A stretch of 64,000 nt of DNA from Alicyclobacillaceae bacterium I2511 (GTDB lineage: Bacteria > Bacillota > Bacilli > Alicyclobacillales > Alicyclobacillaceae). Both the position numbers and the translations under genes were made by a program. A model generated the notes under the pieces. It had not been told where the DNA came from. It worked only from the letters and a program-made list of their open reading frames with translations, and did no database searches. The stretch is from NCBI GenBank assembly GCA_003584005.1, contig QXHL01000001.1, positions 1 through 64,000 on the forward strand, written 5' to 3'. Positions 1 through 64,000 of this stretch are shown in pieces. How positions within the stretch are numbered: the first letter of the stretch is position 1; each line of letters opens with the position of its first letter.

Positions 1-71
1 ATGTCCTTATTTTCTTCTGATCCAAAAATTTGTTTGAAAATAAAGTCCACCTTAGGACTCAACAAGTCCAT
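1..71 (-). CDS. Rpn-type recombination-promoting nuclease, N-terminal 23 codons only (cut by window edge)
   Basis: An ATG at 71 on the minus strand opens a frame that runs off the left edge. The first residues read MDLLSPKVDFIFKQIFG, then SEENKD. This is the typical start of Rpn/YhgA-like proteins (PD-(D/E)XK nuclease family, formerly called putative transposases), in which the D-x-x-F-K segment opens the nuclease fold. A purine-rich AAGGGG ribosome site lies about 8 bases upstream. The family nicks DNA and promotes RecA-independent recombination; whether this copy is intact cannot be told. A separate remnant of the same family lies at 2691-2957 on the same strand. Confidence 0.75.
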   Translation of the reverse strand, partial: MDLLSPKVDFIFKQIFGSEENKD

Positions 72-267
72 CTTCACAACCCCTTCACCTGAGTAATTCC
101 ATTATAGCTGACAAGTGCAATTCCAGTTGTATGAAAATTTCAGTGAAATCATGGGTTGAATCTAAGAAATGAGTTTTATTAAGGTTTCTACTCCACCTGC
201 ATTTTCCATCTTTCGACTTCTTGCATTCTCCTGTTTTTTTTCGCCACACAGATTCAGAAGATTTCCC

Positions 268-1233
268 CTACAGCCCCACCTGCGCCGCTGCATTCTCCCG
301 GAACAGGCTGCCCTCGCGAATGTATCTGCGGACCATGTGTACACTCTTGTGCCCCGTTTGCGCCATAATCGCCCGTTCTGAGGCTCCGGCCATCGCCGCG
401 GACGTGGCCAGGCCTGCCCGGAGGCTGTGTCCGGCGTAGTCGCGCTCGTTGAGGCCAATTCCCACCGCGTACTTTTTGACTACCCGCGCGACGGTCTTGT
501 CCGAGAGCCGCTCGCTCCCTACTCTGCCTGCTTTGTCCACGCGGCGAAAGAGGGGGCCAGAGTCCAGGCCCGCGGCCTGCAGCCAGTCCTCCAACGTGCG
601 GACGGGACAGGTCTCGATGTGCGATCCGTAGGGTATCCCCACTTTTCTTCCCGCTCCCTCTTGGTCCGTCTTGCTTCGACGTAATGTGAGGGTCAGCCCT
701 TCGCGCGTGAACGTGGCGTCGTCCACATCCAGCGACACGAGTTCCGAGCGACGAAACGCGCCCGCAAAACCAATTAGCAACAGCGACCGGTCCCGCAACC
801 CCAGCAGATGGGGTGGCGCTTGTTGAATCATCCGACGCAGGTCTTCCACAAGGATGGGGGCTTTGGGCGAGACGGCCACCCCGTGAGTGTTGCGAATCCC
901 GCGCCAGACCGCTTTCACTGTCTCGGACGCCGTAGGAGACGTGTAGCCCCTGGACTTGTGAGCCAGGCCGATGGAGATCATGTGGCGGCCAATCGTGCTG
1001 GTTTTGTGTCCGCTTTCCGCCATATGGGTCAGATACAGTGTGACAGTATCCTCGTTCGCTGGTAGCGCAGAAAGGTCCTGCAACGCACACCAAGCGGCAA
1101 ACGCACGCCAGTCCGATTGGTAGGCTTTGATGGTATTGCGGGATTTCGAGTGCTGAATGTATTCATGGGCGTGCGCCGCCAACCGCTTTGCAGGCACGAC
1201 CCCCGACGCTGTGTCGGCAATTTTGACGGACAT
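268..1233 (-). CDS. Tyrosine recombinase / phage-type integrase
   Basis: 321 residues, full length for a compact tyrosine recombinase. Residues about 15-115 form the SAM-like core-binding domain and 125-310 the catalytic domain. The catalytic set is present: R162 (in AFRRSEL), K188 (RRSKTD), H269-x-x-R272 (GHSLRAG), H295 (TGHKS) and the nucleophile Y304 (VRRYIRE). The ATG at 1233 follows AAGGGGAGA at good spacing. The gene is visibly richer in G+C than the toxin-antitoxin genes upstream, which suggests recent acquisition. No att core or phage gene was recognised nearby. A LexA-like palindrome 18 bases upstream of the start suggests SOS control. Confidence 0.93.
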   Translation of the reverse strand: MSVKIADTASGVVPAKRLAAHAHEYIQHSKSRNTIKAYQSDWRAFAAWCALQDLSALPANEDTVTLYLTHMAESGHKTSTIGRHMISIGLAHKSRGYTSPTASETVKAVWRGIRNTHGVAVSPKAPILVEDLRRMIQQAPPHLLGLRDRSLLLIGFAGAFRRSELVSLDVDDATFTREGLTLTLRRSKTDQEGAGRKVGIPYGSHIETCPVRTLEDWLQAAGLDSGPLFRRVDKAGRVGSERLSDKTVARVVKKYAVGIGLNERDYAGHSLRAGLATSAAMAGASERAIMAQTGHKSVHMVRRYIREGSLFRENAAAQVGL

Positions 1234-1250
1234 TTAGAGTCTCCCCTTAG

Positions 1251-1264
1251 CGAACGTGCATTCG
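1251..1264 (-). promoter_or_regulatory. LexA (SOS) box-like palindrome upstream of the integrase
   Basis: CGAACGTGCATTCG matches the Gram-positive LexA consensus CGAAC-N4-GTTCG at all but one fixed position. It lies 18-31 bases upstream of the integrase start. The window's own lexA and recA boxes have the same form, so the same repressor could bind here. Confidence 0.6.
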
Positions 1265-1364
1265 ATTTTTCTATCCTATTACGATTGCTGAGGAGATGGG
1301 ATCAGCACATCGACCTCTAGCCGATCCTGATGCGACGGAACACGCTTGGGTTGCGAGCTTCGAC

Positions 1365-1772
1365 TCAGTTTAGATGGTGAAAGAGCCCGTCGTCGTTCTG
1401 CATTCTTTTGTCAAACGTCGCGATTTTGTAATCACCATTCCGGGCCAAGGCAATTAGATAAGCATCTGCAAAGTCGAGGCCTTGTTCCACATACATCTCC
1501 AAAGCATCCAGGACGACAAGTAAGTGGGTACAATTTACTCCATTGTGCACAAGAATTGGAATCAACGAAGACACAATTGTCTTACGTTTCAACTGATATA
1601 CTCTCCCTTGTAATACATCACAACATTCTCCGACAATAAGAGGATCGAGGTTCAAGCTTACTTCACCCGCTTCCGCCGACTCAAACAGGGACGTGGCCGA
1701 AACGGACATTTCTACATCATCTTCAAGCAATAAACGTAAGATGACATTTGTGTCTACCAAAATGGATATCAC
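1365..1772 (-). CDS. PIN-domain ribonuclease toxin (VapC-like)
   Basis: 135 residues, the usual PIN toxin length. The acidic residues of the metal site are visible: D7 (LVDTN), E49 (VGEC), D100/D103 (GLDFADAYL) and D121 (TFDKRM). Such toxins cleave tRNA or other RNA when their antitoxin is lost. The start codon overlaps the stop of the AbrB-like gene by 4 bases (ATGA), so the two are translationally coupled, antitoxin first. The target cannot be read from sequence. Confidence 0.88.
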   Translation of the reverse strand: MISILVDTNVILRLLLEDDVEMSVSATSLFESAEAGEVSLNLDPLIVGECCDVLQGRVYQLKRKTIVSSLIPILVHNGVNCTHLLVVLDALEMYVEQGLDFADAYLIALARNGDYKIATFDKRMQNDDGLFHHLN

Positions 1773-2086
1773 TTGGAATCCCCTTTATCGTCCGACTCCT
1801 TGTCCAGATCTTTCCTAACCTCGTTTGCAAAGCGCTCTGCCAAGTCATCATACGTAATGCGCCGTGCCACTTCAATTGGAATATAGGGAAACTCTTTGCC
1901 CGATGCCCTCTTTAATGAACCAGCCAGGTCTTTTGCGGATAGGAATGGAATACAACGAACGACAACCTCTCCGTTTGTTTTCTTCTGAAAAATGATCCGA
2001 TCCCCCGGTTTTGCCCCTAATGCGTCGCGAATTTCACTTGGAATGGTGACCTGAAATTTAGGGGATAGTTTAGATATTGACATCAT
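1769..2086 (-). CDS. AbrB/MazE-fold antitoxin of the PIN toxin
   Basis: 105 residues from the ATG at 2086, chosen because AAGAGGTG lies 6 bases upstream; a longer frame to 2143 lacks a ribosome site. Residues about 3-45 form a swapped-hairpin AbrB domain (KLSPKFQVTIPSEIRDALG, then KPGD), the DNA-binding part of many antitoxins. The charged C-terminal half, ending in Lys/Asp-rich sequence, would bind the toxin. The pair probably represses its own promoter. Its position beside an integrase and Rpn fragments marks the segment as accessory. Confidence 0.85.
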   Translation of the reverse strand: MMSISKLSPKFQVTIPSEIRDALGAKPGDRIIFQKKTNGEVVVRCIPFLSAKDLAGSLKRASGKEFPYIPIEVARRITYDDLAERFANEVRKDLDKESDDKGDSK

Positions 2087-2642
2087 AAACAACACCTCTT
2101 TACTAATTATATTTATCATACTTTTATTATATCCTTTACTCATGCGTGTTTACAATACGGACATGTGTGTTATCTGCCATAGTTTTAGATTCCATTTTAC
2201 GTCCAATAACCTTATCTTATCGGACATAAAAATTGGCGAAAAAATGACGAGAATAAATCCCAATTTGGGGTAGGCTCTGCCCTGCAAAAACGGTACAGTA
2301 GGATCAACCTGAACACGAAGGATATGACCTGATTGTATTCTGTAAATTATCAAAAAAATAAAAAATACGAATTATCCAACCATCATCGAAATAGAGAAAA
2401 TGTATGGTTTCTTTGATCACGCAGTTCAATCCTTTTTCAACACGAATCACGCAATTCGTGGAAATAGAGACATGCCCGACTATTTGCTGGGTGCCCTCGT
2501 GACCCATGTCAAGATTGTCCACGAAAAGCGGGACGCTCATCCTTATATGCGCTTTACCTCTAAAAATGAGCCACGAAACCTTGTGTCCTCCAGGATGCGT
2601 GTGCAATGAGGACGTTCGAGCAAGGCTGTACCGCGTGTAGAT
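2087..2642. other. Intergenic DNA, no gene supported
   Basis: About 550 A+T-rich bases between the antitoxin start and the Rpn remnant. The open frames here (for example 2304-2645 and 2150-2353 on the minus strand) lack ribosome sites and resemble no family I recognise. The promoter of the toxin-antitoxin pair should lie in its left end. Confidence 0.5.
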
Positions 2643-2673
2643 CAAAAAAAGCCAGACCTGTGTCGACCTGGCT
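2643..2673 (-). terminator. Rho-independent terminator after the Rpn remnant
   Basis: On the minus strand a stem AGCCAG/CTGGCT (2650-2655 with 2668-2673) is followed directly by a run of seven T. It lies 18 bases past the stop of the truncated Rpn frame, so the 3' end of the old gene kept its terminator. Confidence 0.7.
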
Positions 2674-2690
2674 CTGTCTTGTTGTATGGA

Positions 2691-2957
2691 CTATTGTCGT
2701 TCCTCCTTGAGTTTCTGAACTTCCTCCAGCGGCAAGTCTGTAAACTCCACCACTTTGGGAACAGGTTCTCCCGCCAACAGCATTTTTCGCGCCATGGTCA
2801 CGGCCCGGCTGTGTTCGCCTTCTTGACGGCCTTCTTGACGACCTTCTTGACGACCTTCTTGACGACCTTCCTGCCAACCTTCCTGATATAATTCTTCCGC
2901 AATCTTCGACATTTTTCGCAACTCCTTTCGCAAATGGGCTCGTTGCTGGTCATTCAA
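2691..2957 (-). pseudogene. Rpn-type nuclease, C-terminal remnant
   Basis: An 88-codon frame with the distinctive tail of Rpn/YhgA-like proteins: an amphipathic helix, four to five repeats of the type EGRQ, then the closing domain (MARKMLLAGEPVPKVVEF, LPLEEVQKLK). The nuclease domain of about 200 residues is missing. The only possible start is a TTG with no ribosome site, and nothing Rpn-like lies upstream. I read it as a decayed gene end. The Rpn start at bases 1-71 lies downstream on the same strand, so the two are different copies rather than one interrupted gene. Confidence 0.75.
2819..2878 (+). repeat. 12-bp coding tandem repeat, five units
   Basis: Five head-to-tail units of CTTCTTGACGAC (first and last diverged) in plus-strand notation. 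On the minus strand each encodes four residues of the EGRQ type in the Rpn remnant. Copy number of such in-frame repeats is prone to slippage and varies between members of this family. Confidence 0.85.
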
Positions 2958-3183
2958 CGAAGGGGGGTTTACTTTTCTTCACAATACGCCTTGTTCAAGA
3001 ACTTCATCCTAACAGCTTCAACTGCCCGCTGTCCTCTACTCCGTATAACACCAAAGAGAGGCGATACATGCACAAAAGTTATTTGAATTTTGTCCGAGAA
3101 TGTTCCAGAGATAAGGGGAGAAAACATTGAATGAACTTGTTTGGCACAAAACAAGGAATTTTTTCCAATATTTATTTGCAGGT

Positions 3184-3217
3184 CATGTGGGGCAATCCTT
3201 AAGGATTGCCCCACATG
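3184..3217. repeat. 34-bp perfect palindrome
   Basis: Seventeen bases ending in GGCAATCCTT are followed at once by their exact reverse complement with no loop. TTTTT follows on the plus strand only. It may be a terminator, but no plus-strand gene ends here; the minus-strand hydrolase gene ends 72 bases to its right. Confidence 0.8.
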
Positions 3218-3288
3218 TTTTTCGTTGGATTGGCCCAGCGGATTAGTCGAAAGCTTCGGTCAACAGTTGTTTGGCCTATTCAACCTTT

Positions 3289-3864
3289 TCATAGGGAGGC
3301 AACGATTTCTTCCGTTGTTCTGATTCTTCCGATACGTGGGAAAATGTATTTAAGTGCATGATGATGCTCTACCGCAGACAGGGCAGTCATCGCATCTTCA
3401 ACAAAAACTTGTTGGTAGCTGTGCTGGTATGCCTCTCGGGCTGTCGTTTCAACGCCTATATTCGTCGCAATTCCACATAAAACAATCGTGTCAATGCCCC
3501 GTCTACGCAGTTGTAGATCCAAATCTGTTCCATAGAACGCTCCCCATTGGTGTTTTGTAATCAAATAATCTGTTTCTTTTGGGCCCAATTCAGGAACAAT
3601 CACCATCCAATCTTTAGGACGTTCTCCTGACCAAGCCGTGACCTGATCTGTATTTGGTTTTAGCGTGTCCTTGCCGTCGCGGGACCCCACATTGACCAGA
3701 ACGACAAAACCATCTTTGGCGCGGAAAGCATGGACCAACTTGACTGTGTTGGCAAGAACCGTTTTCGCATCATAGGGTTCACCCTTGAGGGAAACAATCC
3801 CTTTTTGCATGTCGATAACGACAAGAGCCGTTTTCTTGACGTCCAATTCAATCAGATTAGACAT
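3289..3864 (-). CDS. Isochorismatase-family hydrolase, YecD-like
   Basis: 191 residues, full length for the cysteine-hydrolase/isochorismatase superfamily. D18 (VIDMQ) and K104 (ITKHQWG) of the usual catalytic triad are present. The third position, normally Cys in ATNxCVExTAR, is Gly137 ([11 protein letters not shown]), as in E. coli YecD and in true isochorismatases, so the covalent cysteine mechanism is not available. Substrate unknown. The start at 3864 follows GGAGAAG. It appears monocistronic. Confidence 0.85.
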
Positions 3865-4057
3865 TTTATCTTCTCCATTTCAATGATCTCCAATTCAATT
3901 GTCTTCTACAATAACTGTATCCCCTATGGGAACTGTTATCAATGTGCAATTTTCGATTCTGACGAAGAGGGTATCTCTATTGCGTTCCCAGACTATAAAT
4001 TGTTATCGTATTCCGGGATTATTCAGTGGTAAGTTAATTCAATTAAAAATTGTCACT

Positions 4058-4669
4058 TCACAAATTGCTATCAGGCATATCCCCATCTACCCAATCAAGC
4101 ACGGCAAAAGTGCCATTATGCACTACATCCACACTGTCCGACATAAGGGGTCTGTATGTTTGCCGGGAAACAGCATTTCCGTATTCCAAGAGCAACCGTC
4201 GAATAATGCTGCCGTGTGTTACCAACAACACTGTCTGACCAGCCTGTGCTTGGTGAAGTTGTGTCATGCCCTTCATGAGCCTCTCTCTCAGCGCATCCAC
4301 AGACTCCACCCCAAACTGACTCGACTCAATTTGTTCTGCATCAGCAACTCCGTAGCATCGTAACAGGTCTTGCTTTGTCATGCCCTCCAAGTGACCAAAG
4401 CCGCGCTCCGCAAACTCCGCCATCACGGTTACAGGCAAATTAAACCAGGTGCCACAAATGCGAGCAGACTCGTAGGCCCGTTGCAGGGGACTGCTCACCA
4501 GTGCCATGGGAACAAGCGGATTTTGGGACCGGAACTGTAAATTCCATGTCCGGCAGACTGCCTCAATCTGCCGTCTGCCGTTCACATTGATAGGGATATC
4601 CTGTTGCCCTTGCAAACGTCCGGCAGCATTCCAGTCCGTTTGTCCGTGACGTAGTAGCACAATGCGCAT
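4058..4669 (-). CDS. Histidine phosphatase family protein, candidate alpha-ribazole phosphatase
   Basis: 203 residues from the ATG at 4669, which follows GGAGGGG; a TTG frame to 4684 would place the start inside that ribosome site. The phosphoglycerate-mutase fold is shown by the RHG motif near residue 7 (LLRHGQTDWN), an acidic FGHLEG segment and a second catalytic His in VTHGS. It lies 165 bases downstream of cbiP on the same strand, so a role as CobC (dephosphorylation of alpha-ribazole-5'-phosphate) is plausible. A second family member at 7891-8589 competes for that role. Confidence 0.8.
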   Translation of the reverse strand: MRIVLLRHGQTDWNAAGRLQGQQDIPINVNGRRQIEAVCRTWNLQFRSQNPLVPMALVSSPLQRAYESARICGTWFNLPVTVMAEFAERGFGHLEGMTKQDLLRCYGVADAEQIESSQFGVESVDALRERLMKGMTQLHQAQAGQTVLLVTHGSIIRRLLLEYGNAVSRQTYRPLMSDSVDVVHNGTFAVLDWVDGDMPDSNL

Positions 4670-4833
4670 TTTCAACCCCTCCAACCTACAAGAGAACTCT
4701 TGTCAGAGAATTCAATATCTGCTCCATCTGCTCCCTGATGCCAGTGGACCACACCTGCCCATTGTGTACGGTTCCTATCTGGGTCTGTTTTCGTGCCTGT
4801 GTTTTACCTTTTTTGAGTGAACTACTCTCGCCT

Positions 4834-6357
4834 TCAATTAAATCCGGACAACTGGTAAAACAAATCCATATTCAAATGGGACCGCACGGCCGTGGCTAAA
4901 CGGTCGTAGGCCTGAGTACGGACCTGTGCCGTCAGTACGCGCACGGGTTGTGGACTCTGTCCCTTTTCCCGACGAATTTCATTCAGCCAAGCGGTTCGAA
5001 ATGCGTCATTGTGCAAAATTCCATGCAGGTATGTGCCAATAATCCGGCCATCGCTAGAGATGGCGCCATCGGAGCGAGACTGTGCTGCCACCTCTTTGCG
5101 CAAGACCGCAAAAGGAAGCGGAGCATCCGGTCCTATCAAGGTGGTCTCCCCCATGTGGATCTCATATCCTTTCACCTTAAGGCCAGAGAATGGACCTTGT
5201 AACACACCTTCACTCAACACCGTTCGTTTTTCTGGTAAAATACCGGTCAAAGCAGGGAACAAATCCAGCCCCGCGCGTTCATCCCACTGTGACTCCTGAT
5301 GATGGGGATCTTGGACTACATGCCCCAGCATTTGGTACCCACCGCAAATTCCCAACACATGTTTCCGGTTCGCCACCAAGCGCAAAATTTCCTTCTGCCA
5401 TCCCTTCGCAAACAGCCATTCCAAATCTGCCATGGTGCTTTTTGTCCCAGGCAGAATGATTCCATCTGCTCCTGCCAATTGGGCTGGCTCAGTGGCGAAG
5501 TACGGTGCTACTCCAGGCTCTAAAAATAACGGGTCCAGATCGGTAAAATTAGCTAAGTGGGGAAGTTGCAAGATGGCCACGCGAATTTCTTCTTGCCCCT
5601 GTGGCAAACGATAACGCGGATTATCTAAACCCACTGAATCCTCTTCATCTATTCCCAAATCCCCTAGATGCGGAATAACCCCTACCACCGGTAGCCCGGT
5701 GTAGGATTCCAGCATGCGAACACCTTCAACAAACAATTCTTTGTCGCCACGAAACTTGTTTACTACAATTCCCTTTACCAGATTCCGTTCTGCCGGGGTG
5801 AGCAATTGCAGAGTCCCCACAATGGCGGCAAATATCCCGCCGCGGTCAATATCAGTTACCAAAAATACTGCAGCATTGGCCAACTCAGCCGCACGCATGT
5901 TGGCAATGTCCCGAGACTTTAGGTTCATCTCCACCGGACTCCCGGCACCTTCAAGAACCACCACATCCCAACGACTGGATAAGAACTCGTAAGACTCCAC
6001 CACGTAGGGCCACAACCTGTCTTTACCCGCCAGAAAATACTCTTTGGCTGATAGCGTGTCCCACACCCGTCCCTGCACAATCACCTGGGTGCGCCCGGCG
6101 GTGGGTTTGAGCAACACCGGGTTCATGTGTTCATTGGCCAATATGCCTGCCGCCTCGGCCTGCACCGCCTGTGCGCGACCGATTTCTCGCCCCGAGGGTG
6201 TGACGGCCGAGTTCAGAGACATATTTTGCGCCTTAAATGGCGCCACCCGATACCCGTCCTGTGCTAAAATTCGGCATAAGGCCGTTGCCAGGATGCTTTT
6301 ACCCACACTAGAGGATGTTCCCACAAACATCACGGCTTTGGCGACTTCACCACTCAT
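4834..6357 (-). CDS. cbiP: Cobyric acid synthase (CbiP/CobQ)
   Basis: 507 residues, the normal length. It amidates adenosylcobyrinate a,c-diamide at four carboxylates with glutamine and ATP. The N-terminal dethiobiotin-synthetase-like ATPase domain starts with VGTSSSVGKS. The C-terminal type-1 glutamine amidotransferase domain carries the nucleophile in LGICGGYQMLG (about residue 340) and a closing GTYLHGIL segment. The start overlaps the cbiA stop by 4 bases, which shows coupling. Corrin-pathway enzyme, cytoplasmic. Confidence 0.96.
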   Translation of the reverse strand: MSGEVAKAVMFVGTSSSVGKSILATALCRILAQDGYRVAPFKAQNMSLNSAVTPSGREIGRAQAVQAEAAGILANEHMNPVLLKPTAGRTQVIVQGRVWDTLSAKEYFLAGKDRLWPYVVESYEFLSSRWDVVVLEGAGSPVEMNLKSRDIANMRAAELANAAVFLVTDIDRGGIFAAIVGTLQLLTPAERNLVKGIVVNKFRGDKELFVEGVRMLESYTGLPVVGVIPHLGDLGIDEEDSVGLDNPRYRLPQGQEEIRVAILQLPHLANFTDLDPLFLEPGVAPYFATEPAQLAGADGIILPGTKSTMADLEWLFAKGWQKEILRLVANRKHVLGICGGYQMLGHVVQDPHHQESQWDERAGLDLFPALTGILPEKRTVLSEGVLQGPFSGLKVKGYEIHMGETTLIGPDAPLPFAVLRKEVAAQSRSDGAISSDGRIIGTYLHGILHNDAFRTAWLNEIRREKGQSPQPVRVLTAQVRTQAYDRLATAVRSHLNMDLFYQLSGFN

Positions 6358-7832
6358 TTTTCAATGCCCTCCCCACTGCGGTGTTTCACTTGACGTCCCC
6401 GCTGAAACACCTGGCATGCAGCCACAAAACGACGGGCCATCTCTGGATGGGAAGCAAAGTGCAGGTGGGCATAGCCAGCCACCAGGTTGTCCTTTCCATA
6501 GCCATCGAGTTTGTCTTGACGTAGGCTCTTCATTTGGTAAGCAGGTGGATACTGGGACACTGTCACCCCTTCTGCCATCACCAGTCGGGAGTAGTGAAAC
6601 TCGTGGCCGCGGGCGACCTCTCCCATCTGTAACAAAGGCGTGTCATGGACGGCCACTACTTCTCTATAGCCCAAGGCCATCAATCGGGATTCCATCACCA
6701 CGTGTGCGGGAATCACTCCAACCATCGGATAAGTGTCCCCTTGGTGGTTAGTGATGGACTGCGTTAGAAACATGTATCCCCCACATTCGGCAAAGGTGGG
6801 CATGCCCCGCTGAATACACTCCCTGACGCTGGCCAAGACTTGACTGTTGCCGCTCAACTGGGCAGCAAATTCCTCGGGAAACCCTCCACCCAAGTACAAC
6901 CCATCGGCTTCTGCAGGCACCACTTCTCCCGCTAAGGGGCTAAAAAATACCAGACGCGCCCCTGCATGCTCCAACAACTCCAAGTTTTCCGGGTAGTAGA
7001 AATTAAAGGCCACATCTTTGGCCACCGCGAGGGACACTTGTGGGGGAGATACCGGTCCCAAAAACAACTGCGATTTCTCCAGCCGCAAAGTTACCGCACC
7101 CTGGGCTAACTGTAAAAGCTTATCCAAGTCGACGGTTTGCTCTACAGCCGCCACCACGCGGTCAAAGAGAGAGGATAATTCTCCTCTCTCCAAAGCAGGA
7201 ATCAGTCCCAAATGACGCTCTGGCAACTTCAAATCCGGATCTGTTTGCAAATACCCCAGTACGGGAATGTGGCACACCTGTTCCACCGCCGCTTGCAGTA
7301 ATCGAAAGTGGCCCACACTGCCGACTCGATTCACAATCACCCCAGCAATCCGCGGCTGTGCCTCCAAGCTCTGAAATCCCCGTACCACGGCCGCCGCGCT
7401 GCGGGCCATCCCACCCGCATCCACGACAAGTACAACAGGAGCTTGTAGCGCCTGACTGACTTCCGCCGTGCTGCCCGTGTCCCTTAATGGGTCTAAGCCA
7501 TCAAAATATCCCATGACGCCTTCAATAATAGAAATGTCCGCCTCGGCACTGCTGCGCAGAAAAATATCCAGCATGGTCTGCTTGCACATCATCCAACTGT
7601 CCAGGTTGCGCGACTGTCGACCTGTAGCCCCTTGGTGATAACTAGGATCGATATAATCCGGACCCACTTTGTAGCCCTGCACCCGCAACCCACGCCTGTG
7701 TAGTGCCGCCATAACTCCCAGCGTCAAAGTGGTTTTCCCGGCTCCGCTGTGGGTCCCGGCTAAGACTAGGCGTGGACGTTGCACCCTGTCGGTTTGTGAT
7801 GCTGCTTGTTTCATCAAAATGGATTCTTCCAA
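6354..7832 (-). CDS. cbiA: Cobyrinate a,c-diamide synthase (CbiA/CobB)
   Basis: 492 residues from a TTG at 7832, chosen because AGGAGG lies 7 bases upstream; neither the in-frame ATG at 7814 nor the TTG at 7859 has a ribosome site at proper spacing. It amidates carboxylates a and c of cobyrinate. The N-terminal ATPase has GTHSGAGKTT and the family signature VGPDYIDPSYH. The C-terminal amidotransferase domain has FAECGGYMFL. First gene of a cbiA-cbiP(-phosphatase) unit, divergent from the plus-strand phosphatase at 7891. Confidence 0.95.
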   Translation of the reverse strand: MEESILMKQAASQTDRVQRPRLVLAGTHSGAGKTTLTLGVMAALHRRGLRVQGYKVGPDYIDPSYHQGATGRQSRNLDSWMMCKQTMLDIFLRSSAEADISIIEGVMGYFDGLDPLRDTGSTAEVSQALQAPVVLVVDAGGMARSAAAVVRGFQSLEAQPRIAGVIVNRVGSVGHFRLLQAAVEQVCHIPVLGYLQTDPDLKLPERHLGLIPALERGELSSLFDRVVAAVEQTVDLDKLLQLAQGAVTLRLEKSQLFLGPVSPPQVSLAVAKDVAFNFYYPENLELLEHAGARLVFFSPLAGEVVPAEADGLYLGGGFPEEFAAQLSGNSQVLASVRECIQRGMPTFAECGGYMFLTQSITNHQGDTYPMVGVIPAHVVMESRLMALGYREVVAVHDTPLLQMGEVARGHEFHYSRLVMAEGVTVSQYPPAYQMKSLRQDKLDGYGKDNLVAGYAHLHFASHPEMARRFVAACQVFQRGRQVKHRSGEGIEK

Positions 7833-7890
7833 GCTGGCTCCTCCTGTCCGGGTGTACAATAAAAGAACTTAAGAAGCGAGGTGTCTGTCT

Positions 7891-8589
7891 TTGACCACTC
7901 CATTGAATCCTTCCGAAAAAACCGAGTTAATCCTGATTCGTCACGCCGTCACAGAAGCAAACCTGCGCCACGTGATGCTGGGACGGACCAACCCCCCCCT
8001 GCACCCCCTGGGGATTGAACAGGCACAGGCGATAGCCCAGGCTCTGGTGAAAGAACATTGGCACACAATATATACCAGCCCCTTATTGCGGGCCATGCAG
8101 ACCGCAGAAATCATTGCTCAAGCTCGAAGTTCTCAAGTCCACCAAAACATTGTCCCCCTCATTTTACCCGGCCTGGCTGAAATCGACCTTGGTGTGATTG
8201 ACGGGTTACCTTCCTACCAGGCCTACCAAGAGTTTCGCGAGGTGATGGACCAGGCGCTCGATCCCGAAGCGGATGACTTCGCATTTTCCGGTGGCGAAAG
8301 TCGCGTCGCTGTGCACCAGCGTTTTTATCTCGCTCTACAGGAAATCGTTCATCGTCACCCGGGACAACAGGTGTGTGCTGTCACACATGGAGGTGCACTG
8401 GGTCTATGGTTTGCGCGCAGTCACCAGGAACCTTTGGGCCACCTACGCCAGCGTCAACCCCAACACGCCTCCATCACCCGCGTTATTCACGAGAACGATG
8501 CCTGGCAAATAGCTCAATTCAACGACGTGTCCCATTTGCCCACAGCCCTACAGCAGGCCATTAAGGAGTTGGCTAACCAGGGCCCATAA
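7891..8589 (+). CDS. Histidine phosphatase family protein, candidate alpha-ribazole phosphatase (CobC)
   Basis: 232 residues from a TTG at 7891 preceded by GAGGTG at 7 bases. The phosphatase motif is LIRHAVTEAN, with A in place of the usual G; the second His is in AVTHGG. It is the only plus-strand gene in the cobalamin block and sits between cbiA and cobD, which favours a CobC role in completing the nucleotide loop. Its last 42 bases overlap the 3' end of the convergent cobD. Confidence 0.8.
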   Translation: MTTPLNPSEKTELILIRHAVTEANLRHVMLGRTNPPLHPLGIEQAQAIAQALVKEHWHTIYTSPLLRAMQTAEIIAQARSSQVHQNIVPLILPGLAEIDLGVIDGLPSYQAYQEFREVMDQALDPEADDFAFSGGESRVAVHQRFYLALQEIVHRHPGQQVCAVTHGGALGLWFARSHQEPLGHLRQRQPQHASITRVIHENDAWQIAQFNDVSHLPTALQQAIKELANQGP

Positions 8590-9684
8590 ACGTTGGTTGT
8601 CCACTCTACTGCGCACTGCTACCCGCAAATACTCTGTGCCTAGCCCCGTGAAACTGGCACAAGAACGCAGGAACAGCCCCTGGCGGGCTAACTGGTCATA
8701 AACAAATGTAGCCATGTCCGGTGTGGACATGCGCGTTAGAAAAAAGTTGACGTTGAGGGGGAATAACTGCAACCGGGGGTCCCCTTCCCAGTGTTGACGC
8801 ACATAGGCCAGTTCTTCCGTCAACCACTGGTGCGTGTTTTGGAAAAACTTTTGATCTTGAAAACCGGCGGTTGCAGCGGCTTGTGCCAATGAATTAACGC
8901 TCCAACCATCCCGATTTTGGTTGACTTGACTCGCCCATTTTTCTCCTGTGATTCCATAACCAAATCGTAACCCGGGAATGGAAAGCACCTTGGTGGCTGA
9001 TCGAAGGATTGCCAATTGTCGATGATTGTCCGCCCAAAAAACACCACTTGTTGCGTTTTGCTCAGGTAGCGATAAAAAATCTAAAAACGCTTCATCCATA
9101 AATACCCAAGCGCCCTTTTCCAGCCACCGAGCCACCGTTGCTTGCCACTGCACCCGAGTAAACCGGGTTCCTGTCGGATTGTGTGGGTTATTGAACACTA
9201 CCAAGTCACCAGGGAGGACCTTGGCCTGACCCATTGCGTTTAAAACGGCGACAGGATCCTGCCAAAGTTTGGCGGGAATTGGAATTTCTTGCACCTGCAA
9301 CCGAAGACGCCGAGGAATCGCCGCATATTCACCAAAGGCAGGAGTAAAAATCAGCGTCCTCTTCGGCATCAACCAGCGCCACAATAACTCCATAACCTCT
9401 GTCGCACCGTTGCCGACTACAAGTTGCTCAGGGGAGCAACCGTGATAGGCAGCTAAGACCTGTTTTACTTGCCACTGGCGAGCGTCTGGATAGTGCATGA
9501 CAGAGCCCATGGCCTCTGCCACGGCCTGCTGGACACTCACCGGAGGACCATTGGGATTGATGTTAGCGCTGAAGTCCACAATCTGGGCGGGATTGTGGTG
9601 CCACATCTCGGCGTACTCAGTCACCCGCCCCCCGTGCATTCCGCCCCCAATTACCGTCCGATTGTCCACATTCTTCATGCGCAT
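8548..9684 (-). CDS. cobD: Threonine-phosphate decarboxylase (CobD), PLP enzyme
   Basis: 378 residues from the ATG at 9684, preceded by AAAGGATGG; the longer frame to 9765 would run into cobS. A fold-type I aminotransferase resembling HisC: N-terminal GGRVTEYAEMW and DFSANINPNGPP (hallmark of CobD), N-P-H-N-P-T-G, and the PLP lysine in RSATKVLSIPGLRFGYG. It makes (R)-1-amino-2-propanol phosphate, which CbiB joins to cobyric acid. The N-terminal signature and neighbours separate it from histidinol-phosphate aminotransferase. Confidence 0.92.
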   Translation of the reverse strand: MRMKNVDNRTVIGGGMHGGRVTEYAEMWHHNPAQIVDFSANINPNGPPVSVQQAVAEAMGSVMHYPDARQWQVKQVLAAYHGCSPEQLVVGNGATEVMELLWRWLMPKRTLIFTPAFGEYAAIPRRLRLQVQEIPIPAKLWQDPVAVLNAMGQAKVLPGDLVVFNNPHNPTGTRFTRVQWQATVARWLEKGAWVFMDEAFLDFLSLPEQNATSGVFWADNHRQLAILRSATKVLSIPGLRFGYGITGEKWASQVNQNRDGWSVNSLAQAAATAGFQDQKFFQNTHQWLTEELAYVRQHWEGDPRLQLFPLNVNFFLTRMSTPDMATFVYDQLARQGLFLRSCASFTGLGTEYLRVAVRSRVDNQRLWALVSQLLNGLL

Positions 9685-9716
9685 CTTCCATCCTTTCTGG
9701 GATGAATGGGTCCTGA

Positions 9717-10535
9717 TTAGCCAGGAAGTTTCAGACAGGCCAAGACAAGCAGCCACCCGCTCCATTCCACCAACTCATTTAAGGCCCCGTAGGTGTCCCC
9801 TGTCATGCCGCCAAAGCGGCGGGTCATCCAGTGCGTAAAAGCCAGCGTAAGCCCCGCTGTCAGCAACCAGAGTGCTACTGTACACATCCAAACATTGTCC
9901 CCTGCACTTTTTCCTACAAGGCCAGGAAGAAAGGTCAGAAAGACTGTGGAAACAGCGGCCCCCCCCACCACCTTTCTGCCAATGCCCCTGGCGTAGAAGG
10001 CGCCCAACCCTTGTGGACGCGCACTGGGAGCCAACGTCATGGACCACACCAGAGCCATCCGTGCCACCGTGGGGACTGCGACGAAAGCCCATAAATCCCG
10101 GGTGGGTAGTGCGGCCAAAGCACTCCATTTCCCTCCTAATAGTAACACCGCTACCAGCACTCCCATGGCACCCACACGACTGTCCTTCATCACCGCCAAA
10201 GCCGCTTCACGGTTGTGACGACTCCCCAGGGCATCCGCCGTGTCCATCAACCCGTCCACATGCAAGCCACCCGTCAGCAGCGTGTAAACTCCAAGGGCCA
10301 ACCCTGTGGCAGGTAGGGGCGGCAAAACCAAACCGGCCGCACCTTGAACTACAAAAGCCACTCCTCCGAGGAGAGCCCCAACCCAGGGATACCAGGTCAC
10401 ACTGTGACGCAATTCCTGTTGTGATACATCTGCCAAAGTCGGTACCGGAATAATGGATAGAAAGGTGACCGCCAACGCAAAGGTTCTCCCCCAATACTTA
10501 GGATGTATCCAACGTAATGCAACTGTATGTTGCAT
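9717..10535 (-). CDS. cobS: Adenosylcobinamide-GDP ribazoletransferase (cobalamin synthase)
   Basis: 272 residues from the ATG at 10535. An upstream extension to 10661 is rejected because it would translate through a palindromic element. The family start FLSIIPVP and the conserved GGLHVDGLMDTADALGS followed by KDSRVGAMG identify CobS. Several hydrophobic helices make it an integral membrane enzyme that joins alpha-ribazole and adenosylcobinamide-GDP. The GAGGTG ribosome site is 11 bases upstream, a little long. Between cbiB and cobD in the same direction. Confidence 0.93.
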   Translation of the reverse strand: MQHTVALRWIHPKYWGRTFALAVTFLSIIPVPTLADVSQQELRHSVTWYPWVGALLGGVAFVVQGAAGLVLPPLPATGLALGVYTLLTGGLHVDGLMDTADALGSRHNREAALAVMKDSRVGAMGVLVAVLLLGGKWSALAALPTRDLWAFVAVPTVARMALVWSMTLAPSARPQGLGAFYARGIGRKVVGGAAVSTVFLTFLPGLVGKSAGDNVWMCTVALWLLTAGLTLAFTHWMTRRFGGMTGDTYGALNELVEWSGWLLVLACLKLPG

Positions 10536-10611
10536 ATTTGGGCCCACACCTCGGTCGCTCACGGTCGCAACTTCCTCCCTGCTTTTCGTCTGCCTCTTTT
10601 TGCCTGCCACC

Positions 10612-10672
10612 CTATAAGAGGTTGTCCGGAAAGGGGTCTGACCAGACCCCTTTCCGGACACACACTATAAGA
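10612..10672. mobile_element. Tiny palindromic insertion with 8-bp direct repeats
   Basis: The direct repeats CTATAAGA at 10612-10619 and 10665-10672 flank a near-perfect inverted repeat (10623-10660) built from TGTCCGGAAAGGGGTCTG and its complement around a single A. This is what a minimal transposable element (MITE-like) with target duplication looks like. The motif GAGGTTGTCCG at its left end recurs at 15208-15218 and, inverted, at 19429-19439. It could also act as an RNA hairpin between cbiB and cobS. Confidence 0.5.
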
Positions 10673-10691
10673 TGGGGTATCCCAATCCTGA

Positions 10692-11651
10692 TTACAGTCT
10701 TGGTGACAAGGCGCTGAGACAGAGCAACACCAACCATAGAAACCACACAGTGATGTGAAGAACCTGCACCGCCGACTCGATGTCCGCGGCAGTCAACGGG
10801 TGTATGTCTTCCCCCAACAGGGCGCGTTTGGTCGGTACCCCATCATAAAAGTTCTGACCCCCCAACCGGACGCCCAGACCGCCCGCCATCATAGCTTCTG
10901 GGATACCTGAATTGGGACTGGGGTGCCGCCTTGCATCCCGTGCCAAGGACCGCCAAGCCTGGCGCCAGTTCAGCCCGATGAAGAAAAAGGCAAGGGTCAA
11001 AAATATCGGAGTCAATCGTGCGGGCAGCCAGTTGGCTAGGTCATCCAAGCGCGCAGCCGCCCAACCAAAGTAGCGATAACGCGGGCTCTGATGACCTACC
11101 ATAGAATCCAGTGTGTTGACCGCTCGATATGCAATGGCTGCAACCGGGCCGCCCAAACAGGCGTAAAAAATAGGGGACACGACCGCATCAACAATGTTTT
11201 CGGCAACAGTTTCCACGGTTGCCCGCACCACCTCCGCCACATCCATATCCTTTGTATCCCGCCCCACAATTGCGGCAACCGCACTGCGACTTGCGGGTAG
11301 ACCTGACTGTGTCAAAGCCTGACCCACCCGCTGGCCCGCCTGTCCCAGACCTTTCCACGCTACCGTTGTCCAAATCAGCAAGACAGACACGACATCACCT
11401 ACCCAGGGTTGCAGCCCGTGCAATCCCCACAACAAAAACCATGCTCCCCCGCCAAAAACCAGCAAGGTGATGACCACCAGCGCCACACCGCGCGTGCGCA
11501 AGCTTACGGCAGGTAAATTGGGATGATTCAGCTTTTGCTCCCACAAAGCAATCCAGTGCCCCATCCAGGCCACTGGATGCCAATTACCAGGAGGATCTCC
11601 CAGCAGGCGGTCCAAGATTAGCGCAACCGCGGCGCATTCTGGGCCATTCAT
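10692..11651 (-). CDS. cbiB: Adenosylcobinamide-phosphate synthase (CbiB/CobD type)
   Basis: 319 residues. A membrane protein that attaches aminopropanol phosphate to adenosylcobyric acid. Recognisable by DRLLGDPPGNWHPVAWMG at the N-terminus, the central VAEVVRATVETVAEN segment, RAVNTLDSMVGH, and the C-terminal SGIPEAMMAGGLGVRLGG. The start overlaps the cobU stop (ATGA), showing coupling. Confidence 0.95.
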   Translation of the reverse strand: MNGPECAAVALILDRLLGDPPGNWHPVAWMGHWIALWEQKLNHPNLPAVSLRTRGVALVVITLLVFGGGAWFLLWGLHGLQPWVGDVVSVLLIWTTVAWKGLGQAGQRVGQALTQSGLPASRSAVAAIVGRDTKDMDVAEVVRATVETVAENIVDAVVSPIFYACLGGPVAAIAYRAVNTLDSMVGHQSPRYRYFGWAAARLDDLANWLPARLTPIFLTLAFFFIGLNWRQAWRSLARDARRHPSPNSGIPEAMMAGGLGVRLGGQNFYDGVPTKRALLGEDIHPLTAADIESAVQVLHITVWFLWLVLLCLSALSPRL

Positions 11652-12190
11652 GGCTGAACTTGAAAGTCGCGTAAGTTGATGCCCAATCCGGCCACTACCC
11701 AGACAACATCCTTTGCCAGTGCCGCAGTTTTTTGATTTAACCAGCCTAAGCCGTCGCGATAGACCCGTCCCAGGGGTGTGGTAGGTATCAATCCTTGCCC
11801 CACCTCATTGCTTACCACAAGGAGGTGACCGGGAAACTGGCTCACGGCCTGTAACCATGACTGTGAGCGATCTCTCAGGGCTGCTTCTCCCACATCTTGT
11901 CCCAGCCAGTTGCTTACGAGCAGTGATAGACAGTCTATAATCACAATCGGTCTGTTTGAATGCCCAACTAGCCATTCATCCACATTAAGGGGTTCTTCTA
12001 CCGTGACCCACCCAGGCGGCCGCTGTGCCTGGTGGCTATGAATACGCTGTGCCATTTCTGTGTCTCGCGCTTCCCCCGTCGCCACAAAAGTAACGGTCTG
12101 ATGCAAATCCCGTTCCCAGCGAGTGGCCCTTGCCAAGGCAAAGTCTGACTTACCACTGCGGGCCCCACCCAATACAAAGGTCAAGCTCAC
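11648..12190 (-). CDS. cobU: Adenosylcobinamide kinase / guanylyltransferase
   Basis: 180 residues from a GTG at 12190, chosen because it forms a GTGA overlap with the btuD stop and has GGAGG 5 bases upstream; the ATG two codons earlier is too close to that site. The P-loop GGARSGKSDFA, the guanylyl-acceptor region with QRPPGWVTVEEP, and VSNEVGQGLIPTTPLGR are CobU hallmarks. It activates adenosylcobinamide to its GDP form, the substrate of CobS. Also used in salvage of imported cobinamide. Confidence 0.94.
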   Translation of the reverse strand: MSLTFVLGGARSGKSDFALARATRWERDLHQTVTFVATGEARDTEMAQRIHSHQAQRPPGWVTVEEPLNVDEWLVGHSNRPIVIIDCLSLLVSNWLGQDVGEAALRDRSQSWLQAVSQFPGHLLVVSNEVGQGLIPTTPLGRVYRDGLGWLNQKTAALAKDVVWVVAGLGINLRDFQVQP

Positions 12191-12999
12191 ACCCATTCCT
12201 CCAGTCTGCGAATGACCGCGGATGCTTGCGATTTCAGTTCACCTTGCAAAAAGCTGAAGCGAATAAAATCTCCATACGGATCGCGAAAACGTCTTACTGG
12301 GACACCAAAAACTTCCACCACGCGCTGTTCCGTCAATACTTTGCTAGGTTCCCCTTGTACCAGTATTTTCCCATTAGCTAAAAGTACCAATGTGGTGCAG
12401 AAACGAGCCGCCATTTCTAAGTCGTGAATGGCCAGCACCACCAAATATCCTTCTCTTGCAAAAGTCCCCAGTCGATTAAGAATATCCAACTGGTGATACA
12501 AGTCCAAATTTGCCGTAGGTTCATCCAATAAGAAAATGGGACTCCCCTGTACCAGACAACGGGCCAGCCCCGCCCGCTGCCGCTCACCCCCGGACAAAGA
12601 TGCCATGGGAGTATTCATATAACGACCAAGATTCAAACTGTCTAAGGCTTCCGGGACCAAGCGACGATGGGTGGCCGACAGCCCCCCCCATAATCCACGT
12701 TTGGCATACATCCCCATTTCCACGAATTCCTTCACCGTGTAGGCAATGTCCTCAGGCAATTCCTGAGGCAAGTAGGCAATTTGCAAAGCTCGTTGACGGG
12801 ATGTGAGGTTCCGCAAATCTTGGCCATTGAGGGTTACCCGGCCATGACTCGGCCGCCAAAGTCCAGCCAACAACCGCAACAGCGTTGACTTACCCGCCCC
12901 ATTCGGGCCTAATAACCCTACCACTTGGCCCCCCTGCCAAGTCCCACTGGCTTGCTGTAAAATGGTCCCGTAGTCTGCATCGGCAACCTGCAATTCCAT
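12187..12999 (-). CDS. btuD: Cobalamin/corrinoid ABC transporter ATP-binding protein (BtuD-like)
   Basis: 270 residues with Walker A GPNGAGKST (about 31-39), Q-loop LPQELPEDIAYTV, signature LSGGERQRAGLARCL, Walker B FLLDEPTANLD and switch His in AIHDLEMA. FecCD/BtuCD-type importer ATPase. AGGAGG lies 7 bases before the ATG. By context, following btuF and btuC under a cobalamin riboswitch, the cargo is a corrinoid; the sequence alone would also fit iron-siderophore uptake. Confidence 0.9.
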   Translation of the reverse strand: MELQVADADYGTILQQASGTWQGGQVVGLLGPNGAGKSTLLRLLAGLWRPSHGRVTLNGQDLRNLTSRQRALQIAYLPQELPEDIAYTVKEFVEMGMYAKRGLWGGLSATHRRLVPEALDSLNLGRYMNTPMASLSGGERQRAGLARCLVQGSPIFLLDEPTANLDLYHQLDILNRLGTFAREGYLVVLAIHDLEMAARFCTTLVLLANGKILVQGEPSKVLTEQRVVEVFGVPVRRFRDPYGDFIRFSFLQGELKSQASAVIRRLEEWV

Positions 13000-13003
13000 T
13001 TTT

Positions 13004-14029
13004 TTATCCTCCCTGAGTGCCGGTGGTACGACGTCGCAGCAGATACAAGAAAAAGGGAGCTCCTAAACAGGAAGTGACGATTCCTACATTAATCTCCACT
13101 GGTTGCAAAGCCATCCGCCCTACAACATCTGCAAGCAACAGCAGACTGGCTCCGCCTAGTGCGCTGGCAGGCAGCAGGCGCCGATGACTGGGCCCTACCC
13201 AGTGGCGCAAAAGGTGTGGCACAATCAGGCCCACAAAGCCAATTACGCCGGTAGCACTCACACAGGTGCCCACCACCATGGCGCTAGCAAACAGCGCCAA
13301 CTGTTTCATTCGTTGCAGGGATACACCCACACCCTCAGCCTGTTCCTCACCTAACGATAATACATCCAAGGCAGGTGCCAGCCAAAAATAGAATCCCCCC
13401 CCCACCAGTGTCACTCCGGCCAGTATCCCAGCCACCGGCCAACTACTGTCATCAAGGCCGCCCATCAACCAGAACAGTATTTGTTGCATCGTTTCCAGGG
13501 GTGCCAGTGAAAGCAGCAAAGACATGAGGGCACTGGCCAGCGATCCGAGGGCGACTCCTGCCAACAAAAGGGCGTACAAAGCAGTTCTTCCCTGCACAGT
13601 GGCCAATCGATAAATCACCCAGACTGTCAACAGTCCGGTTAGAAATGCTGCCACGGGGGTCACCCAAATGCCTGCCTGGGACCATCCTAATTGAATGACC
13701 GCCACCGCACCCAACGACCCTCCACTGGAAACCCCAATAATCCCCGGATCGGCCATGGGATTGCGAAAAATCGCCTGCAACACCGCCCCAGTCGCTGCCA
13801 GACTGCCCCCTACCAAGGCCGCCACTAAGGCACGAGGCCAGCGAATGGCCCCCATGACCACGGCATCTGCACCCCGGGAGCCTTGAAAATACGCGAGCGT
13901 TGCAGAAATAATTTTGCCTGGGGAAATTCCGATGGGTCCCAGGGATACTTCCAAGGTAAGGGCCACAAGCAATAAACCACACAAAACGAAAAAAACAGGA
14001 AAGGATCCAACCCGTGAGTTGACTCTCAT
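13004..14029 (-). CDS. btuC: Corrinoid ABC transporter permease (BtuC/FecCD family)
   Basis: 341 residues from the ATG at 14029, which follows AGAGGTG at 6 bases. About ten hydrophobic helices. Family marks include PRALVAALVGGSLAATGAVLQ, GVSSGGSLGA, and near the C-terminus GVIGFVGLIVPHLLRHWVG with LLLLADVVGR. It forms the membrane channel with BtuD and receives substrate from BtuF. Only 4 bases separate it from btuD. Confidence 0.92.
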   Translation of the reverse strand: MRVNSRVGSFPVFFVLCGLLLVALTLEVSLGPIGISPGKIISATLAYFQGSRGADAVVMGAIRWPRALVAALVGGSLAATGAVLQAIFRNPMADPGIIGVSSGGSLGAVAVIQLGWSQAGIWVTPVAAFLTGLLTVWVIYRLATVQGRTALYALLLAGVALGSLASALMSLLLSLAPLETMQQILFWLMGGLDDSSWPVAGILAGVTLVGGGFYFWLAPALDVLSLGEEQAEGVGVSLQRMKQLALFASAMVVGTCVSATGVIGFVGLIVPHLLRHWVGPSHRRLLPASALGGASLLLLADVVGRMALQPVEINVGIVTSCLGAPFFLYLLRRRTTGTQGG

Positions 14030-14111
14030 CCTCCACACCTCTCCCGCTCTGCCACGTAAACATGAAATTTCCTTTTATTATCCCAAAACCGTAAATTTAT
14101 TCCTAACACAT

Positions 14112-15155
14112 TCACTGTCCAAGTGTGGTGGGCTTAGACGGAAGTTTTGCACGGGCATGTAATACGTGGGCAATATCCCACACGCCGCGCGTGATGGACT
14201 GGGATACGCTTGCCAAATCCGCACTGTCAATGGCGTAGACTTGTCGGTTCTTAACAGCGGCGACGTTTTGGAACTGGGGGTCTTGCAGCAGTTTTCGAAT
14301 AAACCCTTGGTCATCAGTGGCGTCAATGATAACGGTTGGATTCATTTTAACCACTTGCTCTGCCGTGATTTTCTGCCATCCCTGCAGGGATGTGGCAGCG
14401 TTGGTTCCTCCGGCGTCTGTAATCATTTCATTCACAGTTGTGTTTTTTCCGGCAGCAAATCCAAATGAACTGTAATCCAACACACTGGGGTGTGATTTTC
14501 CTTGAACCGCTTGTTGAATCTCTTGCAACTGTTGGTTCATTGTCTTTACCATATTCTCGGCCTTGATGGGTTGGTCTACAAGCCGCCCGACAATCTGAAT
14601 ATTTTGTTCAATATTTGTGATGGAATTGAAATCATTAAACTCGTAAACAGGCACGCGTGTCTGCATAATCTGTGCGATAACTGCAGGTTGGGTATAGGAT
14701 GCCAACAGGACCAAATCCGGGTGTAATGCAATGATTTGTTCCGAGTTGGCATTCACGATGGCCGGAATGCCTTTTGCAAAAGATACAATATTTGAATAGT
14801 CTGGATTAGTGGCGTAACTGGTGACCATGGCGATGTCTTGTTTTGGAACTAACCCAGCCAGAATTTCATCGGTTCCTTCGGTCACAGAAGCAATATGGTG
14901 GGGTGCTTTCGGCAGAATGACGGTGCGGCCTGCCTCATCCGTTACAGTCAAGGGATAGGTCGTTTCCTGGCGAACTGCTTGCGGGCCACTATTTGTAACC
15001 ACACTCCCAGCGCTGGACGTACCCTTGGAACTGACGCTACCTGTGCCTTGGGGGACTGTACCACAAGCTGTCAGCCCTGCCCCGGTTAACATCAGCAGAA
15101 TCAATGGGGTCCAAATCCGTGGGAAAAAATTCCGATGGGCGTTTTTCTTTATCAT
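14112..15155 (-). CDS. btuF: Corrinoid-binding lipoprotein (BtuF-like)
   Basis: 347 residues. The N-terminus has a lipoprotein signal (basic MIKKNAHRN, hydrophobic stretch, lipobox LTAC with Cys31), then a Ser/Thr/Gly-rich linker to about residue 65. A class III periplasmic-binding-protein fold follows, starting at YPLTVTDEAGRTVILPKAP. Membrane-anchored receptor of the importer encoded next to it. The gene lies directly behind the cobalamin riboswitch, which argues for B12 rather than siderophore cargo. Confidence 0.9.
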   Translation of the reverse strand: MIKKNAHRNFFPRIWTPLILLMLTGAGLTACGTVPQGTGSVSSKGTSSAGSVVTNSGPQAVRQETTYPLTVTDEAGRTVILPKAPHHIASVTEGTDEILAGLVPKQDIAMVTSYATNPDYSNIVSFAKGIPAIVNANSEQIIALHPDLVLLASYTQPAVIAQIMQTRVPVYEFNDFNSITNIEQNIQIVGRLVDQPIKAENMVKTMNQQLQEIQQAVQGKSHPSVLDYSSFGFAAGKNTTVNEMITDAGGTNAATSLQGWQKITAEQVVKMNPTVIIDATDDQGFIRKLLQDPQFQNVAAVKNRQVYAIDSADLASVSQSITRGVWDIAHVLHARAKLPSKPTTLGQ

Positions 15156-15248
15156 CTAAATTTGTCTCCTTTCGAGAGGTGCTGCCCCCATCACAAATGG
15201 CTTAGTAGAGGTTGTCCGAATCCCCACTAATCGTTTCCTTCACGAAGA

Positions 15249-15275
15249 AATCCCTCGCCCATCGGGCAAGGGATT
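15249..15275 (-). terminator. Hairpin of the riboswitch expression platform
   Basis: A 12-bp stem with one wobble (minus strand AATCCCTTGCCC / GGGCGAGGGATT) lies between the cobalamin aptamer and btuF, followed by a short T-rich stretch TTTCTTC. The place and form fit a ligand-induced terminator. The T-tract is weak. Confidence 0.6.
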
Positions 15276-15353
15276 GTTTGTACCAGTCGGGATGTATGTA
15301 CCACGACGGGAGCAAACGTGACCTTTCCTCGAAGGTGGCGCTCCGCAAAAATT

Positions 15354-15509
15354 CGTTCAGGCAGGTCTCCTGGCTCTCAGCGAATGAGCGTTCTTCGTCT
15401 TCCCGTGCAACACAGAAACGACGCACTCCAAGGCTGAATACAGTGGCGGGACCGCACCGGATTTACACCGGTTTCCCTATTCTCCTCGAAACATCGAGGC
15501 ACCTGAACG
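15354..15509 (-). promoter_or_regulatory. Cobalamin (B12) riboswitch
   Basis: The closing stem P1 is a perfect 8-bp match (CGTTCAGG / CCTGAACG). Inside, on the minus strand, come the conserved AATAGGGAA, the GGTG-TAAATCCGGTGCGG core, CCCGCCACTGTA, and at the 3' side the B12 box GAGCCAGGAGACCTGCC. It controls the btuF-btuCD-cobU-cbiB-cobS-cobD unit: bound adenosylcobalamin should turn expression off, probably through the hairpin at 15249-15275. Confidence 0.95.
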
Positions 15510-15549
15510 AAAAATCAAGGCGAATAAAACAAGTGAAAAATCAAACGTG

Positions 15550-15570
15550 TGTGACACACAGTGTGTCACA
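15550..15570. repeat. Inverted repeat in the riboswitch leader
   Basis: TGTGACACA-CAG-TGTGTCACA, a perfect 9-bp inverted repeat. It lies between the candidate promoter (15612-15640) and the aptamer, so it is either a protein operator or a 5' hairpin of the leader RNA. Confidence 0.6.
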
Positions 15571-15611
15571 TTCCGGGCTCACGAAGTCACATTGCCTTTG
15601 ACACTCTATCC

Positions 15612-15640
15612 ATGGTAGAAAAGACAAGCGAATCTGTCAA
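15612..15640 (-). promoter_or_regulatory. Candidate SigA promoter of the btu/cob operon
   Basis: On the minus strand TTGACA (15635-15640), 17 bases, then TACCAT (15612-15617). It lies about 100 bases upstream of the riboswitch aptamer and points into it. Confidence 0.55.
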
Positions 15641-15668
15641 TGACGGGCCCCCTGTATTAATTCTTCGA

Positions 15669-16268
15669 TTAGTAATTATTAGAAAAAACGTGCTGCCACA
15701 CCTGCAGCGTGTGTTCTCCAACAAGTAGGTTTACACGCCCTTTGCTTTCATAGGCCAATGTGGGAAACCCTTCAGAAACAAACTGTCGAAATCCGGATCC
15801 TAACAGGTAATAAACGGTCATTCCAGATAGATGCAGTCCCCGTTTCTCTTCCGCAGTTAATCTTTTGGCCGTTTGCAAGGACGTACCTGGAGCAAAACCC
15901 GTGCTGACAATAACCGGTAAAGTCTTCATCGAAAGCTGGTGCTCATCCAACAAAACCAGGGTACGCTGACAGTGAGGACACCAGTAGGCCGAAAAAAGGA
16001 CAGCCTGTTTTGCGACATCCAAAGCCACCTGCCTGCCATTTGCTGCATAGACAGAAATGTGGTGATATAAATCTCCCTGCACAATTTGGGGGTCATAATG
16101 GGAATCCACTGTGGTTATTTCTCGATTGAGTAGGAGTGTAAAAGGTGGATTTTCCTGCGACTGATTTCCTTTGGCAGGTTCCACACCGTTGGAACCTAAA
16201 ATACTACAGCCAGTGATAAACGTCACTAACAACGCAATTATTCCAGCAATCCTTGCCCAGCGAGCCAT
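15669..16268 (-). CDS. Thioredoxin-fold lipoprotein
   Basis: 199 residues from the ATG at 16268, which follows GGGAGGAG at 6 bases. The lipoprotein signal ends in FITGC (Cys21). A redox motif WCPHC (residues 96-100) sits in AVLFSAYWCPHC, as in thioredoxin/DsbA-type folds, so the protein acts on the outer face of the membrane. It is divergent from the sulfide:quinone oxidoreductase operon across 456 bases; a role in extracytoplasmic thiol or sulfane-sulfur chemistry is an inference from that. Confidence 0.8.
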   Translation of the reverse strand: MARWARIAGIIALLVTFITGCSILGSNGVEPAKGNQSQENPPFTLLLNREITTVDSHYDPQIVQGDLYHHISVYAANGRQVALDVAKQAVLFSAYWCPHCQRTLVLLDEHQLSMKTLPVIVSTGFAPGTSLQTAKRLTAEEKRGLHLSGMTVYYLLGSGFRQFVSEGFPTLAYESKGRVNLLVGEHTLQVWQHVFSNNY

Positions 16269-16724
16269 GGTTCTCCTCCCTTTTGCAAGACACGGAGTAT
16301 ACAATCAATCATACAATCATGCGTGTGTCTTGAAGTTACTTATAGATTAAATAAGTATAACAAGACTAGTAATAAGTATAACAAGACTAGCTAAAACATT
16401 GCTGTCAATGGGCCCAAGTACCCTTCCCCTATGCACATTTTATATAGTCTTAGAATTCACTAGTTAAGCCTTTTCATAGTTACTGTCAACTAGTTCTTAC
16501 GAACTACAATAAATGCCTCACTATCACCTTAAATACCCTGCCCTGTTTCCGTATCATGCAAATGGAGTGTAGAAGTCATTTGTGTGCTAGATGCAGGAGT
16601 CTGTGAAACGGTGTCGAAAATAATGTAGAGCGTTTTCAAACCTAACATCCGTATGCACTGACACACATTTGGCAATCTAACTTGTGCATGCACTTATGTC
16701 ATTTCCTGAAAAGGGTGAACCGTC
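16269..16724. other. Divergent intergenic region of the sulfur locus
   Basis: 456 A+T-rich bases with no gene. It holds the 21-bp tandem repeat at 16351-16390, two ACTAGT sites near 16460 and 16490, and the 10-bp palindrome GTGCATGCAC at 16683-16692, about 30 bases before the first gene of the sulfur operon. It should contain both divergent promoters. Confidence 0.6.
16351..16390. repeat. 21-bp direct repeat, candidate operator
   Basis: ATAAGTATAACAAGACTAG occurs at 16351-16369 and again, identical, at 16372-16390, giving a 21-bp period, which is two helical turns. It lies between the divergent lipoprotein and sulfur-operon genes. Confidence 0.8.
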
Positions 16725-17867
16725 ATGGCACAACGAGTAGTAATTGTCGGGTCCGGATCCGGCGGTACGATGGTGGCAAATCGACTGGTACGCGCAATTC
16801 CTGAAGATGTTCGGTCAGGGAAAGTGGAGGTTGTACTGATTGGAGCTGAATCCACCCACGTATATCAACCAGGGTTCTTGTATATCGCTTTAGGGCAAGC
16901 CCAGCCGGAGGGATTCAAACGTCCAGAAACGGACATGCTGTTACCTGGAGTTCAATGGGTTCCAGAGGCCGCGACAAAAATTGATCCGACCAAGAAATCT
17001 GTGCAAGTCGCCAGTGGCCGCACCATAGAGTATGATTTTTTGGTTCTAGCCACAGGTTCTGTACCCGATTTAGATGCAATTCCAGGATTTCGCGAGGGTG
17101 GCCACTCTTTTTACACCCTTGAAGAATCCCTTCGTCTGCGAGATGCTTTGCAGTCTTTCGATCACGGCAAACTGTTGTTAATCATCGGTGTTCCACACAA
17201 GTGCCCTGTCGCCCCCTTGGAGTTTCTCTTCATGTACGACGACTGGCTTCGTCGCACTGGCAAACGCGACCAAATTGAGCTTGAGTATACTTATCCCATC
17301 TCTCGCCTACATTCGCTACAACCGGTATCAGACTGGATTGATCAACTGTTCCCCGAGCGCAACATTAAATTCCAGACCTTTTTCAATGTTGAAACTGTGG
17401 ACCCGGTCAAGAAGGTTGTCTACACTCTGGAAGGCGAAGAGGACAATTACGACTTATTAGTGGGTATTCCCCCACATGTGGGAGCACAGGTTATTAGAGA
17501 CTCCAAGTTGGGTGACCGGGATGGCTGGATTCCTACGGATCGATTGACGTTAAAGGTCAAGGGTTACGACAATATGTACGCAATTGGCGATGCCACAGAC
17601 CTTCCGTTGTCCAAAGCTGGGTCCACCACTCACTACGAATCAGAAGTAGTGGTAAAAAATTTAGTGCATGAACTGCAGGGAGAAAAACCTGTAGTTTTGT
17701 ACGACGGAAAGATTTACTGCTTCATTGAGGCTGGATTAGACCAAGCAACGCACATCTCATTTGACTACAACCACCCACCAGAACCCTCCAATCCGACAGC
17801 GACGGTCCACTGGTTCAAACTGGCCTTTAATGAAATGTACTGGCTGTCCCTGCGTGGTTTGTTTTAA
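16725..17867 (+). CDS. sqr: Sulfide:quinone oxidoreductase-type flavoprotein
   Basis: 380 residues. N-terminal FAD-binding GSGSGGTMVANR (about 9-20), the ATG motif FLVLATGSVPDL, and the second FAD segment MYAIGDATDLP (about 284-294). The only cysteines are C160 (PHKCPVAPLE) and C332 (IYCFIEAG), which match the two redox cysteines of SQR enzymes that hold the growing sulfur chain; the third Cys of some SQRs is absent. Membrane-associated, passing electrons from sulfide to quinone. First gene of an operon with DUF1641, DsrE-like and TusA genes. Other members of this flavoprotein group exist, so activity is inferred. Confidence 0.85.
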   Translation: MAQRVVIVGSGSGGTMVANRLVRAIPEDVRSGKVEVVLIGAESTHVYQPGFLYIALGQAQPEGFKRPETDMLLPGVQWVPEAATKIDPTKKSVQVASGRTIEYDFLVLATGSVPDLDAIPGFREGGHSFYTLEESLRLRDALQSFDHGKLLLIIGVPHKCPVAPLEFLFMYDDWLRRTGKRDQIELEYTYPISRLHSLQPVSDWIDQLFPERNIKFQTFFNVETVDPVKKVVYTLEGEEDNYDLLVGIPPHVGAQVIRDSKLGDRDGWIPTDRLTLKVKGYDNMYAIGDATDLPLSKAGSTTHYESEVVVKNLVHELQGEKPVVLYDGKIYCFIEAGLDQATHISFDYNHPPEPSNPTATVHWFKLAFNEMYWLSLRGLF

Positions 17868-17898
17868 GTCGACCTTTGCTGAAAGGATGTGATTATGT

Positions 17899-18516
17899 AT
17901 GTCTGATACTGCCCAAGTTTCGGAGTCAACAGCAGTTCATCCACCTGAGACGAATTCATTGCCTGCACACTTAGTGGGACTGAATGCATTGCTAAGGGCA
18001 GGCACGGAGTCCTTTACTCCCGAGATTGTTCAGCAACTCATGGGCACGGTGGCAGGATTTGTGGAAACCGTCGACCGTCTCCAAGCCAATGGTTTACTGG
18101 AACAGTTGGATGCCTTGTCTGGAAAAATGAATGAAGTTGGAGCACTGATGGACCGTGTCGTAGGGTGGCAAGCGGATGGCACCATTGACAGGTTAGAAGG
18201 AGTTATCCGACTGTTACGAGCCGCTTTGGAAGCCTTTACCCCCGACATTGTGCAGTCACTTGTAAACACAGTGGCGAAGTTGATTGATTTGGCGGATCGG
18301 TTAATGGCCAGCGAGGTGTTCCGTCAATTCCCTGACATGTTGGTAGATTTGGATGCGGTACTGTCAAGCCCTCCCGGACGTTCGGACCATGAGTTTCGGC
18401 AGTTGGCTCGTACCATGCGGGAACCGGATATCCAAGACGGGTTGGAACTGGTCATGGAGTTGTTGCGGCGTGCTGGACGTGGGGCACGCACGAGTGCCAC
18501 GGCTCGCAAATCATAA
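17899..18516 (+). CDS. DUF1641 protein with internal duplication
   Basis: 205 residues, helical. Two similar segments of about 65 residues are visible: one around FTPEIVQQLMGTVAGFVET (39-57) and one around FTPDIVQSLVNTVAKLIDL. No cysteines and no membrane helix. DUF1641 genes often accompany SQR-type flavoproteins and formate dehydrogenase-like systems, so it may be an accessory subunit. It starts 31 bases after the flavoprotein gene, with AAAGGA 10 bases before the ATG. Biochemical role unknown. Confidence 0.85.
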   Translation: MSDTAQVSESTAVHPPETNSLPAHLVGLNALLRAGTESFTPEIVQQLMGTVAGFVETVDRLQANGLLEQLDALSGKMNEVGALMDRVVGWQADGTIDRLEGVIRLLRAALEAFTPDIVQSLVNTVAKLIDLADRLMASEVFRQFPDMLVDLDAVLSSPPGRSDHEFRQLARTMREPDIQDGLELVMELLRRAGRGARTSATARKS

Positions 18517-18572
18517 TTTAAAGCCCGAGTGGGGGTTCCATTTCTTACGGGCCAATAAAAGGAGGCTATTTT

Positions 18573-19001
18573 ATGAGTGATGAATCTCGTCGACTGGCAA
18601 TCGTAATTTTCGGTGGCACTGTTGACAAGCTGTATCCGGCAGCCATTATGACTTCTGGAGCGGTCATGAATGACATGGATGTTGATATTTTTATAACCTT
18701 CTGGGGGATGATGCCTTTCCGTAAAGGAGCCCCCTACACGGTTCAAAATGTGAGCAAAGATTACGAAGAAATGGGCGCTGAAATGTTGCGCATCATGCAG
18801 GAGAAAAAGGTTCCCTCTTGGTATGACACTCTGTTACAAGCCAAGGAAATTGGCAATGTGCGCGTGCACGCCTGCGCCATGACCGCAGATCTATTTGAAA
18901 TGGGCCAAGATGACTTCGAGCCGATTGTAGATGATATCATTGGTGTGGGTGAGTTTATCGATATGGCTGCCAATGCTGCTACTACCCTGTATCTAGGGTA
19001 A
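18573..19001 (+). CDS. DsrE-like sulfur-relay protein
   Basis: 142 residues of the DsrE/DsrF-like fold: N-terminal LAIVIFGGTVDKLYPA, the FITFWGMMPF strand, and a single cysteine C101 in VRVHACAMTADLF, the position that carries persulfide in DsrE2-type proteins. GGAGG lies before the ATG. With TusA next door, it probably moves sulfane sulfur released by the quinone reductase. Cytoplasmic; the relatives act as thiosulfate or persulfide carriers in sulfur oxidisers. Confidence 0.85.
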   Translation: MSDESRRLAIVIFGGTVDKLYPAAIMTSGAVMNDMDVDIFITFWGMMPFRKGAPYTVQNVSKDYEEMGAEMLRIMQEKKVPSWYDTLLQAKEIGNVRVHACAMTADLFEMGQDDFEPIVDDIIGVGEFIDMAANAATTLYLG

Positions 19002-19054
19002 GTTTTTAAAAAAATCGGGTTGTAATGTGTTTACTTTAAAGGAGGCAATTTAAA

Positions 19055-19294
19055 ATGAGTGACGTACAAGCGACAAAAGAAATCGACGCACGCGGGAGCT
19101 TCTGTCCCGGACCCATGATGGAACTTATTCGTGTCGTGCGTTCATCCGATGTAGGCGAAGTCATTGCAGTTTTATCTAGTGATCAGGGATCTAGGCGTGA
19201 TATTCCGACTTGGGTGGAAAAAGCAAAGCATGAGTTGATTGGCATTGAAACTCTTGATGGGTATGACCGTATTCTAGTAAAAAAACTCCATTAA
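19055..19294 (+). CDS. tusA: TusA-family sulfur carrier
   Basis: 79 residues with the TusA signature DARGSFCPGPMMEL, where C17 of the CPGP motif carries the persulfide. AAAGGAGG precedes the ATG. Last gene of the sulfur operon before a strong terminator. In sulfur-oxidising organisms TusA and DsrE pass sulfur towards oxidation systems, none of which is in the window. Confidence 0.92.
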   Translation: MSDVQATKEIDARGSFCPGPMMELIRVVRSSDVGEVIAVLSSDQGSRRDIPTWVEKAKHELIGIETLDGYDRILVKKLH

Positions 19295-19306
19295 AGTGTT
19301 GTGGCT

Positions 19307-19356
19307 GGGGATTGGAGAATCGCTTGACGATCCTCCAATCCCCATATTTTGATTTT
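19307..19356 (+). terminator. Terminator of the sulfur operon
   Basis: An 11-bp stem (GGGGATTGGAG / CTCCAATCCCC) with an inner ATCG/CGAT helix, followed by the T-rich ATATTTTGATTTT. It lies 13 bases after the tusA stop. Confidence 0.9.
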
Positions 19357-19451
19357 CGTTTAGCGGTACTTGAAGGAGCATTTTTGGTGCTGATATCGCC
19401 TGGCGGTGGGGAGTTCTGATTCCATTTTCGGACAACCTCCAGTATCCCAAG

Positions 19452-20243
19452 CTACAGACTTCTCACCAATCCTCCATCCACCAGCACCGTTTGTCCCGTA
19501 ATATAGCCGTTTGCTGCAGATCCAAGAAACACAGCCATGGCAGCAAATTCCTCCGGTGAACCGTAGCGTCCGAGAGGAATGGCAGACTCAGACTGGTGCT
19601 TCACCTGTTGTTCACTTTCTCCGGTGTGTACAGCTCGTATCTTATCCAATTCTGCAACGCGATCCGTGGAAATTTTCCCTGGTCCTAATACATTTACTAA
19701 AATATTATATTTTGCGAGTTCAAGGGCCAAACTTTTGGACAGACCAGCAACTCCCGTCCTGAAAGTATTGGACAAAATCAAATTTTCAATCGGCTGTTTC
19801 ACTGATGAAGAAGTAAAATTCACAATCCTTCCCCACATTTGCTGACGCATATGTGGCAATGATAAACGCGTCAACCTTACTACGCTCATTAGACTCAGTG
19901 AAAATGCACGTTGCCACAGTTCATCATCCACCCCATCAAAGGCTCCAGCAGGTGGGCCGCCTGCATTGTTAATCAAGATGTCGATACCAGGCACAACTGC
20001 TTGTATTTGCGCAAACAACTCCTCAATGTCAGCGGATAAAGATACATCGGCTACGATTCCATACACCAATGCGTTCCCTGTCTCATTTTGAATCCGTTCT
20101 ACAGCGTGCAATAAGGCAGGACCTGATCGACTACACAAAAAAACCCGCGCTCCTTCGCCAGCAAAAGCCTTCGCAGTTGCAAAACCTAATCCCCTGCTTG
20201 CTGCGGTAACGAGTGCTGTCTTGTCCGCTAATTTCAAGTCCAT
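19452..20243 (-). CDS. SDR-family oxidoreductase with atypical active site
   Basis: 263 residues from the ATG at 20243, which follows AGAGG at 7 bases. Classical short-chain dehydrogenase fold: TAASRGLGFA cofactor loop (13-22), NNAGG at 92-96, and a C-terminal GQTVLVDGG. The catalytic Ser is present (145-147, FTSSS), but where the family has Y-x-x-x-K this protein has S158-x-x-x-R162 (LSNTFR). A subgroup annotated as 3-oxoacyl-ACP reductase-like shares this change. Substrate unknown; it may not work by the normal Tyr/Lys mechanism. Confidence 0.85.
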   Translation of the reverse strand: MDLKLADKTALVTAASRGLGFATAKAFAGEGARVFLCSRSGPALLHAVERIQNETGNALVYGIVADVSLSADIEELFAQIQAVVPGIDILINNAGGPPAGAFDGVDDELWQRAFSLSLMSVVRLTRLSLPHMRQQMWGRIVNFTSSSVKQPIENLILSNTFRTGVAGLSKSLALELAKYNILVNVLGPGKISTDRVAELDKIRAVHTGESEQQVKHQSESAIPLGRYGSPEEFAAMAVFLGSAANGYITGQTVLVDGGLVRSL

Positions 20244-20337
20244 TGATTTGCCTCTTTTCAGTTTTGTCAAGAAGTTCCACTCTATATTCACATTTTGTAT
20301 AATTAGGGGAGCCCATAGAAAAGTTGCATTGCAAGAA

Positions 20338-20365
20338 GCTTCGGGAGCTTGACGGCTCCCGAAGC
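20338..20365 (-). terminator. Terminator after the small gene
   Basis: Perfect 11-bp stem GCTTCGGGAGC / GCTCCCGAAGC with a 6-base loop. On the minus strand it is followed by TTCTTGC, a weak T-tract. It lies 33 bases downstream of the 62-codon frame at 20399-20587. Confidence 0.7.
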
Positions 20366-20398
20366 CCTGGGGCGTGGCGTGACCAAGTAAAATCAACC

Positions 20399-20587
20399 TC
20401 ACTGCGAGTGGCGAGCCAAATGGGGTACATTTGCTCGGTGAATGGCTTTCCACGGTATAGGGACTATCACCGAATTATCCATCACGAGATTTCGTCGTTC
20501 CACGACACCTTCGAACACTGAATTAGCATTTAGGGCTCCGTGAAAAGCAAACGCATCATTGTGATTCGCGGTGTGCTGGTTTGACAT
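20399..20587 (-). CDS. Small unknown protein, 62 residues
   Basis: Not recognised. The ATG at 20587 has a GGGGGTGA ribosome site about 7 bases upstream, and a good hairpin terminator follows the stop, so the frame looks like an independent small gene. The protein starts with MSNQHTANHNDAFAFHG and is rich in Asn and His, with no membrane segment and no cysteine. It lies in the gap between glyS and the SDR gene on the same strand. Small Asn/His-rich proteins are frequent among spore and coat components, but nothing here proves that. Confidence 0.5.
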   Translation of the reverse strand: MSNQHTANHNDAFAFHGALNANSVFEGVVERRNLVMDNSVIVPIPWKAIHRANVPHLARHSQ

Positions 20588-20664
20588 TTGTCATTCACCC
20601 CCAATCATGGTATACCCAGATTGTTTCTTGCGAATACACTTGCCTGCAAATTTCTATTCCAGAG

Positions 20665-22044
20665 TTATAATCGAGTGTGTTCTTTGAGCCACCCTGGCAA
20701 CTGAACGATGGACAAGCGAATTTGGTTCATGCTGTCTCGGTCACGAATGGTCACACTTTGGTCTTCTTCTGACTGGAAGTCATACGTAATGCAGTAGGGG
20801 GTTCCAATTTCATCGTGTCTTCGGTATCGTTTGCCAATAGACCCAGAGTCATCATATGCGACTGAAAGGTCTCTGCGCAATGTTTCGAAAAGTTGGATTG
20901 CCCCCACACTCAACTTTTTCGATAAAGGAAATACTGCTGCCTGATAAGGAGCAAGCGCCGGGTGAAAGCGGAGTACAGTGCGCGTCTCCCCCTCTGGAAG
21001 CGCCTGTTCCACATAGGCATCCGCAAACACGGCGAGCCATAATCGGTCTACCCCGATGGAGGGTTCAATCACATAGGGAATATACGGCTCTACCCCGTCT
21101 TCCTCCACTTTCAAGTCATGATGGGAATAATCGGCGTGCTGTGTGAGGTCATAGTTTGTCCTGTCCGCAATTCCCAACAATTCTCCCCAACCGAAAGGAA
21201 AATGAAACTCGACATCTGTAGTTGCACTGCTATAGTGGGACAGTTGGGCCTTGTCATGGTCACGCAACCGTAGGCTGGAGTCCTGTAAACCAATGCCAAG
21301 TAAAAAATCATGACAAAACTGCCGCCAGTATTGAAACCATTCCATGTCGGTCCCAGGAGCACAAAAAAACTCAAGTTCCATTTGTTCAAATTCCCTGGTT
21401 CGGAAAATGAAGTTTCCCGGCGTAATTTCATTTCGAAAACTCTTTCCAATTTGTCCAATCCCAAAGGGTATCTTCTTGCGCATTGTTCGCATGACGTGTT
21501 TAAAGTTTACAAAAATCCCTTGCGCCGTTTCAGGACGTAAAAAAACTTCGTTGGTAGCATCTTCTGTCACACCTTGATACGTACGAAACATCATATTAAA
21601 TTGACGCACTGGGGTAAAATCAGTGGCCCCACAATCGGGACACTGCACATGATATTCACGAATCAATTCCTCCATTCGAGTGAAGGACATCCCATCCGCG
21701 TTTATCTCTATACCTTGTTTCAGGAGCGATTGTTCTATCAACTTGTCTGCTCGATGACGAGACTTACACTGTCGACAATCAATCATGGGATCATTAAAAT
21801 GTCCAACGTGCCCACTAGCTACCCATACTTCACGATTCATTAAAATCGCTGTATCCAATCCAACGTTGGAGGATGATTCGTGAATAAACTTTTGCCACCA
21901 CGCACGTTTGATGTTATTTTTTAATTCTACGCCCAGTGGGCCATAATCCCAAGTATTTGCCAAACCCCCGTAAATATCAGAACCTGGAAATATGAATCCC
22001 CTGTGTTTAGCCAACGCAACTATTTGATCCATCGTTACTGCCAT
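20665..22044 (-). CDS. glyS: Glycyl-tRNA synthetase (single-chain alpha2 type)
   Basis: 459 residues from the ATG at 22044; the frame extends to 22257 but the extra part is the untranslated leader. Class II synthetase with motif 1 [20 protein letters not shown], motif 2 [21 protein letters not shown] and motif 3 region [17 protein letters not shown]4-type zinc pair is seen in CRQCKSRH and CPDCG. The C-terminal anticodon domain follows. The ribosome site is weak. A hairpin with a T-run lies about 20 bases before the start and suggests attenuation. Confidence 0.95.
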
Positions 22045-22060
22045 ATAAAATCGCTGGTTA

Positions 22061-22093
22061 CAAAAACGTGAGCCTCGGCCGCCTGACTCAAGC
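22061..22093 (-). terminator. Candidate attenuator hairpin before glyS
   Basis: On the minus strand an imperfect stem (TGAG.TC.GGC with GCC.GA.CTCA) is followed by CGTTTTTGT, 17 bases before the glyS ATG. This is where a leader terminator of an aminoacyl-tRNA synthetase gene would sit. No clear T-box sequence was found. Confidence 0.45.
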
Positions 22094-22496
22094 GTTTCAC
22101 CCCTTGTGAATAAGGAGTGGCGGCTCTTTACAAACCGCGAAACCAGACACGCCCCCCTCCAATTTTCATAACATCCTTGCAGCCTAAGATGCAAATAGCC
22201 ATCATAATCAATAATTTTACCACAGGAACCTTTAAGCAAAAAGAAGAAAATCATCACACTAAAACACAGCAGATATTTCTAATACTAAAAGGTGATTTCA
22301 AATTAAAATAAAGTTGCTTTTGACGAATAAAGTTCTTTGATGGTTGTTTTTGATGAATTTAAGGGAAAATTCTAATTCCCACGGAAATATGGTTTTCCTC
22401 GGAAATGTAGCTTCTCTCAGTTAACAACATACTAACGTTTGGGAATACAATCTGGCACACCAGCACCTATCCACACCCTATAAAACAACATAATTA
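22094..22496. other. Divergent intergenic DNA between glyS and lexA
   Basis: About 400 bases without a supported gene. The right part leads into the lexA promoter; the left part is the probable glyS leader. Besides the attenuator and the SOS boxes annotated separately I see nothing definite. Confidence 0.5.
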
Positions 22497-22510
22497 CAAA
22501 CGTGCGTTCT
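22497..22510 (+). promoter_or_regulatory. LexA box, distal
   Basis: CAAACGTGCGTTCT, two mismatches to CGAAC-N4-GTTCG. It lies 31 bases (three helical turns) upstream of the proximal box. Confidence 0.6.
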
Positions 22511-22527
22511 ATAAATCGCAAAAACTC

Positions 22528-22541
22528 CGAACACCTGTTTG
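22528..22541 (+). promoter_or_regulatory. LexA box, proximal
   Basis: CGAACACCTGTTTG, one mismatch to the Gram-positive SOS consensus. It overlaps the -35 element of the lexA promoter, as expected for autorepression. Confidence 0.85.
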
Positions 22542-22567
22542 CAATTTGATGCTAAGTATGATAAAAT
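22539..22567 (+). promoter_or_regulatory. lexA promoter
   Basis: TTGCAA (22539-22544), a 17-base spacer, and TAAAAT (22562-22567), 33 bases before the lexA GTG. Confidence 0.75.
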
Positions 22568-22600
22568 CCACTGTAGTTTTCAGCTTGGAGGGATTTCGGA

Positions 22601-23239
22601 GTGAATAAATTATCCGGCCGACAAGCGGCCATTCTTGACGTCATTCGTAAAAATATTCGAGAAAAGGGGTATCCCCCATCGGTACGGGAAATTGGTGCAG
22701 CAGTAGGATTAGCTAGCAGTTCCACAGTCCATGGCCACTTAGAGCGACTTCAGACAAAGGGTTATCTCAGACGAGATCCTACCAAACCAAGAGCCATTGA
22801 ACTTCTCGAACCTGCGGGAGAGTGGAGACGTCCAGAACACGGGGTGCTCCCAGTAGAAAATGTGTTTATGGCTCCCATTGTCGGCAAAGTGACGGCCGGA
22901 TTGCCAATTACCGCCGTCCAAAATATAGAGGATTACTTTCCATTACCGGAATCTATGGTTAAAAATGATGAAGTATTTTTACTCCAAGTACAAGGAGAAA
23001 GTATGATTGAGATTGGTATCCATCATGGAGACTATGTCATTGTTCGTAGACAAGAGAGCGCGGATAATGGTGACATTGTTGTGGCAATGACTGAAGAAAA
23101 CGAGGCTACTGTAAAACGCTTTTTTCGTGAACAAGACCACATTCGCTTGCAGCCAGAAAATTCAACAATGAAACCCATTCTCATTGATTATGTATCAATT
23201 TTAGGAAAAGTCATCGGTGTGTTTCGCAGTTTATTATAG
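22601..23239 (+). CDS. lexA: LexA repressor, SOS regulator
   Basis: 212 residues from a GTG at 22601, preceded by TTGGAGGGA. N-terminal winged helix-turn-helix (about 1-70; [40 protein letters not shown]). The self-cleavage bond is Ala99-Gly100 (GKVTAGLP); the catalytic dyad is Ser134 (GESM) and Lys172 (EATVKRF). RecA-stimulated autolysis lifts repression of recA, lexA and other boxed genes, perhaps including the integrase at 268-1233. Confidence 0.97.
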
Positions 23240-23296
23240 TGCACATCCGGAATGATCTCCTATAATGCCCTTTGCCTGGCTGGAAAAAGTTAAATC

Positions 23297-23342
23297 ATAA
23301 CAGACACAACACATTTAAATGAGAAAGTGTTGTGTCTGTTAT
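23297..23342. terminator. Bidirectional terminator between lexA and glnA
   Basis: A perfect 16-bp stem, ATAACAGACACAACAC with its complement at 23327-23342, 14-base loop. Both flanks are A+T-rich. It serves the convergent lexA and glnA genes. Confidence 0.9.
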
Positions 23343-23359
23343 AGTAAAATTCATTAATT

Positions 23360-24697
23360 TCAGTAATTAGCCAAGTATTGTTCCAGTTCCCACTTTGACA
23401 CCTGAGTGCGGTACATGTCCCACTCAATTTGCTTGGCCTCAACAAAATGTTGGTAGACGTGTTCGCCCAAAGCACCTTTAATGACCTCATCTTGGGATAG
23501 CTGTTTGATGGCTTCATACAAATTTTCTGGAAGACTCTCAATGCCCGCCTCCAGTTTTTCATCATCCGACATTACATAAATGTTACGGTTCACAGGTGCA
23601 GGAGCCTCCAGCCTATTTTCAACCCCGTCCAAGCCCGCCGCCAACATGGAAGCAATGGCCAAGTAAGGGTTACATGATGGGTCTGGACTGCGTACCTCGA
23701 TACGAGTGCTCATACCACGGGCGGCAGGAACACGTACCAAGGGAGAACGGTTTTTTAGGGACCAAGCCACATAACTGGGAGCCTCAAAGCCAGGTACGAG
23801 GCGCTTATAAGAATTAACCGTAGGATTACAGACCGCGGTGAATGCTTGAGCATGTTCTAAAACACCCGCTAAAAAATACCTTGCTGTTTCGCTTAGACCT
23901 ACCTCATCGGAAGCGTCATAAAAAGAGTTTTCTCCTTGTTTAAACAGAGACAAGTGACAGTGCATACCTGAACCGTTAATTCCGTACACCGGTTTTGGCA
24001 TAAAAGTAGCGTGCAAATTATACTGGCGAGCAATCGTTTTTACCACTAGACGAAAAGTTGCAATGTTGTCCGCTGCAGCCACTGCATTTGCATATTCAAA
24101 ATCAATCTCATGTTGTCCAGGGGCCACCTCATGATGGGATGCTTCAATGCCAAAACCCATCGCCTCTAACGTCAAGGTGATTTCACGACGGCAGTTTTCA
24201 CCCAAATCCAAAGGGGCCCAGTCAAAATATCCACCCTCATCATTGACTTCCTGTGTAGGTTGTCCGTGTTCGTCCAACTTGAAAAGGAAAAATTCCGGTT
24301 CTGGCCCCACGTTAAACGAGTCAAACCCCAGCAATTTCGCCCGTTCCACAACCCGTTTGAGAACTCCCCTCGGATCACCTTCAAAGTCTGATCCGTCAGG
24401 CAAACGCACATCACAAATCAGCCGCGCAACTTTTCCCTGCTCAGAAGTCCATGGAAAAATAAGCCAGGTAGACAGGTCGGGAACTAGATACATGTCAGAC
24501 TCTTCAATTCTCACAAATCCCTCGATGGAGGAACCGTCAAACATGATTTTTCCTGCTAGTGCCTTTGGAAGTTGATCAATTGGAATTTCTACATTCTTGA
24601 TAACGCCGAGCAAATCAGAAAATTGAAGCCGCACATACCGAACATCATTTTCACTAGCCAAGCTGAGAATCTGTTCCTTGCTGAATTCCTGTCCCAT
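23360..24697 (-). CDS. glnA: Glutamine synthetase type I-alpha
   Basis: 445 residues, the length of Gram-positive GSI-alpha, which lacks the adenylylation loop. N-terminal beta-grasp domain to about residue 100 ([29 protein letters not shown]). Metal and substrate residues lie in [34 protein letters not shown], and the C-terminal [16 protein letters not shown]. Makes glutamine from glutamate and ammonia, and by family behaviour feedback-inhibited GlnA controls GlnR. Follows glnR by 43 bases, same transcript. Confidence 0.97.
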
Positions 24698-24740
24698 TTC
24701 TCATCCCCCTCAATATTTGCCCTGCCTGCCCAGTTCAGAA

Positions 24741-25127
24741 TTAGGATTTCCGGTAAAAGCGAGACAAATCCCCCTGAAATTCAGACCCTGAATGTGGTTG
24801 CCAACGGTCCATCAGGTCCGCCTGAATTCGACGAAACAGTTCCTCGTCTGAGGGTTCCTGGCGTGGCACCTTCCGAACATCCTTACCTTGATGCGACAAG
24901 CGGGCTTTTACTCCAACCATATTATACCCTTGATCTAGCAAATCTCGAACCAGCAGCAACCGCTCCACGTCATGAAAGGAGAACAGCCGTTGGTTGCCGT
25001 CTGTACGGGCAGGTTGAATCAGATCGTGCTGTTCATAATAACGAATTTGTCTTGCTGAAAGACCCGTCAGTTTCTGTACCACACCAATTCCAAATAGAGG
25101 CAACTGCTTTCGTTCGCTCAATTCCAT
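24741..25127 (-). CDS. glnR: MerR-family nitrogen regulator GlnR
   Basis: 128 residues from the ATG at 25127, which follows TGGAGGG at 6 bases. The N-terminal winged helix reads FGIGVVQKLTGLSARQIRYYEQHDLIQPAR, typical of GlnR/TnrA, followed by the MerR dimer helix. The short C-terminal tail ends in Arg/Lys-rich sequence, the region that senses feedback-inhibited GlnA. Represses its own glnRA operon when nitrogen is plentiful. Confidence 0.93.
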   Translation of the reverse strand: MELSERKQLPLFGIGVVQKLTGLSARQIRYYEQHDLIQPARTDGNQRLFSFHDVERLLLVRDLLDQGYNMVGVKARLSHQGKDVRKVPRQEPSDEELFRRIQADLMDRWQPHSGSEFQGDLSRFYRKS

Positions 25128-25159
25128 ACAGGTCCCTCCACATCCTCTGTACGACACAG

Positions 25160-25188
25160 ATAATAACAGATGCGGATTCACAGAGCAA
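25160..25188 (-). promoter_or_regulatory. Promoter of glnRA
   Basis: On the minus strand TTGCTC (25183-25188), 17 bases, TATTAT (25160-25165), 33 bases before the glnR ATG. I could not find a convincing TGTNA-N7-TNACA GlnR site around it. Confidence 0.6.
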
Positions 25189-25208
25189 CTTTGATGTCAT
25201 GTATTCTA

Positions 25209-26468
25209 TCATAAGGTGGACATTATTAGTGACATTGCAACTCTTTCAAGTGCCAAACGCACATGTTCATAGGTGAGTCCACCCTGAAAATAAGCAATAT
25301 AAGGTGGCCGCATGGGGGCATCCGCAGACAACTCCAGAGACCCTCCTTGCACAAAGGTGCCTGCCGCCATAATCACCGGATCCTCATAACCCGCCATTGG
25401 TGCAGGGTCGGGTTTTACAAAAGAATCCACTGGGGCACTGGATTGAATCACCTGACAAAATGTCAGCAATCGTTGCGGGTCTCCAAAATGAGCCGATACA
25501 ATTAAATCTGCTCTGGGTTCATTCCAACGGGGGCTAACAGAAATGTCCAATTCCTCAAGCACTCGCGATGCCAAAATGGAGCCTTGTATAGCTTGTCCCG
25601 TAGTATGGGGCGCCAAAAACAAAGCTTGATAAAAACTTCGCAAATGACCATAGGTAGGTCCAGCTTCTTTGCCAATGCCGGGTGCAGTGAGTTGTGCTGC
25701 GGCGCGTTCTACCCACTTTTTCCGGCCCAAAACATACCCACCTGTGAGGGCCAGTCCAGCACCTGGATTTTTTATCAACGAACCCATCACCAAATCAGCC
25801 CCCATTTCCGAAGGCTCTTTTGTTTCTACAAATTCACCGTAGCAATTGTCAACAGCAATGACGATATCAGGAGCAAAAGCGCGCACTTGGGCAAACCAGG
25901 CCCTCAACCACTCAACGGAGAAGGCTGGCCGTTGTTGGTAGCCGCGAGAACGTTGAAACATCACCATTTTCGTATGGGGTCCGATGGCCTGTAAAACCTT
26001 TGTCATATTTACGCGTCCATCCTCCGCTAGCTCTACCACTCGATGGGTAATCCCCCATTCCATCAAGCTTCCAGGGGTTGGGCGGATGCCCACCACTGCT
26101 TCCAGTGTGTCATACGGTCGTCCTGCGGCAAATAGTACTTCATCACCAGGCCGTAAAACTCCAAATAGCCCCAAACGCAAAGCATGTGTTCCTGAAATAA
26201 TCTGGGGCCGTACCAAAGCAGCCTCTGCACCAAAAACTCGGGCATAAATTCTTTCTAGTTTATCTCTTCCTTCGTCTGCAAGCCCATACCCAGTTGAGCC
26301 CTGCAAATCAGACTCACTGACACGTTCAGCCCAGAAGGCTTCTAAAACCTTTCGTTGGTTGTGTAGCACGATGGCCGAAATCGCCTCACGTGCCTCACGG
26401 ACCTCCAACTCACAACGATCAATAAGTTGTGTCGCTTGTGTTGTCAGAACTCTTGTCATGTTTTCCAA
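25209..26468 (-). CDS. PLP-dependent lyase, YnbB / aluminium-resistance family
   Basis: 419 residues of the methionine gamma-lyase-like family that flanks glnR in many Bacillales (YnbB in B. subtilis). Cofactor features: QIISGTHALRLGLFG, DNCYGEFVE, and the PLP lysine in MGSLIKNPGAG. C-terminal EDPVIMAAGTFVQGGSLELS is a family hallmark. The start is a TTG at 26468 with AAGGAG upstream; an ATG three codons later is the alternative. The true substrate is not established for this family. Confidence 0.88.
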   Translation of the reverse strand: MENMTRVLTTQATQLIDRCELEVREAREAISAIVLHNQRKVLEAFWAERVSESDLQGSTGYGLADEGRDKLERIYARVFGAEAALVRPQIISGTHALRLGLFGVLRPGDEVLFAAGRPYDTLEAVVGIRPTPGSLMEWGITHRVVELAEDGRVNMTKVLQAIGPHTKMVMFQRSRGYQQRPAFSVEWLRAWFAQVRAFAPDIVIAVDNCYGEFVETKEPSEMGADLVMGSLIKNPGAGLALTGGYVLGRKKWVERAAAQLTAPGIGKEAGPTYGHLRSFYQALFLAPHTTGQAIQGSILASRVLEELDISVSPRWNEPRADLIVSAHFGDPQRLLTFCQVIQSSAPVDSFVKPDPAPMAGYEDPVIMAAGTFVQGGSLELSADAPMRPPYIAYFQGGLTYEHVRLALERVAMSLIMSTL

Positions 26469-26519
26469 GTTTCCCTGTCTCCTTCGCCCCCCTTATGTTA
26501 ACAATTACCAGGCAAATCG

Positions 26520-26708
26520 TCAATCCAAACCGTTGCTGCATTTATCACATACCGGACATGTTCCAGTTTGCAGTGCACGCGCCCGTAACATCAGGGGGAC
26601 ACGCAACCGTTCTTGCCGATGACCATCTCGCTTGCCTAATCGGTAACCCAGAGTATACCCACCGATACCGCCCAGTAACAGCCAGACCAGTACAAACACC
26701 AGCGTCAA
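26520..26708 (-). CDS. Small membrane protein with CxxC...C tail, 62 residues
   Basis: Not recognised as a named family. The TTG start at 26708 has GGGGTG 7 bases upstream, and this ribosome site overlaps the stop of the preceding gene, so the two are coupled. One N-terminal membrane helix (LVFVLVWLLLGGIGGYTLGY) is followed by a basic stretch and a C-terminal CPVCDKC, which could bind zinc or form a disulfide. Last gene of the spoVK-GTPase-membrane protein set. Confidence 0.65.
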   Translation of the reverse strand: MTLVFVLVWLLLGGIGGYTLGYRLGKRDGHRQERLRVPLMLRARALQTGTCPVCDKCSNGLD

Positions 26709-26714
26709 AGTATT

Positions 26715-27335
26715 TCACCCCAGTATATTTTTATTATTGTCCTCACCTTGCCATATTTTCGCTGTCGTTAGTTCAGATAAAATGGTCAGCATCGCTAAGG
26801 CAATGAGCCCAGTTGCTGTGGCAAAGAAATTTAATAGTACAGCCACACATAATACCAACAATACAAGCAAACTGGTTTCAATCCACCCAATACGCAGTAC
26901 CAGGTTATCCTGACCTGATACTTTATCAAGCGTCGCATCGGTCAAGTCATCCACCCAATCTACGAGTGCCATGAATGTGAGTCCCCAGACTGCCGTTTGC
27001 CATCCAGTGAGTAACATAGACAGCCCAATGACCATAAAAATTTCTACATAGGCTGGAACACGTGTGGGAAGTTTCTCTTGCCAACGAGTGAACATTCCTA
27101 CAGCATAACTCCCAAAAAACACTGCTGTCGTAAGTACCGGTTGCAAATAGAGTGCCAATACAGTTAACACCAATGTATACGGAAGCAAGGCCCGCCCAAG
27201 TTTGACTGCCAAAGTACGTTCCCCACGGCAAATATCGTACTCTGCATCCAATTGGTCATCCATAAGTTTGATAGCGGAGCCCATTAAAACCAAAGCAAGC
27301 AACTCCACAGCCCACTCATGCAAATTTCCAAACAT
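26715..27335 (-). CDS. Polytopic membrane protein, UbiA-prenyltransferase-like
   Basis: 206 residues with six to seven hydrophobic helices. Two aspartate-rich segments, KLMDDQLDAEYD (about 23-34) and VDWVDDLTDATLD (about 124-136), resemble the two Mg-diphosphate sites of UbiA-type prenyltransferases, though the protein is shorter than the usual 280-300 residues and lacks the standard Asn. GAGGTGAGG precedes the ATG. It overlaps the GTPase gene by 20 bases. The prenyltransferase reading is an inference. Confidence 0.6.
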   Translation of the reverse strand: MFGNLHEWAVELLALVLMGSAIKLMDDQLDAEYDICRGERTLAVKLGRALLPYTLVLTVLALYLQPVLTTAVFFGSYAVGMFTRWQEKLPTRVPAYVEIFMVIGLSMLLTGWQTAVWGLTFMALVDWVDDLTDATLDKVSGQDNLVLRIGWIETSLLVLLVLCVAVLLNFFATATGLIALAMLTILSELTTAKIWQGEDNNKNILG

Positions 27336-27960
27336 GTAGCCTCACCTCGCGAAAACCCGTACCCCTGAGAGCGGATACTGGGATGATGCGATGTTTTGGA
27401 TACTCTCGACATAAAGTTTGGTATCCTGTCACACCCTGTGGTAGGTCCATTTTGTTTGCAAGCATCACGTATCCAGGATGTTCCAGTCCGTATTGTGCAA
27501 GTTGTTTGTCCAATGAACTCCAAATTTCTTTGTCAAAAGATGCACTTCCACTATCAAGATGCTCAGGTCTAATACTTTTTCCCAATGCTGCAGCGTCCAC
27601 CACGTGTAAAATGGCATCCGCATCCACCAACGCTTGTAATGTCTGGGCCATGCCCTGACGAATTGAGACATCCGGATGAATGCCCTCATCCAAACCAGCC
27701 GTATCTGTCAACAAAAGTTGGCGATCCGATTTTCCCCGTGGAACAGACAGGGTTAGAGACTGCATTTCCCGCGTATGATGCACCCTTGATGCGGACAAAA
27801 CTGACTCAACCTCTGCTAAGGAAATCTGTCTCCTCTCTATGCTGCCATCTGTTCTCTCTACGTGCCAAACAAGTTTTGTGATACCGAGATTTTGAGCAAA
27901 GCGAATGCAAAATAGGGTCTTCCCGGCATTGGTGCGGCCAATCATGAGACTCCTACGCAT
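27316..27960 (-). CDS. Small TRAFAC-type GTPase
   Basis: 214 residues. G1 GRTNAGKT (8-15), G3 DTAGL (86-90), G4 NKMD (169-172) and G5 VSAL (195-198) are all present, so a functional GTPase is expected. It resembles the Era/EngA-like group but has no extra RNA-binding domain. GGAGG lies 10 bases before the ATG. It overlaps the 3' end of the SpoVK-like gene and the 5' end of the membrane-protein gene, so the set is tightly coupled. Role unknown; sporulation is suggested by the AAA partner. Confidence 0.8.
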   Translation of the reverse strand: MRRSLMIGRTNAGKTLFCIRFAQNLGITKLVWHVERTDGSIERRQISLAEVESVLSASRVHHTREMQSLTLSVPRGKSDRQLLLTDTAGLDEGIHPDVSIRQGMAQTLQALVDADAILHVVDAAALGKSIRPEHLDSGSASFDKEIWSSLDKQLAQYGLEHPGYVMLANKMDLPQGVTGYQTLCREYPKHRIIPVSALRGTGFREVRLHVWKFA

Positions 27961-28934
27961 GCCTGTGCGTCCTCCCCAATAAAATCTTCCGGCAATAAGG
28001 TCATCGCTTGTTCCCGAGATAGATGTGGAATTTCAAACAATCTCACCGCATGGCGACGTACTGCCCGCTCGACAATATTCCTAATGAGCCGTGCGTTTCC
28101 AAACGGTTGCCCTAATTGATCCATCTTTGCCCTTTGCAACTGGGAGCGAAGTTGGATTTCCGCACCTGCATTGAAACGGTACTCCCGTTCCGCAGCAGTT
28201 CGGCGAGCAATTTCTAAGAGAGAAACTAGGTCATAATCAGGAAATTGGAGGTGTATGGGAAATCTACTCGGTAAACCTGGATTAGTGTCTAAAAACCACT
28301 CCATTTCTCTTTGATATCCAGCGATAATTGCAATGAATTGATTGCGATAATCTTCCATGCCTTTCACCAATGCATCGATACTTTCGCGACCAAAGTCCTT
28401 ACTTCCACCTCGGGCCAGTGAATAGGCTTCATCAATAAACATCACTCCACCAAGGGCTCTTTTAATCACATCTCGAGTCTTTTGTGCAGTGTGTCCAATA
28501 TACTCTCCCACCAAATCTGCTCGCTCCACTTCCACCAAGTGTCCCTTTTCTAAAACACCGCAATCGTGAAACATTCTAGCAAGCAGGCGAGCTACAGTGG
28601 TTTTACCTGTACCTGGATTGCCCATAAACACCATGTGTAGAACAAGCGGTTCATTACGCAGATGGAGGGACTGTCGACGTTCTTGCATATATAAATAGGA
28701 AAGGATCTCGGCAACTACCGTTTTGACAGACTGCAACCCAACCAATTGATCAAACTCCTGAAGGCTGGCCTGCAACCGTTCACGGGTTATCAAATCTCGA
28801 CTTCCCGGTCGATGGCTTTGTGCGTCTTCCCCTGCAAGTCGAGCTAGAGCTGCCGTAAGTGGGATTCTACCATCGCGATATTCTTCAATAACTCGATAGG
28901 ATTGTTGCCGATTAAGTTTCCCCTTTTGCTCCAT
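27942..28934 (-). CDS. spoVK: CbxX/CfqX-type AAA ATPase, stage V sporulation protein K
   Basis: 330 residues from the ATG at 28934, which follows GGGAGGTG. Walker A GNPGTGKT (105-112), Walker B GGVMFIDEAYSLA, sensor regions in AIIAGYQREMEWFLDTNPGL and SRFP, as in SpoVK and the CbbX family. A helical N-terminal part of about 60 residues precedes the AAA core. SpoVK is needed for late spore maturation in B. subtilis, where it lies near miaA and hfq as here. Head of a four-gene coupled set. Confidence 0.9.
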   Translation of the reverse strand: MEQKGKLNRQQSYRVIEEYRDGRIPLTAALARLAGEDAQSHRPGSRDLITRERLQASLQEFDQLVGLQSVKTVVAEILSYLYMQERRQSLHLRNEPLVLHMVFMGNPGTGKTTVARLLARMFHDCGVLEKGHLVEVERADLVGEYIGHTAQKTRDVIKRALGGVMFIDEAYSLARGGSKDFGRESIDALVKGMEDYRNQFIAIIAGYQREMEWFLDTNPGLPSRFPIHLQFPDYDLVSLLEIARRTAAEREYRFNAGAEIQLRSQLQRAKMDQLGQPFGNARLIRNIVERAVRRHAVRLFEIPHLSREQAMTLLPEDFIGEDAQACVGVS

Positions 28935-29120
28935 ACCGGGCACACCTCCCATCACTCGTATTCGCACATTTTCATGCCGCTGTGGGGATACTTTTTTCAG
29001 AAGCCTCTTACCTTATGCACTGAGTAAAAGAGGCGTGATAGCAGACACGCATAGAACAATAGGGATTTACACATGAAAAAGGAGCCGGCGTCTACAAAGC
29101 ACCTGCCCCATGTCTGTTTT

Positions 29121-30659
29121 TTAGCCACGATTACCAGCTTTCGAACGAGAAATTTTCGGCCCAGTGCTTTGCTCTGCAGCAGGTTTACGAAGCAAAATAT
29201 CTGACATCCCGCCTTGCCAACGAAAGGGGATTAGGGGCCACAGGTAGGGGACTCCAAAAGATCGGCGCGTTGCTAAAAAAACAAACCACGCCAAACAAGC
29301 AAATAAAAAACCTATCCAAGAGGGGATTAATGGAATTTCATAAGCTAATTGCGTACACCCTAAAATCCACAACCGCGACATTTGATGCGCCGTCGCCAAC
29401 TCATAGGAAGGTTGAGCAAATTGCATGACAAGCACGAAAGCCATGTATAACAATACTTCCGGTTGCAGCAGATGTGCTTGTGTGGCAAACTGACCAAAGA
29501 TAATTGCCGACACTATACTTACCATTGATGCCAGTGTTGAAGGTGTGTTGAGTACGGCCAATCGCAGTACATCCAAAGCAATTTCAGCCAACACCAATTG
29601 GACCCAAAGGGGTAATGGATCCGAGGTATCTGCACGAAAAAAGGAAAGTTCTTTGGGGACCGATCCAGGGTGAAAATTAATCAACAGAAACAATCCGGGT
29701 AAAAATACAGACAACAGTGAAGAGGCAATCACCACCCAGCGCATGTAAGTCCCCACTAAGGGATAGGAATGATACTCTTCTGCACTTTGCATCAGTTGAA
29801 ACAGGCTGACGGGTGCAATAATAACCTCCGGTGTGGTGTCCACTACAACTACAACCTGACCTTCCAGCAAGGCTCGCGAGGCAATATCAGGCCTCTCCGT
29901 AAATCGTACAATGGGATACGGATTCCATTTCACCCCACCCATCAGATCTGTTACTGACTGTTCGGCCATTGAAATGGCGTCCACCTCAATCGACTGCAGC
30001 TTTTTTCTGATCTCGTTGATAAGCCCGGGGTCTGCCACCCCTTCCAGATACATCAGCGTCACGTCTGTTTTCGAACGGTTTCCGATTTGCATCAATTCTG
30101 TGCGCATCGTAGGGTCCCGCAAACGACGACGGATGAGGGCCACATTCATCAGCATTGTTTCCACAAAACCATCCCGCGGTCCACGGATGACACGCTCCAC
30201 CTCCGGTTCACTGATACCGCGCATGGGGTAGATACGAGTGTCAATCAACAGGGCCTGATCAATGCCCTCTATAAAGGTTACCAAGGGCCCGGAGAGAATA
30301 AAGCGAACCGCATCTTGCATTGTAGTTACAGGCTGTACCTGAACAAAATTAACCCGTGTATTGAGGTGGTCCACCAGTTCTTGCATGGTGTACGAACGAC
30401 CTTGATGTGTTCCTAAAAAGGTCTGAATTTGTTTTTCCACATCATCTAACACCAAAACCACATTCATTGTTAAAAAATATCCATTCAGCACATAGGACAT
30501 CATCTGCAAACCGCCGTACGTAAAAGGCTTAGCCATAATATCCCAACTGTGTCCAGGTCCTTGTCCTACCCCCAGTAATCGGTTCAGGTAATCTACATTC
30601 TGCTGCAAATCTGTTGTAATTGCCGGAATGGGTTCATTGATAGAGGTTTTTTTGAGCAC
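29121..30659 (-). CDS. spoVAF: GerA-family spore protein, SpoVAF-like
   Basis: 512 residues from a GTG at 30659, preceded by AAAGGAG. The N-terminal half (about 1-300) is the soluble GerA-type domain with GPLVTFIEGIDQALLIDTR and SEPEVERVIRGPRDGFVE; the C-terminal half has about five membrane helices from TYMRWVVIASSLLSVFLPG. SpoVAF and GerA A-subunits share this architecture; the absence of adjacent B and C receptor genes favours a SpoVAF-like role in inner-membrane spore germination. Confidence 0.85.
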   Translation of the reverse strand: MLKKTSINEPIPAITTDLQQNVDYLNRLLGVGQGPGHSWDIMAKPFTYGGLQMMSYVLNGYFLTMNVVLVLDDVEKQIQTFLGTHQGRSYTMQELVDHLNTRVNFVQVQPVTTMQDAVRFILSGPLVTFIEGIDQALLIDTRIYPMRGISEPEVERVIRGPRDGFVETMLMNVALIRRRLRDPTMRTELMQIGNRSKTDVTLMYLEGVADPGLINEIRKKLQSIEVDAISMAEQSVTDLMGGVKWNPYPIVRFTERPDIASRALLEGQVVVVVDTTPEVIIAPVSLFQLMQSAEEYHSYPLVGTYMRWVVIASSLLSVFLPGLFLLINFHPGSVPKELSFFRADTSDPLPLWVQLVLAEIALDVLRLAVLNTPSTLASMVSIVSAIIFGQFATQAHLLQPEVLLYMAFVLVMQFAQPSYELATAHQMSRLWILGCTQLAYEIPLIPSWIGFLFACLAWFVFLATRRSFGVPYLWPLIPFRWQGGMSDILLRKPAAEQSTGPKISRSKAGNRG

Positions 30660-30828
30660 AAAGCTTTCTCCTTTGCAACAATATTATTCAGTTTTTCCGA
30701 ATCAGCGTTGCCGCGAATGAAACTCGGACAGGGTACAATTTTGCCTCACCATCATACTGTCCCCTCAACCAACGCAACTCATTCTTAACCACCAGCATTG
30801 CAAATCTACATCTGCCTGCAGCGACATC

Positions 30829-30856
30829 AAAAAACGCAACCCACGAAAGGTTGCGT
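30829..30856 (-). terminator. Terminator of the tRNA operon
   Basis: On the minus strand the 8-bp stem ACGCAACC / GGTTGCGT is followed by TTTTTTG. It lies about 67 bases past the last tRNA. Confidence 0.9.
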
Positions 30857-30922
30857 CACACAGTAAAAATTAAATTCACTTAATTCGTTCAAGAAAAACC
30901 AATAAATTCACTACAGACCCTT

Positions 30923-31014
30923 TGGCGGAGTGAGAGGGATTCGAACCCTCGATACGCTTGTGACGTATACTCGCTTAGCAGGCGAGCGCCTTCGACCTAC
31001 TCGGCCATCACTCC
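30923..31014 (-). tRNA. tRNA-Ser (GCT)
   Basis: Acceptor GGAGTGA / TCACTCC, long variable arm as expected for serine, anticodon GCT in CTGCTAA, discriminator G and encoded CCA. Last gene of the cluster. Confidence 0.95.
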
Positions 31015-31017
31015 ATA

Positions 31018-31093
31018 TGGTGGGCGGTAACGGGCTCGAACCGCTGACCCCCTGCTTGTAAGGCAGGTGCTCTCCCAACTGAGCTAACCGCCC
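31018..31093 (-). tRNA. tRNA-Val (TAC)
   Basis: Acceptor GGGCGGT / ACCGCCC, anticodon loop CTTACAA, T arm GGTTCGAGCC, encoded CCA. Three bases separate it from tRNA-Ser. Confidence 0.95.
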
Positions 31094-31165
31094 GAACATC
31101 TAAAAAAATTTTGTCAGAATATCCGCAAATAGAATCCTCAGTAGCAAATCTCAATTCAATAATTC

Positions 31166-31240
31166 TGGTGACCCCAGGGGGACTTGAACCCCCGTTACCG
31201 CCGTGAAAGGGCGGTGTCTTAACCACTTGACCATGGGGCC
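31166..31240 (-). tRNA. tRNA-Glu (TTC)
   Basis: Acceptor GGCCCCA / TGGGGTC with one G-T pair, anticodon loop CTTTCAC, encoded CCA. Confidence 0.95.
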
Positions 31241-31280
31241 TAGTCACGGCGCGAACAGAGTCCGCGCCGTCCACACACTC

Positions 31281-31356
31281 TGGAGCTCCCAACCAGATTC
31301 GAACTGGTGACCTCATCCTTACCATGGATGCGCTCTGCCAACTGAGCTATGGGAGC
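31281..31356 (-). tRNA. tRNA-Thr (GGT)
   Basis: Acceptor GCTCCCA / TGGGAGC, anticodon loop ATGGTAA, encoded CCA. Confidence 0.95.
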
Positions 31357-31357
31357 G

Positions 31358-31432
31358 TGGCTCCCCGAGTAGGATTCGAACCTACGACCCTCCGGTTAAC
31401 AGCCGGATGCTCTACCGCTGAGCTATCGAGGA
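31358..31432 (-). tRNA. tRNA-Asn (GTT)
   Basis: Acceptor TCCTCGA / TCGGGGA, anticodon loop CTGTTAA, discriminator G, encoded CCA. One base from tRNA-Thr(GGT). Confidence 0.95.
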
Positions 31433-31473
31433 ATAGATATAATCCACAGCACTAAACTATTTTCACAGTACTA

Positions 31474-31548
31474 TGGTGGAGGTAGTCGGATTCGAACCGA
31501 CGGCCCCCTGCGTGCAAGGCAGGTGCTCTCCCTCTGAGCTATACCCCC
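31474..31548 (-). tRNA. tRNA-Ala (TGC)
   Basis: Acceptor GGGGGTA / TACCTCC with one G-T pair near position 3-70, anticodon loop CTTGCAC, encoded CCA. Confidence 0.95.
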
Positions 31549-31603
31549 AGCTTCACCCTCAAACCAAAATTCAAAACACATCCAACTAGCCCATCAGAGC
31601 CAG

Positions 31604-31680
31604 TGGTCGGAGCAGCGGGATTTGAACCCACGACCTCCTGCTCCCAAGGCAGGCGCGCTACCAAGCTGCGCTATGCTCCG
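31604..31680 (-). tRNA. tRNA-Pro (TGG)
   Basis: Acceptor CGGAGCA / TGCTCCG, anticodon loop CTTGGGA, encoded CCA. Confidence 0.95.
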
Positions 31681-31681
31681 A

Positions 31682-31758
31682 TGGTGTGCCCGGAGAGATT
31701 CGAACCCCCGACCTCTTGATTCGTAGTCAAGCGCTCTATCCAGCTGAGCTACGGGCAC
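31682..31758 (-). tRNA. tRNA-Arg (ACG)
   Basis: Acceptor GTGCCCG / CGGGCAC, anticodon loop CTACGAA (A34 expected to be edited to inosine), encoded CCA. Confidence 0.95.
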
Positions 31759-31785
31759 GTATAACCCTGCGCAAGGGTTGTACTG

Positions 31786-31860
31786 TGGCTGGGGAGGAAG
31801 GGTTCGAACCTTCGCCTGACGGAATCAAAGTCCGTTGCCTTACCTCTTGGCTACTCCCCA
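31786..31860 (-). tRNA. tRNA-Gln (TTG)
   Basis: Acceptor TGGGGAG / CTCCCCA, anticodon loop CTTTGAT, discriminator G, encoded CCA. Confidence 0.95.
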
Positions 31861-31863
31861 ATA

Positions 31864-31940
31864 TGGGGTGAGCAGTGGGAATCGAACCCACGCGTGCCGG
31901 ATCCACAATCCGGTGCGTTAACCACTTCGCCATGCTCACC
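31864..31940 (-). tRNA. tRNA-His (GTG)
   Basis: Starts with GGTGAGC and ends GCTCACC plus CCA, which includes the extra G(-1):C73 pair typical of histidine tRNA. Anticodon loop TTGTGGA. Confidence 0.95.
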
Positions 31941-31941
31941 A

Positions 31942-32017
31942 TGGCAGGGGCGGCAGGATTTGAACCCACGACATGCGGTTTTGGAGACCGCCGTTCTACC
32001 AGCTGAACTACGCCCCT
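31942..32017 (-). tRNA. tRNA-Trp (CCA)
   Basis: Acceptor AGGGGCG / CGCCCCT, anticodon CCA in TCTCCAAAA, discriminator G, encoded CCA end. Confidence 0.95.
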
Positions 32018-32056
32018 GCATGTACTCCAGAACCCCTGAACCTGCCACAGTACAGG

Positions 32057-32140
<84 letters not shown>

Positions 32141-32145
32141 ACAAA

Positions 32146-32221
<76 letters not shown>

Positions 32222-32237
32222 GCCGCGACAACACATA

Positions 32238-32266
32238 ACTTATCACACTCACTTACTCATTGTCAA
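32238..32266 (-). promoter_or_regulatory. Promoter of the tRNA operon
   Basis: Consensus TTGACA at 32261-32266 (minus strand), 17 bases, then ATAAGT at 32238-32243; spacing of 16 or 18 gives similar -10 hexamers. Confidence 0.7.
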
Positions 32267-32336
32267 CGATGGTAAGCCTACATTTTCATGCAAAAAAATT
32301 TGCAAAATTCAAGCGCACTTCTCCCCAAACTTAAAC

Positions 32337-32369
32337 GGGGGCAGCCCGGCACAACTGAACTGCCACCCC
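32337..32369 (-). terminator. Hairpin downstream of hfq
   Basis: On the minus strand GGGG-T-GGCAG pairs with CTGCC-CCC, then GTTTAAGTTT. It lies 11 bases past the hfq stop. The T-tract is poor. Confidence 0.55.
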
Positions 32370-32379
32370 ATGCCAGATC

Positions 32380-32634
32380 TTACTCTTGCCGAGCAGTCGG
32401 TGTAGAGGTTTCCAAATTCAAGGGCACGCTCTTAAGTGGAGTGAACGTAGAAATTGCATGTTTGTAAATTAGTTGTTGCTTTCCCTCAGATTCTAAAACT
32501 ACAGTGAAGCTATCAAATGCACGAACAAGCCCGCGTATTTGAAATCCGTTTACCAAATAAACTGTCACTGGAATTCGTTCTTTGCGCAAATGATTTAAAA
32601 ACATGTCTTGAATGTTAATGGGTGCCTTGTTCAT
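32380..32634 (-). CDS. hfq: RNA chaperone Hfq
   Basis: 84 residues from the ATG at 32634; GGAGG lies 10 bases upstream, and an in-frame GTG at 32652 is inside that site. Sm1 region [20 protein letters not shown], then [19 protein letters not shown], and Sm2 YKHAIST that forms the U-binding ring surface. A short Thr/Ser-rich tail. Follows miaA as in most Firmicutes. Confidence 0.97.
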
Positions 32635-32758
32635 GTCCAAATTTTCCTCCACTCATGACCCTGTCTAGACAAATCCGCCATTTTAAGGGAATAATTACCC
32701 TTCTAAAGAAGCAATTTTCTTTCATAAAGTATTCTCGCTTCACAGGCATCATTCCTGC

Positions 32759-33706
32759 TTATAGCAAGTTGAATTCGGACAAAATCTGGGAACCAACCTG
32801 CTCCAGAGAGTATTGACTGACTTCCATCCAAACAATGCTAGGATCCCGTCGAAACCAAGATAATTGGCGCTTTACCAACCGCCGCGTTGCTTGTTTCACG
32901 GTGGCAATCGCCTGTTCCAACGTAGTTTCCTGATGCAGATAAGAAACTAACTCCTTGTAACCAATGGCTTGTAAAGCGTTACTCTGTGGATTATAGCCTT
33001 TCGCCAATAGGCGTGTCACTTCCTCCAACAACCCATACTTTATCATTGTGTCCACTCTTTGGTCCACCCTTTGATACAACCAATCCCGTGCTCCAGTCAA
33101 GCCAAATTGTAATGTTGCATACAAACTTTGATCACGGTTCCAGTCATACTCCGCAGATAATGGCTTACCCGTGAGTTCTTCCACTTCCAAAGCACGGATG
33201 ACTCGACGTAAATCATTGGCGTGCAATCTTGCCGCCGTAACAGGGTCACGTCGAACCAATTCTTGGTGTAACGCAATCGCACCATGGTTGTCCGCAAAGT
33301 CCTGCCAGCGAGTGCGTACTACAGCAGAACCCTCCCTCTGAGCGAAATCTAAGCCCGTTGTGATAGCTCGGATATATAAACCTGTGCCACCCACAACTAA
33401 GGGAATCTTTCCCCTGGCTGTAATGTCTGCAATAGTCTTTTTGGCTAAGGTTGTCCAACGTGCGACAGAAAAGGATTCGTCTGGATCTGCCACATCTATC
33501 AAATGGTGTGGAATTCCATCCATCTCCTGCAAAGTGAGTTTTGCGGTGCCCACGTCCATACCCCGATAAACCTGCATCGAATCCGCAGAAATGATTTCCC
33601 CACCCAGATACTTGGCTAAATATACACCTAATCCACTTTTACCCGTGGCCGTGGGACCTACCACACAAATCACTAGTGGTTTCCCGTTTAATCGTGTTGC
33701 TGACAT
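32759..33706 (-). CDS. miaA: tRNA dimethylallyltransferase
   Basis: 315 residues. P-loop GPTATGKSGL (about 17-26), the DSMQVYRGMDVGTAK segment that binds the prenyl donor, GGTGLYIRAI, and the C-terminal RQLSWFRRD. Adds a dimethylallyl group to A37 of tRNAs that read UNN codons; MiaB, also in the window, then adds the methylthio group. Between mutL and hfq, same strand. Confidence 0.97.
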   Translation of the reverse strand: MSATRLNGKPLVICVVGPTATGKSGLGVYLAKYLGGEIISADSMQVYRGMDVGTAKLTLQEMDGIPHHLIDVADPDESFSVARWTTLAKKTIADITARGKIPLVVGGTGLYIRAITTGLDFAQREGSAVVRTRWQDFADNHGAIALHQELVRRDPVTAARLHANDLRRVIRALEVEELTGKPLSAEYDWNRDQSLYATLQFGLTGARDWLYQRVDQRVDTMIKYGLLEEVTRLLAKGYNPQSNALQAIGYKELVSYLHQETTLEQAIATVKQATRRLVKRQLSWFRRDPSIVWMEVSQYSLEQVGSQILSEFNLL

Positions 33707-33783
33707 GACCCCCGCTCCTGACTTTGTAACCCATCACAGCCTATCTCTACACCAGTTGACCCTTGCATGAACTTACAACTCGA

Positions 33784-35619
33784 TTATACAATGCGACGAA
33801 ACTCTTTCTCTAACTCTCGATTCGTTAATCGGATTAATACGGGTCGACCGTGTGGACAATGAAAGGGATCTTTGGCTTTTGCTAGGGCTTCACATAAGGC
33901 CTCCATTTCTATTTGGGACAGGCTGTGGTTGGCCTTTACAGCACTTTTACAGGCCTGTAGGGCCACTCGTTCTCGCAACACATCAGAGGCCCCAATTGTG
34001 CGGTCCGTACCCACTACCGCCTGCAACAGATCCTCAGTTAAAACGCTGGCATCCAGTCCCTCCCAAATAGCAGGAACTTCTCGAATCAGGAGAGACTGGC
34101 TTCCAAAATCTTCAACCGCCAATCCTAACTCAGTCAACGCCTGCAGGTGTTGTAAGGCAGCCTCATACAAGATGGGCTCCGGGTGCAGAGTCATAGGAGC
34201 CAATAAAGACATAGACTGCACCTGTTGAACCTGTAAACGTTCAGAAAATCGTTCAAACAAGACCCGCTCATGTGCGGCGTGTTGATCGATGATATAGAGC
34301 GCATCCCCGTCATCAGCCACGATATACATGCCCAAGGCTTGGGCAATGGGTCGTAAGTTTGCTAGATTGGGCGTATCTTGCAAATTCAAATCATGGTCTA
34401 ACCCGTTCTCTTTGTAATTCGCAGAACCCCCACAAGTTTTATTGCTTTCTTGTTTGTCTACAGATATCCCAGTAGTTGAACTTTGTGTCGGCTGTAAGAC
34501 AGTTTCCTTCTCACGCACCAACATTTGGTAGGATCTTGAACCCCGGTTGTCCACTGAAGTTAACGGCAATCGAGTCTGCTGTGTGGGTAAAGATTGCGCT
34601 TTAGGCGCCCGCACATCTGGTACAAGAAAGGCAATTTCTAACGCATGGGTAACGGACTGTTGCACCACTTCCGCCACATCCCGCTCCTCGCTCAAACGCA
34701 CCTCAGCCTTGTGGGGATGAATATTCACATCCACAAGACCCGGGTCCATCATCAGATGGAGGGCACAAATCGGGTGTCTATTCACCATAAGGCGACCCCT
34801 GTACCCAGCCTCCACAGCCTGATACAAGGCCAGATTACGAACGGGTCGGCGGTTAATAAATATTTGCAGGTGATTGCGACTGGCCCGTGCCTGTGTCGGT
34901 CTCGCAATAAAACCGGATACCTGATAATCGGGAGAGTGGGCGGTTACGGACAGCAGCTGGGCTGCCTCTCCAGCACCATATAATCCCGCCAGAACTTCAC
35001 GCAGAGAACCTCTACCAAAGGACTGGAAAACAATTCGGTCCTCAATCTCCAAAGTAAAACGGATATCTGGCCTACTCAAGGCTGCTGTCTGCACAACCGC
35101 CACACAACGCGACTGTTCCGTCTGCACCGACCGCAAATATTTCAGACGGGCCGGGGTGTTAAAAAATAATTGGTGCACCTCCAAAACGGTTCCTGGTGGC
35201 ATCCCCACAGGCTGCGGTTGTGTCATCAGTTGCCCCCCTTGCAGTTCCACCTGTATCCCCTGAGAACTGTGCGGAACGCGTGTCTGTAAAAGGACCTTGG
35301 CCACCGCCGCAATGGAGGCCAAGGCTTCACCGCGAAAACCAAGACTGTTAATTCGCAGCAGGTCTCTGGGTGATTTCAGTTTGCTGGTAGCGTGTCTGGC
35401 AAACGCCAATAAGGCGTCCTCTTCAACCATGCCTGCCCCGTTATCCTGCACTCGAATGAAAGAAATTCCACCCTCCCCTAAGCTGACGCGAATTTCTCGA
35501 GCCCCTGCATCCATACTGTTTTCAAGCAGTTCTTTTACACAAGAGGCTGGTCTTTCCACCACTTCTCCAGCTGCAATTTGATTTGCCAACATTTCGGACA
35601 TTACTTGAATTTGTCCCAT
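33784..35619 (-). CDS. mutL: DNA mismatch repair protein MutL
   Basis: 611 residues. N-terminal GHKL ATPase (ELLENSMDAGAREI, NGAGM, GFRGEALASI). A variable linker covers about 340-410. The C-terminal domain carries the metal-dependent nicking motif DQHAAHERVLFE and the closing CPHGRP motif, so it is an endonuclease-type MutL, as expected without MutH. The start overlaps the mutS end by 19 bases. Confidence 0.97.
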   Translation of the reverse strand: MGQIQVMSEMLANQIAAGEVVERPASCVKELLENSMDAGAREIRVSLGEGGISFIRVQDNGAGMVEEDALLAFARHATSKLKSPRDLLRINSLGFRGEALASIAAVAKVLLQTRVPHSSQGIQVELQGGQLMTQPQPVGMPPGTVLEVHQLFFNTPARLKYLRSVQTEQSRCVAVVQTAALSRPDIRFTLEIEDRIVFQSFGRGSLREVLAGLYGAGEAAQLLSVTAHSPDYQVSGFIARPTQARASRNHLQIFINRRPVRNLALYQAVEAGYRGRLMVNRHPICALHLMMDPGLVDVNIHPHKAEVRLSEERDVAEVVQQSVTHALEIAFLVPDVRAPKAQSLPTQQTRLPLTSVDNRGSRSYQMLVREKETVLQPTQSSTTGISVDKQESNKTCGGSANYKENGLDHDLNLQDTPNLANLRPIAQALGMYIVADDGDALYIIDQHAAHERVLFERFSERLQVQQVQSMSLLAPMTLHPEPILYEAALQHLQALTELGLAVEDFGSQSLLIREVPAIWEGLDASVLTEDLLQAVVGTDRTIGASDVLRERVALQACKSAVKANHSLSQIEMEALCEALAKAKDPFHCPHGRPVLIRLTNRELEKEFRRIV

Positions 35620-38255
35620 GCCACCACCCCCTGTGCCTGTTTAATCAGTTCGTTGAGCAGATTCAGTGCTGCCAAGGGTGTGTACTGGTTTATATCTGTA
35701 CCCGCCAGACGCTCTGCCAAATCGTAGTAAGGAGCTATAAATAAAGGTTTTAACTCCCCTTTTGCTTCTCCTGTGGTGGATACAGAATGATTTTTCTTTT
35801 TTTGGAACTGTAATGAGGTTTGTACTTGCGGGACAATATCCCTTTGTGCATGGCCAGTATTCTCACGTAATTGTAACAGCTCCATGGCTCGACCAATAAC
35901 CACTTCTGGAATTCCTGCTAAACGGGCCACCTGAATGCCATAACTGCGATCCGCTGGTCGCGGCACAACCGTATGTAAAAAGGCAATCCCTGTTTCGGTT
36001 TCTTCCACAGCGACTGAACAGTTGGTGGCCCCCGACAGTCGTTCAACAGTTTCCGACAATTCATGATAATGGGTGGCAAACAGCGTTAAAGGTTTCATTC
36101 CGGAGGACTGCAGAGTTTCAAGTACTGCCTCCGCGATACTCATGCCATCGTAGGTGCTGGTACCTCTTCCAATTTCGTCCAACAATACCAAACTGCGGTC
36201 TGTTGCTTGGTGCAAAATTTGCGCGAGCTCAACCATTTCTACCATGAAGGTGCTTTGTCCTGCGGAAAGGTCATCGGATGCACCAATACGGGTAAAAATG
36301 CGGTCTACTTTGCCAATTTTAGCAGCTTGTGCAGGTACAAAACTGCCCATGTGTGCCATTAGCACAATCAGCGCCACTTGACGCATATAAGTACTTTTTC
36401 CTGCCATATTAGGACCTGTCAGTAAAACCAGATTCTGTCCCCCTGACAGATTAGCATTGTTGGGTACAAACCGTCCGGGATTAGCATCCTCTACCATCGG
36501 ATGGCGGCCATCGACAAGATGAATTCCCCGTCCCTGGTGTAGCACAGGGCGCACATAACCATGATTTGCCGCCACGGTCGCCAGGGCCGTCACAACATCT
36601 GTTACAGCCAAGGTTCCAGCAGTGGTTTGAATGTCCACAACTTGCGCCAATACGTCAGTCCGCAATTCTGCAAACAGTTCGTATTCACGCTGTAAAGCCC
36701 GTTCATCCGCTTCCAATACTCGTGCTTCCATCTCTTTTAATTCTGGAATTACATACCGTTCCGCTGCAGCCAAGGTTTGTCGGCGTTCATAGTTTTCAGG
36801 AACCGCACCCATATTTGCTTTGGATATCTCCAGGTAATAGCCAAAAACTTTATTGTATCCAACCTTTAAAGATCGGACCCCAGTCCGCTCCCGTTCCCGG
36901 TGTTCTAACTCTGCCAGCCAGCGAGTTCCCCCAGCCTTCAATTCCCTCAATTGATCCAGTTCCTCGTCCACACCTGGACGAATAAACCCCCCCTCGTGAA
37001 TTCCTGCGGGAGGATCCTCCACTAGGACTTTTTCCACTTTGTCTACCAAAGCTGTTAAATCAGGCGTCTGGGCCCACAGATTTGTCAACCAGGGCACCTC
37101 TCCCGCATGCACACTGCTGCGAATAGCCGGAACTACATGAAGAGAATGGGACAACATCACCAGGTCCTTGGCTGTGCCTGATCCAAGCGAAATTTTTGCC
37201 AGGATTCGCTCCAGGTCATAAATTTGCTGCAAACTATTTTGCAAATCATTGCGCGTAAACAAGTTATTCACTAGCGCCTCCAATGCATCCAGACGCTGAT
37301 TGATTTCCGCCCTATCCTGCAGGGGCAACTCTAGCCACTGCCGCAATAATCGAGCCCCCATGGCCGTTTCAGTTTGATTAAGCAGGTGGTACAAAGAACC
37401 CTTGCGTTGACGCAACCGCAAGGTTTCAAACACCTCTAGGTGGCGTTGTGCCACGGAGTCTACCATCATATGTCCTTGGTCAGACAAGTTGCGGGGAAGC
37501 TTAAAGTGACACAAAGTCTGCTTTTGCGTATTTTCTATGTAACCCAGTACAGCCGCGAGTGCAACAACAATCGACGAGTTCTCGGAGACCCCTAATGTGG
37601 CCAGGCTTTCCGCGGGATATTGATGCAGCAAAACCTCTGGCGCCGAGTTGAGCAGGTGTGCAGCACTGACTTGATGTGTTAGTACCACATCATTTTGCTC
37701 GCTCCACTCTGTGAGGCCAGGAAAATCCAACGTCATATCGTCGAATATCAGAACCTCTCGCGGTTTCCACTGACTCAGGAAAGCTTTAAGAGAGCTGGCA
37801 GAATCCCACTGACCATACCCTACTTCGCCCGTGGACAAGTCAGCCAAGGCTGCAGTCCAAATCTCATCAAATTGCACAAACGCCGCCAAAAAATTTGCTT
37901 CTGAAGCCCCCTCGCGAATCCACGTGCCCGGAGTTACAACGCGCACGACATCTCGTTTTACCAAACCTTTAGCAACTTTTGGATCTTCTAATTGCTCGCA
38001 GATGGCGACACGAAATCCTTGCTCTACCAGACGATCTAGGTATTGATGAACCGCATGATGGGGAACGCCGCACATGGGTACTCGACCTTGCGGACCCGCG
38101 TCCCTACCTGTCAAGGTAATTTCGAGACAGCGACTCGCAGTCACCGCATCGTCAAAGAACAGTTCATAAAAATCGCCCAGTCGAAACATCAGCAAGGTGT
38201 CTGGATATTTTTTTTTCAGATCCAAGTATTGTTGCATCATGGGTGTCAGAGACAC
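35601..38255 (-). CDS. mutS: DNA mismatch repair protein MutS
   Basis: 884 residues from a GTG at 38255, preceded by GGAGGTG 10 bases upstream; this gives the family start SLTPMMQQYL, while the frame to 38282 would place the ribosome site inside the gene. Mismatch-reading F-Y-E in FRLGDFYELFF near residue 28. ATPase Walker A GPNMAGKSTYMRQ, Walker B LVLLDEIGRGTSTYDG. A run of nine A falls in codons 14-17 (LKKK), a slip-prone place. Confidence 0.97.
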   Translation of the reverse strand: MSLTPMMQQYLDLKKKYPDTLLMFRLGDFYELFFDDAVTASRCLEITLTGRDAGPQGRVPMCGVPHHAVHQYLDRLVEQGFRVAICEQLEDPKVAKGLVKRDVVRVVTPGTWIREGASEANFLAAFVQFDEIWTAALADLSTGEVGYGQWDSASSLKAFLSQWKPREVLIFDDMTLDFPGLTEWSEQNDVVLTHQVSAAHLLNSAPEVLLHQYPAESLATLGVSENSSIVVALAAVLGYIENTQKQTLCHFKLPRNLSDQGHMMVDSVAQRHLEVFETLRLRQRKGSLYHLLNQTETAMGARLLRQWLELPLQDRAEINQRLDALEALVNNLFTRNDLQNSLQQIYDLERILAKISLGSGTAKDLVMLSHSLHVVPAIRSSVHAGEVPWLTNLWAQTPDLTALVDKVEKVLVEDPPAGIHEGGFIRPGVDEELDQLRELKAGGTRWLAELEHRERERTGVRSLKVGYNKVFGYYLEISKANMGAVPENYERRQTLAAAERYVIPELKEMEARVLEADERALQREYELFAELRTDVLAQVVDIQTTAGTLAVTDVVTALATVAANHGYVRPVLHQGRGIHLVDGRHPMVEDANPGRFVPNNANLSGGQNLVLLTGPNMAGKSTYMRQVALIVLMAHMGSFVPAQAAKIGKVDRIFTRIGASDDLSAGQSTFMVEMVELAQILHQATDRSLVLLDEIGRGTSTYDGMSIAEAVLETLQSSGMKPLTLFATHYHELSETVERLSGATNCSVAVEETETGIAFLHTVVPRPADRSYGIQVARLAGIPEVVIGRAMELLQLRENTGHAQRDIVPQVQTSLQFQKKKNHSVSTTGEAKGELKPLFIAPYYDLAERLAGTDINQYTPLAALNLLNELIKQAQGVVAWDKFK

Positions 38256-38319
38256 GATTTCGAAGCACCTCCATTGTCCCATTCATCGAATACTCCATGG
38301 GGCGTACCGTAATCGTTGT

Positions 38320-38790
38320 TTAGGACCCGCAAGAACAGCCCTTTCCTTCAGCCGCACTACACTGACGCGGACCAGATTCCACTGGGATGACTTGACTGAT
38401 AAGAGAAATCATCAGTTGGAAAACCCCTTGCACCAATTCATTCAAGTCTGCCTGTGCAGTTTTGTACTGCATGGCAACAGGAGTTTTATACAATTCATCC
38501 TCCAATTCCGTTGTTTTTTTGACGATGGCCTGCAATCGTGGATGGTCTATAGGTAGGGTTTGTTGTAAACTCAGCAGTCGGTTTGTCTCATTTTTCAACC
38601 GAGTAAACAGTAATTGAGCGCGTGGATGATGCTCCATTTGGGCGCGTGCCGCCCAGTAAACCTGAGCCTGCTCTGAGCACAAAAGCAACTTTCCAATTTG
38701 TTGTGATTTAGCCAAAATTAACTGTTGTTGCTGTGCGTGTGGACTAATCTTGTCCACGTTCTGTAAAAATTGCAGTTCTAAGTCGTTCAA
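38320..38790 (-). CDS. ricA: YlbF/YmcA-family protein RicA
   Basis: 156 residues from a TTG at 38790 that follows AGGAGGTG. All-helical YlbF/YmcA fold, with a C-terminal cysteine group C144, C152 and C154 (QCSAAEGKGCSCGS) of the kind that coordinates an iron-sulfur cluster in the RicA-RicF-RicT complex. In B. subtilis that complex works with RNase Y, encoded here at 48710-50251, in mRNA maturation, and supports sporulation and competence. Lies between miaB and mutS as in B. subtilis (ymcA). Confidence 0.88.
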   Translation of the reverse strand: MNDLELQFLQNVDKISPHAQQQQLILAKSQQIGKLLLCSEQAQVYWAARAQMEHHPRAQLLFTRLKNETNRLLSLQQTLPIDHPRLQAIVKKTTELEDELYKTPVAMQYKTAQADLNELVQGVFQLMISLISQVIPVESGPRQCSAAEGKGCSCGS

Positions 38791-38806
38791 CGGACGCCAC
38801 CTCCTG

Positions 38807-40276
38807 TTACATCTTTTGCCCCTTCAGTGTCCACGTTTGGGGATGTTCAATTTTTACTTGGACCAATTTACCAGTGAGTTCTTCCGAACCAGGAAATAAA
38901 ACTAACTTGTTTGTACGGGTTCTCCCTGCTAACACATCCGCGTTGGTCTTGCTCCGCCCCTCTGTCAACACTTCTACCACTTGACCCTGCAATGCCTGAT
39001 TTTTTTTTAAACTGATGGCATATTGGAGGTCATTCAAACGCTGTAAGCGTAGCCGTTTTTCGTTCATAGAAATGTCGTCTTGCCAAATAGCGGCTGGCGT
39101 ATTTTCTCGTGGTGAGTAAATAAACGTAAAAGCGTTATCGAACTGAACTTCTTCCAATAAATTCAGAGTATCAGTAAACTGGCTCTCCGTTTCCCCCGGA
39201 AAACCTACAATAATGTCTGTCGTAAGGCTGACATCTGGAATAATGCGGCGAATTTTGTTCACCAAAGCGAGATAAAACTCTCGCGTATGTGTACGGTTCA
39301 TCTGTTTCAAAATTTGATTGTTGCCAGACTGAACTGGCAGATGAATATGTTCTACCACATGTTTGGACTGTGCAATCACAGTAATCAGTTCATCGGTAAA
39401 ATTCCAAGGATTAGATGTCGTAAACCGTATTCGCTCGATGCCGGGAAGGGCATTCACTGCGCGCAACAACTCCGCAAAATTCACCCCATCAAGGTCCACA
39501 CCATAATCATTCACGTTTTGCCCCAATAAGGTGACCTCTTTCACTCCCTCGTGCAAAAGCCCAGAAATTTCGGTAAGGATGTCTTCTGGGTGACGGCTGC
39601 GTTCAGTACCTCGAGTGTAAGGAACAATACAATAGGTGCAAAACTTGTTGCACCCGTATTGAACATTCACCCAAGCTCGCACCGCATCCCGCCGTAGACG
39701 GGGTAGCGATTCTATCGTTTGTCGTGGACCCTCCCACACCTCAAGAACCGTCTCTTGACTTTGCCGAGCTTGCATAACCAAAACGGGTAAACGGTGCAAA
39801 TTGTGAGTCCCAAACACTAAGTCCACCCAGGGAAACTTTTCGCGTACAAACTGAATGACACTTTTCTCCTGTGCCATACAGCCGCACAATCCCAGCAGTA
39901 ATTCCGGATTGTGTGCCTTCAAGGAACGTAAACGCCCAATCTCACCAAACACCTTGTCCTCAGCATTTTCTCGTACCGCACAAGTGTTGAACAAGATGAG
40001 ATCTGCTGCAGTATCTTCAGCCGTGTCCACCATGCCCATTGCGGCAAGTAATCCAGCCATCGTTTCCGTGTCATGTTCGTTCATTTGACAGCCGTATGTC
40101 TTGATATGAAATCGATAGGGCTCTCCAGAAACTTTCTGTCCCACTTGAAAATCTTTCGCCAGAGCTTGCACGTCAAAAGGAATATGTTCAACCGGATCAG
40201 CCCGGTGATTGCCAAAGGTAAGCCCTTCACCTGGACGGAGTCTCCCATCCCGAAGTTGTTGAATAAGATTTTCCAC
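38807..40276 (-). CDS. miaB: tRNA-2-methylthio-N6-dimethylallyladenosine synthase
   Basis: 489 residues from a GTG. Three domains: UPF0004 N-terminal cluster domain (TYGCQMNEHDTE, FNTCAVRENAEDKV, LGLCGCMAQ), radical-SAM domain with CNKFCTYC, and the TRAM domain at the C-terminus (VLTEGRSKTNADVLAGRT). It inserts sulfur into i6A37 made by MiaA. Confidence 0.97.
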   Translation of the reverse strand: MENLIQQLRDGRLRPGEGLTFGNHRADPVEHIPFDVQALAKDFQVGQKVSGEPYRFHIKTYGCQMNEHDTETMAGLLAAMGMVDTAEDTAADLILFNTCAVRENAEDKVFGEIGRLRSLKAHNPELLLGLCGCMAQEKSVIQFVREKFPWVDLVFGTHNLHRLPVLVMQARQSQETVLEVWEGPRQTIESLPRLRRDAVRAWVNVQYGCNKFCTYCIVPYTRGTERSRHPEDILTEISGLLHEGVKEVTLLGQNVNDYGVDLDGVNFAELLRAVNALPGIERIRFTTSNPWNFTDELITVIAQSKHVVEHIHLPVQSGNNQILKQMNRTHTREFYLALVNKIRRIIPDVSLTTDIIVGFPGETESQFTDTLNLLEEVQFDNAFTFIYSPRENTPAAIWQDDISMNEKRLRLQRLNDLQYAISLKKNQALQGQVVEVLTEGRSKTNADVLAGRTRTNKLVLFPGSEELTGKLVQVKIEHPQTWTLKGQKM

Positions 40277-40384
40277 TTTAGTGCGTCCCCGCTTCCCTTT
40301 ATGGTGCTCCTATGCCTTGACACTTCCTTTCTTTTATCATACCACAGGCGCCAATTGAAGGCTGACAGAAACAATTTGAGATTA

Positions 40385-41653
40385 TCAAGACTCTCTGGCA
40401 AGTTCTTGGAGATAATTTAATACTCCTTGCAACGATCGCTGCCGAATCACAGGCTCATCAAATTTCATTGGTTTCGCATTGGCCTCAAAAAACCATACCC
40501 GGCCAGACGGATCCACGCCTAAGTCCACAGACATCTCTCCCAACTGACTCTGGAAATGTTCATCAATGGCTCCCGCACAACGAATGGCCGTCTGTTCCAA
40601 AGACATTTTTACAGAGTCTGGATTTTCCGGGAAGGCACGCTTCAGTGTTTCCACCCCAGATGCAATGGATCCCCCGTTGGGAACGTGTGTCGTGATGGAT
40701 GTGGGTCCTGCTACCCGCACCCCGATGCCCACTATATTCCAATTACGTTTGTCCTTTTGTGTCAGAATACGAAAATCACAAGGCCTCTCATGCCAGGTGA
40801 TACGGTCAATTGCCTGCTGCACAACATAAGACCCTTTCAGTCGATGGCTTTGTATTGCTCTCCATAACTCTGACCATGTGGCACAAGTACAGTCATAGGA
40901 CACCCCATGTTTGACTAAAGCGCGAAGACGAAATTCTCCACTTGTGTGCTCAATGTGCATAATGCCTTGTCCTATACTGCCATCGACTGGTTTTAAATAC
41001 ACTGTCCCAAACCGTTGAAGAAGTCTCTCCACAATGCCTGGAAACAACCCCTCTACCGTCACCGGTAAGTACTCCTGCAACCCACGATTTCTTAGTATTT
41101 TGTACAGTGAAGCCTTATTAAAATACTCCGGATTAAACATAGGGATTCCTTGACTGGCTAACAGTGCCTTTGCGCGTCTGGATTGGGCAGAACGTTCCAG
41201 TACTCGATTGGGAATTCGGTTATACACCGCCTGGGGGCGAGGACAAGGGATGGAAATCCACTTTTTGTACCCAATTCTCACAAATCCTTGCCATATTTCC
41301 TGTGAATTCACGTGGTCTACAGGAAGTACATAGAGAAACAGGTTTTGTTGTGCGGCCATCGAAATCAAGTCCCGAAAATCTGATCGACTACCAGAAAAAG
41401 TAGTGTTTCCTGCAAGAACAGCAAAAATGGGATCTACCACCCATCTCCCCACATGCTTGTGCAGAGTGATTGGGTGACGATAAATTTCGTGCACTTTCTG
41501 TAGTTGTGAGAGGAGCGGTACAGGTGTCCCAGAAATTGAAACTATCTCTGGAAGAACCCCCTCCAACGCTTCGCGAAGGGGGACATACAGTGCAAACTCA
41601 ATACGTCCCTGTCGGCGATACCAGATGAGTTCTCCCTTTAAAGTCTTCTCCAC
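40385..41653 (-). CDS. ATP-grasp amide ligase, YheC/YheD type (fourth gene of cluster)
   Basis: 422 residues from a GTG at 41653, chosen because AGGAGG lies 9 bases upstream. YheC/D-type ATP-grasp: N-terminal domain to about 180, ATP-binding lysine in GTVYLKPVDGSIGQGI, substrate-side RPCDFRILTQKD, metal-binding end MSVDLGVDPSGRVWFFEANAKP. The family is known from endospore coat-associated YheC and YheD and belongs to a superfamily that joins carboxylates to amines. Lies between miaB and the COOH-NH2 ligase gene. Substrate unknown. Confidence 0.85.
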   Translation of the reverse strand: MEKTLKGELIWYRRQGRIEFALYVPLREALEGVLPEIVSISGTPVPLLSQLQKVHEIYRHPITLHKHVGRWVVDPIFAVLAGNTTFSGSRSDFRDLISMAAQQNLFLYVLPVDHVNSQEIWQGFVRIGYKKWISIPCPRPQAVYNRIPNRVLERSAQSRRAKALLASQGIPMFNPEYFNKASLYKILRNRGLQEYLPVTVEGLFPGIVERLLQRFGTVYLKPVDGSIGQGIMHIEHTSGEFRLRALVKHGVSYDCTCATWSELWRAIQSHRLKGSYVVQQAIDRITWHERPCDFRILTQKDKRNWNIVGIGVRVAGPTSITTHVPNGGSIASGVETLKRAFPENPDSVKMSLEQTAIRCAGAIDEHFQSQLGEMSVDLGVDPSGRVWFFEANAKPMKFDEPVIRQRSLQGVLNYLQELARES

Positions 41654-41771
41654 CCTTGTCACCCTCCTGCGCAAAAACATCGGACACTTGTCACATAAGT
41701 CTTAAGCCCCTCAGATTTTGACGGTTCATCAAAGCCGTAAGCAGGACAGATTGGCACGAGAAGATCTCTGC

Positions 41772-43244
41772 TCACGACAGCGTTCGCACTTCCACGCGGC
41801 TTGAACGACGGGTAGTTTGACGCTTCTTTACCACGGGAAGCCCCCATACCTTGCGTACATCCATCTGTTCATCCCAGTGCTGGTTCTGCTGAATCATGTC
41901 AAATAAAGGTTCCAAAGCTTCTCTGGACTGTCCATAGTTAGGTAATGCACGTAAAAAAAACATGTTCCGTTGGGCAATCGGAAACAATATCGCGGACTGT
42001 CCTTCATAAAAGGCTGTTTGTAATCCAGGTTCATATAAATCAAACACGGGCAAGTCATGATGATATCGGGCAACCACGTAGGCCAGTGTTAAAGCAGCCT
42101 CCGTCACTTCTTTATTCACCACAAAGCTTGCCGGTGTTCGGTATTCAAATCCGCCGTGTTGTTTAAAACGAATGTCTCCCAAAAATCCATATCGAGGGCG
42201 ACGCAAACGTGCCGTCAGCGGGTCTTCTACCATCATGGTTAGCAGCCCCAAGTAGTTGTCTAACGCCCGCACCAACCGACTCGAAAAGGGAATTCCCGAA
42301 ATATGAATGTGTCCGCCTGTACAAAACGGTCGAAATGGCATGCTCCCAGCCCGCCATTCAATTTTAGGCCATGGAATCAGTTCTAGTCCCTCCAACATCG
42401 TTTCACGCAGGTTCTCCAGTAAACCCGCCGGAGTAGCGGACGAATCTGGACGAAATTCTAATAAAGGCAGACGTTTCCCGTCAAACTGTATGCTTCTGTC
42501 ATCACAACCCACTCTACCTGTGCGGGTTGCGTAGCGACTGGCCAGCACCATTTTCCCTTGGGCGTTGCACAACATCAATTCGATGTCTGTACCCAGTTGC
42601 AATTGTGACAGTCCAGTTGCTCCATTTTCATCTCCGCTATCCATCAAGACTTCAACAGCCTGAGTGTACAACTCCAGTAAACGGCCAGTCAGCAATGGCG
42701 TCACTGTCACGTCCAGTACGTACAGTACACCCTTTTGTGTCATGCCAATACTGACAAGGCCATGATCCAATCCCAAGCTATGAAGCGAGCGAAGTGCCAA
42801 CCACATGGCCCGAGTATTGACATTTTCACTGTCAAAATCTACTTCGCGAAAAGATTCTTGAACCCGTTGAATGCGGCGGCTAATCCATGCCGGACCATGA
42901 TCCGCGCGGAAACATGCCAGGGCTTGTAAGTTAAATATTGGAAAACGATACTGTCGCACAATGTGTACTTCACTTGTATCCTCAGACTTATCCAATGGCA
43001 AAAACCGGATGCCAAACCGTTGTAATAGACGTCCCACCGCAGTACGGCTGCGTACCCTTGCTAGAGCGGCCCCAGGATTCAAAATATATCCCAAGGATGG
43101 GTCGTTTTCCTTGGACTGCCCCCAGCGAATGACGGTGTCAGACGACGTGACCAGAGAGTTGGACGCATACTCGTGCAGACGCCTTACACGCCGCAGCAAA
43201 CGGACTGCCGAGGGTTGACCGGCGTGAAGCAAATAGTAGGCCAT
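41772..43244 (-). CDS. phiEco32-type COOH-NH2 ligase fused to an ATP-grasp-like N-terminal domain
   Basis: 490 residues from the ATG at 43244, which follows AAGGAGA. The C-terminal part (about 235-440) resembles the glutamine-synthetase/GCS-like COOH-NH2 ligase type 2: GTDIELMLCNAQGKMVLAS, LLEFRPDSSATPAGLLENL, TGGHIHISG and DNYLGLLTMMVEDP, i.e. the acidic and histidine metal ligands of the GCS fold. The first ~230 residues look like a reduced ATP-grasp module ending in VLYVLDVTVTPLLTGR, where the usual E-x-N is D-V-T, so that half may be inactive. A double-ligase fusion, role inferred as peptide bond formation on an unknown substrate. Confidence 0.7.
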   Translation of the reverse strand: MAYYLLHAGQPSAVRLLRRVRRLHEYASNSLVTSSDTVIRWGQSKENDPSLGYILNPGAALARVRSRTAVGRLLQRFGIRFLPLDKSEDTSEVHIVRQYRFPIFNLQALACFRADHGPAWISRRIQRVQESFREVDFDSENVNTRAMWLALRSLHSLGLDHGLVSIGMTQKGVLYVLDVTVTPLLTGRLLELYTQAVEVLMDSGDENGATGLSQLQLGTDIELMLCNAQGKMVLASRYATRTGRVGCDDRSIQFDGKRLPLLEFRPDSSATPAGLLENLRETMLEGLELIPWPKIEWRAGSMPFRPFCTGGHIHISGIPFSSRLVRALDNYLGLLTMMVEDPLTARLRRPRYGFLGDIRFKQHGGFEYRTPASFVVNKEVTEAALTLAYVVARYHHDLPVFDLYEPGLQTAFYEGQSAILFPIAQRNMFFLRALPNYGQSREALEPLFDMIQQNQHWDEQMDVRKVWGLPVVKKRQTTRRSSRVEVRTLS

Positions 43245-43260
43245 CCGGTCACATCTCCTT

Positions 43261-44646
43261 TCAGCGTAAAGTGCTGTTATGTGCCAGATACAACGCATAC
43301 TGCAACGGACGTTTGAATGCCAGCTCTACTAAGTCTCGCCGACCAGAATGGGTATCAGGAGCTTTCCAGGGTTTTGAATTTACCTCTATAATCCACACTC
43401 TGCCACGTTGGTCTATCCCTAAATCCACCCCTAGTTCCCCAAATTTTTTTTTTGCCCCCTGTTCAATCACTTCTGCTGTGAGTAAAGCCACGCGTTTGAG
43501 TTCCCCTCTGACTTTGCGTTGCATTTTCACAGGGAAATTTTCACTGAGCACTTGGAAGACAGGATAAGCCTCCCCACCACCCGCGAGATTGGCTGTGAAA
43601 TCTCCAACTGGAGCAACCCGAGCAAACATCTTTGTTCGCTGCCACTGCCCATTCCCGTCCCGCTGCAAGACAATACGGACGTCCACTGGTCGGTCTTTGT
43701 AGTGTGCCAAGTCAATCCCTTCCTGCAGTAAGTAAGGCTTGGCCCGCAACCTCGGCAGCAATCCGACAATAACAGCCTTTGCGTCCCCATATTGTGTGGC
43801 AATGTGTTTACCTGCCTGTTTCGATTCCACTACATAAGCACCATCCTCCTTGCGTGTGGCACGCAGAATCCCAAGTCCGAGACTTCCATGCACAGGTTTA
43901 AAAAATGTGACAGAATGTTGACAGAGAAAAGTGGCCGCTTTCGAACGGCTTTGGTAACGCTGGGTAAGAGGAACATGCACTCGCGTTCGGATGTCCGCAA
44001 CAAGCCAACGATGAGTCTCCCACTTATCCAGAAATCCCTCGTTAAAAATCCTGCCTTCGTAGATTAAGCTCAAATGTTTACGCCTTTCTCGGTACTCTGA
44101 ATTATGCTCCATTTTTCTGGACAACACTTGGTCATAAATAACGTCTGGTAACGGTACAATCATCTTGTTCCAAGACCCACCCTGCCACATAAATGCTCGT
44201 ACCTGCATTTCAATGAAATTGATGTCCCGCAATCCAAATACATACACCAGAGCCCCCAATTGCTTCCCAATTCCAATCATCTTGCGCAGCCCAGGTTCTT
44301 GTCGATTGAGGAACATTGTTGAATGTTTGTCATCCCACTTTGGATTACAAAGGATTCCAATGGTGGGACCTAGGTGAATGCGATTTGGCCATATGAATGC
44401 GGGCAACCAATCTGACTCCAAATTACCCAATATCTGTCGAAATGCCTTTACACTCACAAGCACACAATCTACGGGTACCGAAGCATCTAAACTTACAGGT
44501 ATCTCTATCTCCCGTCCACCGCAACTGAGTTTACAACGTGTGCTATGAGTGTCTGGCCACAGCAACCCTTGGTCAATCGGATGTAATCGTATCATGGTAT
44601 AGGGACTGTCAAATATGAGCAATCTCCTACGTATGGCCGTTGGCAT
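43261..44646 (-). CDS. ATP-grasp amide ligase, YheC/YheD type (second gene of cluster)
   Basis: 461 residues from the ATG at 44646, which follows GGGGGTGA; a GTG three codons earlier is possible. N-terminal domain to about 200, then ATP-grasp: VTFFKPVHGSLGLGI with the ATP lysine, RPVDVRIVLQRD, and ELGVDLGIDQRGRVWIIEVNSKP with the Mg-binding E-x-N. FGELGVD is preceded by a run of ten A, a slippage site. It is separated from the third gene by 16 bases. Same family as spore coat-associated YheC/D. Confidence 0.87.
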   Translation of the reverse strand: MPTAIRRRLLIFDSPYTMIRLHPIDQGLLWPDTHSTRCKLSCGGREIEIPVSLDASVPVDCVLVSVKAFRQILGNLESDWLPAFIWPNRIHLGPTIGILCNPKWDDKHSTMFLNRQEPGLRKMIGIGKQLGALVYVFGLRDINFIEMQVRAFMWQGGSWNKMIVPLPDVIYDQVLSRKMEHNSEYRERRKHLSLIYEGRIFNEGFLDKWETHRWLVADIRTRVHVPLTQRYQSRSKAATFLCQHSVTFFKPVHGSLGLGILRATRKEDGAYVVESKQAGKHIATQYGDAKAVIVGLLPRLRAKPYLLQEGIDLAHYKDRPVDVRIVLQRDGNGQWQRTKMFARVAPVGDFTANLAGGGEAYPVFQVLSENFPVKMQRKVRGELKRVALLTAEVIEQGAKKKFGELGVDLGIDQRGRVWIIEVNSKPWKAPDTHSGRRDLVELAFKRPLQYALYLAHNSTLR

Positions 44647-44669
44647 CCGATTCACCCCCAGACCTCGCC

Positions 44670-45866
44670 TTAATCGGAATTAAACCCGGTTGCGCTGATA
44701 GCATATTCAAGGAGCGTGGCCAATGACATTTGGCGGAGGTCCGGGTCTAAAGTGCGCAACATTCGTCTACCGGGTGTTGGGTTAATTTCAAATACCATGG
44801 GTTGACCTTGAACGTCCAAAGCCAAATCAACCCCTACTTCTCCAAAAGGCCCATATCGTCGTTTGAGTTCTACGGCAATTTCAATAGCAATGCGGTCCAG
44901 TTCTGTCAATTTGTCTTGCCAAGACGTGGGGTAGGTTTGGCGCACCACCTCAGAAGCAGACATCGCCACACCTCCGGTGTGAATGTTTGTTGTCACACTG
45001 GCAGGCCGTCCTACCCGTGCGACTCTGGCCGTCACCCTGGTTCCTGAAGCACATTGCACCAACCAACGAAAATCATACGGGCCTTGATCCTCCAGATGCG
45101 GTAAAATCACCGTTTTCTGCACAATAACTTTGTGCAATCCACGCATTTTCAGAAAAAGTCCAAAATCAGACACATTATTAAATACCTTTTTTTTTGTCTG
45201 TACGTTAGAAAAACGCACTATCTTTTGTTTTTGACCCCATTTACCAAGCGTTGTGCCATTTTGATAGCTCCTATCTTCCCAAAACGCCAACGCTTGGTTT
45301 TGCTGCCACACCAAATGAATCACAGAGATCCCCTGGGCTCCCTGTAATGGCTTGATGTAAACATCGCGAAATTGCTGTAAAAGCGCCCAGGCATGGGCTG
45401 CCGACGTGGCTCGAGCAGATCGTGGTAAATAAGCTGTGAGCTGAGGATTATGCCGCATGTCCTGATAAAATTGCCATTTGTCTCCACAAATCCGAGGCAA
45501 GGTATGCAGCCTACCTTCTGTTCGAAAACGTTGTAGATCGACAGTGGCCTCTAATTCCTGTTGTGGAAAAGCCCCGGAACGTCGAAAAACAAGATCGGGA
45601 TAGGGAACAGGTCCCAGAATCCATCGATGGCCCTTATTCTCATACCGCCAACCCATGCGTTCACGCATAAAACCCGGCGTCAACACGATGACGTCAACAC
45701 CCATTTGTCGTCCGATTTGAATGAGATCCGACAAAAGCCAGGTCTGCTCGCCAAATGGACGGTGGGGGTTCTCCTCTTTGCGGACATATACTCCCACACA
45801 CGGTCCGAGCCTCTGGATTTTGGACTCCAAATTCAGAAATGGACTAGAAATCACGCGGACAGTCAC
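44670..45866 (-). CDS. ATP-grasp amide ligase, YheC/YheD type (first gene of cluster)
   Basis: 398 residues from a GTG at 45866 with CAGGAGG 9 bases upstream. N-terminal pre-ATP-grasp domain with CVGVYVRKEENPHRPFGEQ; ICGDKWQFYQDM marks the junction; VYIKPLQGAQGISVIHL holds the ATP lysine; YDFRWLVQ; and EVGVDLALDVQGQPMVFEINPTP holds the metal ligands. A run of nine A lies in QTKKKV. It follows cotE past a terminator and is first of the four-gene ligase cluster. Confidence 0.87.
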   Translation of the reverse strand: MTVRVISSPFLNLESKIQRLGPCVGVYVRKEENPHRPFGEQTWLLSDLIQIGRQMGVDVIVLTPGFMRERMGWRYENKGHRWILGPVPYPDLVFRRSGAFPQQELEATVDLQRFRTEGRLHTLPRICGDKWQFYQDMRHNPQLTAYLPRSARATSAAHAWALLQQFRDVYIKPLQGAQGISVIHLVWQQNQALAFWEDRSYQNGTTLGKWGQKQKIVRFSNVQTKKKVFNNVSDFGLFLKMRGLHKVIVQKTVILPHLEDQGPYDFRWLVQCASGTRVTARVARVGRPASVTTNIHTGGVAMSASEVVRQTYPTSWQDKLTELDRIAIEIAVELKRRYGPFGEVGVDLALDVQGQPMVFEINPTPGRRMLRTLDPDLRQMSLATLLEYAISATGFNSD

Positions 45867-45888
45867 GGGTCCACGCCTCCTGACAGCA

Positions 45889-45911
45889 AAAAGGGGCTAA
45901 TCGCCCCTTTT
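45889..45911 (-). terminator. Terminator between cotE and the ligase cluster
   Basis: AAAAGGGGC / GCCCCTTTT stem with a 5-base loop; on the minus strand it ends in TTTTT. It lies 45 bases past the cotE stop, and the ligase ribosome site follows within 15 bases, so read-through or a promoter overlapping the terminator must serve the cluster. Confidence 0.85.
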
Positions 45912-45955
45912 ACATCTTTGAAGTCTTCGAAATTAACTCATTCTGCATAATATCC

Positions 45956-46495
45956 TTAGTCCTCAACTTCCGCTTCTTCTAGTAAATCTTCGTCACCGTC
46001 CGCAAAATCCTCATCCTTCTTTTCCGCCAGTTCGCAAGTCACGACACACAGTTTGGTCTTCCCCACGACTTCAACACCCAGTTCTTTTTCAACCCGCACC
46101 AGAATTTCAGAACCGTTGCCTGTTACAGTTGCATCCAAACAGTTAGGATTTTGCAAAACTCGTACAGAAACCTCTCGAGTTTCCCTCTCTGCTGCAGTAT
46201 CTAACTCTCGTAAGGCAATTTGCTCCACATAAGAAACCGTGTCCTTCGCCACTGCAGTTTCGGAATTCCCATTGTACGAATACCATACATTTACATCAAA
46301 ACGGCCGTGGATTTCTACATAATCTCCTACCAGCTCCGCGTCGTAGGTGTGATTCATCACCCAGCAACCGCCAATCGTGGTCGGTCGGTTGGCTGGACGC
46401 AGCGTATAAGTCGTCTGCGAATACTTGCTGCCACGACCGCATACGGCGCTAGCCACGATTTCTCGATAAGCCAGGTCTTTCGCTGAGAGCACCAT
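45956..46495 (-). CDS. cotE: Outer spore coat morphogenetic protein CotE
   Basis: 179 residues, the CotE length. N-terminal REIVASAVCGRGSKYSQ, central VEIHGRFDVNVWYSYNG, and the acidic C-terminal tail (rich in Asp and Glu) that recruits outer coat proteins. GGAGG precedes the ATG. CotE organises the outer coat around the forespore under mother-cell control. Three ATP-grasp genes and a COOH-NH2 ligase gene follow it on the same strand, which ties them to coat assembly by context. Confidence 0.95.
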   Translation of the reverse strand: MVLSAKDLAYREIVASAVCGRGSKYSQTTYTLRPANRPTTIGGCWVMNHTYDAELVGDYVEIHGRFDVNVWYSYNGNSETAVAKDTVSYVEQIALRELDTAAERETREVSVRVLQNPNCLDATVTGNGSEILVRVEKELGVEVVGKTKLCVVTCELAEKKDEDFADGDEDLLEEAEVED

Positions 46496-46685
46496 GCGGT
46501 AACCTCCTCACAAACAGTCCTTCTACGGCAACCGGTTTTCACGGCGTTCGCCCAGTCTTGCCGTATTGCATCAGTATGCGAGAAGGATTTGAATGGTGTC
46601 GGAGCCGTACGGCCAAAGGAAGATTTTAAACACATAGGAACTGTTGAAGTGCTGGAGTAAAACAATAGAGGAATAGACGTCAAAA

Positions 46686-47630
46686 TCAGTGGTCAGGTAA
46701 AGCTCGATGAAGAAATTCTCTAAAATTATTCCACAGTACTTTTGCCGCAATCTCCTTCCCATATCGATCTACGACGGCGACAGCCAATTGCTGAAATGCA
46801 CTGGCATCTTCCAGACCTTTGAGTGGGTGGGATGCTCCATCAAAATCAGAACCAAAACCAACAATATCGTCTCCACCCAGCTCAAGGATATGGTCTAGGT
46901 GGCGAAATAAGTCGTACATATCCGGTTGCGGATGTGCCGCCACAAAGTTTCCTTCAAACACAAGCCCCAGCCACCCCTTACGGACAATCAACTCGCGAAT
47001 CACATCATCGGTCAAGTTTCTTGGATGTGAGTGAATTTGTCGACAATTCGCATGGGATGCCATGATGGGTCCCGCTGTCAAAGACAAGACTTCCTTCACA
47101 CCCGTGTCGCTTAAGTGAGCGATATCCATCCACATAGACAACCGGACCACCTCGGCCAACAGGACTCGCCCCATCGTTGTCAAACCACCGTTACGCGGCT
47201 CCATGCATCCATCTGCTAGTCCATTAGCCAAGTTCCAAGTAAACCCAATTCCGCGTACGCCCAGCCTCCATAAAATACGCAAGATTGCTGGGTCTCCCTG
47301 CAAACAGCCAGCCCCTTCTACAGACAAAAGGCCGGCCAGTTGTCCCACTTGTTGCGCCTTAACAAACTCATTCCAGGTCCCCACGGCCGCCACCTTCGAC
47401 GATGCCACCACTTGATGGTAAAACAGATCTATTTCCTTCAACATGTGATGTAACTGTGCCTCCGGTGATTCTAGAGGGGAAACGTAAAGCGCGAAAACTT
47501 GTGCCTTGACACCACCAACTGCCAGTCTTTGCGCACTAGCCTGCAAGGCAGACGTTCCATAAAACTCCTCACCTGATTGCTCCATTTTCCAGAGAATATC
47601 CGCATGTGCGTCAGCCACTGGCAGGTTCAT
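46686..47630 (-). CDS. Membrane dipeptidase (renal dipeptidase family, M19)
   Basis: 314 residues. Zinc ligands in VADAHADILW (residues 6-15), SVEGAGCL, DIAHLSDTGV and MASHANCR identify the M19 dipeptidase family, which cleaves dipeptides including D-amino-acid ones. No signal peptide, so it is cytoplasmic here. ATG at 47630 with GGGGGGA upstream. It sits upstream of cotE on the same strand; the link to the amide-ligase cluster is not shown. Confidence 0.92.
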   Translation of the reverse strand: MNLPVADAHADILWKMEQSGEEFYGTSALQASAQRLAVGGVKAQVFALYVSPLESPEAQLHHMLKEIDLFYHQVVASSKVAAVGTWNEFVKAQQVGQLAGLLSVEGAGCLQGDPAILRILWRLGVRGIGFTWNLANGLADGCMEPRNGGLTTMGRVLLAEVVRLSMWMDIAHLSDTGVKEVLSLTAGPIMASHANCRQIHSHPRNLTDDVIRELIVRKGWLGLVFEGNFVAAHPQPDMYDLFRHLDHILELGGDDIVGFGSDFDGASHPLKGLEDASAFQQLAVAVVDRYGKEIAAKVLWNNFREFLHRALPDH

Positions 47631-47806
47631 TCAATCAATCCCCCCAAAACTCTTAGCAGTGATTGCTAACGAGATTCCACAACCACAGGAATTGGACTGG
47701 CACGTTATAACAATATTCGGTACATCCCTGTTTATTCCTCTCTATTAAAAAACAAGTTTTCATTAAAAAGAAAATTTCCACAAAAAAGATAGTTTACTTG
47801 ACTTAT

Positions 47807-48625
47807 TCAGTGTTCACTGATGTAGATACGCTCAATATGCAAAGCCTTTCCCGTCTGACGATCCAACTGCACCATGACCGCTGAAAACTGGCGTGCTCCA
47901 CTTGCAACCTCAAAACGTACAGGCATTTGAGTGACCATCCGCCGCGTCACTAGAGTTCGATCCATTCCTAAGATTCCATCTCGTGGACCGGTCATTCCCA
48001 CATCTGTAAGAACTGCGGTACCACCGGGTAAAATCCGTTCATCCGCAGTCTGCACATGGGTATGGGTACCAATTACCGCAGACACCCTACCATCTAAATA
48101 CCAACCCATAGCCAACTTTTCCGACGTAGCTTCTGCATGCATGTCTACAATCACGTGTGAAATGCCCTCATACTCTTGCAAAATACTGTCCACTGCCCGA
48201 AAGGGACAATCCAATGCGGGGAGAAAGGTCCGACCCATCAAGTTGATGACCAAAACCTCCACGTCTAAAACACGGCAGAGAGTGTATCCCCTTCCAGGTG
48301 TACCCGGAGGATAATTTGCCGGACGTACAATCCGTTCGTCGACATCAATAAGAGAAATCAACTCCCTTTGATCCCAGCAATGATTCCCCAAGGTAATAAT
48401 TTCTACACCAGCATCGTACAATGCATCAGACGCTGGCCGATTTAACCCCCTACCATGGACTGCATTTTCACCATTAGCAATCACCAAATCTGGTTGTAGT
48501 CGAGGAATTAAATTTTTCAGCACATTTGTGGTATAAGAGGTACCTGGCAACCCCACAACATCTCCAATAAATAGAACCTTTAACATAGACTCATCTGACA
48601 CATGATGATCTACCAAACCGTCCAT
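47807..48625 (-). CDS. ymdB: YmdB metallophosphoesterase
   Basis: 272 residues from 48625; an ATG at 48586 gives the usual MLKVLFIGDVVG start but has a weaker ribosome site. Two-metal phosphodiesterase motifs FIGDVVG, IANGENAVHGRG, TLGNHCWDQ, VIDMHAEATSEK and GTHTHVQTADE. Family members hydrolyse 2',3'-cyclic nucleotides; in B. subtilis YmdB switches cells between biofilm and motility programmes. Follows rny, as in B. subtilis. Confidence 0.94.
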   Translation of the reverse strand: MDGLVDHHVSDESMLKVLFIGDVVGLPGTSYTTNVLKNLIPRLQPDLVIANGENAVHGRGLNRPASDALYDAGVEIITLGNHCWDQRELISLIDVDERIVRPANYPPGTPGRGYTLCRVLDVEVLVINLMGRTFLPALDCPFRAVDSILQEYEGISHVIVDMHAEATSEKLAMGWYLDGRVSAVIGTHTHVQTADERILPGGTAVLTDVGMTGPRDGILGMDRTLVTRRMVTQMPVRFEVASGARQFSAVMVQLDRQTGKALHIERIYISEH

Positions 48626-48709
48626 TCCCCCACATCCCTATAGGCTAAGCAGTTGATAATAGATGCCGCTTTGCACTTCCCGTAAAAATAGAGCAGCCAG
48701 ATGGCTACT

Positions 48710-50251
48710 CTATTTTGCGTATTCAACGGCCCTTGTTTCTCGAATGACTGTAACCTTAATTTGGCCTGGATAATCTAATTCACTTTGAATTTTTTTCGAG
48801 ATCTCTTTAGCCATACGCACAGACGACGCATCATCCACCACATCAGGTCTAACCATAATGCGAATCTCACGTCCAGCCTGGATGGCAAAGCACTTATCTA
48901 CACCCTCAAAGGACTCTGCAATTGACTCGAGTTTTTCAAGGCGTTTCATATAAATATCCAAAGTTTCTCGACGCGCACCAGGGCGAGCAGCTGAAATGGC
49001 ATCAGCGGCGGCAACTAGCACAGAAATTGGAGAAGTGAACTCGACGTCCCCGTGATGTGCCGCAATTGCATTAACAATCACCGGATGTTCTTTATACCGT
49101 CTCGCCAAATCTACACCAATTTCTACATGGGACCCCTCGACCTCATGAGTAACAGCCTTGCCAATGTCATGAAGCAACCCACCACGCCGAGCTTGGTTCA
49201 CATCAAGGCCTAGCTCTGCCGCCATCAACCCGGCAAGTTGTGCAACTTCTATGGAATGTTTTAATACATTTTGTCCGTAACTTGTCCGAAACTTTAAACG
49301 CCCAAGCAATTTCACAAAATCAGGATGGACACTGTGCAACCCAGTCTCAAAAACAGCTTGTTCGCCTTCTTCACGAATCAGTTCTTCCAAGTCCCGCCTA
49401 GATTTTTCTACCATTTCTTCAATGCGAGCAGGATGAATGCGTCCGTCTGCCACCAAACGTTCTAAGGCAACCCGAGCAATCTCTCTGCGAATTGGATCAA
49501 AACCAGAAAGAATAACTGCTTCTGGCGTATCATCAATAATCAAATCTATCCCGGTCAACGTCTCCAGAGCACGAATGTTCCGGCCTTCACGGCCAATAAT
49601 GCGACCCTTCATCTCGTCGTTAGGAAGATTCACCACAGACACTGTGATCTCCGCAGCATGATCTGCCGCACAGCGCTGGACTGCCGTAGCAATAATATCT
49701 TTGGCCTTTTTCTCCGCTTCAGCTTTCGCCTGCTGTTCAATTTCTTTCATCAAAACGGCTGCGTCGTGACGAGCTTCCCGCTCTACTTCTGCCATAACTA
49801 GCTGACGCGCCTGATCCTGACTTAACCCTGCAACTCGTTCCAGTTCCTTATGCTGTTGCGCATACAGAGCATCAATTTCCGTTTCTCTTTTTGTAAAATT
49901 TTGTTCTCTGTCGCGCAAAAGGTCTGTCCGTTGGTCCAACGTCTCTAACTTCTTGTCAAGGGATTCTTCTTTAAGTAAAATTCGTTTTTCAAGTTTCTGA
50001 ATTTCAATCCTACGTTCACGCCCTTCCCGCTCGGCCTCCTGGCGTATACGGTGGGCTTCTTCCTTAGCTTCAAGCAATGTTTCTTTTTTCTTTGCTTCAA
50101 TATCCCGTTGGGCTGTTTCTATCAATTGCAGGGCCTTTGCCTCAGCACTTCCAATTTTAGCTTCAGCTTGCCGTTTGCGTATGACGTAGCCCAATCCAGC
50201 ACCCATAAAAAAGACTGCAATACAGACAATAATCCATAAACCCACACTCAT
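48710..50251 (-). CDS. rny: Ribonuclease Y
   Basis: 513 residues from the ATG at 50251, which follows AAGGAGG. N-terminal membrane anchor ([20 protein letters not shown]), a long charged coiled coil (about 35-200), KH domain with [15 protein letters not shown], and HD domain with [12 protein letters not shown] and LLHDIGKA. Membrane-bound endonuclease that starts bulk mRNA decay. Partner of RicA encoded at 38320. Confidence 0.97.
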
Positions 50252-50363
50252 ATTTGAAATGCCTCCTTGCTCGTGGTCGGTTGGCGAACCATACCGACTG
50301 AGACAATCCAGTCCTCGAGCGAGAGGCCGTAATAGATACGCAAAGCTATTGTAAGCATCGGTG

Positions 50364-51050
50364 TTAATCGTTGTCAAGAAAAGTGTTTAAGTATTCGTCT
50401 GTCACACACAGTATACGGTCCAGTGCAAAACGAATAGAGGTACTAGTAAAACCACGCCGTTGCAAATAAAGTATCAACTTTCTTCGATGCAATTCTTGAT
50501 CTACGGTTCCCCCTTTTTTCCAAAACTTACGTGCCATCTGCAAGGCAACCTCACATTCCGCCTCGTCATCCCCTGCAGTCATTACTTCATCCACCACTTC
50601 ACGAGAGATTCCCCGCCGGGACAGCTTCCATGCCATCTCCCGTCGACTAAAACGGCAAGACAGAGTGGCTACAAATTCACTTGCGTAAGCCATGTCATCC
50701 AGCCAGCCCTTGGCTTGCAGCGTTTGTATCACTTGATCCGCAGTCTGTTCATCCACTTTTTTTCGCTGCAAGTACATCCGCATTTCTTTGACCGTGCAAA
50801 GTTTTCTATCCAAATACCTAAGGCCTATTTCCATTCCCACAGCCCGTTGTTGCGCAATCCGCAATCTTTCCTCAGCGGCTAAGGTAATCTCTGTGCCCAC
50901 TTTAAAACCTGACTGTATCCAAATATCTGCTGGCAGCTCTAAAGCCTCTCCATGTGCCAACACGATACGAACCCAAGGCCCAGAGTGATGCTTTGGGGTT
51001 TCTTCACGTAAAATTTCATTGGTCCACACACGCTCGTTATCAGGACTCAT
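50364..51050 (-). CDS. recX: Regulatory protein RecX
   Basis: 228 residues from the ATG at 51050, which lies inside the last codons of recA. Three-helix RecX repeats: [48 protein letters not shown]. Modulates RecA filaments. The 11-base overlap couples its synthesis to recA. Confidence 0.9.
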
Positions 51051-52101
51051 TAAAATCAAGTGCCTCTTCTGCAGTAGCAGATGTACCTATCTTGGCCACC
51101 GACAAACCTAAACTGAAGTTTTCACGAATTTTATCTTCAATTTGTTGGGCAAGTTCAGAGTGTTCCTTTAAAAATTGTTTTGAATTCTCTCGGCCTTGGC
51201 CTAAGCGGTCGTCTCCAAAGGCATACCAGGCACCGCTTTTCTGCACCACGTCAATCTCTGTACCAATATCCAAAAGACTACCTTCGCGTGAAAACCCTTC
51301 GCCAAACATAATGTCCACCTCTGCCTGTTTAAAGGGTGGGGCTACCTTATTTTTGACCACTTTAATGCGGACGCGATTTCCCACCACATCATTGCCTTGC
51401 TTTAAAGATTCTGTGCGGCGTACCTCAAGACGCACCGTCGCATAAAACTTTAACGCCCGTCCACCTGTGGTCGTCTCAGGGTTGCCAAACATTACGCCCA
51501 CCTTTTCCCGAAGCTGGTTAATGAAAATAACTATAGTTTTAGATTTAGAAATTGCTCCAGCTAACTTGCGCAAGGCCTGGGACATCAGCCGAGCCTGCAG
51601 CCCTACATGAGAATCCCCCATATCCCCTTCCAACTCACTTTTTGGAACTAGGGCGGCCACAGAATCAATCACCACCACTTCTACAGCTCCACTTCGTACC
51701 AAGGCCTCGGAAATTTCTAAGGCCTGCTCTCCCGTGTCAGGCTGAGAAATCAGCATTTCATCAATATTTACTCCGAGTTTTTTTGCATAGGCTGGATCTA
51801 ATGCATGTTCGGCATCAATAAAAGCAGCTTGTCCACCGCGCTTTTGTACTTCTGCAATACAGTGTAATGCAACGGTAGTTTTCCCAGAAGACTCTGGCCC
51901 AAAAATTTCGATGATGCGCCCCCGTGGCAATCCTCCTACACCCAAAGCAATATCCAAAGCAATAGACCCGGTAGGCACCGTCTCCACATTCATGCTCGCA
52001 GATGCCTCTCCTAGCCTCATAATGGACCCTTTGCCAAATTGCCTCTCAATTTGTTTGAGCGCCATTTCTAGCGCTGTTTGTCGGTCGTTCATGGCCACCA
52101 T
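51040..52101 (-). CDS. recA: Recombinase RecA
   Basis: 353 residues. Walker [14 protein letters not shown] (about 69-81), Walker [32 protein letters not shown] loop 2. The start may be 52101 or the ATG three codons on (52092), which has better ribosome-site spacing. Promotes strand exchange and LexA cleavage. A LexA box overlaps its promoter. Confidence 0.98.
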
Positions 52102-52160
52102 CCTGTCCGTTATCCTTTAAAACAATCATTCGTCCACCAGTGGCTGAGTTCCTGCTTTCT

Positions 52161-52188
52161 ATTGTATCAGTTTCAATGAGTCATGCAA
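52161..52188 (-). promoter_or_regulatory. recA promoter
   Basis: TTGCAT (52183-52188, minus strand), 16 bases, TACAAT (52161-52166). The -35 overlaps the LexA box. Confidence 0.75.
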
Positions 52189-52199
52189 ACGTTTGTTCG
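52186..52199 (-). promoter_or_regulatory. LexA box of recA
   Basis: CGAACAAACGTTTG on the minus strand, one mismatch to CGAAC-N4-GTTCG. Confidence 0.88.
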
Positions 52200-52216
52200 A
52201 GGTCTGAGAAAAATAA

Positions 52217-52240
52217 GACCGCCGCACAACAGCGGCGGTC
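52217..52240 (-). terminator. Terminator of the DEAD-box helicase gene
   Basis: Perfect 9-bp G+C-rich stem GACCGCCGC / GCGGCGGTC with a 6-base loop; on the minus strand TTATTTTTC follows. Confidence 0.9.
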
Positions 52241-52321
52241 CAACATTCCCACTACTTCATCAGCAACGAATGTGACAAAATGGAGAGGGGACTCCTATCC
52301 ATGCCACTTCTTCCGCTTTTG

Positions 52322-53908
52322 TCAGTGAGCATGCGCTCTCGCACGCGGTTTAGCAGGTTCCATATTCAGTCGTGCCCCGTTGAATCGACTTTGACGTAAT
52401 GCTTCGTAGACAAAGGGTGCAGATTCTTGCTCAATTTCGACAAAAGTAAAGCGATCAAAGATGTCAATTTTGCCTATGGCATGGCCAGGAATCCCTGCTT
52501 CCTCAGCAATCATTCGCACCACATCTGCAGGGCCAATTTTGGCACCACGTCCGATATTTACAAAAAAGCGCACCATGCCAGGTGTCGCACCCGTATCGCC
52601 AAAATCATAGTCTTTTTCGTCCTTATTCTCCAGTTCCCCGGCGGTTGTCAGTTTCAAAGCCGCACATGCCACATCAATAGGGTCATATTCATCTACAATA
52701 CTGCCTAAAATGGCCCGATAGTGGCCTAATCCCCCATCTTGAATTGTTGCAACCAAGCGATCTCGCCAAATCTCTGCCTGTCTTTCAGCCACATCCGCTA
52801 AAGAGGGTACTTCTCTTCCCTCCATTTTGGTCTTTGTTTCCCGTTCGATTTGCTTGAGTAATTTAAACTCCCGCGGAGTGACTAAGGTGATGGCCAACCC
52901 CCGTTTGCCTGCACGACCTGTACGGCCAATTCGATGCACGTAGGACTCTGGGTCTTGAGGAATATCATAGTTAATCACGTGAGTTACATTTTCTACATCA
53001 ATCCCCCTGGCAGCCACATCTGTTGCAACCAACAGTTCTACCTCACCATTGCGGAACTTTTTCATCACCCGGTCACGCTGGGTCTGACTCAAATCCCCAT
53101 GCAAACCATCCACAAGATAGCCCCGAGCCAGCAGAGCTTCTACCAACTCGTCCACACCCCGTTTGGTCCGGCAGAAAATCATCCCAAGTTGTACTTCTTC
53201 GCTGTCCACAACTCGACATAGACTGTCTACTTTGTTCCGTTCTAAAACCTTGTAGTAAACTTGGTCTGTCAGGGGAACAGTGATTTCGCCAGGATTGACC
53301 GTTACATGCTGTGGATCATGTAAAAAGCGACTGGCCAAACGCCTAACCTCTTCAGGAAAAGTGGCGGAAAATAACATGGTCTGGCGTTCGCTTGGGATAT
53401 GGCTAAGAATCGACTCGATGTCCTCAATAAATCCCATATCCAGCATCTCGTCTGCCTCATCAAGAACTACCGCTCGCACGGAGTTCAACTTCAGTGTACC
53501 GCGTCGAATATGATCCAACACCCGTCCAGGGGTCCCAATGACAATCTGTACGCCTTGTTGCAACGTACGAATCTGGTGTCCAATGGACTGACCGCCGTAA
53601 ATGGGTAACGTACGTACCCGTTTATACTTACCAATTTTACGAAATTCGCCTGCCACTTGTATGGCCAGTTCACGTGTAGGTGTCAACACCAAGGCTTGCA
53701 CTTTGTGGTCTGAGCTCACTTGCTCTGCCAGCGGTAACCCAAAGGCAGCCGTTTTTCCCGTGCCTGTCTGTGCTTGTCCAATCACGTCCTTACCTTCCAA
53801 AATGAGTGGAATACACGACGCTTGAATCGGTGATGGTTCCTCGTAACCCATATCATCAATAGCTTGTTGAATCCGCCTGCTTAACTGAAAGTCTTCAAAA
53901 GCGCTCAT
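52322..53908 (-). CDS. DEAD-box RNA helicase with DbpA-type RNA-binding domain
   Basis: 528 residues. Q motif and motif I (IQASCIPL, AQTGTGKTAAF), DEAD box VLDEADEMLDMG, SAT motif FSATFPEE, motif VI HRIGRTGRAGK. The C-terminal ~75 residues (FVNIGRGAKIGPADVVRMIA to the end) form the RRM-like DbpA RNA-binding domain, and the tail is basic. Close to CshA/DeaD/DbpA; likely in ribosome assembly or mRNA decay with RNase Y. AAGGTGAG precedes the ATG. Confidence 0.93.
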   Translation of the reverse strand: MSAFEDFQLSRRIQQAIDDMGYEEPSPIQASCIPLILEGKDVIGQAQTGTGKTAAFGLPLAEQVSSDHKVQALVLTPTRELAIQVAGEFRKIGKYKRVRTLPIYGGQSIGHQIRTLQQGVQIVIGTPGRVLDHIRRGTLKLNSVRAVVLDEADEMLDMGFIEDIESILSHIPSERQTMLFSATFPEEVRRLASRFLHDPQHVTVNPGEITVPLTDQVYYKVLERNKVDSLCRVVDSEEVQLGMIFCRTKRGVDELVEALLARGYLVDGLHGDLSQTQRDRVMKKFRNGEVELLVATDVAARGIDVENVTHVINYDIPQDPESYVHRIGRTGRAGKRGLAITLVTPREFKLLKQIERETKTKMEGREVPSLADVAERQAEIWRDRLVATIQDGGLGHYRAILGSIVDEYDPIDVACAALKLTTAGELENKDEKDYDFGDTGATPGMVRFFVNIGRGAKIGPADVVRMIAEEAGIPGHAIGKIDIFDRFTFVEIEQESAPFVYEALRQSRFNGARLNMEPAKPRARAHAH

Positions 53909-53942
53909 AATCTCACCTTTCTATTATTGGAACCCTTACAAA

Positions 53943-55205
53943 CTAGGCTCCGCTGGTTTCCATTTCAAGTTGTGACCACAGCCGCCAAAGTAAATACTTA
54001 GCGGCCCGAATCCGTATCTGTTCCCTTGAACCGCTCCAAACACCTGAGAAGGCCTTATCCCCCGCAAAACCACTGATGGCAAACCAAACCAGTCCCACAG
54101 GTTTGTCCACTGTGCCGCCACTGGGGCCGGCAATTCCTGTGATGGCAATGCCATAATTGGATCCCGTAAGTTTACGCACTCCCCGCGCCATCTCCAGGGC
54201 AACTTGTTCTGAAACTGCACCCCATTGATTTAGGCTTTTGGATGTCACCTGTAGCACCGCCATCTTTATGGCATCCGCGTAAGAAACTACCCCACCCAAA
54301 TAGTAAGCAGAACTGCCAGGAATCGAAGTAATCATAGTGGAAACCAGTCCACCCGTGCAACTTTCGGCTACCGCCAAACTGGCTCCATTACCCAATAATC
54401 GTTGACCCACCACTTTAGCGAGGGTGTCCTCATCTGTGCCATAAATGTAACTACCAAACAGAGAACGCAGGCGCTGTTCGACTGGATAAATCAGTTTTTT
54501 AGCCGCGTTGACATCATGCCCACTCGCCGTCACCCGCAACAGCATCTCCCCTTCGCCAGCCAAAGGAGCTACGGTCGGATTCCTGCCAGTCAACAATTCA
54601 GGAATCTGTGCATCCACATCTGATTCGCCAATGCCACAAAGGTGCAGCACCCGAGACTCCAAAGCCATATCTAAAGGAAACAGCCTTTGCAGCTTAGGAA
54701 TGACCTTGTTTTTTAGCATCGGAATCATCTCAAGAGGTGGTCCAGGCAAGAGAAAGTAATGGATACCATTCACACCCACATATTGTCCAGGTGCGGTGCC
54801 ATTAGGATTTTCAAGCCACTCTCCGCCCTCAATCACCATGGCCTGCTGACGATTACGTTCAGGAATTGGACGCCTGCGACGGTGAAAATACCTTTCAACA
54901 GTCCCCCAAGCGTCCTCTCGGAAGGTCAGTTTCCGATGCACAAACTTGGCCACGGACTCCCGTGTTAAATCATCCTGAGTAGGCCCCAAACCACCCGTGA
55001 AAATCACAACATTAGATCGAGCTATTGCACTTTGCAGTACACTCCCAATTCGCTCCATGTTGTCCCCTACGGCAGTGTGGTAGTACATATAAAATCCGTG
55101 CGCCGCCAACTCTTGAGAAATTGTTCTCGCATGTGAATTGGCAATTTGGCCAAGAAGAATTTCTGTTCCCACTCCAATATGCTCTGCCTTACAAATCGGA
55201 CTCAA
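53943..55205 (-). CDS. cinA: CinA, competence/damage-inducible protein
   Basis: 420 residues from a TTG at 55205 that follows GAGGGGG. N-terminal MoaB-like domain (GTEILLGQIANSHA, FTGGLGPTQDD) and C-terminal amidohydrolase domain (AVAESCTGGLVSTMIT, ITGIAGPSGGT) give ADP-ribose pyrophosphatase and NMN deamidase activities in related proteins. Upstream of recA in the same direction as in B. subtilis, but here a helicase gene lies between them. Confidence 0.95.
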   Translation of the reverse strand: MSPICKAEHIGVGTEILLGQIANSHARTISQELAAHGFYMYYHTAVGDNMERIGSVLQSAIARSNVVIFTGGLGPTQDDLTRESVAKFVHRKLTFREDAWGTVERYFHRRRRPIPERNRQQAMVIEGGEWLENPNGTAPGQYVGVNGIHYFLLPGPPLEMIPMLKNKVIPKLQRLFPLDMALESRVLHLCGIGESDVDAQIPELLTGRNPTVAPLAGEGEMLLRVTASGHDVNAAKKLIYPVEQRLRSLFGSYIYGTDEDTLAKVVGQRLLGNGASLAVAESCTGGLVSTMITSIPGSSAYYLGGVVSYADAIKMAVLQVTSKSLNQWGAVSEQVALEMARGVRKLTGSNYGIAITGIAGPSGGTVDKPVGLVWFAISGFAGDKAFSGVWSGSREQIRIRAAKYLLWRLWSQLEMETSGA

Positions 55206-55249
55206 TTTATCCCCCTCAATTCCCTCCTACCGTTTACCAATGCCCCCAT

Positions 55250-55831
55250 TCACTCCTGAATCACTTCTTTATTCTTCACAAAATAGTCGATTCCCGACCA
55301 CACGGTAATCACCACCATGACATACAGGGCTAATTGGTCGAGAGGAAAGTGAATCAGGGAAAACGGGAAATTGTTCAGCATCAGTGCCGCCATCGTCACA
55401 ATTTGCACAGCGGTCTTCCACTTTGCAATACGGCTGGCTGCAATCACCAGTCCTTCCGCCGCAGCTACTAAGCGCAACCCAGTCACAGCAAATTCTCGAC
55501 TAATGATGAGAATTGCAACCCAAGCAGAAAGACGCTGCATCTGCACAAGGCTAATCAGGACCGCAGAGATGAGCAATTTATCGGCAATGGGATCTAAAAA
55601 CTTCCCAAAATTTGTGACCAATTGTCGTTTGCGGGCAATGTACCCATCTAACCCATCGGTACTGGCAGCAAGGATGAATACCAAAGCGGCAATCATTTCA
55701 CTGCCCGTTGTAGTCCGATGATTAATGGTCACCGTCCAGAAATTGTAACGAATTAGCAACAGAAAGGTCACCACGGGTACTAAAAAAATTCTGGCTATCG
55801 TGATCCGGTTAGCCAGATTCACCCATTTCAC
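55250..55831 (-). CDS. pgsA: CDP-diacylglycerol-glycerol-3-phosphate 3-phosphatidyltransferase
   Basis: 193 residues. The CDP-alcohol phosphotransferase signature D-x2-D-G-x2-A-R-x8-G-x3-D-x3-D is visible in STDGLDGYIARKRQLVTNFG followed by KFLDPIADK. Four to six membrane helices. Makes phosphatidylglycerol phosphate for anionic lipids. Precedes cinA, the conserved order. Confidence 0.95.
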   Translation of the reverse strand: MKWVNLANRITIARIFLVPVVTFLLLIRYNFWTVTINHRTTTGSEMIAALVFILAASTDGLDGYIARKRQLVTNFGKFLDPIADKLLISAVLISLVQMQRLSAWVAILIISREFAVTGLRLVAAAEGLVIAASRIAKWKTAVQIVTMAALMLNNFPFSLIHFPLDQLALYVMVVITVWSGIDYFVKNKEVIQE

Positions 55832-55956
55832 TCCCCATTCTCAGTTGGTTGCCGTGAGTGTTTCCCAGACCGCACGCCATCAGTGGGTTCTATTAGTATA
55901 ATCGTTTCCGCAAAAGGCTGTAAAGAATCAAGTGTATACTAGAACTCCACTTGAAT

Positions 55957-56451
55957 TCACGATCGGTAATTGGAAAACTGTAAGGGAATAGGCAAATCCG
56001 CCTGCTGGAGTAACTGAATGACTGCCTGCAAATCATCTTTATTCTTTCCCGTAATTCGCACCTGATCTCCTTGAATTGAAGCCTGCACTTTCAATTTTGC
56101 ATCCTTCACCATTTTGGAAATAATCCTCGTTGTGTCTTGATCAATTCCCTGTTGCAAAGTAATGCGTTGTCGAACGGTACCTCCTGTGGCTGGTTCCGTC
56201 TTCCCTTTTTTCAAGGCTTTGAGTGACACGCCCCGTTTTATCAGCTTTGATTCTAAAACGTCTGTCAAGGATGTCAACTTGTAATCATCGTCAGCCAACA
56301 GCACCAACTCCGTGCCATCAAACTCCACCTGACACTTGCTCCCTTTAAAATCGAACCGGGTTTGGACCTCCTTGCGTGCTTGGCTCACCGCATTGCTCAC
56401 TTCTTGTACATCCACTTCTGAGACAACGTCAAAGGAAGCTTCTTTTGCCAA
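55957..56451 (-). CDS. yajQ: YajQ-family nucleotide-binding protein
   Basis: 164 residues from a TTG at 56451 with AAGGGGG upstream. Family marks SFDVVSEVDVQEVSNAV, TRFDFKGSKCQ, and the C-terminal VRITGKNKDDLQAVIQLL. Two ferredoxin-like domains. Homologues bind nucleotides, in some bacteria cyclic-di-GMP; the role in Firmicutes is not clear. Confidence 0.95.
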   Translation of the reverse strand: MAKEASFDVVSEVDVQEVSNAVSQARKEVQTRFDFKGSKCQVEFDGTELVLLADDDYKLTSLTDVLESKLIKRGVSLKALKKGKTEPATGGTVRQRITLQQGIDQDTTRIISKMVKDAKLKVQASIQGDQVRITGKNKDDLQAVIQLLQQADLPIPLQFSNYRS

Positions 56452-56498
56452 ATTGTAATACCCCCTTTCTTACGCTCTATCCCCACACTGCAGGGGCA

Positions 56499-57530
56499 TC
56501 AGGATTGGGTTTTTTGGAAAATCACTGTCATCACCCCGGAGCCCGTCTGCGGCAATTGCACAGGTTGACCGTTCACGGTGATAGAAACGGCAGGCGCATT
56601 TCCCATGTACACCTGTAAAGAACGCTGTGCGGACCAAGTTCTCGACTGTGCCTGTGCCACCGTGTCATTCCCGTCGATAACTTGTCCATCTGCAGTTACT
56701 TGCAGCCAACATGCACCCTGGTTGACCTTTAATACCACAGATAATGGCTGGCGGGTAGAAACATCAAATACCTGCGTTCCATTTTGAAACGGCAAAGCTG
56801 TTACAGTAGCCGTAGCGGGTGGGGGAGCGGTGGAATTGAGATTTGCAGCATTCCCCGCCGGATTACTTTCATTGCTAATTCCCGACGCAATTCCATTTTT
56901 GGCATTGGTCAAGTTTCCATTCGCGCCGTTCGCTGCCACCCCTTGATTTACCGCTGTCGTCCCTTGATTTGCCATTGTCCCATTTGAAAGCCCCGCAACA
57001 GGTGTACCGCTTCCACTATGAAACAGCCACCAAGCCCCGCCTAGCACCATAAGTGCTAAAACCACGGCTCCAGCCTGCCCAACTACACTTCCACCGCCGC
57101 GTCTGGACCTACCAGAACGCCAACTGTTCTTGTCCAGTCTAGTGTGGACTTTTCTTTCCCCATTAGATTTTTGTGGTTCCGAATTCCGCACGTCTGAATG
57201 TCCTGAAGAAAAGACGGGCGGCGAGTCAGGAGACTCGGGCAATGCCGTAGGCGACGGAACACCCCCCCTTGCTGAATCTGTAGGCGGCTCCAGTGATGTG
57301 GCCTTATCCACGTACTCTGCGATTAACTGTCCTCCGTCCAGGCCGAGACATTCTGCATAGCTACGCACAAATCCCCGAGCATAAACGACACCCGGCAGGA
57401 CAGACCAGTTACCCAATTCCAGTGCCTCTAAATAGTGACTGCGAATCTTCGTTTGCTTTTCAACATCCCCCAAGGTCATTCCGAGGCGTTCACGTTGTGC
57501 TCGCAATTCCTGTCCTAATTTATCCAGCAT
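56499..57530 (-). CDS. rodZ: RodZ-like cell-shape protein (YmfM)
   Basis: 343 residues. N-terminal Xre-type helix-turn-helix (GQELRAQRERLGMTLGDVEK, RSHYLEALE) to about 80, a low-complexity cytoplasmic linker, one membrane helix (GAVVLALMVLGGAWWLF, about 155-171), an Asn/Gly/Ala-rich extracellular linker, and a C-terminal DUF4115 beta domain. Couples MreB to the envelope. GGAGGGAG before the ATG. Longer linker than B. subtilis YmfM. Confidence 0.92.
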   Translation of the reverse strand: MLDKLGQELRAQRERLGMTLGDVEKQTKIRSHYLEALELGNWSVLPGVVYARGFVRSYAECLGLDGGQLIAEYVDKATSLEPPTDSARGGVPSPTALPESPDSPPVFSSGHSDVRNSEPQKSNGERKVHTRLDKNSWRSGRSRRGGGSVVGQAGAVVLALMVLGGAWWLFHSGSGTPVAGLSNGTMANQGTTAVNQGVAANGANGNLTNAKNGIASGISNESNPAGNAANLNSTAPPPATATVTALPFQNGTQVFDVSTRQPLSVVLKVNQGACWLQVTADGQVIDGNDTVAQAQSRTWSAQRSLQVYMGNAPAVSITVNGQPVQLPQTGSGVMTVIFQKTQS

Positions 57531-57615
57531 TATACTCCCTCCGAGCTAACGGCGACTTTTCGGCAAGTTCCTAAAATCGCCAAGATTCTCGTAGGCTGAA
57601 CCTTGCTCCCAAGCT

Positions 57616-58422
57616 TTATTCACCATTCCAACGCGAAGCCTCTTGTTCGTATACGTCATATTGGATGGCCTCGTCCGGATTACGGCGAAGCTCAATCAGC
57701 AGGTCAAAAGCCGACCAACCAAAGTGTGAATGTCGCACAAAAATGTCCGGATGTTCAATTACAATGGGTGCTGGCAGAGCCATTACCTCATCCAACAGGC
57801 TAAGGTGCCGTTCATCGCCCCGAAGCGTAGACACTGCTCCATCTATGATATAGACAAAGTTCTCGGATGACAATTCGTCCTCAGGCAATTCACGCATGAT
57901 GGTTTGTTTGAGTAAGGTGGAAGACACAAATGTCCAACGTTTATTGGAATATACGCTGGCTGCCACAATCGACTCTGTCTTCCCCACCCGTGGCTGACCC
58001 CGCACACCAATCACCTGATGACCTGGACGTTTTAACAATTCCCCCAAAAAATCTACTAAAATCCCCAACTCATCTCGTACAAACCGATAGGTCCGTGTTT
58101 CTGTGTCACTGCGTTCAATAAATCGGCCATGACGGACGGCAATTCGGTCACGCAAAGACGGTTTGCGCAATGCTGTCAATTCAATCTCCGGCATAGCCTC
58201 AATCATTCGACGCAGGACTTGTACACTGTCCAGTCGTTGCGTGAGCAACAAAAAGCCGCGGCCTTCCTTGGAAACACCACCCAGTTGCATGATGTTCAGC
58301 CCGAGCATACCCAGTAATGAGGCCACATCCCCTAGCAGCCCTGGTCGATCTTGAATAATTTTATACTGAAAGTAGATTTCCACAGGCTCACCCGCCTCGC
58401 CTGCTAACCATGATTCACTCAT
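57616..58422 (-). CDS. ymfK: YmfK-type protein (DUF3388): ACT-like domain plus P-loop
   Basis: 268 residues. N-terminal ACT-like segment (FQYKIIQDRPGLLGDVASLL, about 20-90) and a P-loop region VRGQPRVGKTES (about 139-150). This family is found beside rodZ (ymfM) in Bacillales, as here. Function unknown; the combination suggests a ligand-sensing ATPase-like protein. Confidence 0.88.
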   Translation of the reverse strand: MSESWLAGEAGEPVEIYFQYKIIQDRPGLLGDVASLLGMLGLNIMQLGGVSKEGRGFLLLTQRLDSVQVLRRMIEAMPEIELTALRKPSLRDRIAVRHGRFIERSDTETRTYRFVRDELGILVDFLGELLKRPGHQVIGVRGQPRVGKTESIVAASVYSNKRWTFVSSTLLKQTIMRELPEDELSSENFVYIIDGAVSTLRGDERHLSLLDEVMALPAPIVIEHPDIFVRHSHFGWSAFDLLIELRRNPDEAIQYDVYEQEASRWNGE

Positions 58423-58481
58423 GCACTCACACCCATTTCATTTGATCGTCCAACCCTTTGATGGCCAACCCTTGACTTGAT

Positions 58482-59627
58482 TTACGTGGGTGGCGCATTG
58501 AGCCACAAAAACTGCCAAGCCGCACGCTGTGCGGCAGGGACAGTTCTCCATGCAGCAGTAAAATTAACAGGATGGGTTTGTAAATTTGTCTCTAAACGGG
58601 CTAGCTCGTTCTGTAAGCTTTGACTCACTGCTGCACCGTTGACCTGTACGACAGCGTTCGACACCAACTGGATGCCCCCACCCTGCCAGGGGGTTGACGA
58701 TTGGCCAAGCTGTTGTAAAGACTGTAGAGCAACCTGTGGTGAAGGCAACATGGGACTAGCCATCCACCCCGGTCCTTGCAGAGGTTGCGGACATAAAGAT
58801 ACAAGCATCGCCCCCACAGTTTTGATTTGCGCCCATTCCGCAACAGTCAAAGCTCTATCCGCGACAATCACCTTGGGCATTCCTACAATCATCTGCGGCA
58901 GTGCAGAGCCAGTCTGAGTCCCTGTCAATTGTACTGACACTGGATGAACAGTTGATGTTGCAGCGAGTCCCCCGACTAAAGCGGATTGAATAGCTCCCAC
59001 GCTCACCTGCGGTGTCCCACCCTGTGCCCATCCCAAGGGAACCCCGGTACCTATTGAACCCACAGAAGGACCAGGAATAGTGCCACCTGGCAGCAATCCA
59101 CTCGCACTGTTGCCAAGTGGGGTACCTGCAAGCGTTCCAGAGGAATTAGATGCAAGCTGGAATTTTGCAGCACTTGCACCCGCCAGCCACCCTAACAAGT
59201 AAGAACTCATGCCGGGATTGGGGACCACCACCTGTGCATTTTGTGGAACCGCCCGCCCCTGCATCTGAGATCCCACAAATAGGAACTTGCGTTGTGGAAA
59301 CTGCTGAGCCAATTGCAAATCTCCGGATGTTACTGGGCCATCTTGCACCAACACAAACAGGGGCGTTTGCGCGCCCATCACATCCCTTTGCAGAGCACTT
59401 CCCCATCCTGGCTGGGAAACGTCTTTTACCAGCGTCACCACTTGTTCAGAAGCCGCCGCCCCCTCCACTGTATTCGGCGTCCAACCGGGCAAATTACCCG
59501 CCAAATACACCAGTGCCGAGGGTTTGCTGACCTGTGGTCGCAGGGCGGAAATATCCGGAACCCCGCAACCTGAAACGCCCACCGTTACGCAACACAGCCA
59601 GGCGAATAGAGGTCCACGTCGAATCAT
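58482..59627 (-). CDS. BMP/Med-like substrate-binding lipoprotein
   Basis: 381 residues from the ATG at 59627. Lipoprotein signal ending in VSGC (Cys21). The body resembles the basic membrane protein (BMP/Med) family of type I periplasmic folds: FLFVGSQMQG, PNPGMSSYLLGWLAGASAAK and an early LAGNLPGWTPNTVEGA. An insertion rich in Gly, Ser and Thr (about residues 175-245) is unusual. No permease genes adjoin, so a sensor-like or orphan receptor role is possible. Confidence 0.7.
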   Translation of the reverse strand: MIRRGPLFAWLCCVTVGVSGCGVPDISALRPQVSKPSALVYLAGNLPGWTPNTVEGAAASEQVVTLVKDVSQPGWGSALQRDVMGAQTPLFVLVQDGPVTSGDLQLAQQFPQRKFLFVGSQMQGRAVPQNAQVVVPNPGMSSYLLGWLAGASAAKFQLASNSSGTLAGTPLGNSASGLLPGGTIPGPSVGSIGTGVPLGWAQGGTPQVSVGAIQSALVGGLAATSTVHPVSVQLTGTQTGSALPQMIVGMPKVIVADRALTVAEWAQIKTVGAMLVSLCPQPLQGPGWMASPMLPSPQVALQSLQQLGQSSTPWQGGGIQLVSNAVVQVNGAAVSQSLQNELARLETNLQTHPVNFTAAWRTVPAAQRAAWQFLWLNAPPT

Positions 59628-59680
59628 CCGCTCAAACCGACTCCTTTCTATGACATTGTACCACGGATTACGCACAACTC

Positions 59681-59709
59681 TTGCGTTTCGTCGACTAAGT
59701 CCACATAAT
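59681..59709 (+). promoter_or_regulatory. Promoter of the 111-residue gene
   Basis: TTGCGT (59681-59686), 17 bases, CATAAT (59704-59709), 23 bases before the ATG at 59733. Confidence 0.65.
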
Positions 59710-59732
59710 GTATAGAGAAGAGGTGAGGAAGC

Positions 59733-60068
59733 ATGCCTGAAAATGATGAAGATCGCCTCTCATTAGTAAAGGCGATACATCAATTGAATTTTTACTTGCA
59801 TACTTTGGGTGTGCCCTTCACAGCGATTGATTTATACAAAAGGGCAAACACGAAGCGAGAGTCGAATCTGGAGGAGGTATGGCTACAAGACGTGAGTCAA
59901 ATTCCGGAAGCGGTAAAGGCTTTGGATGAACCCTTTACCACAGTAACTATCGTGGAAACGTTGATGCGGACAGGATACTCCTCTGTCGTTCGCGTGCTCA
60001 TGCGAGAAATCCGTCACCAGAAAATCACCTATTCTCAAGCTTATATTATGGCGACACCACGGAATTAG
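59733..60068 (+). CDS. Unknown protein, 111 residues
   Basis: Not recognised. Strong ribosome site (GAGGTGAGG) and a good promoter upstream, on the plus strand inside a long minus-strand block. The protein is soluble and helical: an acidic N-terminus, FYLHTLGVPFTAIDLYKRA, and a C-terminal Arg-rich helix (SSVVRVLMREIRHQKITY). No cysteine and no membrane segment. It may be a small regulatory protein. The gene ends 10 bases before the convergent gene at 60079. Confidence 0.75.
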   Translation: MPENDEDRLSLVKAIHQLNFYLHTLGVPFTAIDLYKRANTKRESNLEEVWLQDVSQIPEAVKALDEPFTTVTIVETLMRTGYSSVVRVLMREIRHQKITYSQAYIMATPRN

Positions 60069-60078
60069 TAATCCTAAA

Positions 60079-60675
60079 CTAATTTAGTACTCCTCCACTG
60101 ATGGCATACCAACGGTCCAGGGTCCCTTGTCCCGTGACTTGTGGTCCAGTTTGCAGTTGCTTCAACCAGCCACCTTGCCCACTGCTGGTTCCAATCTCCA
60201 TGTGTTCAAAGATAGTCCGACCAAGCCCGGAACCTCCAATAATTTGATTCCCATCCATAAAATACAATTGGGCACTTTCCACTCCCGGCGAATTCTTGTA
60301 TATAGCACTGAAAAACTCACTCGCCAGTTGCTGCATCTGTGCCCCATTAAAAACACCTCCAGAATAATCCACAGCTATCGAAGCAGATACCGTATATCCG
60401 CTCCCCTCTGTAGCTGGTAATACAACCAACTCATTGACCCCTTTCACCGTCCCCACAGCCTGGGCAATTACAGACAGCACCCCATCTGGGACAGTATTTG
60501 TAGATCCCTGTGTTATTGCTGCACCCCTTTGTTTTATTCCATGACCCAGAATAGATTGAGTTTCACGTGCAGATGCAAAGGGATGGAGTACCCCCACCAT
60601 GGCTATATACACCAAAATCAGCCCAAATAGAATCCACCCTACCGTGGAAAACTTCCAGCCGTCACGCCTGCTCAT
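60079..60675 (-). CDS. Unknown exported or membrane-anchored protein, 198 residues
   Basis: Not recognised. GGGAGG precedes the ATG. One N-terminal membrane helix (VGWILFGLILVYIAMVGVL, about 12-30), then an extracellular domain rich in Gly, Ser and Val. Between spoIIIE and the lipoprotein gene, where B. subtilis has unrelated ymf genes, so it is a lineage-specific insertion in a conserved block. Envelope or sporulation role is only suggested by location. Confidence 0.8.
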   Translation of the reverse strand: MSRRDGWKFSTVGWILFGLILVYIAMVGVLHPFASARETQSILGHGIKQRGAAITQGSTNTVPDGVLSVIAQAVGTVKGVNELVVLPATEGSGYTVSASIAVDYSGGVFNGAQMQQLASEFFSAIYKNSPGVESAQLYFMDGNQIIGGSGLGRTIFEHMEIGTSSGQGGWLKQLQTGPQVTGQGTLDRWYAISGGVLN

Positions 60676-60749
60676 CCGGGATAACGCCTCCCTTTTCCAC
60701 TTTCATCGTATGCCCGAAAAAGGACAACCATACCGAAAAAGTCAGTGGA

Positions 60750-63194
60750 TTAGGAGTTCGTATTTTTCTGCCAGGTTAGTTTAAGGGCCTGCCACTGTTC
60801 CTGCGAGACAAGCACCTCTCGAGGTTTACTGCCTTCAAACGGTCCTACAACTCCCCGCTGTTCCATTTGATCCACAATTCTTGCCGCCCGTGCGTACCCC
60901 ACCCGAAAACGGCGTTGAATCAAGGATACGGAAGCTTGTCCCGCACCCACCACCAAGTCCACAGCATCCATGAAAAGTTCATCCAAATCAGGCTGTTCGT
61001 TCCCTTGCGGGTCTGTCTCACCATGGCTTAAATCCACCGTGTAAACAACCCTCTGTTGAGACTTTACGTATTCTACCAATTGTTCAATTTCCGGTTCTGA
61101 AACAAAGGCACCTTGCACCCTCACTGGTTTGGCTGCACCTACAGGCATATACAACATGTCCCCCCTCCCTAACAACTTCTCCGCACCCCCACCATCCAGG
61201 ATGGTCCGCGAATCAGCCATAGAAGAAACAGCAAAGGCAATTCGACTCGGAATATTGGCCTTAATTACGCCTGTAATCACATCTACCGACGGCCGCTGGG
61301 TTGCGAGTATAAGGTGAATACCCGCCGCTCGTGCCATTTGAGCAATCCTGCAGATGGCATCCTCCACTTCCCCGGGTGCAACCATCATGAGGTCTGCCAG
61401 TTCGTCGACAATCACGACGATATAGGGCAACAGTTCGGCCCCGTCTTGCTTTCGCAATTGATTATAGCGATCTAAATCACGTGCTCCCCGGTCCGCAAAC
61501 AGCTTATAGCGAGCCTCCATTTCTTCAATCACTCGCTTCAAAGCGAAGGCGGCCTTACGTGGGTCTGTCACAACCGGAGCCATCAGATGTGGTATACCAT
61601 TGTATCCACTGAGTTCTACCATTTTCGGATCAATCATTAAAAATTTTACTTCGTGTGGTTTTGCTTTGACTAAAATAGAAGCAACAATGCTGTTAATACA
61701 GACACTTTTTCCCGATCCAGTAGCACCAGCCACCAGCAGGTGAGGCATTTTCTGTAGGTTCCCCACAATTGATTGCCCGGAGATATCCCTCCCTAAGACG
61801 ATGCCCAGTTTTCCAACCTCGCCTTGAAATTCGTCTGAATCCAACACTTCCCGCAGGGTTACCACCGCAACGTCTTCGTTGGGGACCTCAATGCCAATCA
61901 CCGGTTTGCCTGGCACTGGCGCCTCAATACGAATATCCCGTGCCGCCAAAGCCAGAGCAATGTCATCCGCCAAATTGACAATGCGGGAAACTTTCACTCC
62001 CACAGCAGGTTGCAGCTCATAGCGAGTTACTGAAGGCCCTCGACTAATTTCCAAGACCTTGGCGTGAACCCCAAAACTCTCCAGGGTGTTTTCTAGTTTT
62101 CGTGCATTTTCCTGTGCATTACGGTGATTAAAGCCACCCTTGAGGGGTTTGGGCAATGTGAACAAACGAAGCGGGGGTAACTGATAGTTTTCGTCATGTA
62201 TAGGGGGTCCCACCGAGTAATTGCGCAGCGATGTTTCATTGCTTTCACCCTGGTGTTTGTTAACTGCACCTGGCTGTATCGCCTTTCGTTCAGGAAAGCG
62301 CATCACTAACTTGCCATCCACTTGCTGCAGCTTGAGTGCTCCACTTTCCCCTTCGATGTGAGACGTGGACACAGCAGCCAAAGGCCTGACCCGAGTGGAA
62401 AAGTCATGGACCACCGGAGGGGACAACTTTTCCTCCAAAACTTCGCCTTCAATCACAAGTCCATTCCCAGGACTGGAGTAACGGCCATCGGCCACAGTCG
62501 ATGGATCGTCTTCCTTTGAAGAGGGATGTGAGTGCAAGTGTTCTTGATCTTTTATGCTTTCAGACCGAAATAAAACCTCGACATACTGTTGACTTCCTCG
62601 CCACACCGCCTCAAGCCGTTTTTCCATCCAGCGAGACCCCTTTTGTACTGTAACAACCAAAGAACGTTGCAATACTAGGAGAATGCCTACCAGCGCACCG
62701 ACAGAGAGAATAAGTAGGGCACCGAGCGTAGAAAATAGGGAGTAGAGCAGTGAAAACACGGCATATCCCACCAACCCCCCCCCAGCTGGGGGGGGGGATT
62801 GAACAGCTGAACCCGTTGCCATCATATCCTGCAACACCCGCATCGCGGCGAGAGTAGCAGACCAAAGAGGGACTTGATTGTTTGGGTAGAATTGATTCAT
62901 ATATTGAAAAAAATCAAATTCCATAAATGTAAGCCATACAATCAGCAACACCAGCAATCCCATATGCCGAGTAGTCCAGACAAAGGGTCCCCGTCGAATC
63001 ATTACAACAACTGCAGCATATCCAAGAAAGATGGGAATTAAAAAGCTCCAAGAACCTGCCAAATAAATAAAAGAAATATCTAAATACCGCCCAACTAGCC
63101 CTAATTTTCCCAGTGCCAAGGCGCATAGTGTGAGCATCGCCAATCCAATCAATTCATACTGTAAAATGGGTTCTCTGTGTTGCTTTCTTCCCAT
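60750..63194 (-). CDS. spoIIIE: DNA translocase SpoIIIE/FtsK
   Basis: 814 residues from the ATG at 63194, which follows GTGGAGG at 6 bases. N-terminal membrane domain with four to five helices (about 10-190), a variable linker to about 330, and the RecA-like motor: Walker [16 protein letters not shown], Walker [33 protein letters not shown]-terminal gamma domain with [19 protein letters not shown] reads KOPS/SRS-type sequences. Pumps the chromosome into the forespore. Codons near 135 contain a C10-AGCT-G9 tract (SPPPAGGG). Confidence 0.97.
62775..62797. repeat. Homopolymeric G/C palindrome inside spoIIIE
   Basis: Plus strand: nine C, AGCT, ten G. In frame it encodes PPPAGGG in the membrane-domain loop. 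Slip-prone and difficult to replicate and sequence. Confidence 0.9.
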
Positions 63195-63308
63195 GCCACG
63201 CCTCCACAGTTTGACCCTTACTCGGATGGGCGGTCGAGACCGCCTTCTCCTATTATAGATGCGTGTCCGAAAAGTGTTCAAGCAAGTTGGACCCATAGAT
63301 TGTGTGAA

Positions 63309-63533
63309 TCAGCGATGTTCGTATAGATGAATCAGAGTTCCAGGCTGCCATTCTTTGCGCAGATAGTCTTGTGGATTTGGACTGATAAGACGTTCCATTT
63401 TGGCCATTCCATTTTGTTCCGGAGACACCAGCATTGTGACTCCGCCCCTCTGAACTTCCACCAGGGTAGGTGGTTGTTCATAAAAATTTGTATAAACAAG
63501 TTCTGTTGGCACAATGCTCCACAAAAGGCTCAT
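63309..63533 (-). CDS. ylzJ: YlzJ-like protein
   Basis: 74 residues from the ATG at 63533, preceded by AAGGGG. Matches the YlzJ family start SLLWSIVPTELVY and the GVTMLVSPEQNGMAKMERLIS segment. Always between tepA and spoIIIE in Bacillales; function unknown. Confidence 0.85.
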   Translation of the reverse strand: MSLLWSIVPTELVYTNFYEQPPTLVEVQRGGVTMLVSPEQNGMAKMERLISPNPQDYLRKEWQPGTLIHLYEHR

Positions 63534-63568
63534 TGGGATACCCCTTCTTTCTGAAACATCAACGGACT

Positions 63569-64000
63569 TCAATGCTTCGCAATCAAGCTTTGTAACTTCG
63601 CCATGGCTTCTCCAAGGCCACCCACTTGATCTGCCAATCCATAATCTACCGCATCGCGGCCGACAACGGTGGTTCCAATGTCTCGCGCCATCTCCCCCGT
63701 ATTGAGCATCAAGTTGCGAAAGACCCCCTCACTGACTCGCGAATGGCTCACGACAAAACGAGTCACACGTTCCTGCATCCGTTCCAAATACTCAAAGGAT
63801 TGGGGGACCCCAATGACCAACCCCGTTAAACGAATGGGGTGAATCGTCATGGACGCAGTTTCAGTAATAAAGGTGTAATCAGAACTGACCGCAATGGGTA
63901 CCCCAATCGAGTGCCCCCCCCCCAAAACCAAAGAAACGGTGGGTTTACTTAAACTTGCTACCATTTCCGCAATGGCTAGGCCAGCCTCCACGTCCCCTCC
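63569..64000 (-). CDS. tepA: TepA, ClpP-like translocation-enhancing peptidase (5' part cut by window edge)
   Basis: The frame enters from the right edge with [13 protein letters not shown] and includes the ClpP-type sequence [16 protein letters not shown]. The N-terminal ~100 residues lie outside the window. TepA is a cytoplasmic ClpP/crotonase-fold peptidase linked to degradation of spore small acid-soluble proteins and to protein export. The GGG codons contain ten consecutive C on the plus strand (63914-63923), another slip-prone tract. Confidence 0.93.

Follow-up and report, generated by a model that had tools for sequence, protein, structure and literature searches.

Directly behind cotE, the window (the whole stretch of 64,000 nucleotides that was analyzed) carries four putative amide-ligase genes, which raises the question of what such a set would make and where. 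The answer favored here, with moderate confidence, is a mother-cell ATP-dependent amide-ligase set that makes a short peptide or poly-amino-acid chain on or in the spore coat.

Organization of the locus

ORF calls and profile searches give the minus-strand order cotE-AG1-AG2-CNL-AG3-miaB (Table 1). This confirms the arrangement described by an earlier sequence-only reading, that is, three YheC/D genes and one COOH-NH2 ligase gene, consecutive and codirectional between miaB and cotE, through matches to PF14398, PF14395, and PF10628. The start of CNL is most likely the ATG at 43244 and not 43298, with AAAGGAG upstream and homologues beginning at this position. Likewise, AG3 most likely starts with the GTG at 41653 and not at 41680, with AGGAGG upstream.

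Table 1. Features of the cotE-miaB region, with window positions
Feature	Position	Strand	Basis
SigK-like promoter element AC-N17-GCATACTGAT, upstream of cotE	46570..46597	-	looser pattern, resemblance
cotE, outer spore coat morphogenetic protein	45956..46495	-	PF10628, E 1.1e-58
Intrinsic terminator AAAAGGGGCGATTAGCCCCTTTTT, cotE/AG1 gap	45888..45911	-	perfect-stem terminator search
AG1, YheC/D-type ATP-grasp ligase	44670..45866	-	PF14398, E 5.9e-47
AG2, YheC/D-type ATP-grasp ligase with N-terminal domain	43261..44655	-	PF14398, E 1.3e-73
CNL amidoligase	41772..43244 (most likely start; ORF as called to 43298)	-	PF14395, E 8.9e-91
AG3, YheC/D-type ATP-grasp ligase	40385..41653 (most likely start; ORF as called to 41680)	-	PF14398, E 2.2e-63
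miaB	38807..40276	-	

The intergenic gaps from cotE to miaB measure, in transcription order, 89, 14, 16, 118, and 108 bp, leaving no space for a hidden precursor-peptide gene. No precursor-peptide ORF, as expected of a graspetide system, is found in these gaps of 14 to 118 bp, in agreement with the earlier remark that the cluster has no visible peptide-substrate gene. The cluster contains no acceptor or precursor gene, a point that was counted against the favored answer. The same gene order is found in all members of the window's family in which the region is intact and thus does not reflect chance. The seeming loss of AG1 and AG2 in one genome (G026) is an ORF-calling artifact.

Upstream of cotE, the strict SigE and SigK patterns gave no match. 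A looser element, AC-N16..18-GCATA[CT], is present at most 230 nt upstream of cotE in 40/59 loci, with 0.018 expected per locus; since this pattern was picked after looking at the loci, its naming as SigK-like rests on resemblance to the SigK consensus. The gap between cotE and AG1 contains a perfect-stem terminator in 23/45 order-level loci, compared to 11/900 control stretches.

Active sites and predicted folds

AG1, AG2, and AG3 score 160, 248, and 214 bits, respectively, in the profile search with PF14398 (cutoff of 26.8). The conserved catalytic set of AG1 comprises K130, K172, D265-x-R267, E343/D347, and E360-x-N362, corresponding to K211, K253, D325-x-R327, E407/D411, and E424-x-N426 in AG2 and to K189, K230, D302-x-R304, E382/D386, and E399-x-N401 in AG3. 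For each protein, at least 90% of 31 sequences retain the ATP lysine, and the same holds for D-x-R and for E-x-N, so that the retention of catalytic residues noted earlier for all three ATP-grasp proteins extends to their relatives. Structure prediction covered CNL and AG2. The AG2 model (pLDDT of 91.7) has RimK (rank 1) and PsnB (rank 2) as its nearest PDB folds, and the predicted fold is therefore nearest to those of protein- or peptide-modifying enzymes. AG1 to AG3 fall outside the RimK family TIGR00768, reaching at most 19.6 bits against the curated cutoff of 143.4.

In a quick tree of the ATP-grasp genes, AG1 orthologues form one branch with a support of 99, AG1 and AG2 each represent one supported orthologous line within the window's order, and AG3 is, by its position, the orthologue of the last ATP-grasp gene in five-gene clusters. 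The orthologous lines of AG1, AG2, and this last ATP-grasp gene are old. Outside the window's family, most relatives have a fourth ATP-grasp paralogue, and the ancestral set probably consisted of four ATP-grasp genes and CNL.

CNL reaches 304 bits with PF14395 (cutoff of 25) and shows the conserved motifs D-x-E, E-x-R-P, H-x-H, RR, D-x-R, and GFEYRT; judged by analogy, it has the residues with which the gamma-glutamylcysteine-synthetase fold binds metal and substrate. The protein combines a degenerate ATP-grasp-like N terminus with a gamma-glutamylcysteine-synthetase-like ligase domain. A search of solved structures by sequence gave nothing useful and no solved relative. The predicted model (pLDDT of 92.1) matches GshF, YbdK, and GshA in the PDB, plus ATP-grasp folds. 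For the N terminus, this predicted structural match is better support than the moderate profile-profile match with AG2 (70% probability; E of 4e-5). The proposed amide-ligase chemistry is supported by the intact catalytic residues and by predicted folds whose closest matches are RimK and gamma-glutamylcysteine synthetase.

Distribution and association with CotE

The surveys covered 300 genomes at the class level and 398 genomes. CNL occurs in 159/300 class genomes, and all 159 also encode CotE (Fisher p of 2e-41) and YheC/D proteins (Fisher p of 7e-46), with a median of at least 8 YheC/D copies, compared to 1 in CotE genomes without CNL. As the sequence-only reading requires, the set is conserved in relatives: the order is kept within the family, and cotE and CNL adjoin in about 24 families. 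CotE lies close to CNL in nearly all named loci, and clusters of CotE, ATP-grasp, and CNL genes are present in other classes too. Outside the class, CotE accompanies CNL in 22/45 genomes (p of 4e-15); CotE is thus not always needed, since it is undetectable in about half of these genomes, and the rule that CNL never occurs without CotE is true of the class sample and false across the phylum. These CNL genomes without detectable CotE were counted against the favored answer, as were the 49/208 CotE-bearing class genomes that lack CNL.

CNL-YheC/D fusions occur in five families; in three of these, a MurF-like ligase comes next, and a PEP mutase gene lies behind one fusion locus. Together with the conserved paralogues, the fusions and the MurF-like partner support the view that the enzymes act as a set. 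This partner is absent from the window cluster, in which the profile search found no Mur domain, and from the window's order, which was also counted against the favored answer. The fusions and the MurF-like ligase recall cyanophycin synthetase and, with the PEP mutase gene, the closeness of CNL to GshA/GshF-type enzymes, and the lack of an acceptor protein in the cluster, would fit a free small peptide or poly-amino acid (glutathione-like, cyanophycin-like, or a secondary metabolite) stored in or around the spore without a protein acceptor. Such a product is rather unlikely, as the cluster stays linked to cotE, which codes for a structural part of the coat, and contains no transporter or tailoring gene.

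A special case of the favored answer is CotE itself as the acceptor, with its acidic tail glutamylated or peptide tagged by the neighboring ligases. Tubulin tails are likewise modified by TTLL enzymes, and YheC/D proteins weakly match TTL in the profile search; the tail is Glu rich in the window's order (E/(D+E) of 0.60), and the adjacency of cotE and CNL fits as well. However, the CotE tail of 12 CNL-free genomes is equally acidic (E, 20%; D, 22%), the tails are Asp rich in many CNL-bearing genomes, and some CNL clusters lack a detectable CotE. The argument from the acidic C terminus is nonspecific because CNL-free genomes share such a tail, and the earlier suggestion of CotE as the acceptor on these grounds is not supported; this special case is doubtful, somewhat more so than a free product.

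A distant genus has two species whose CNL gene is interrupted at the active-site motif by a recombinase-bearing element; the flanks, when joined, are in frame. The spore-coat context is supported by this skin-like interruption, by the SigK-like promoter, and, within the class, by the strict co-occurrence with CotE and the adjacency to its gene. A mainly structural role of YheC/D and CNL in the coat, with the enzyme fold retained and catalysis dispensable, would agree with the strong self-association of B. subtilis YheD, which coats the forespore (PMC7911427), and is improbable given that, in each of the four proteins, few positions are as well conserved as the catalytic residues, even in very distant genomes. 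A housekeeping or vegetative function incidentally placed next to cotE, as the housekeeping neighbors miaB and mutS might suggest, is barely credible with 0/159 CNL genomes lacking CotE in the class sample, the SigK-like promoter, and the interruption of CNL.

Proposed pathway and comparison with known systems

For the favored coat-modifying set, we infer mother-cell expression, ligase activity, and sequential action. While the coat is being assembled, the mother cell would express the four ligase genes from a cotE-led transcript, and partial read-through of the terminator behind cotE would give many CotE molecules and few enzymes. CNL would probably activate a (side-chain) carboxylate and create the initial amide bond or a branching one; AG1 to AG3, joined by the fourth paralogue where present, would each add one residue in the manner of RimK. 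The resulting chain, a short peptide or a poly-amino acid, would be joined to the spore coat or laid down within it. Of the coat pathway first proposed, building or attaching a peptide-like polymer on coat proteins or stepwise peptide tags, the amide-ligase chemistry, the coat context, and the action as a set are supported, whereas the acidic-tailed CotE acceptor is not. The literature searched describes neither an activity nor a substrate nor a clear mutant phenotype for PF14395 or YheC/D proteins, which also counts against the favored answer.

Most of what is known about spore-coat chemistry comes from Bacillus subtilis. More tentatively, the locus may represent an unseen covalent coat modification, a nonribosomal peptide or poly-amino acid built stepwise on the CotE layer by an ancestral amidoligase and four ATP-grasp ligases, widespread in endospore formers; its lack in the Bacillus model species would explain why it escaped notice. 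Should coat modification be the role of the set, a coat-building step not shown by B. subtilis would be present in about half of the sampled class, and YheC/D, long recognized in the coat without an assigned function, would gain a testable reaction. The acid- and heat-resistant spores of the juice-spoilage genus Alicyclobacillus offer an accessible test ground.

RimK, a poly-alpha-L-glutamate synthetase, and ArgX/LysX are ATP-grasp ligases extending a protein by amino acids and are among the nearest solved folds of the AG2 model; AG2 differs in its extra N-terminal domain and shows only ∼16% identity, far under the RimK family cutoff. CNL shares the predicted ligase-domain fold and the motif pattern of GshF, GshA, and YbdK of the gamma-glutamylcysteine synthetase superfamily, in contrast to which it has the degenerate N terminus and no sequence match to solved structures. 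Cyanophycin synthetase shares the logic of ATP-grasp plus Mur ligase with the loci combining a fusion and a MurF-like gene; it unites both domains in one enzyme, whereas the window cluster lacks a Mur ligase and the domain order differs.

B. subtilis YheC and YheD belong to the same ATP-grasp family and are coat associated with mother-cell expression, as established in that species: yheC and yheD are under SigE and SpoIIID control (PMC517825), and YheD, the only one with known forespore-surface localization, forms a shell around the forespore (PMC7911427). In contrast, the B. subtilis control genomes have no PF14395 protein. In B. subtilis, mutS-type genes directly follow cotE. Recombinase-bearing elements that split mother-cell sporulation genes are known as skin, SPbeta/spsM, and gin (PMC4191935, PMC5595907). 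The element in CNL likewise bears a recombinase and interrupts a gene, with the differences that its target is an amidoligase and that excision is deduced from sequence. Iyer et al. (2009), going by Pfam descriptions, reportedly described firmicute loci in which the amidoligase adjoins YheC/D and CotE, and predicted spore coat or wall modification. The families (PF14395 and PF14398) and the neighbors are the same here, to which the present analysis adds counts over 300 and 398 genomes, orthologous lines, fusions, the MurF-like partner, the promoter, the terminator, and the intervening element.

Gene order and conservation beside cotE

The window's genome (a 3.48-Mb draft with a completeness of 98%), which also encodes SpoIVA, has Alicyclobacillus and allied genera as its relatives by sequence comparison. 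The genes are arranged on the minus strand in the order ymdB, M19 dipeptidase, cotE, AG1, AG2, CNL, AG3, miaB, ymcA, mutS, and mutL. CNL carries the PF14395 domain, and AG1 to AG3 are YheC/D ATP-grasp proteins; ribosome-binding sites and homologue starts point to the most likely starts of CNL and AG3 (see table). Two further YheC/D copies, but no second CNL, are found elsewhere in the genome. On contig C166 of this genome, a YheC/D gene has a kinase-like gene weakly matching CotS on one side and a GT4 glycosyltransferase gene on the other, a neighborhood recalling the cotS-cotSA coat region. In some Alicyclobacillus relatives, a PhzF-family isomerase gene lies between AG3 and miaB.

Coordinates of features in the window and at related loci
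Feature	Location	Coordinates	Strand
CNL start (most likely)	window	43244	minus
AG3 start (most likely)	window	41653	minus
13 clustered tRNA genes	window	30923-32221	minus
Further YheC/D gene and flanks	L058 (C166)	4493-9915	
PhzF-family isomerase gene	L074	12851-13765	
PhzF-family isomerase gene	L096	8542-9516	
CNL-YheC/D fusion locus	L153	4548-9544	
Split CNL gene with element	L203 (G600)	6989-13733	
Split CNL gene with element	L204 (G619)	3608-10212	

CNL is present in 57 of 61 genomes (the window's own and relatives). The recurrence that the sequence-only reading had set as a check is found: the four-gene set follows cotE in the window's family, and the cluster of the sister family is longer by one gene (AG4). 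A quick tree including Alicyclobacillus, Tumebacillus, Kyrpidia, and Sulfoacidibacillus shows one orthologous line each for AG1 and AG2 across these genera (support of 99 for both). The window's AG3 falls with the gene that closes the five-gene clusters, and therefore the window's family has probably lost one ATP-grasp gene.

Among 300 genomes of the class, CNL occurs in 159, CotE in 208, and YheC/D in 201, with none of the 159 CNL genomes lacking CotE or YheC/D. When the position lists of CotE and CNL are read against one another, the two genes lie no more than ∼5 kb apart in about 24 families; genome G183 is the one clear exception. In Paenibacillus, Aneurinibacillus, and Thermoactinomyces relatives, CNL stands alone between cotE and mutS, and YheC/D is located elsewhere. 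The phylum sample (398 genomes) contains 51 genomes with CNL and 49 with CotE; outside the class, CotE occurs in 22 of 45 CNL genomes (p 4e-15), with orders such as CotE-AG-CNL-AG-AG-AG and CotE-CotE-AGx4-CNL, and is not detectable in some ATP-grasp and CNL clusters. CotE-like genes adjoin CNL in lineages such as Thermincola, in contrast to an earlier survey that reported no CotE in clostridia (PMC3533761). Five loci from lineages beyond Bacilli, for which an absence of CotE had been reported, show a tandem pair of CotE-like genes followed by four ATP-grasp genes and CNL (L131, L133, L137, L184, and L186).

Catalytic residues, fusions, and a possible acceptor

The sequence-only reading correctly saw the ATP lysine and the metal-binding end in the ATP-grasp proteins: in AG1, AG2, and AG3 alike, the two lysines, D-x-R, and the metal-binding E-x-N are intact, and each is conserved in at least 90% of 31 sequences. 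The motifs D-x-E, E-x-R-P, H-x-H, RR, and GFEYRT of CNL are invariant in 47 of 47 sequences from several classes, and the aspartate of its D-x-R is conserved in at least 90% of them. The predicted structure of AG2 (pLDDT of 91.7) is closest to RimK and PsnB, whose substrates are a ribosomal protein and a peptide, respectively, followed by D-Ala ligases and glutathione synthetase. The CNL model (pLDDT of 92.1) has two separate sets of matches: GshF, YbdK, GshA, and glutamine synthetase on the one hand and ATP-grasp folds on the other. Residues 1 to 208 of CNL are similar to the last part of an ATP-grasp domain (hhalign against AG2, E of 4e-5); since this part has lost the E-x-N triplet and seems to lack the ATP-lysine region, we infer a dead ATP-grasp remnant.

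CNL and YheC/D are fused into single proteins of ∼870 to 985 residues in five families. Among the fusion loci L153, L154, L155, L156, and L200, all except L156 have a MurF-like Mur ligase gene after the fusion gene; such a gene also adjoins the cluster on the opposite strand at L131 and L133. L153 also contains a PEP mutase gene and a phosphonopyruvate-decarboxylase-like gene. Together with the MurF-like gene, these suggest a peptide or phosphonate product of the fusion loci. Linked peptide ligases often perform successive ligations of distinct moieties (PMC4431377, citing Iyer 2009); this precedent, the fusions, and the MurF-like neighbors favor the stepwise assembly of a peptide-like chain.

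The acidic tail of CotE, from which the sequence-only reading suggested it as acceptor, is no valid argument as put, since a tail of this type is also found on CotE from 12 genomes without CNL; by its position, CotE may still be the acceptor. The accompanying observation that no peptide-substrate gene is visible in the cluster holds, the gaps being too small for a precursor peptide gene.

Expression and an interrupted CNL gene

A conserved AC-N17-GCATAC element, which resembles the SigK consensus, lies upstream of cotE at 40 of 59 loci, compared to 0.018 expected per locus. The P2 promoter of Bacillus subtilis cotE is under SigK control (PMC517825). An intrinsic terminator occupies the cotE-AG1 gap at 23 of 45 order-level loci, compared to 1.2% of control stretches, and follows cotE at 20 of 32 other loci. 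Because the space between terminator and AG1 in the window is too short for a promoter, AG1 to AG3 would be expressed by read-through past the cotE terminator, yielding much CotE and little enzyme.

In two species of one genus from a different class (G600 and G619), CNL is interrupted within GFPIGG-HIHYS by an element of 5.35 or 5.21 kb. The element encodes a large serine recombinase of 504 residues (PF00239, PF07508, and PF13408) and has short repeats common to both ends; the flanks, when joined, read through in frame over 466 and 465 codons. By its sequence, it appears to be a hitherto undescribed element of the type that interrupts sporulation genes. In sporulating cells, the elements that interrupt sigK (skin), spsM (SPbeta), and gerE (gin) are removed by excision, which for skin and SPbeta takes place in the mother cell only (PMC4191935, PMC5595907). 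If the new element behaves like skin and SPbeta, CNL would be needed only in the mother cell.

Relation to known systems

No experimental paper on the CNL, YheC/D, and CotE cluster was found in the literature searched. Pfam places PF14395 next to YheC/D and CotE in firmicutes and predicts that it functions in making the spore coat, reportedly following Iyer et al. 2009; the gene context is thus probably already known. The present data add to it by showing how large and how deep the association is, by tracing orthologous lines, and by revealing the fusions and their MurF-like neighbor, the promoter-like element, the terminator, and the split gene. The amide-ligase cluster is real and conserved and a good, testable lead, and on present evidence it belongs among known kinds of systems rather than forming a new one.
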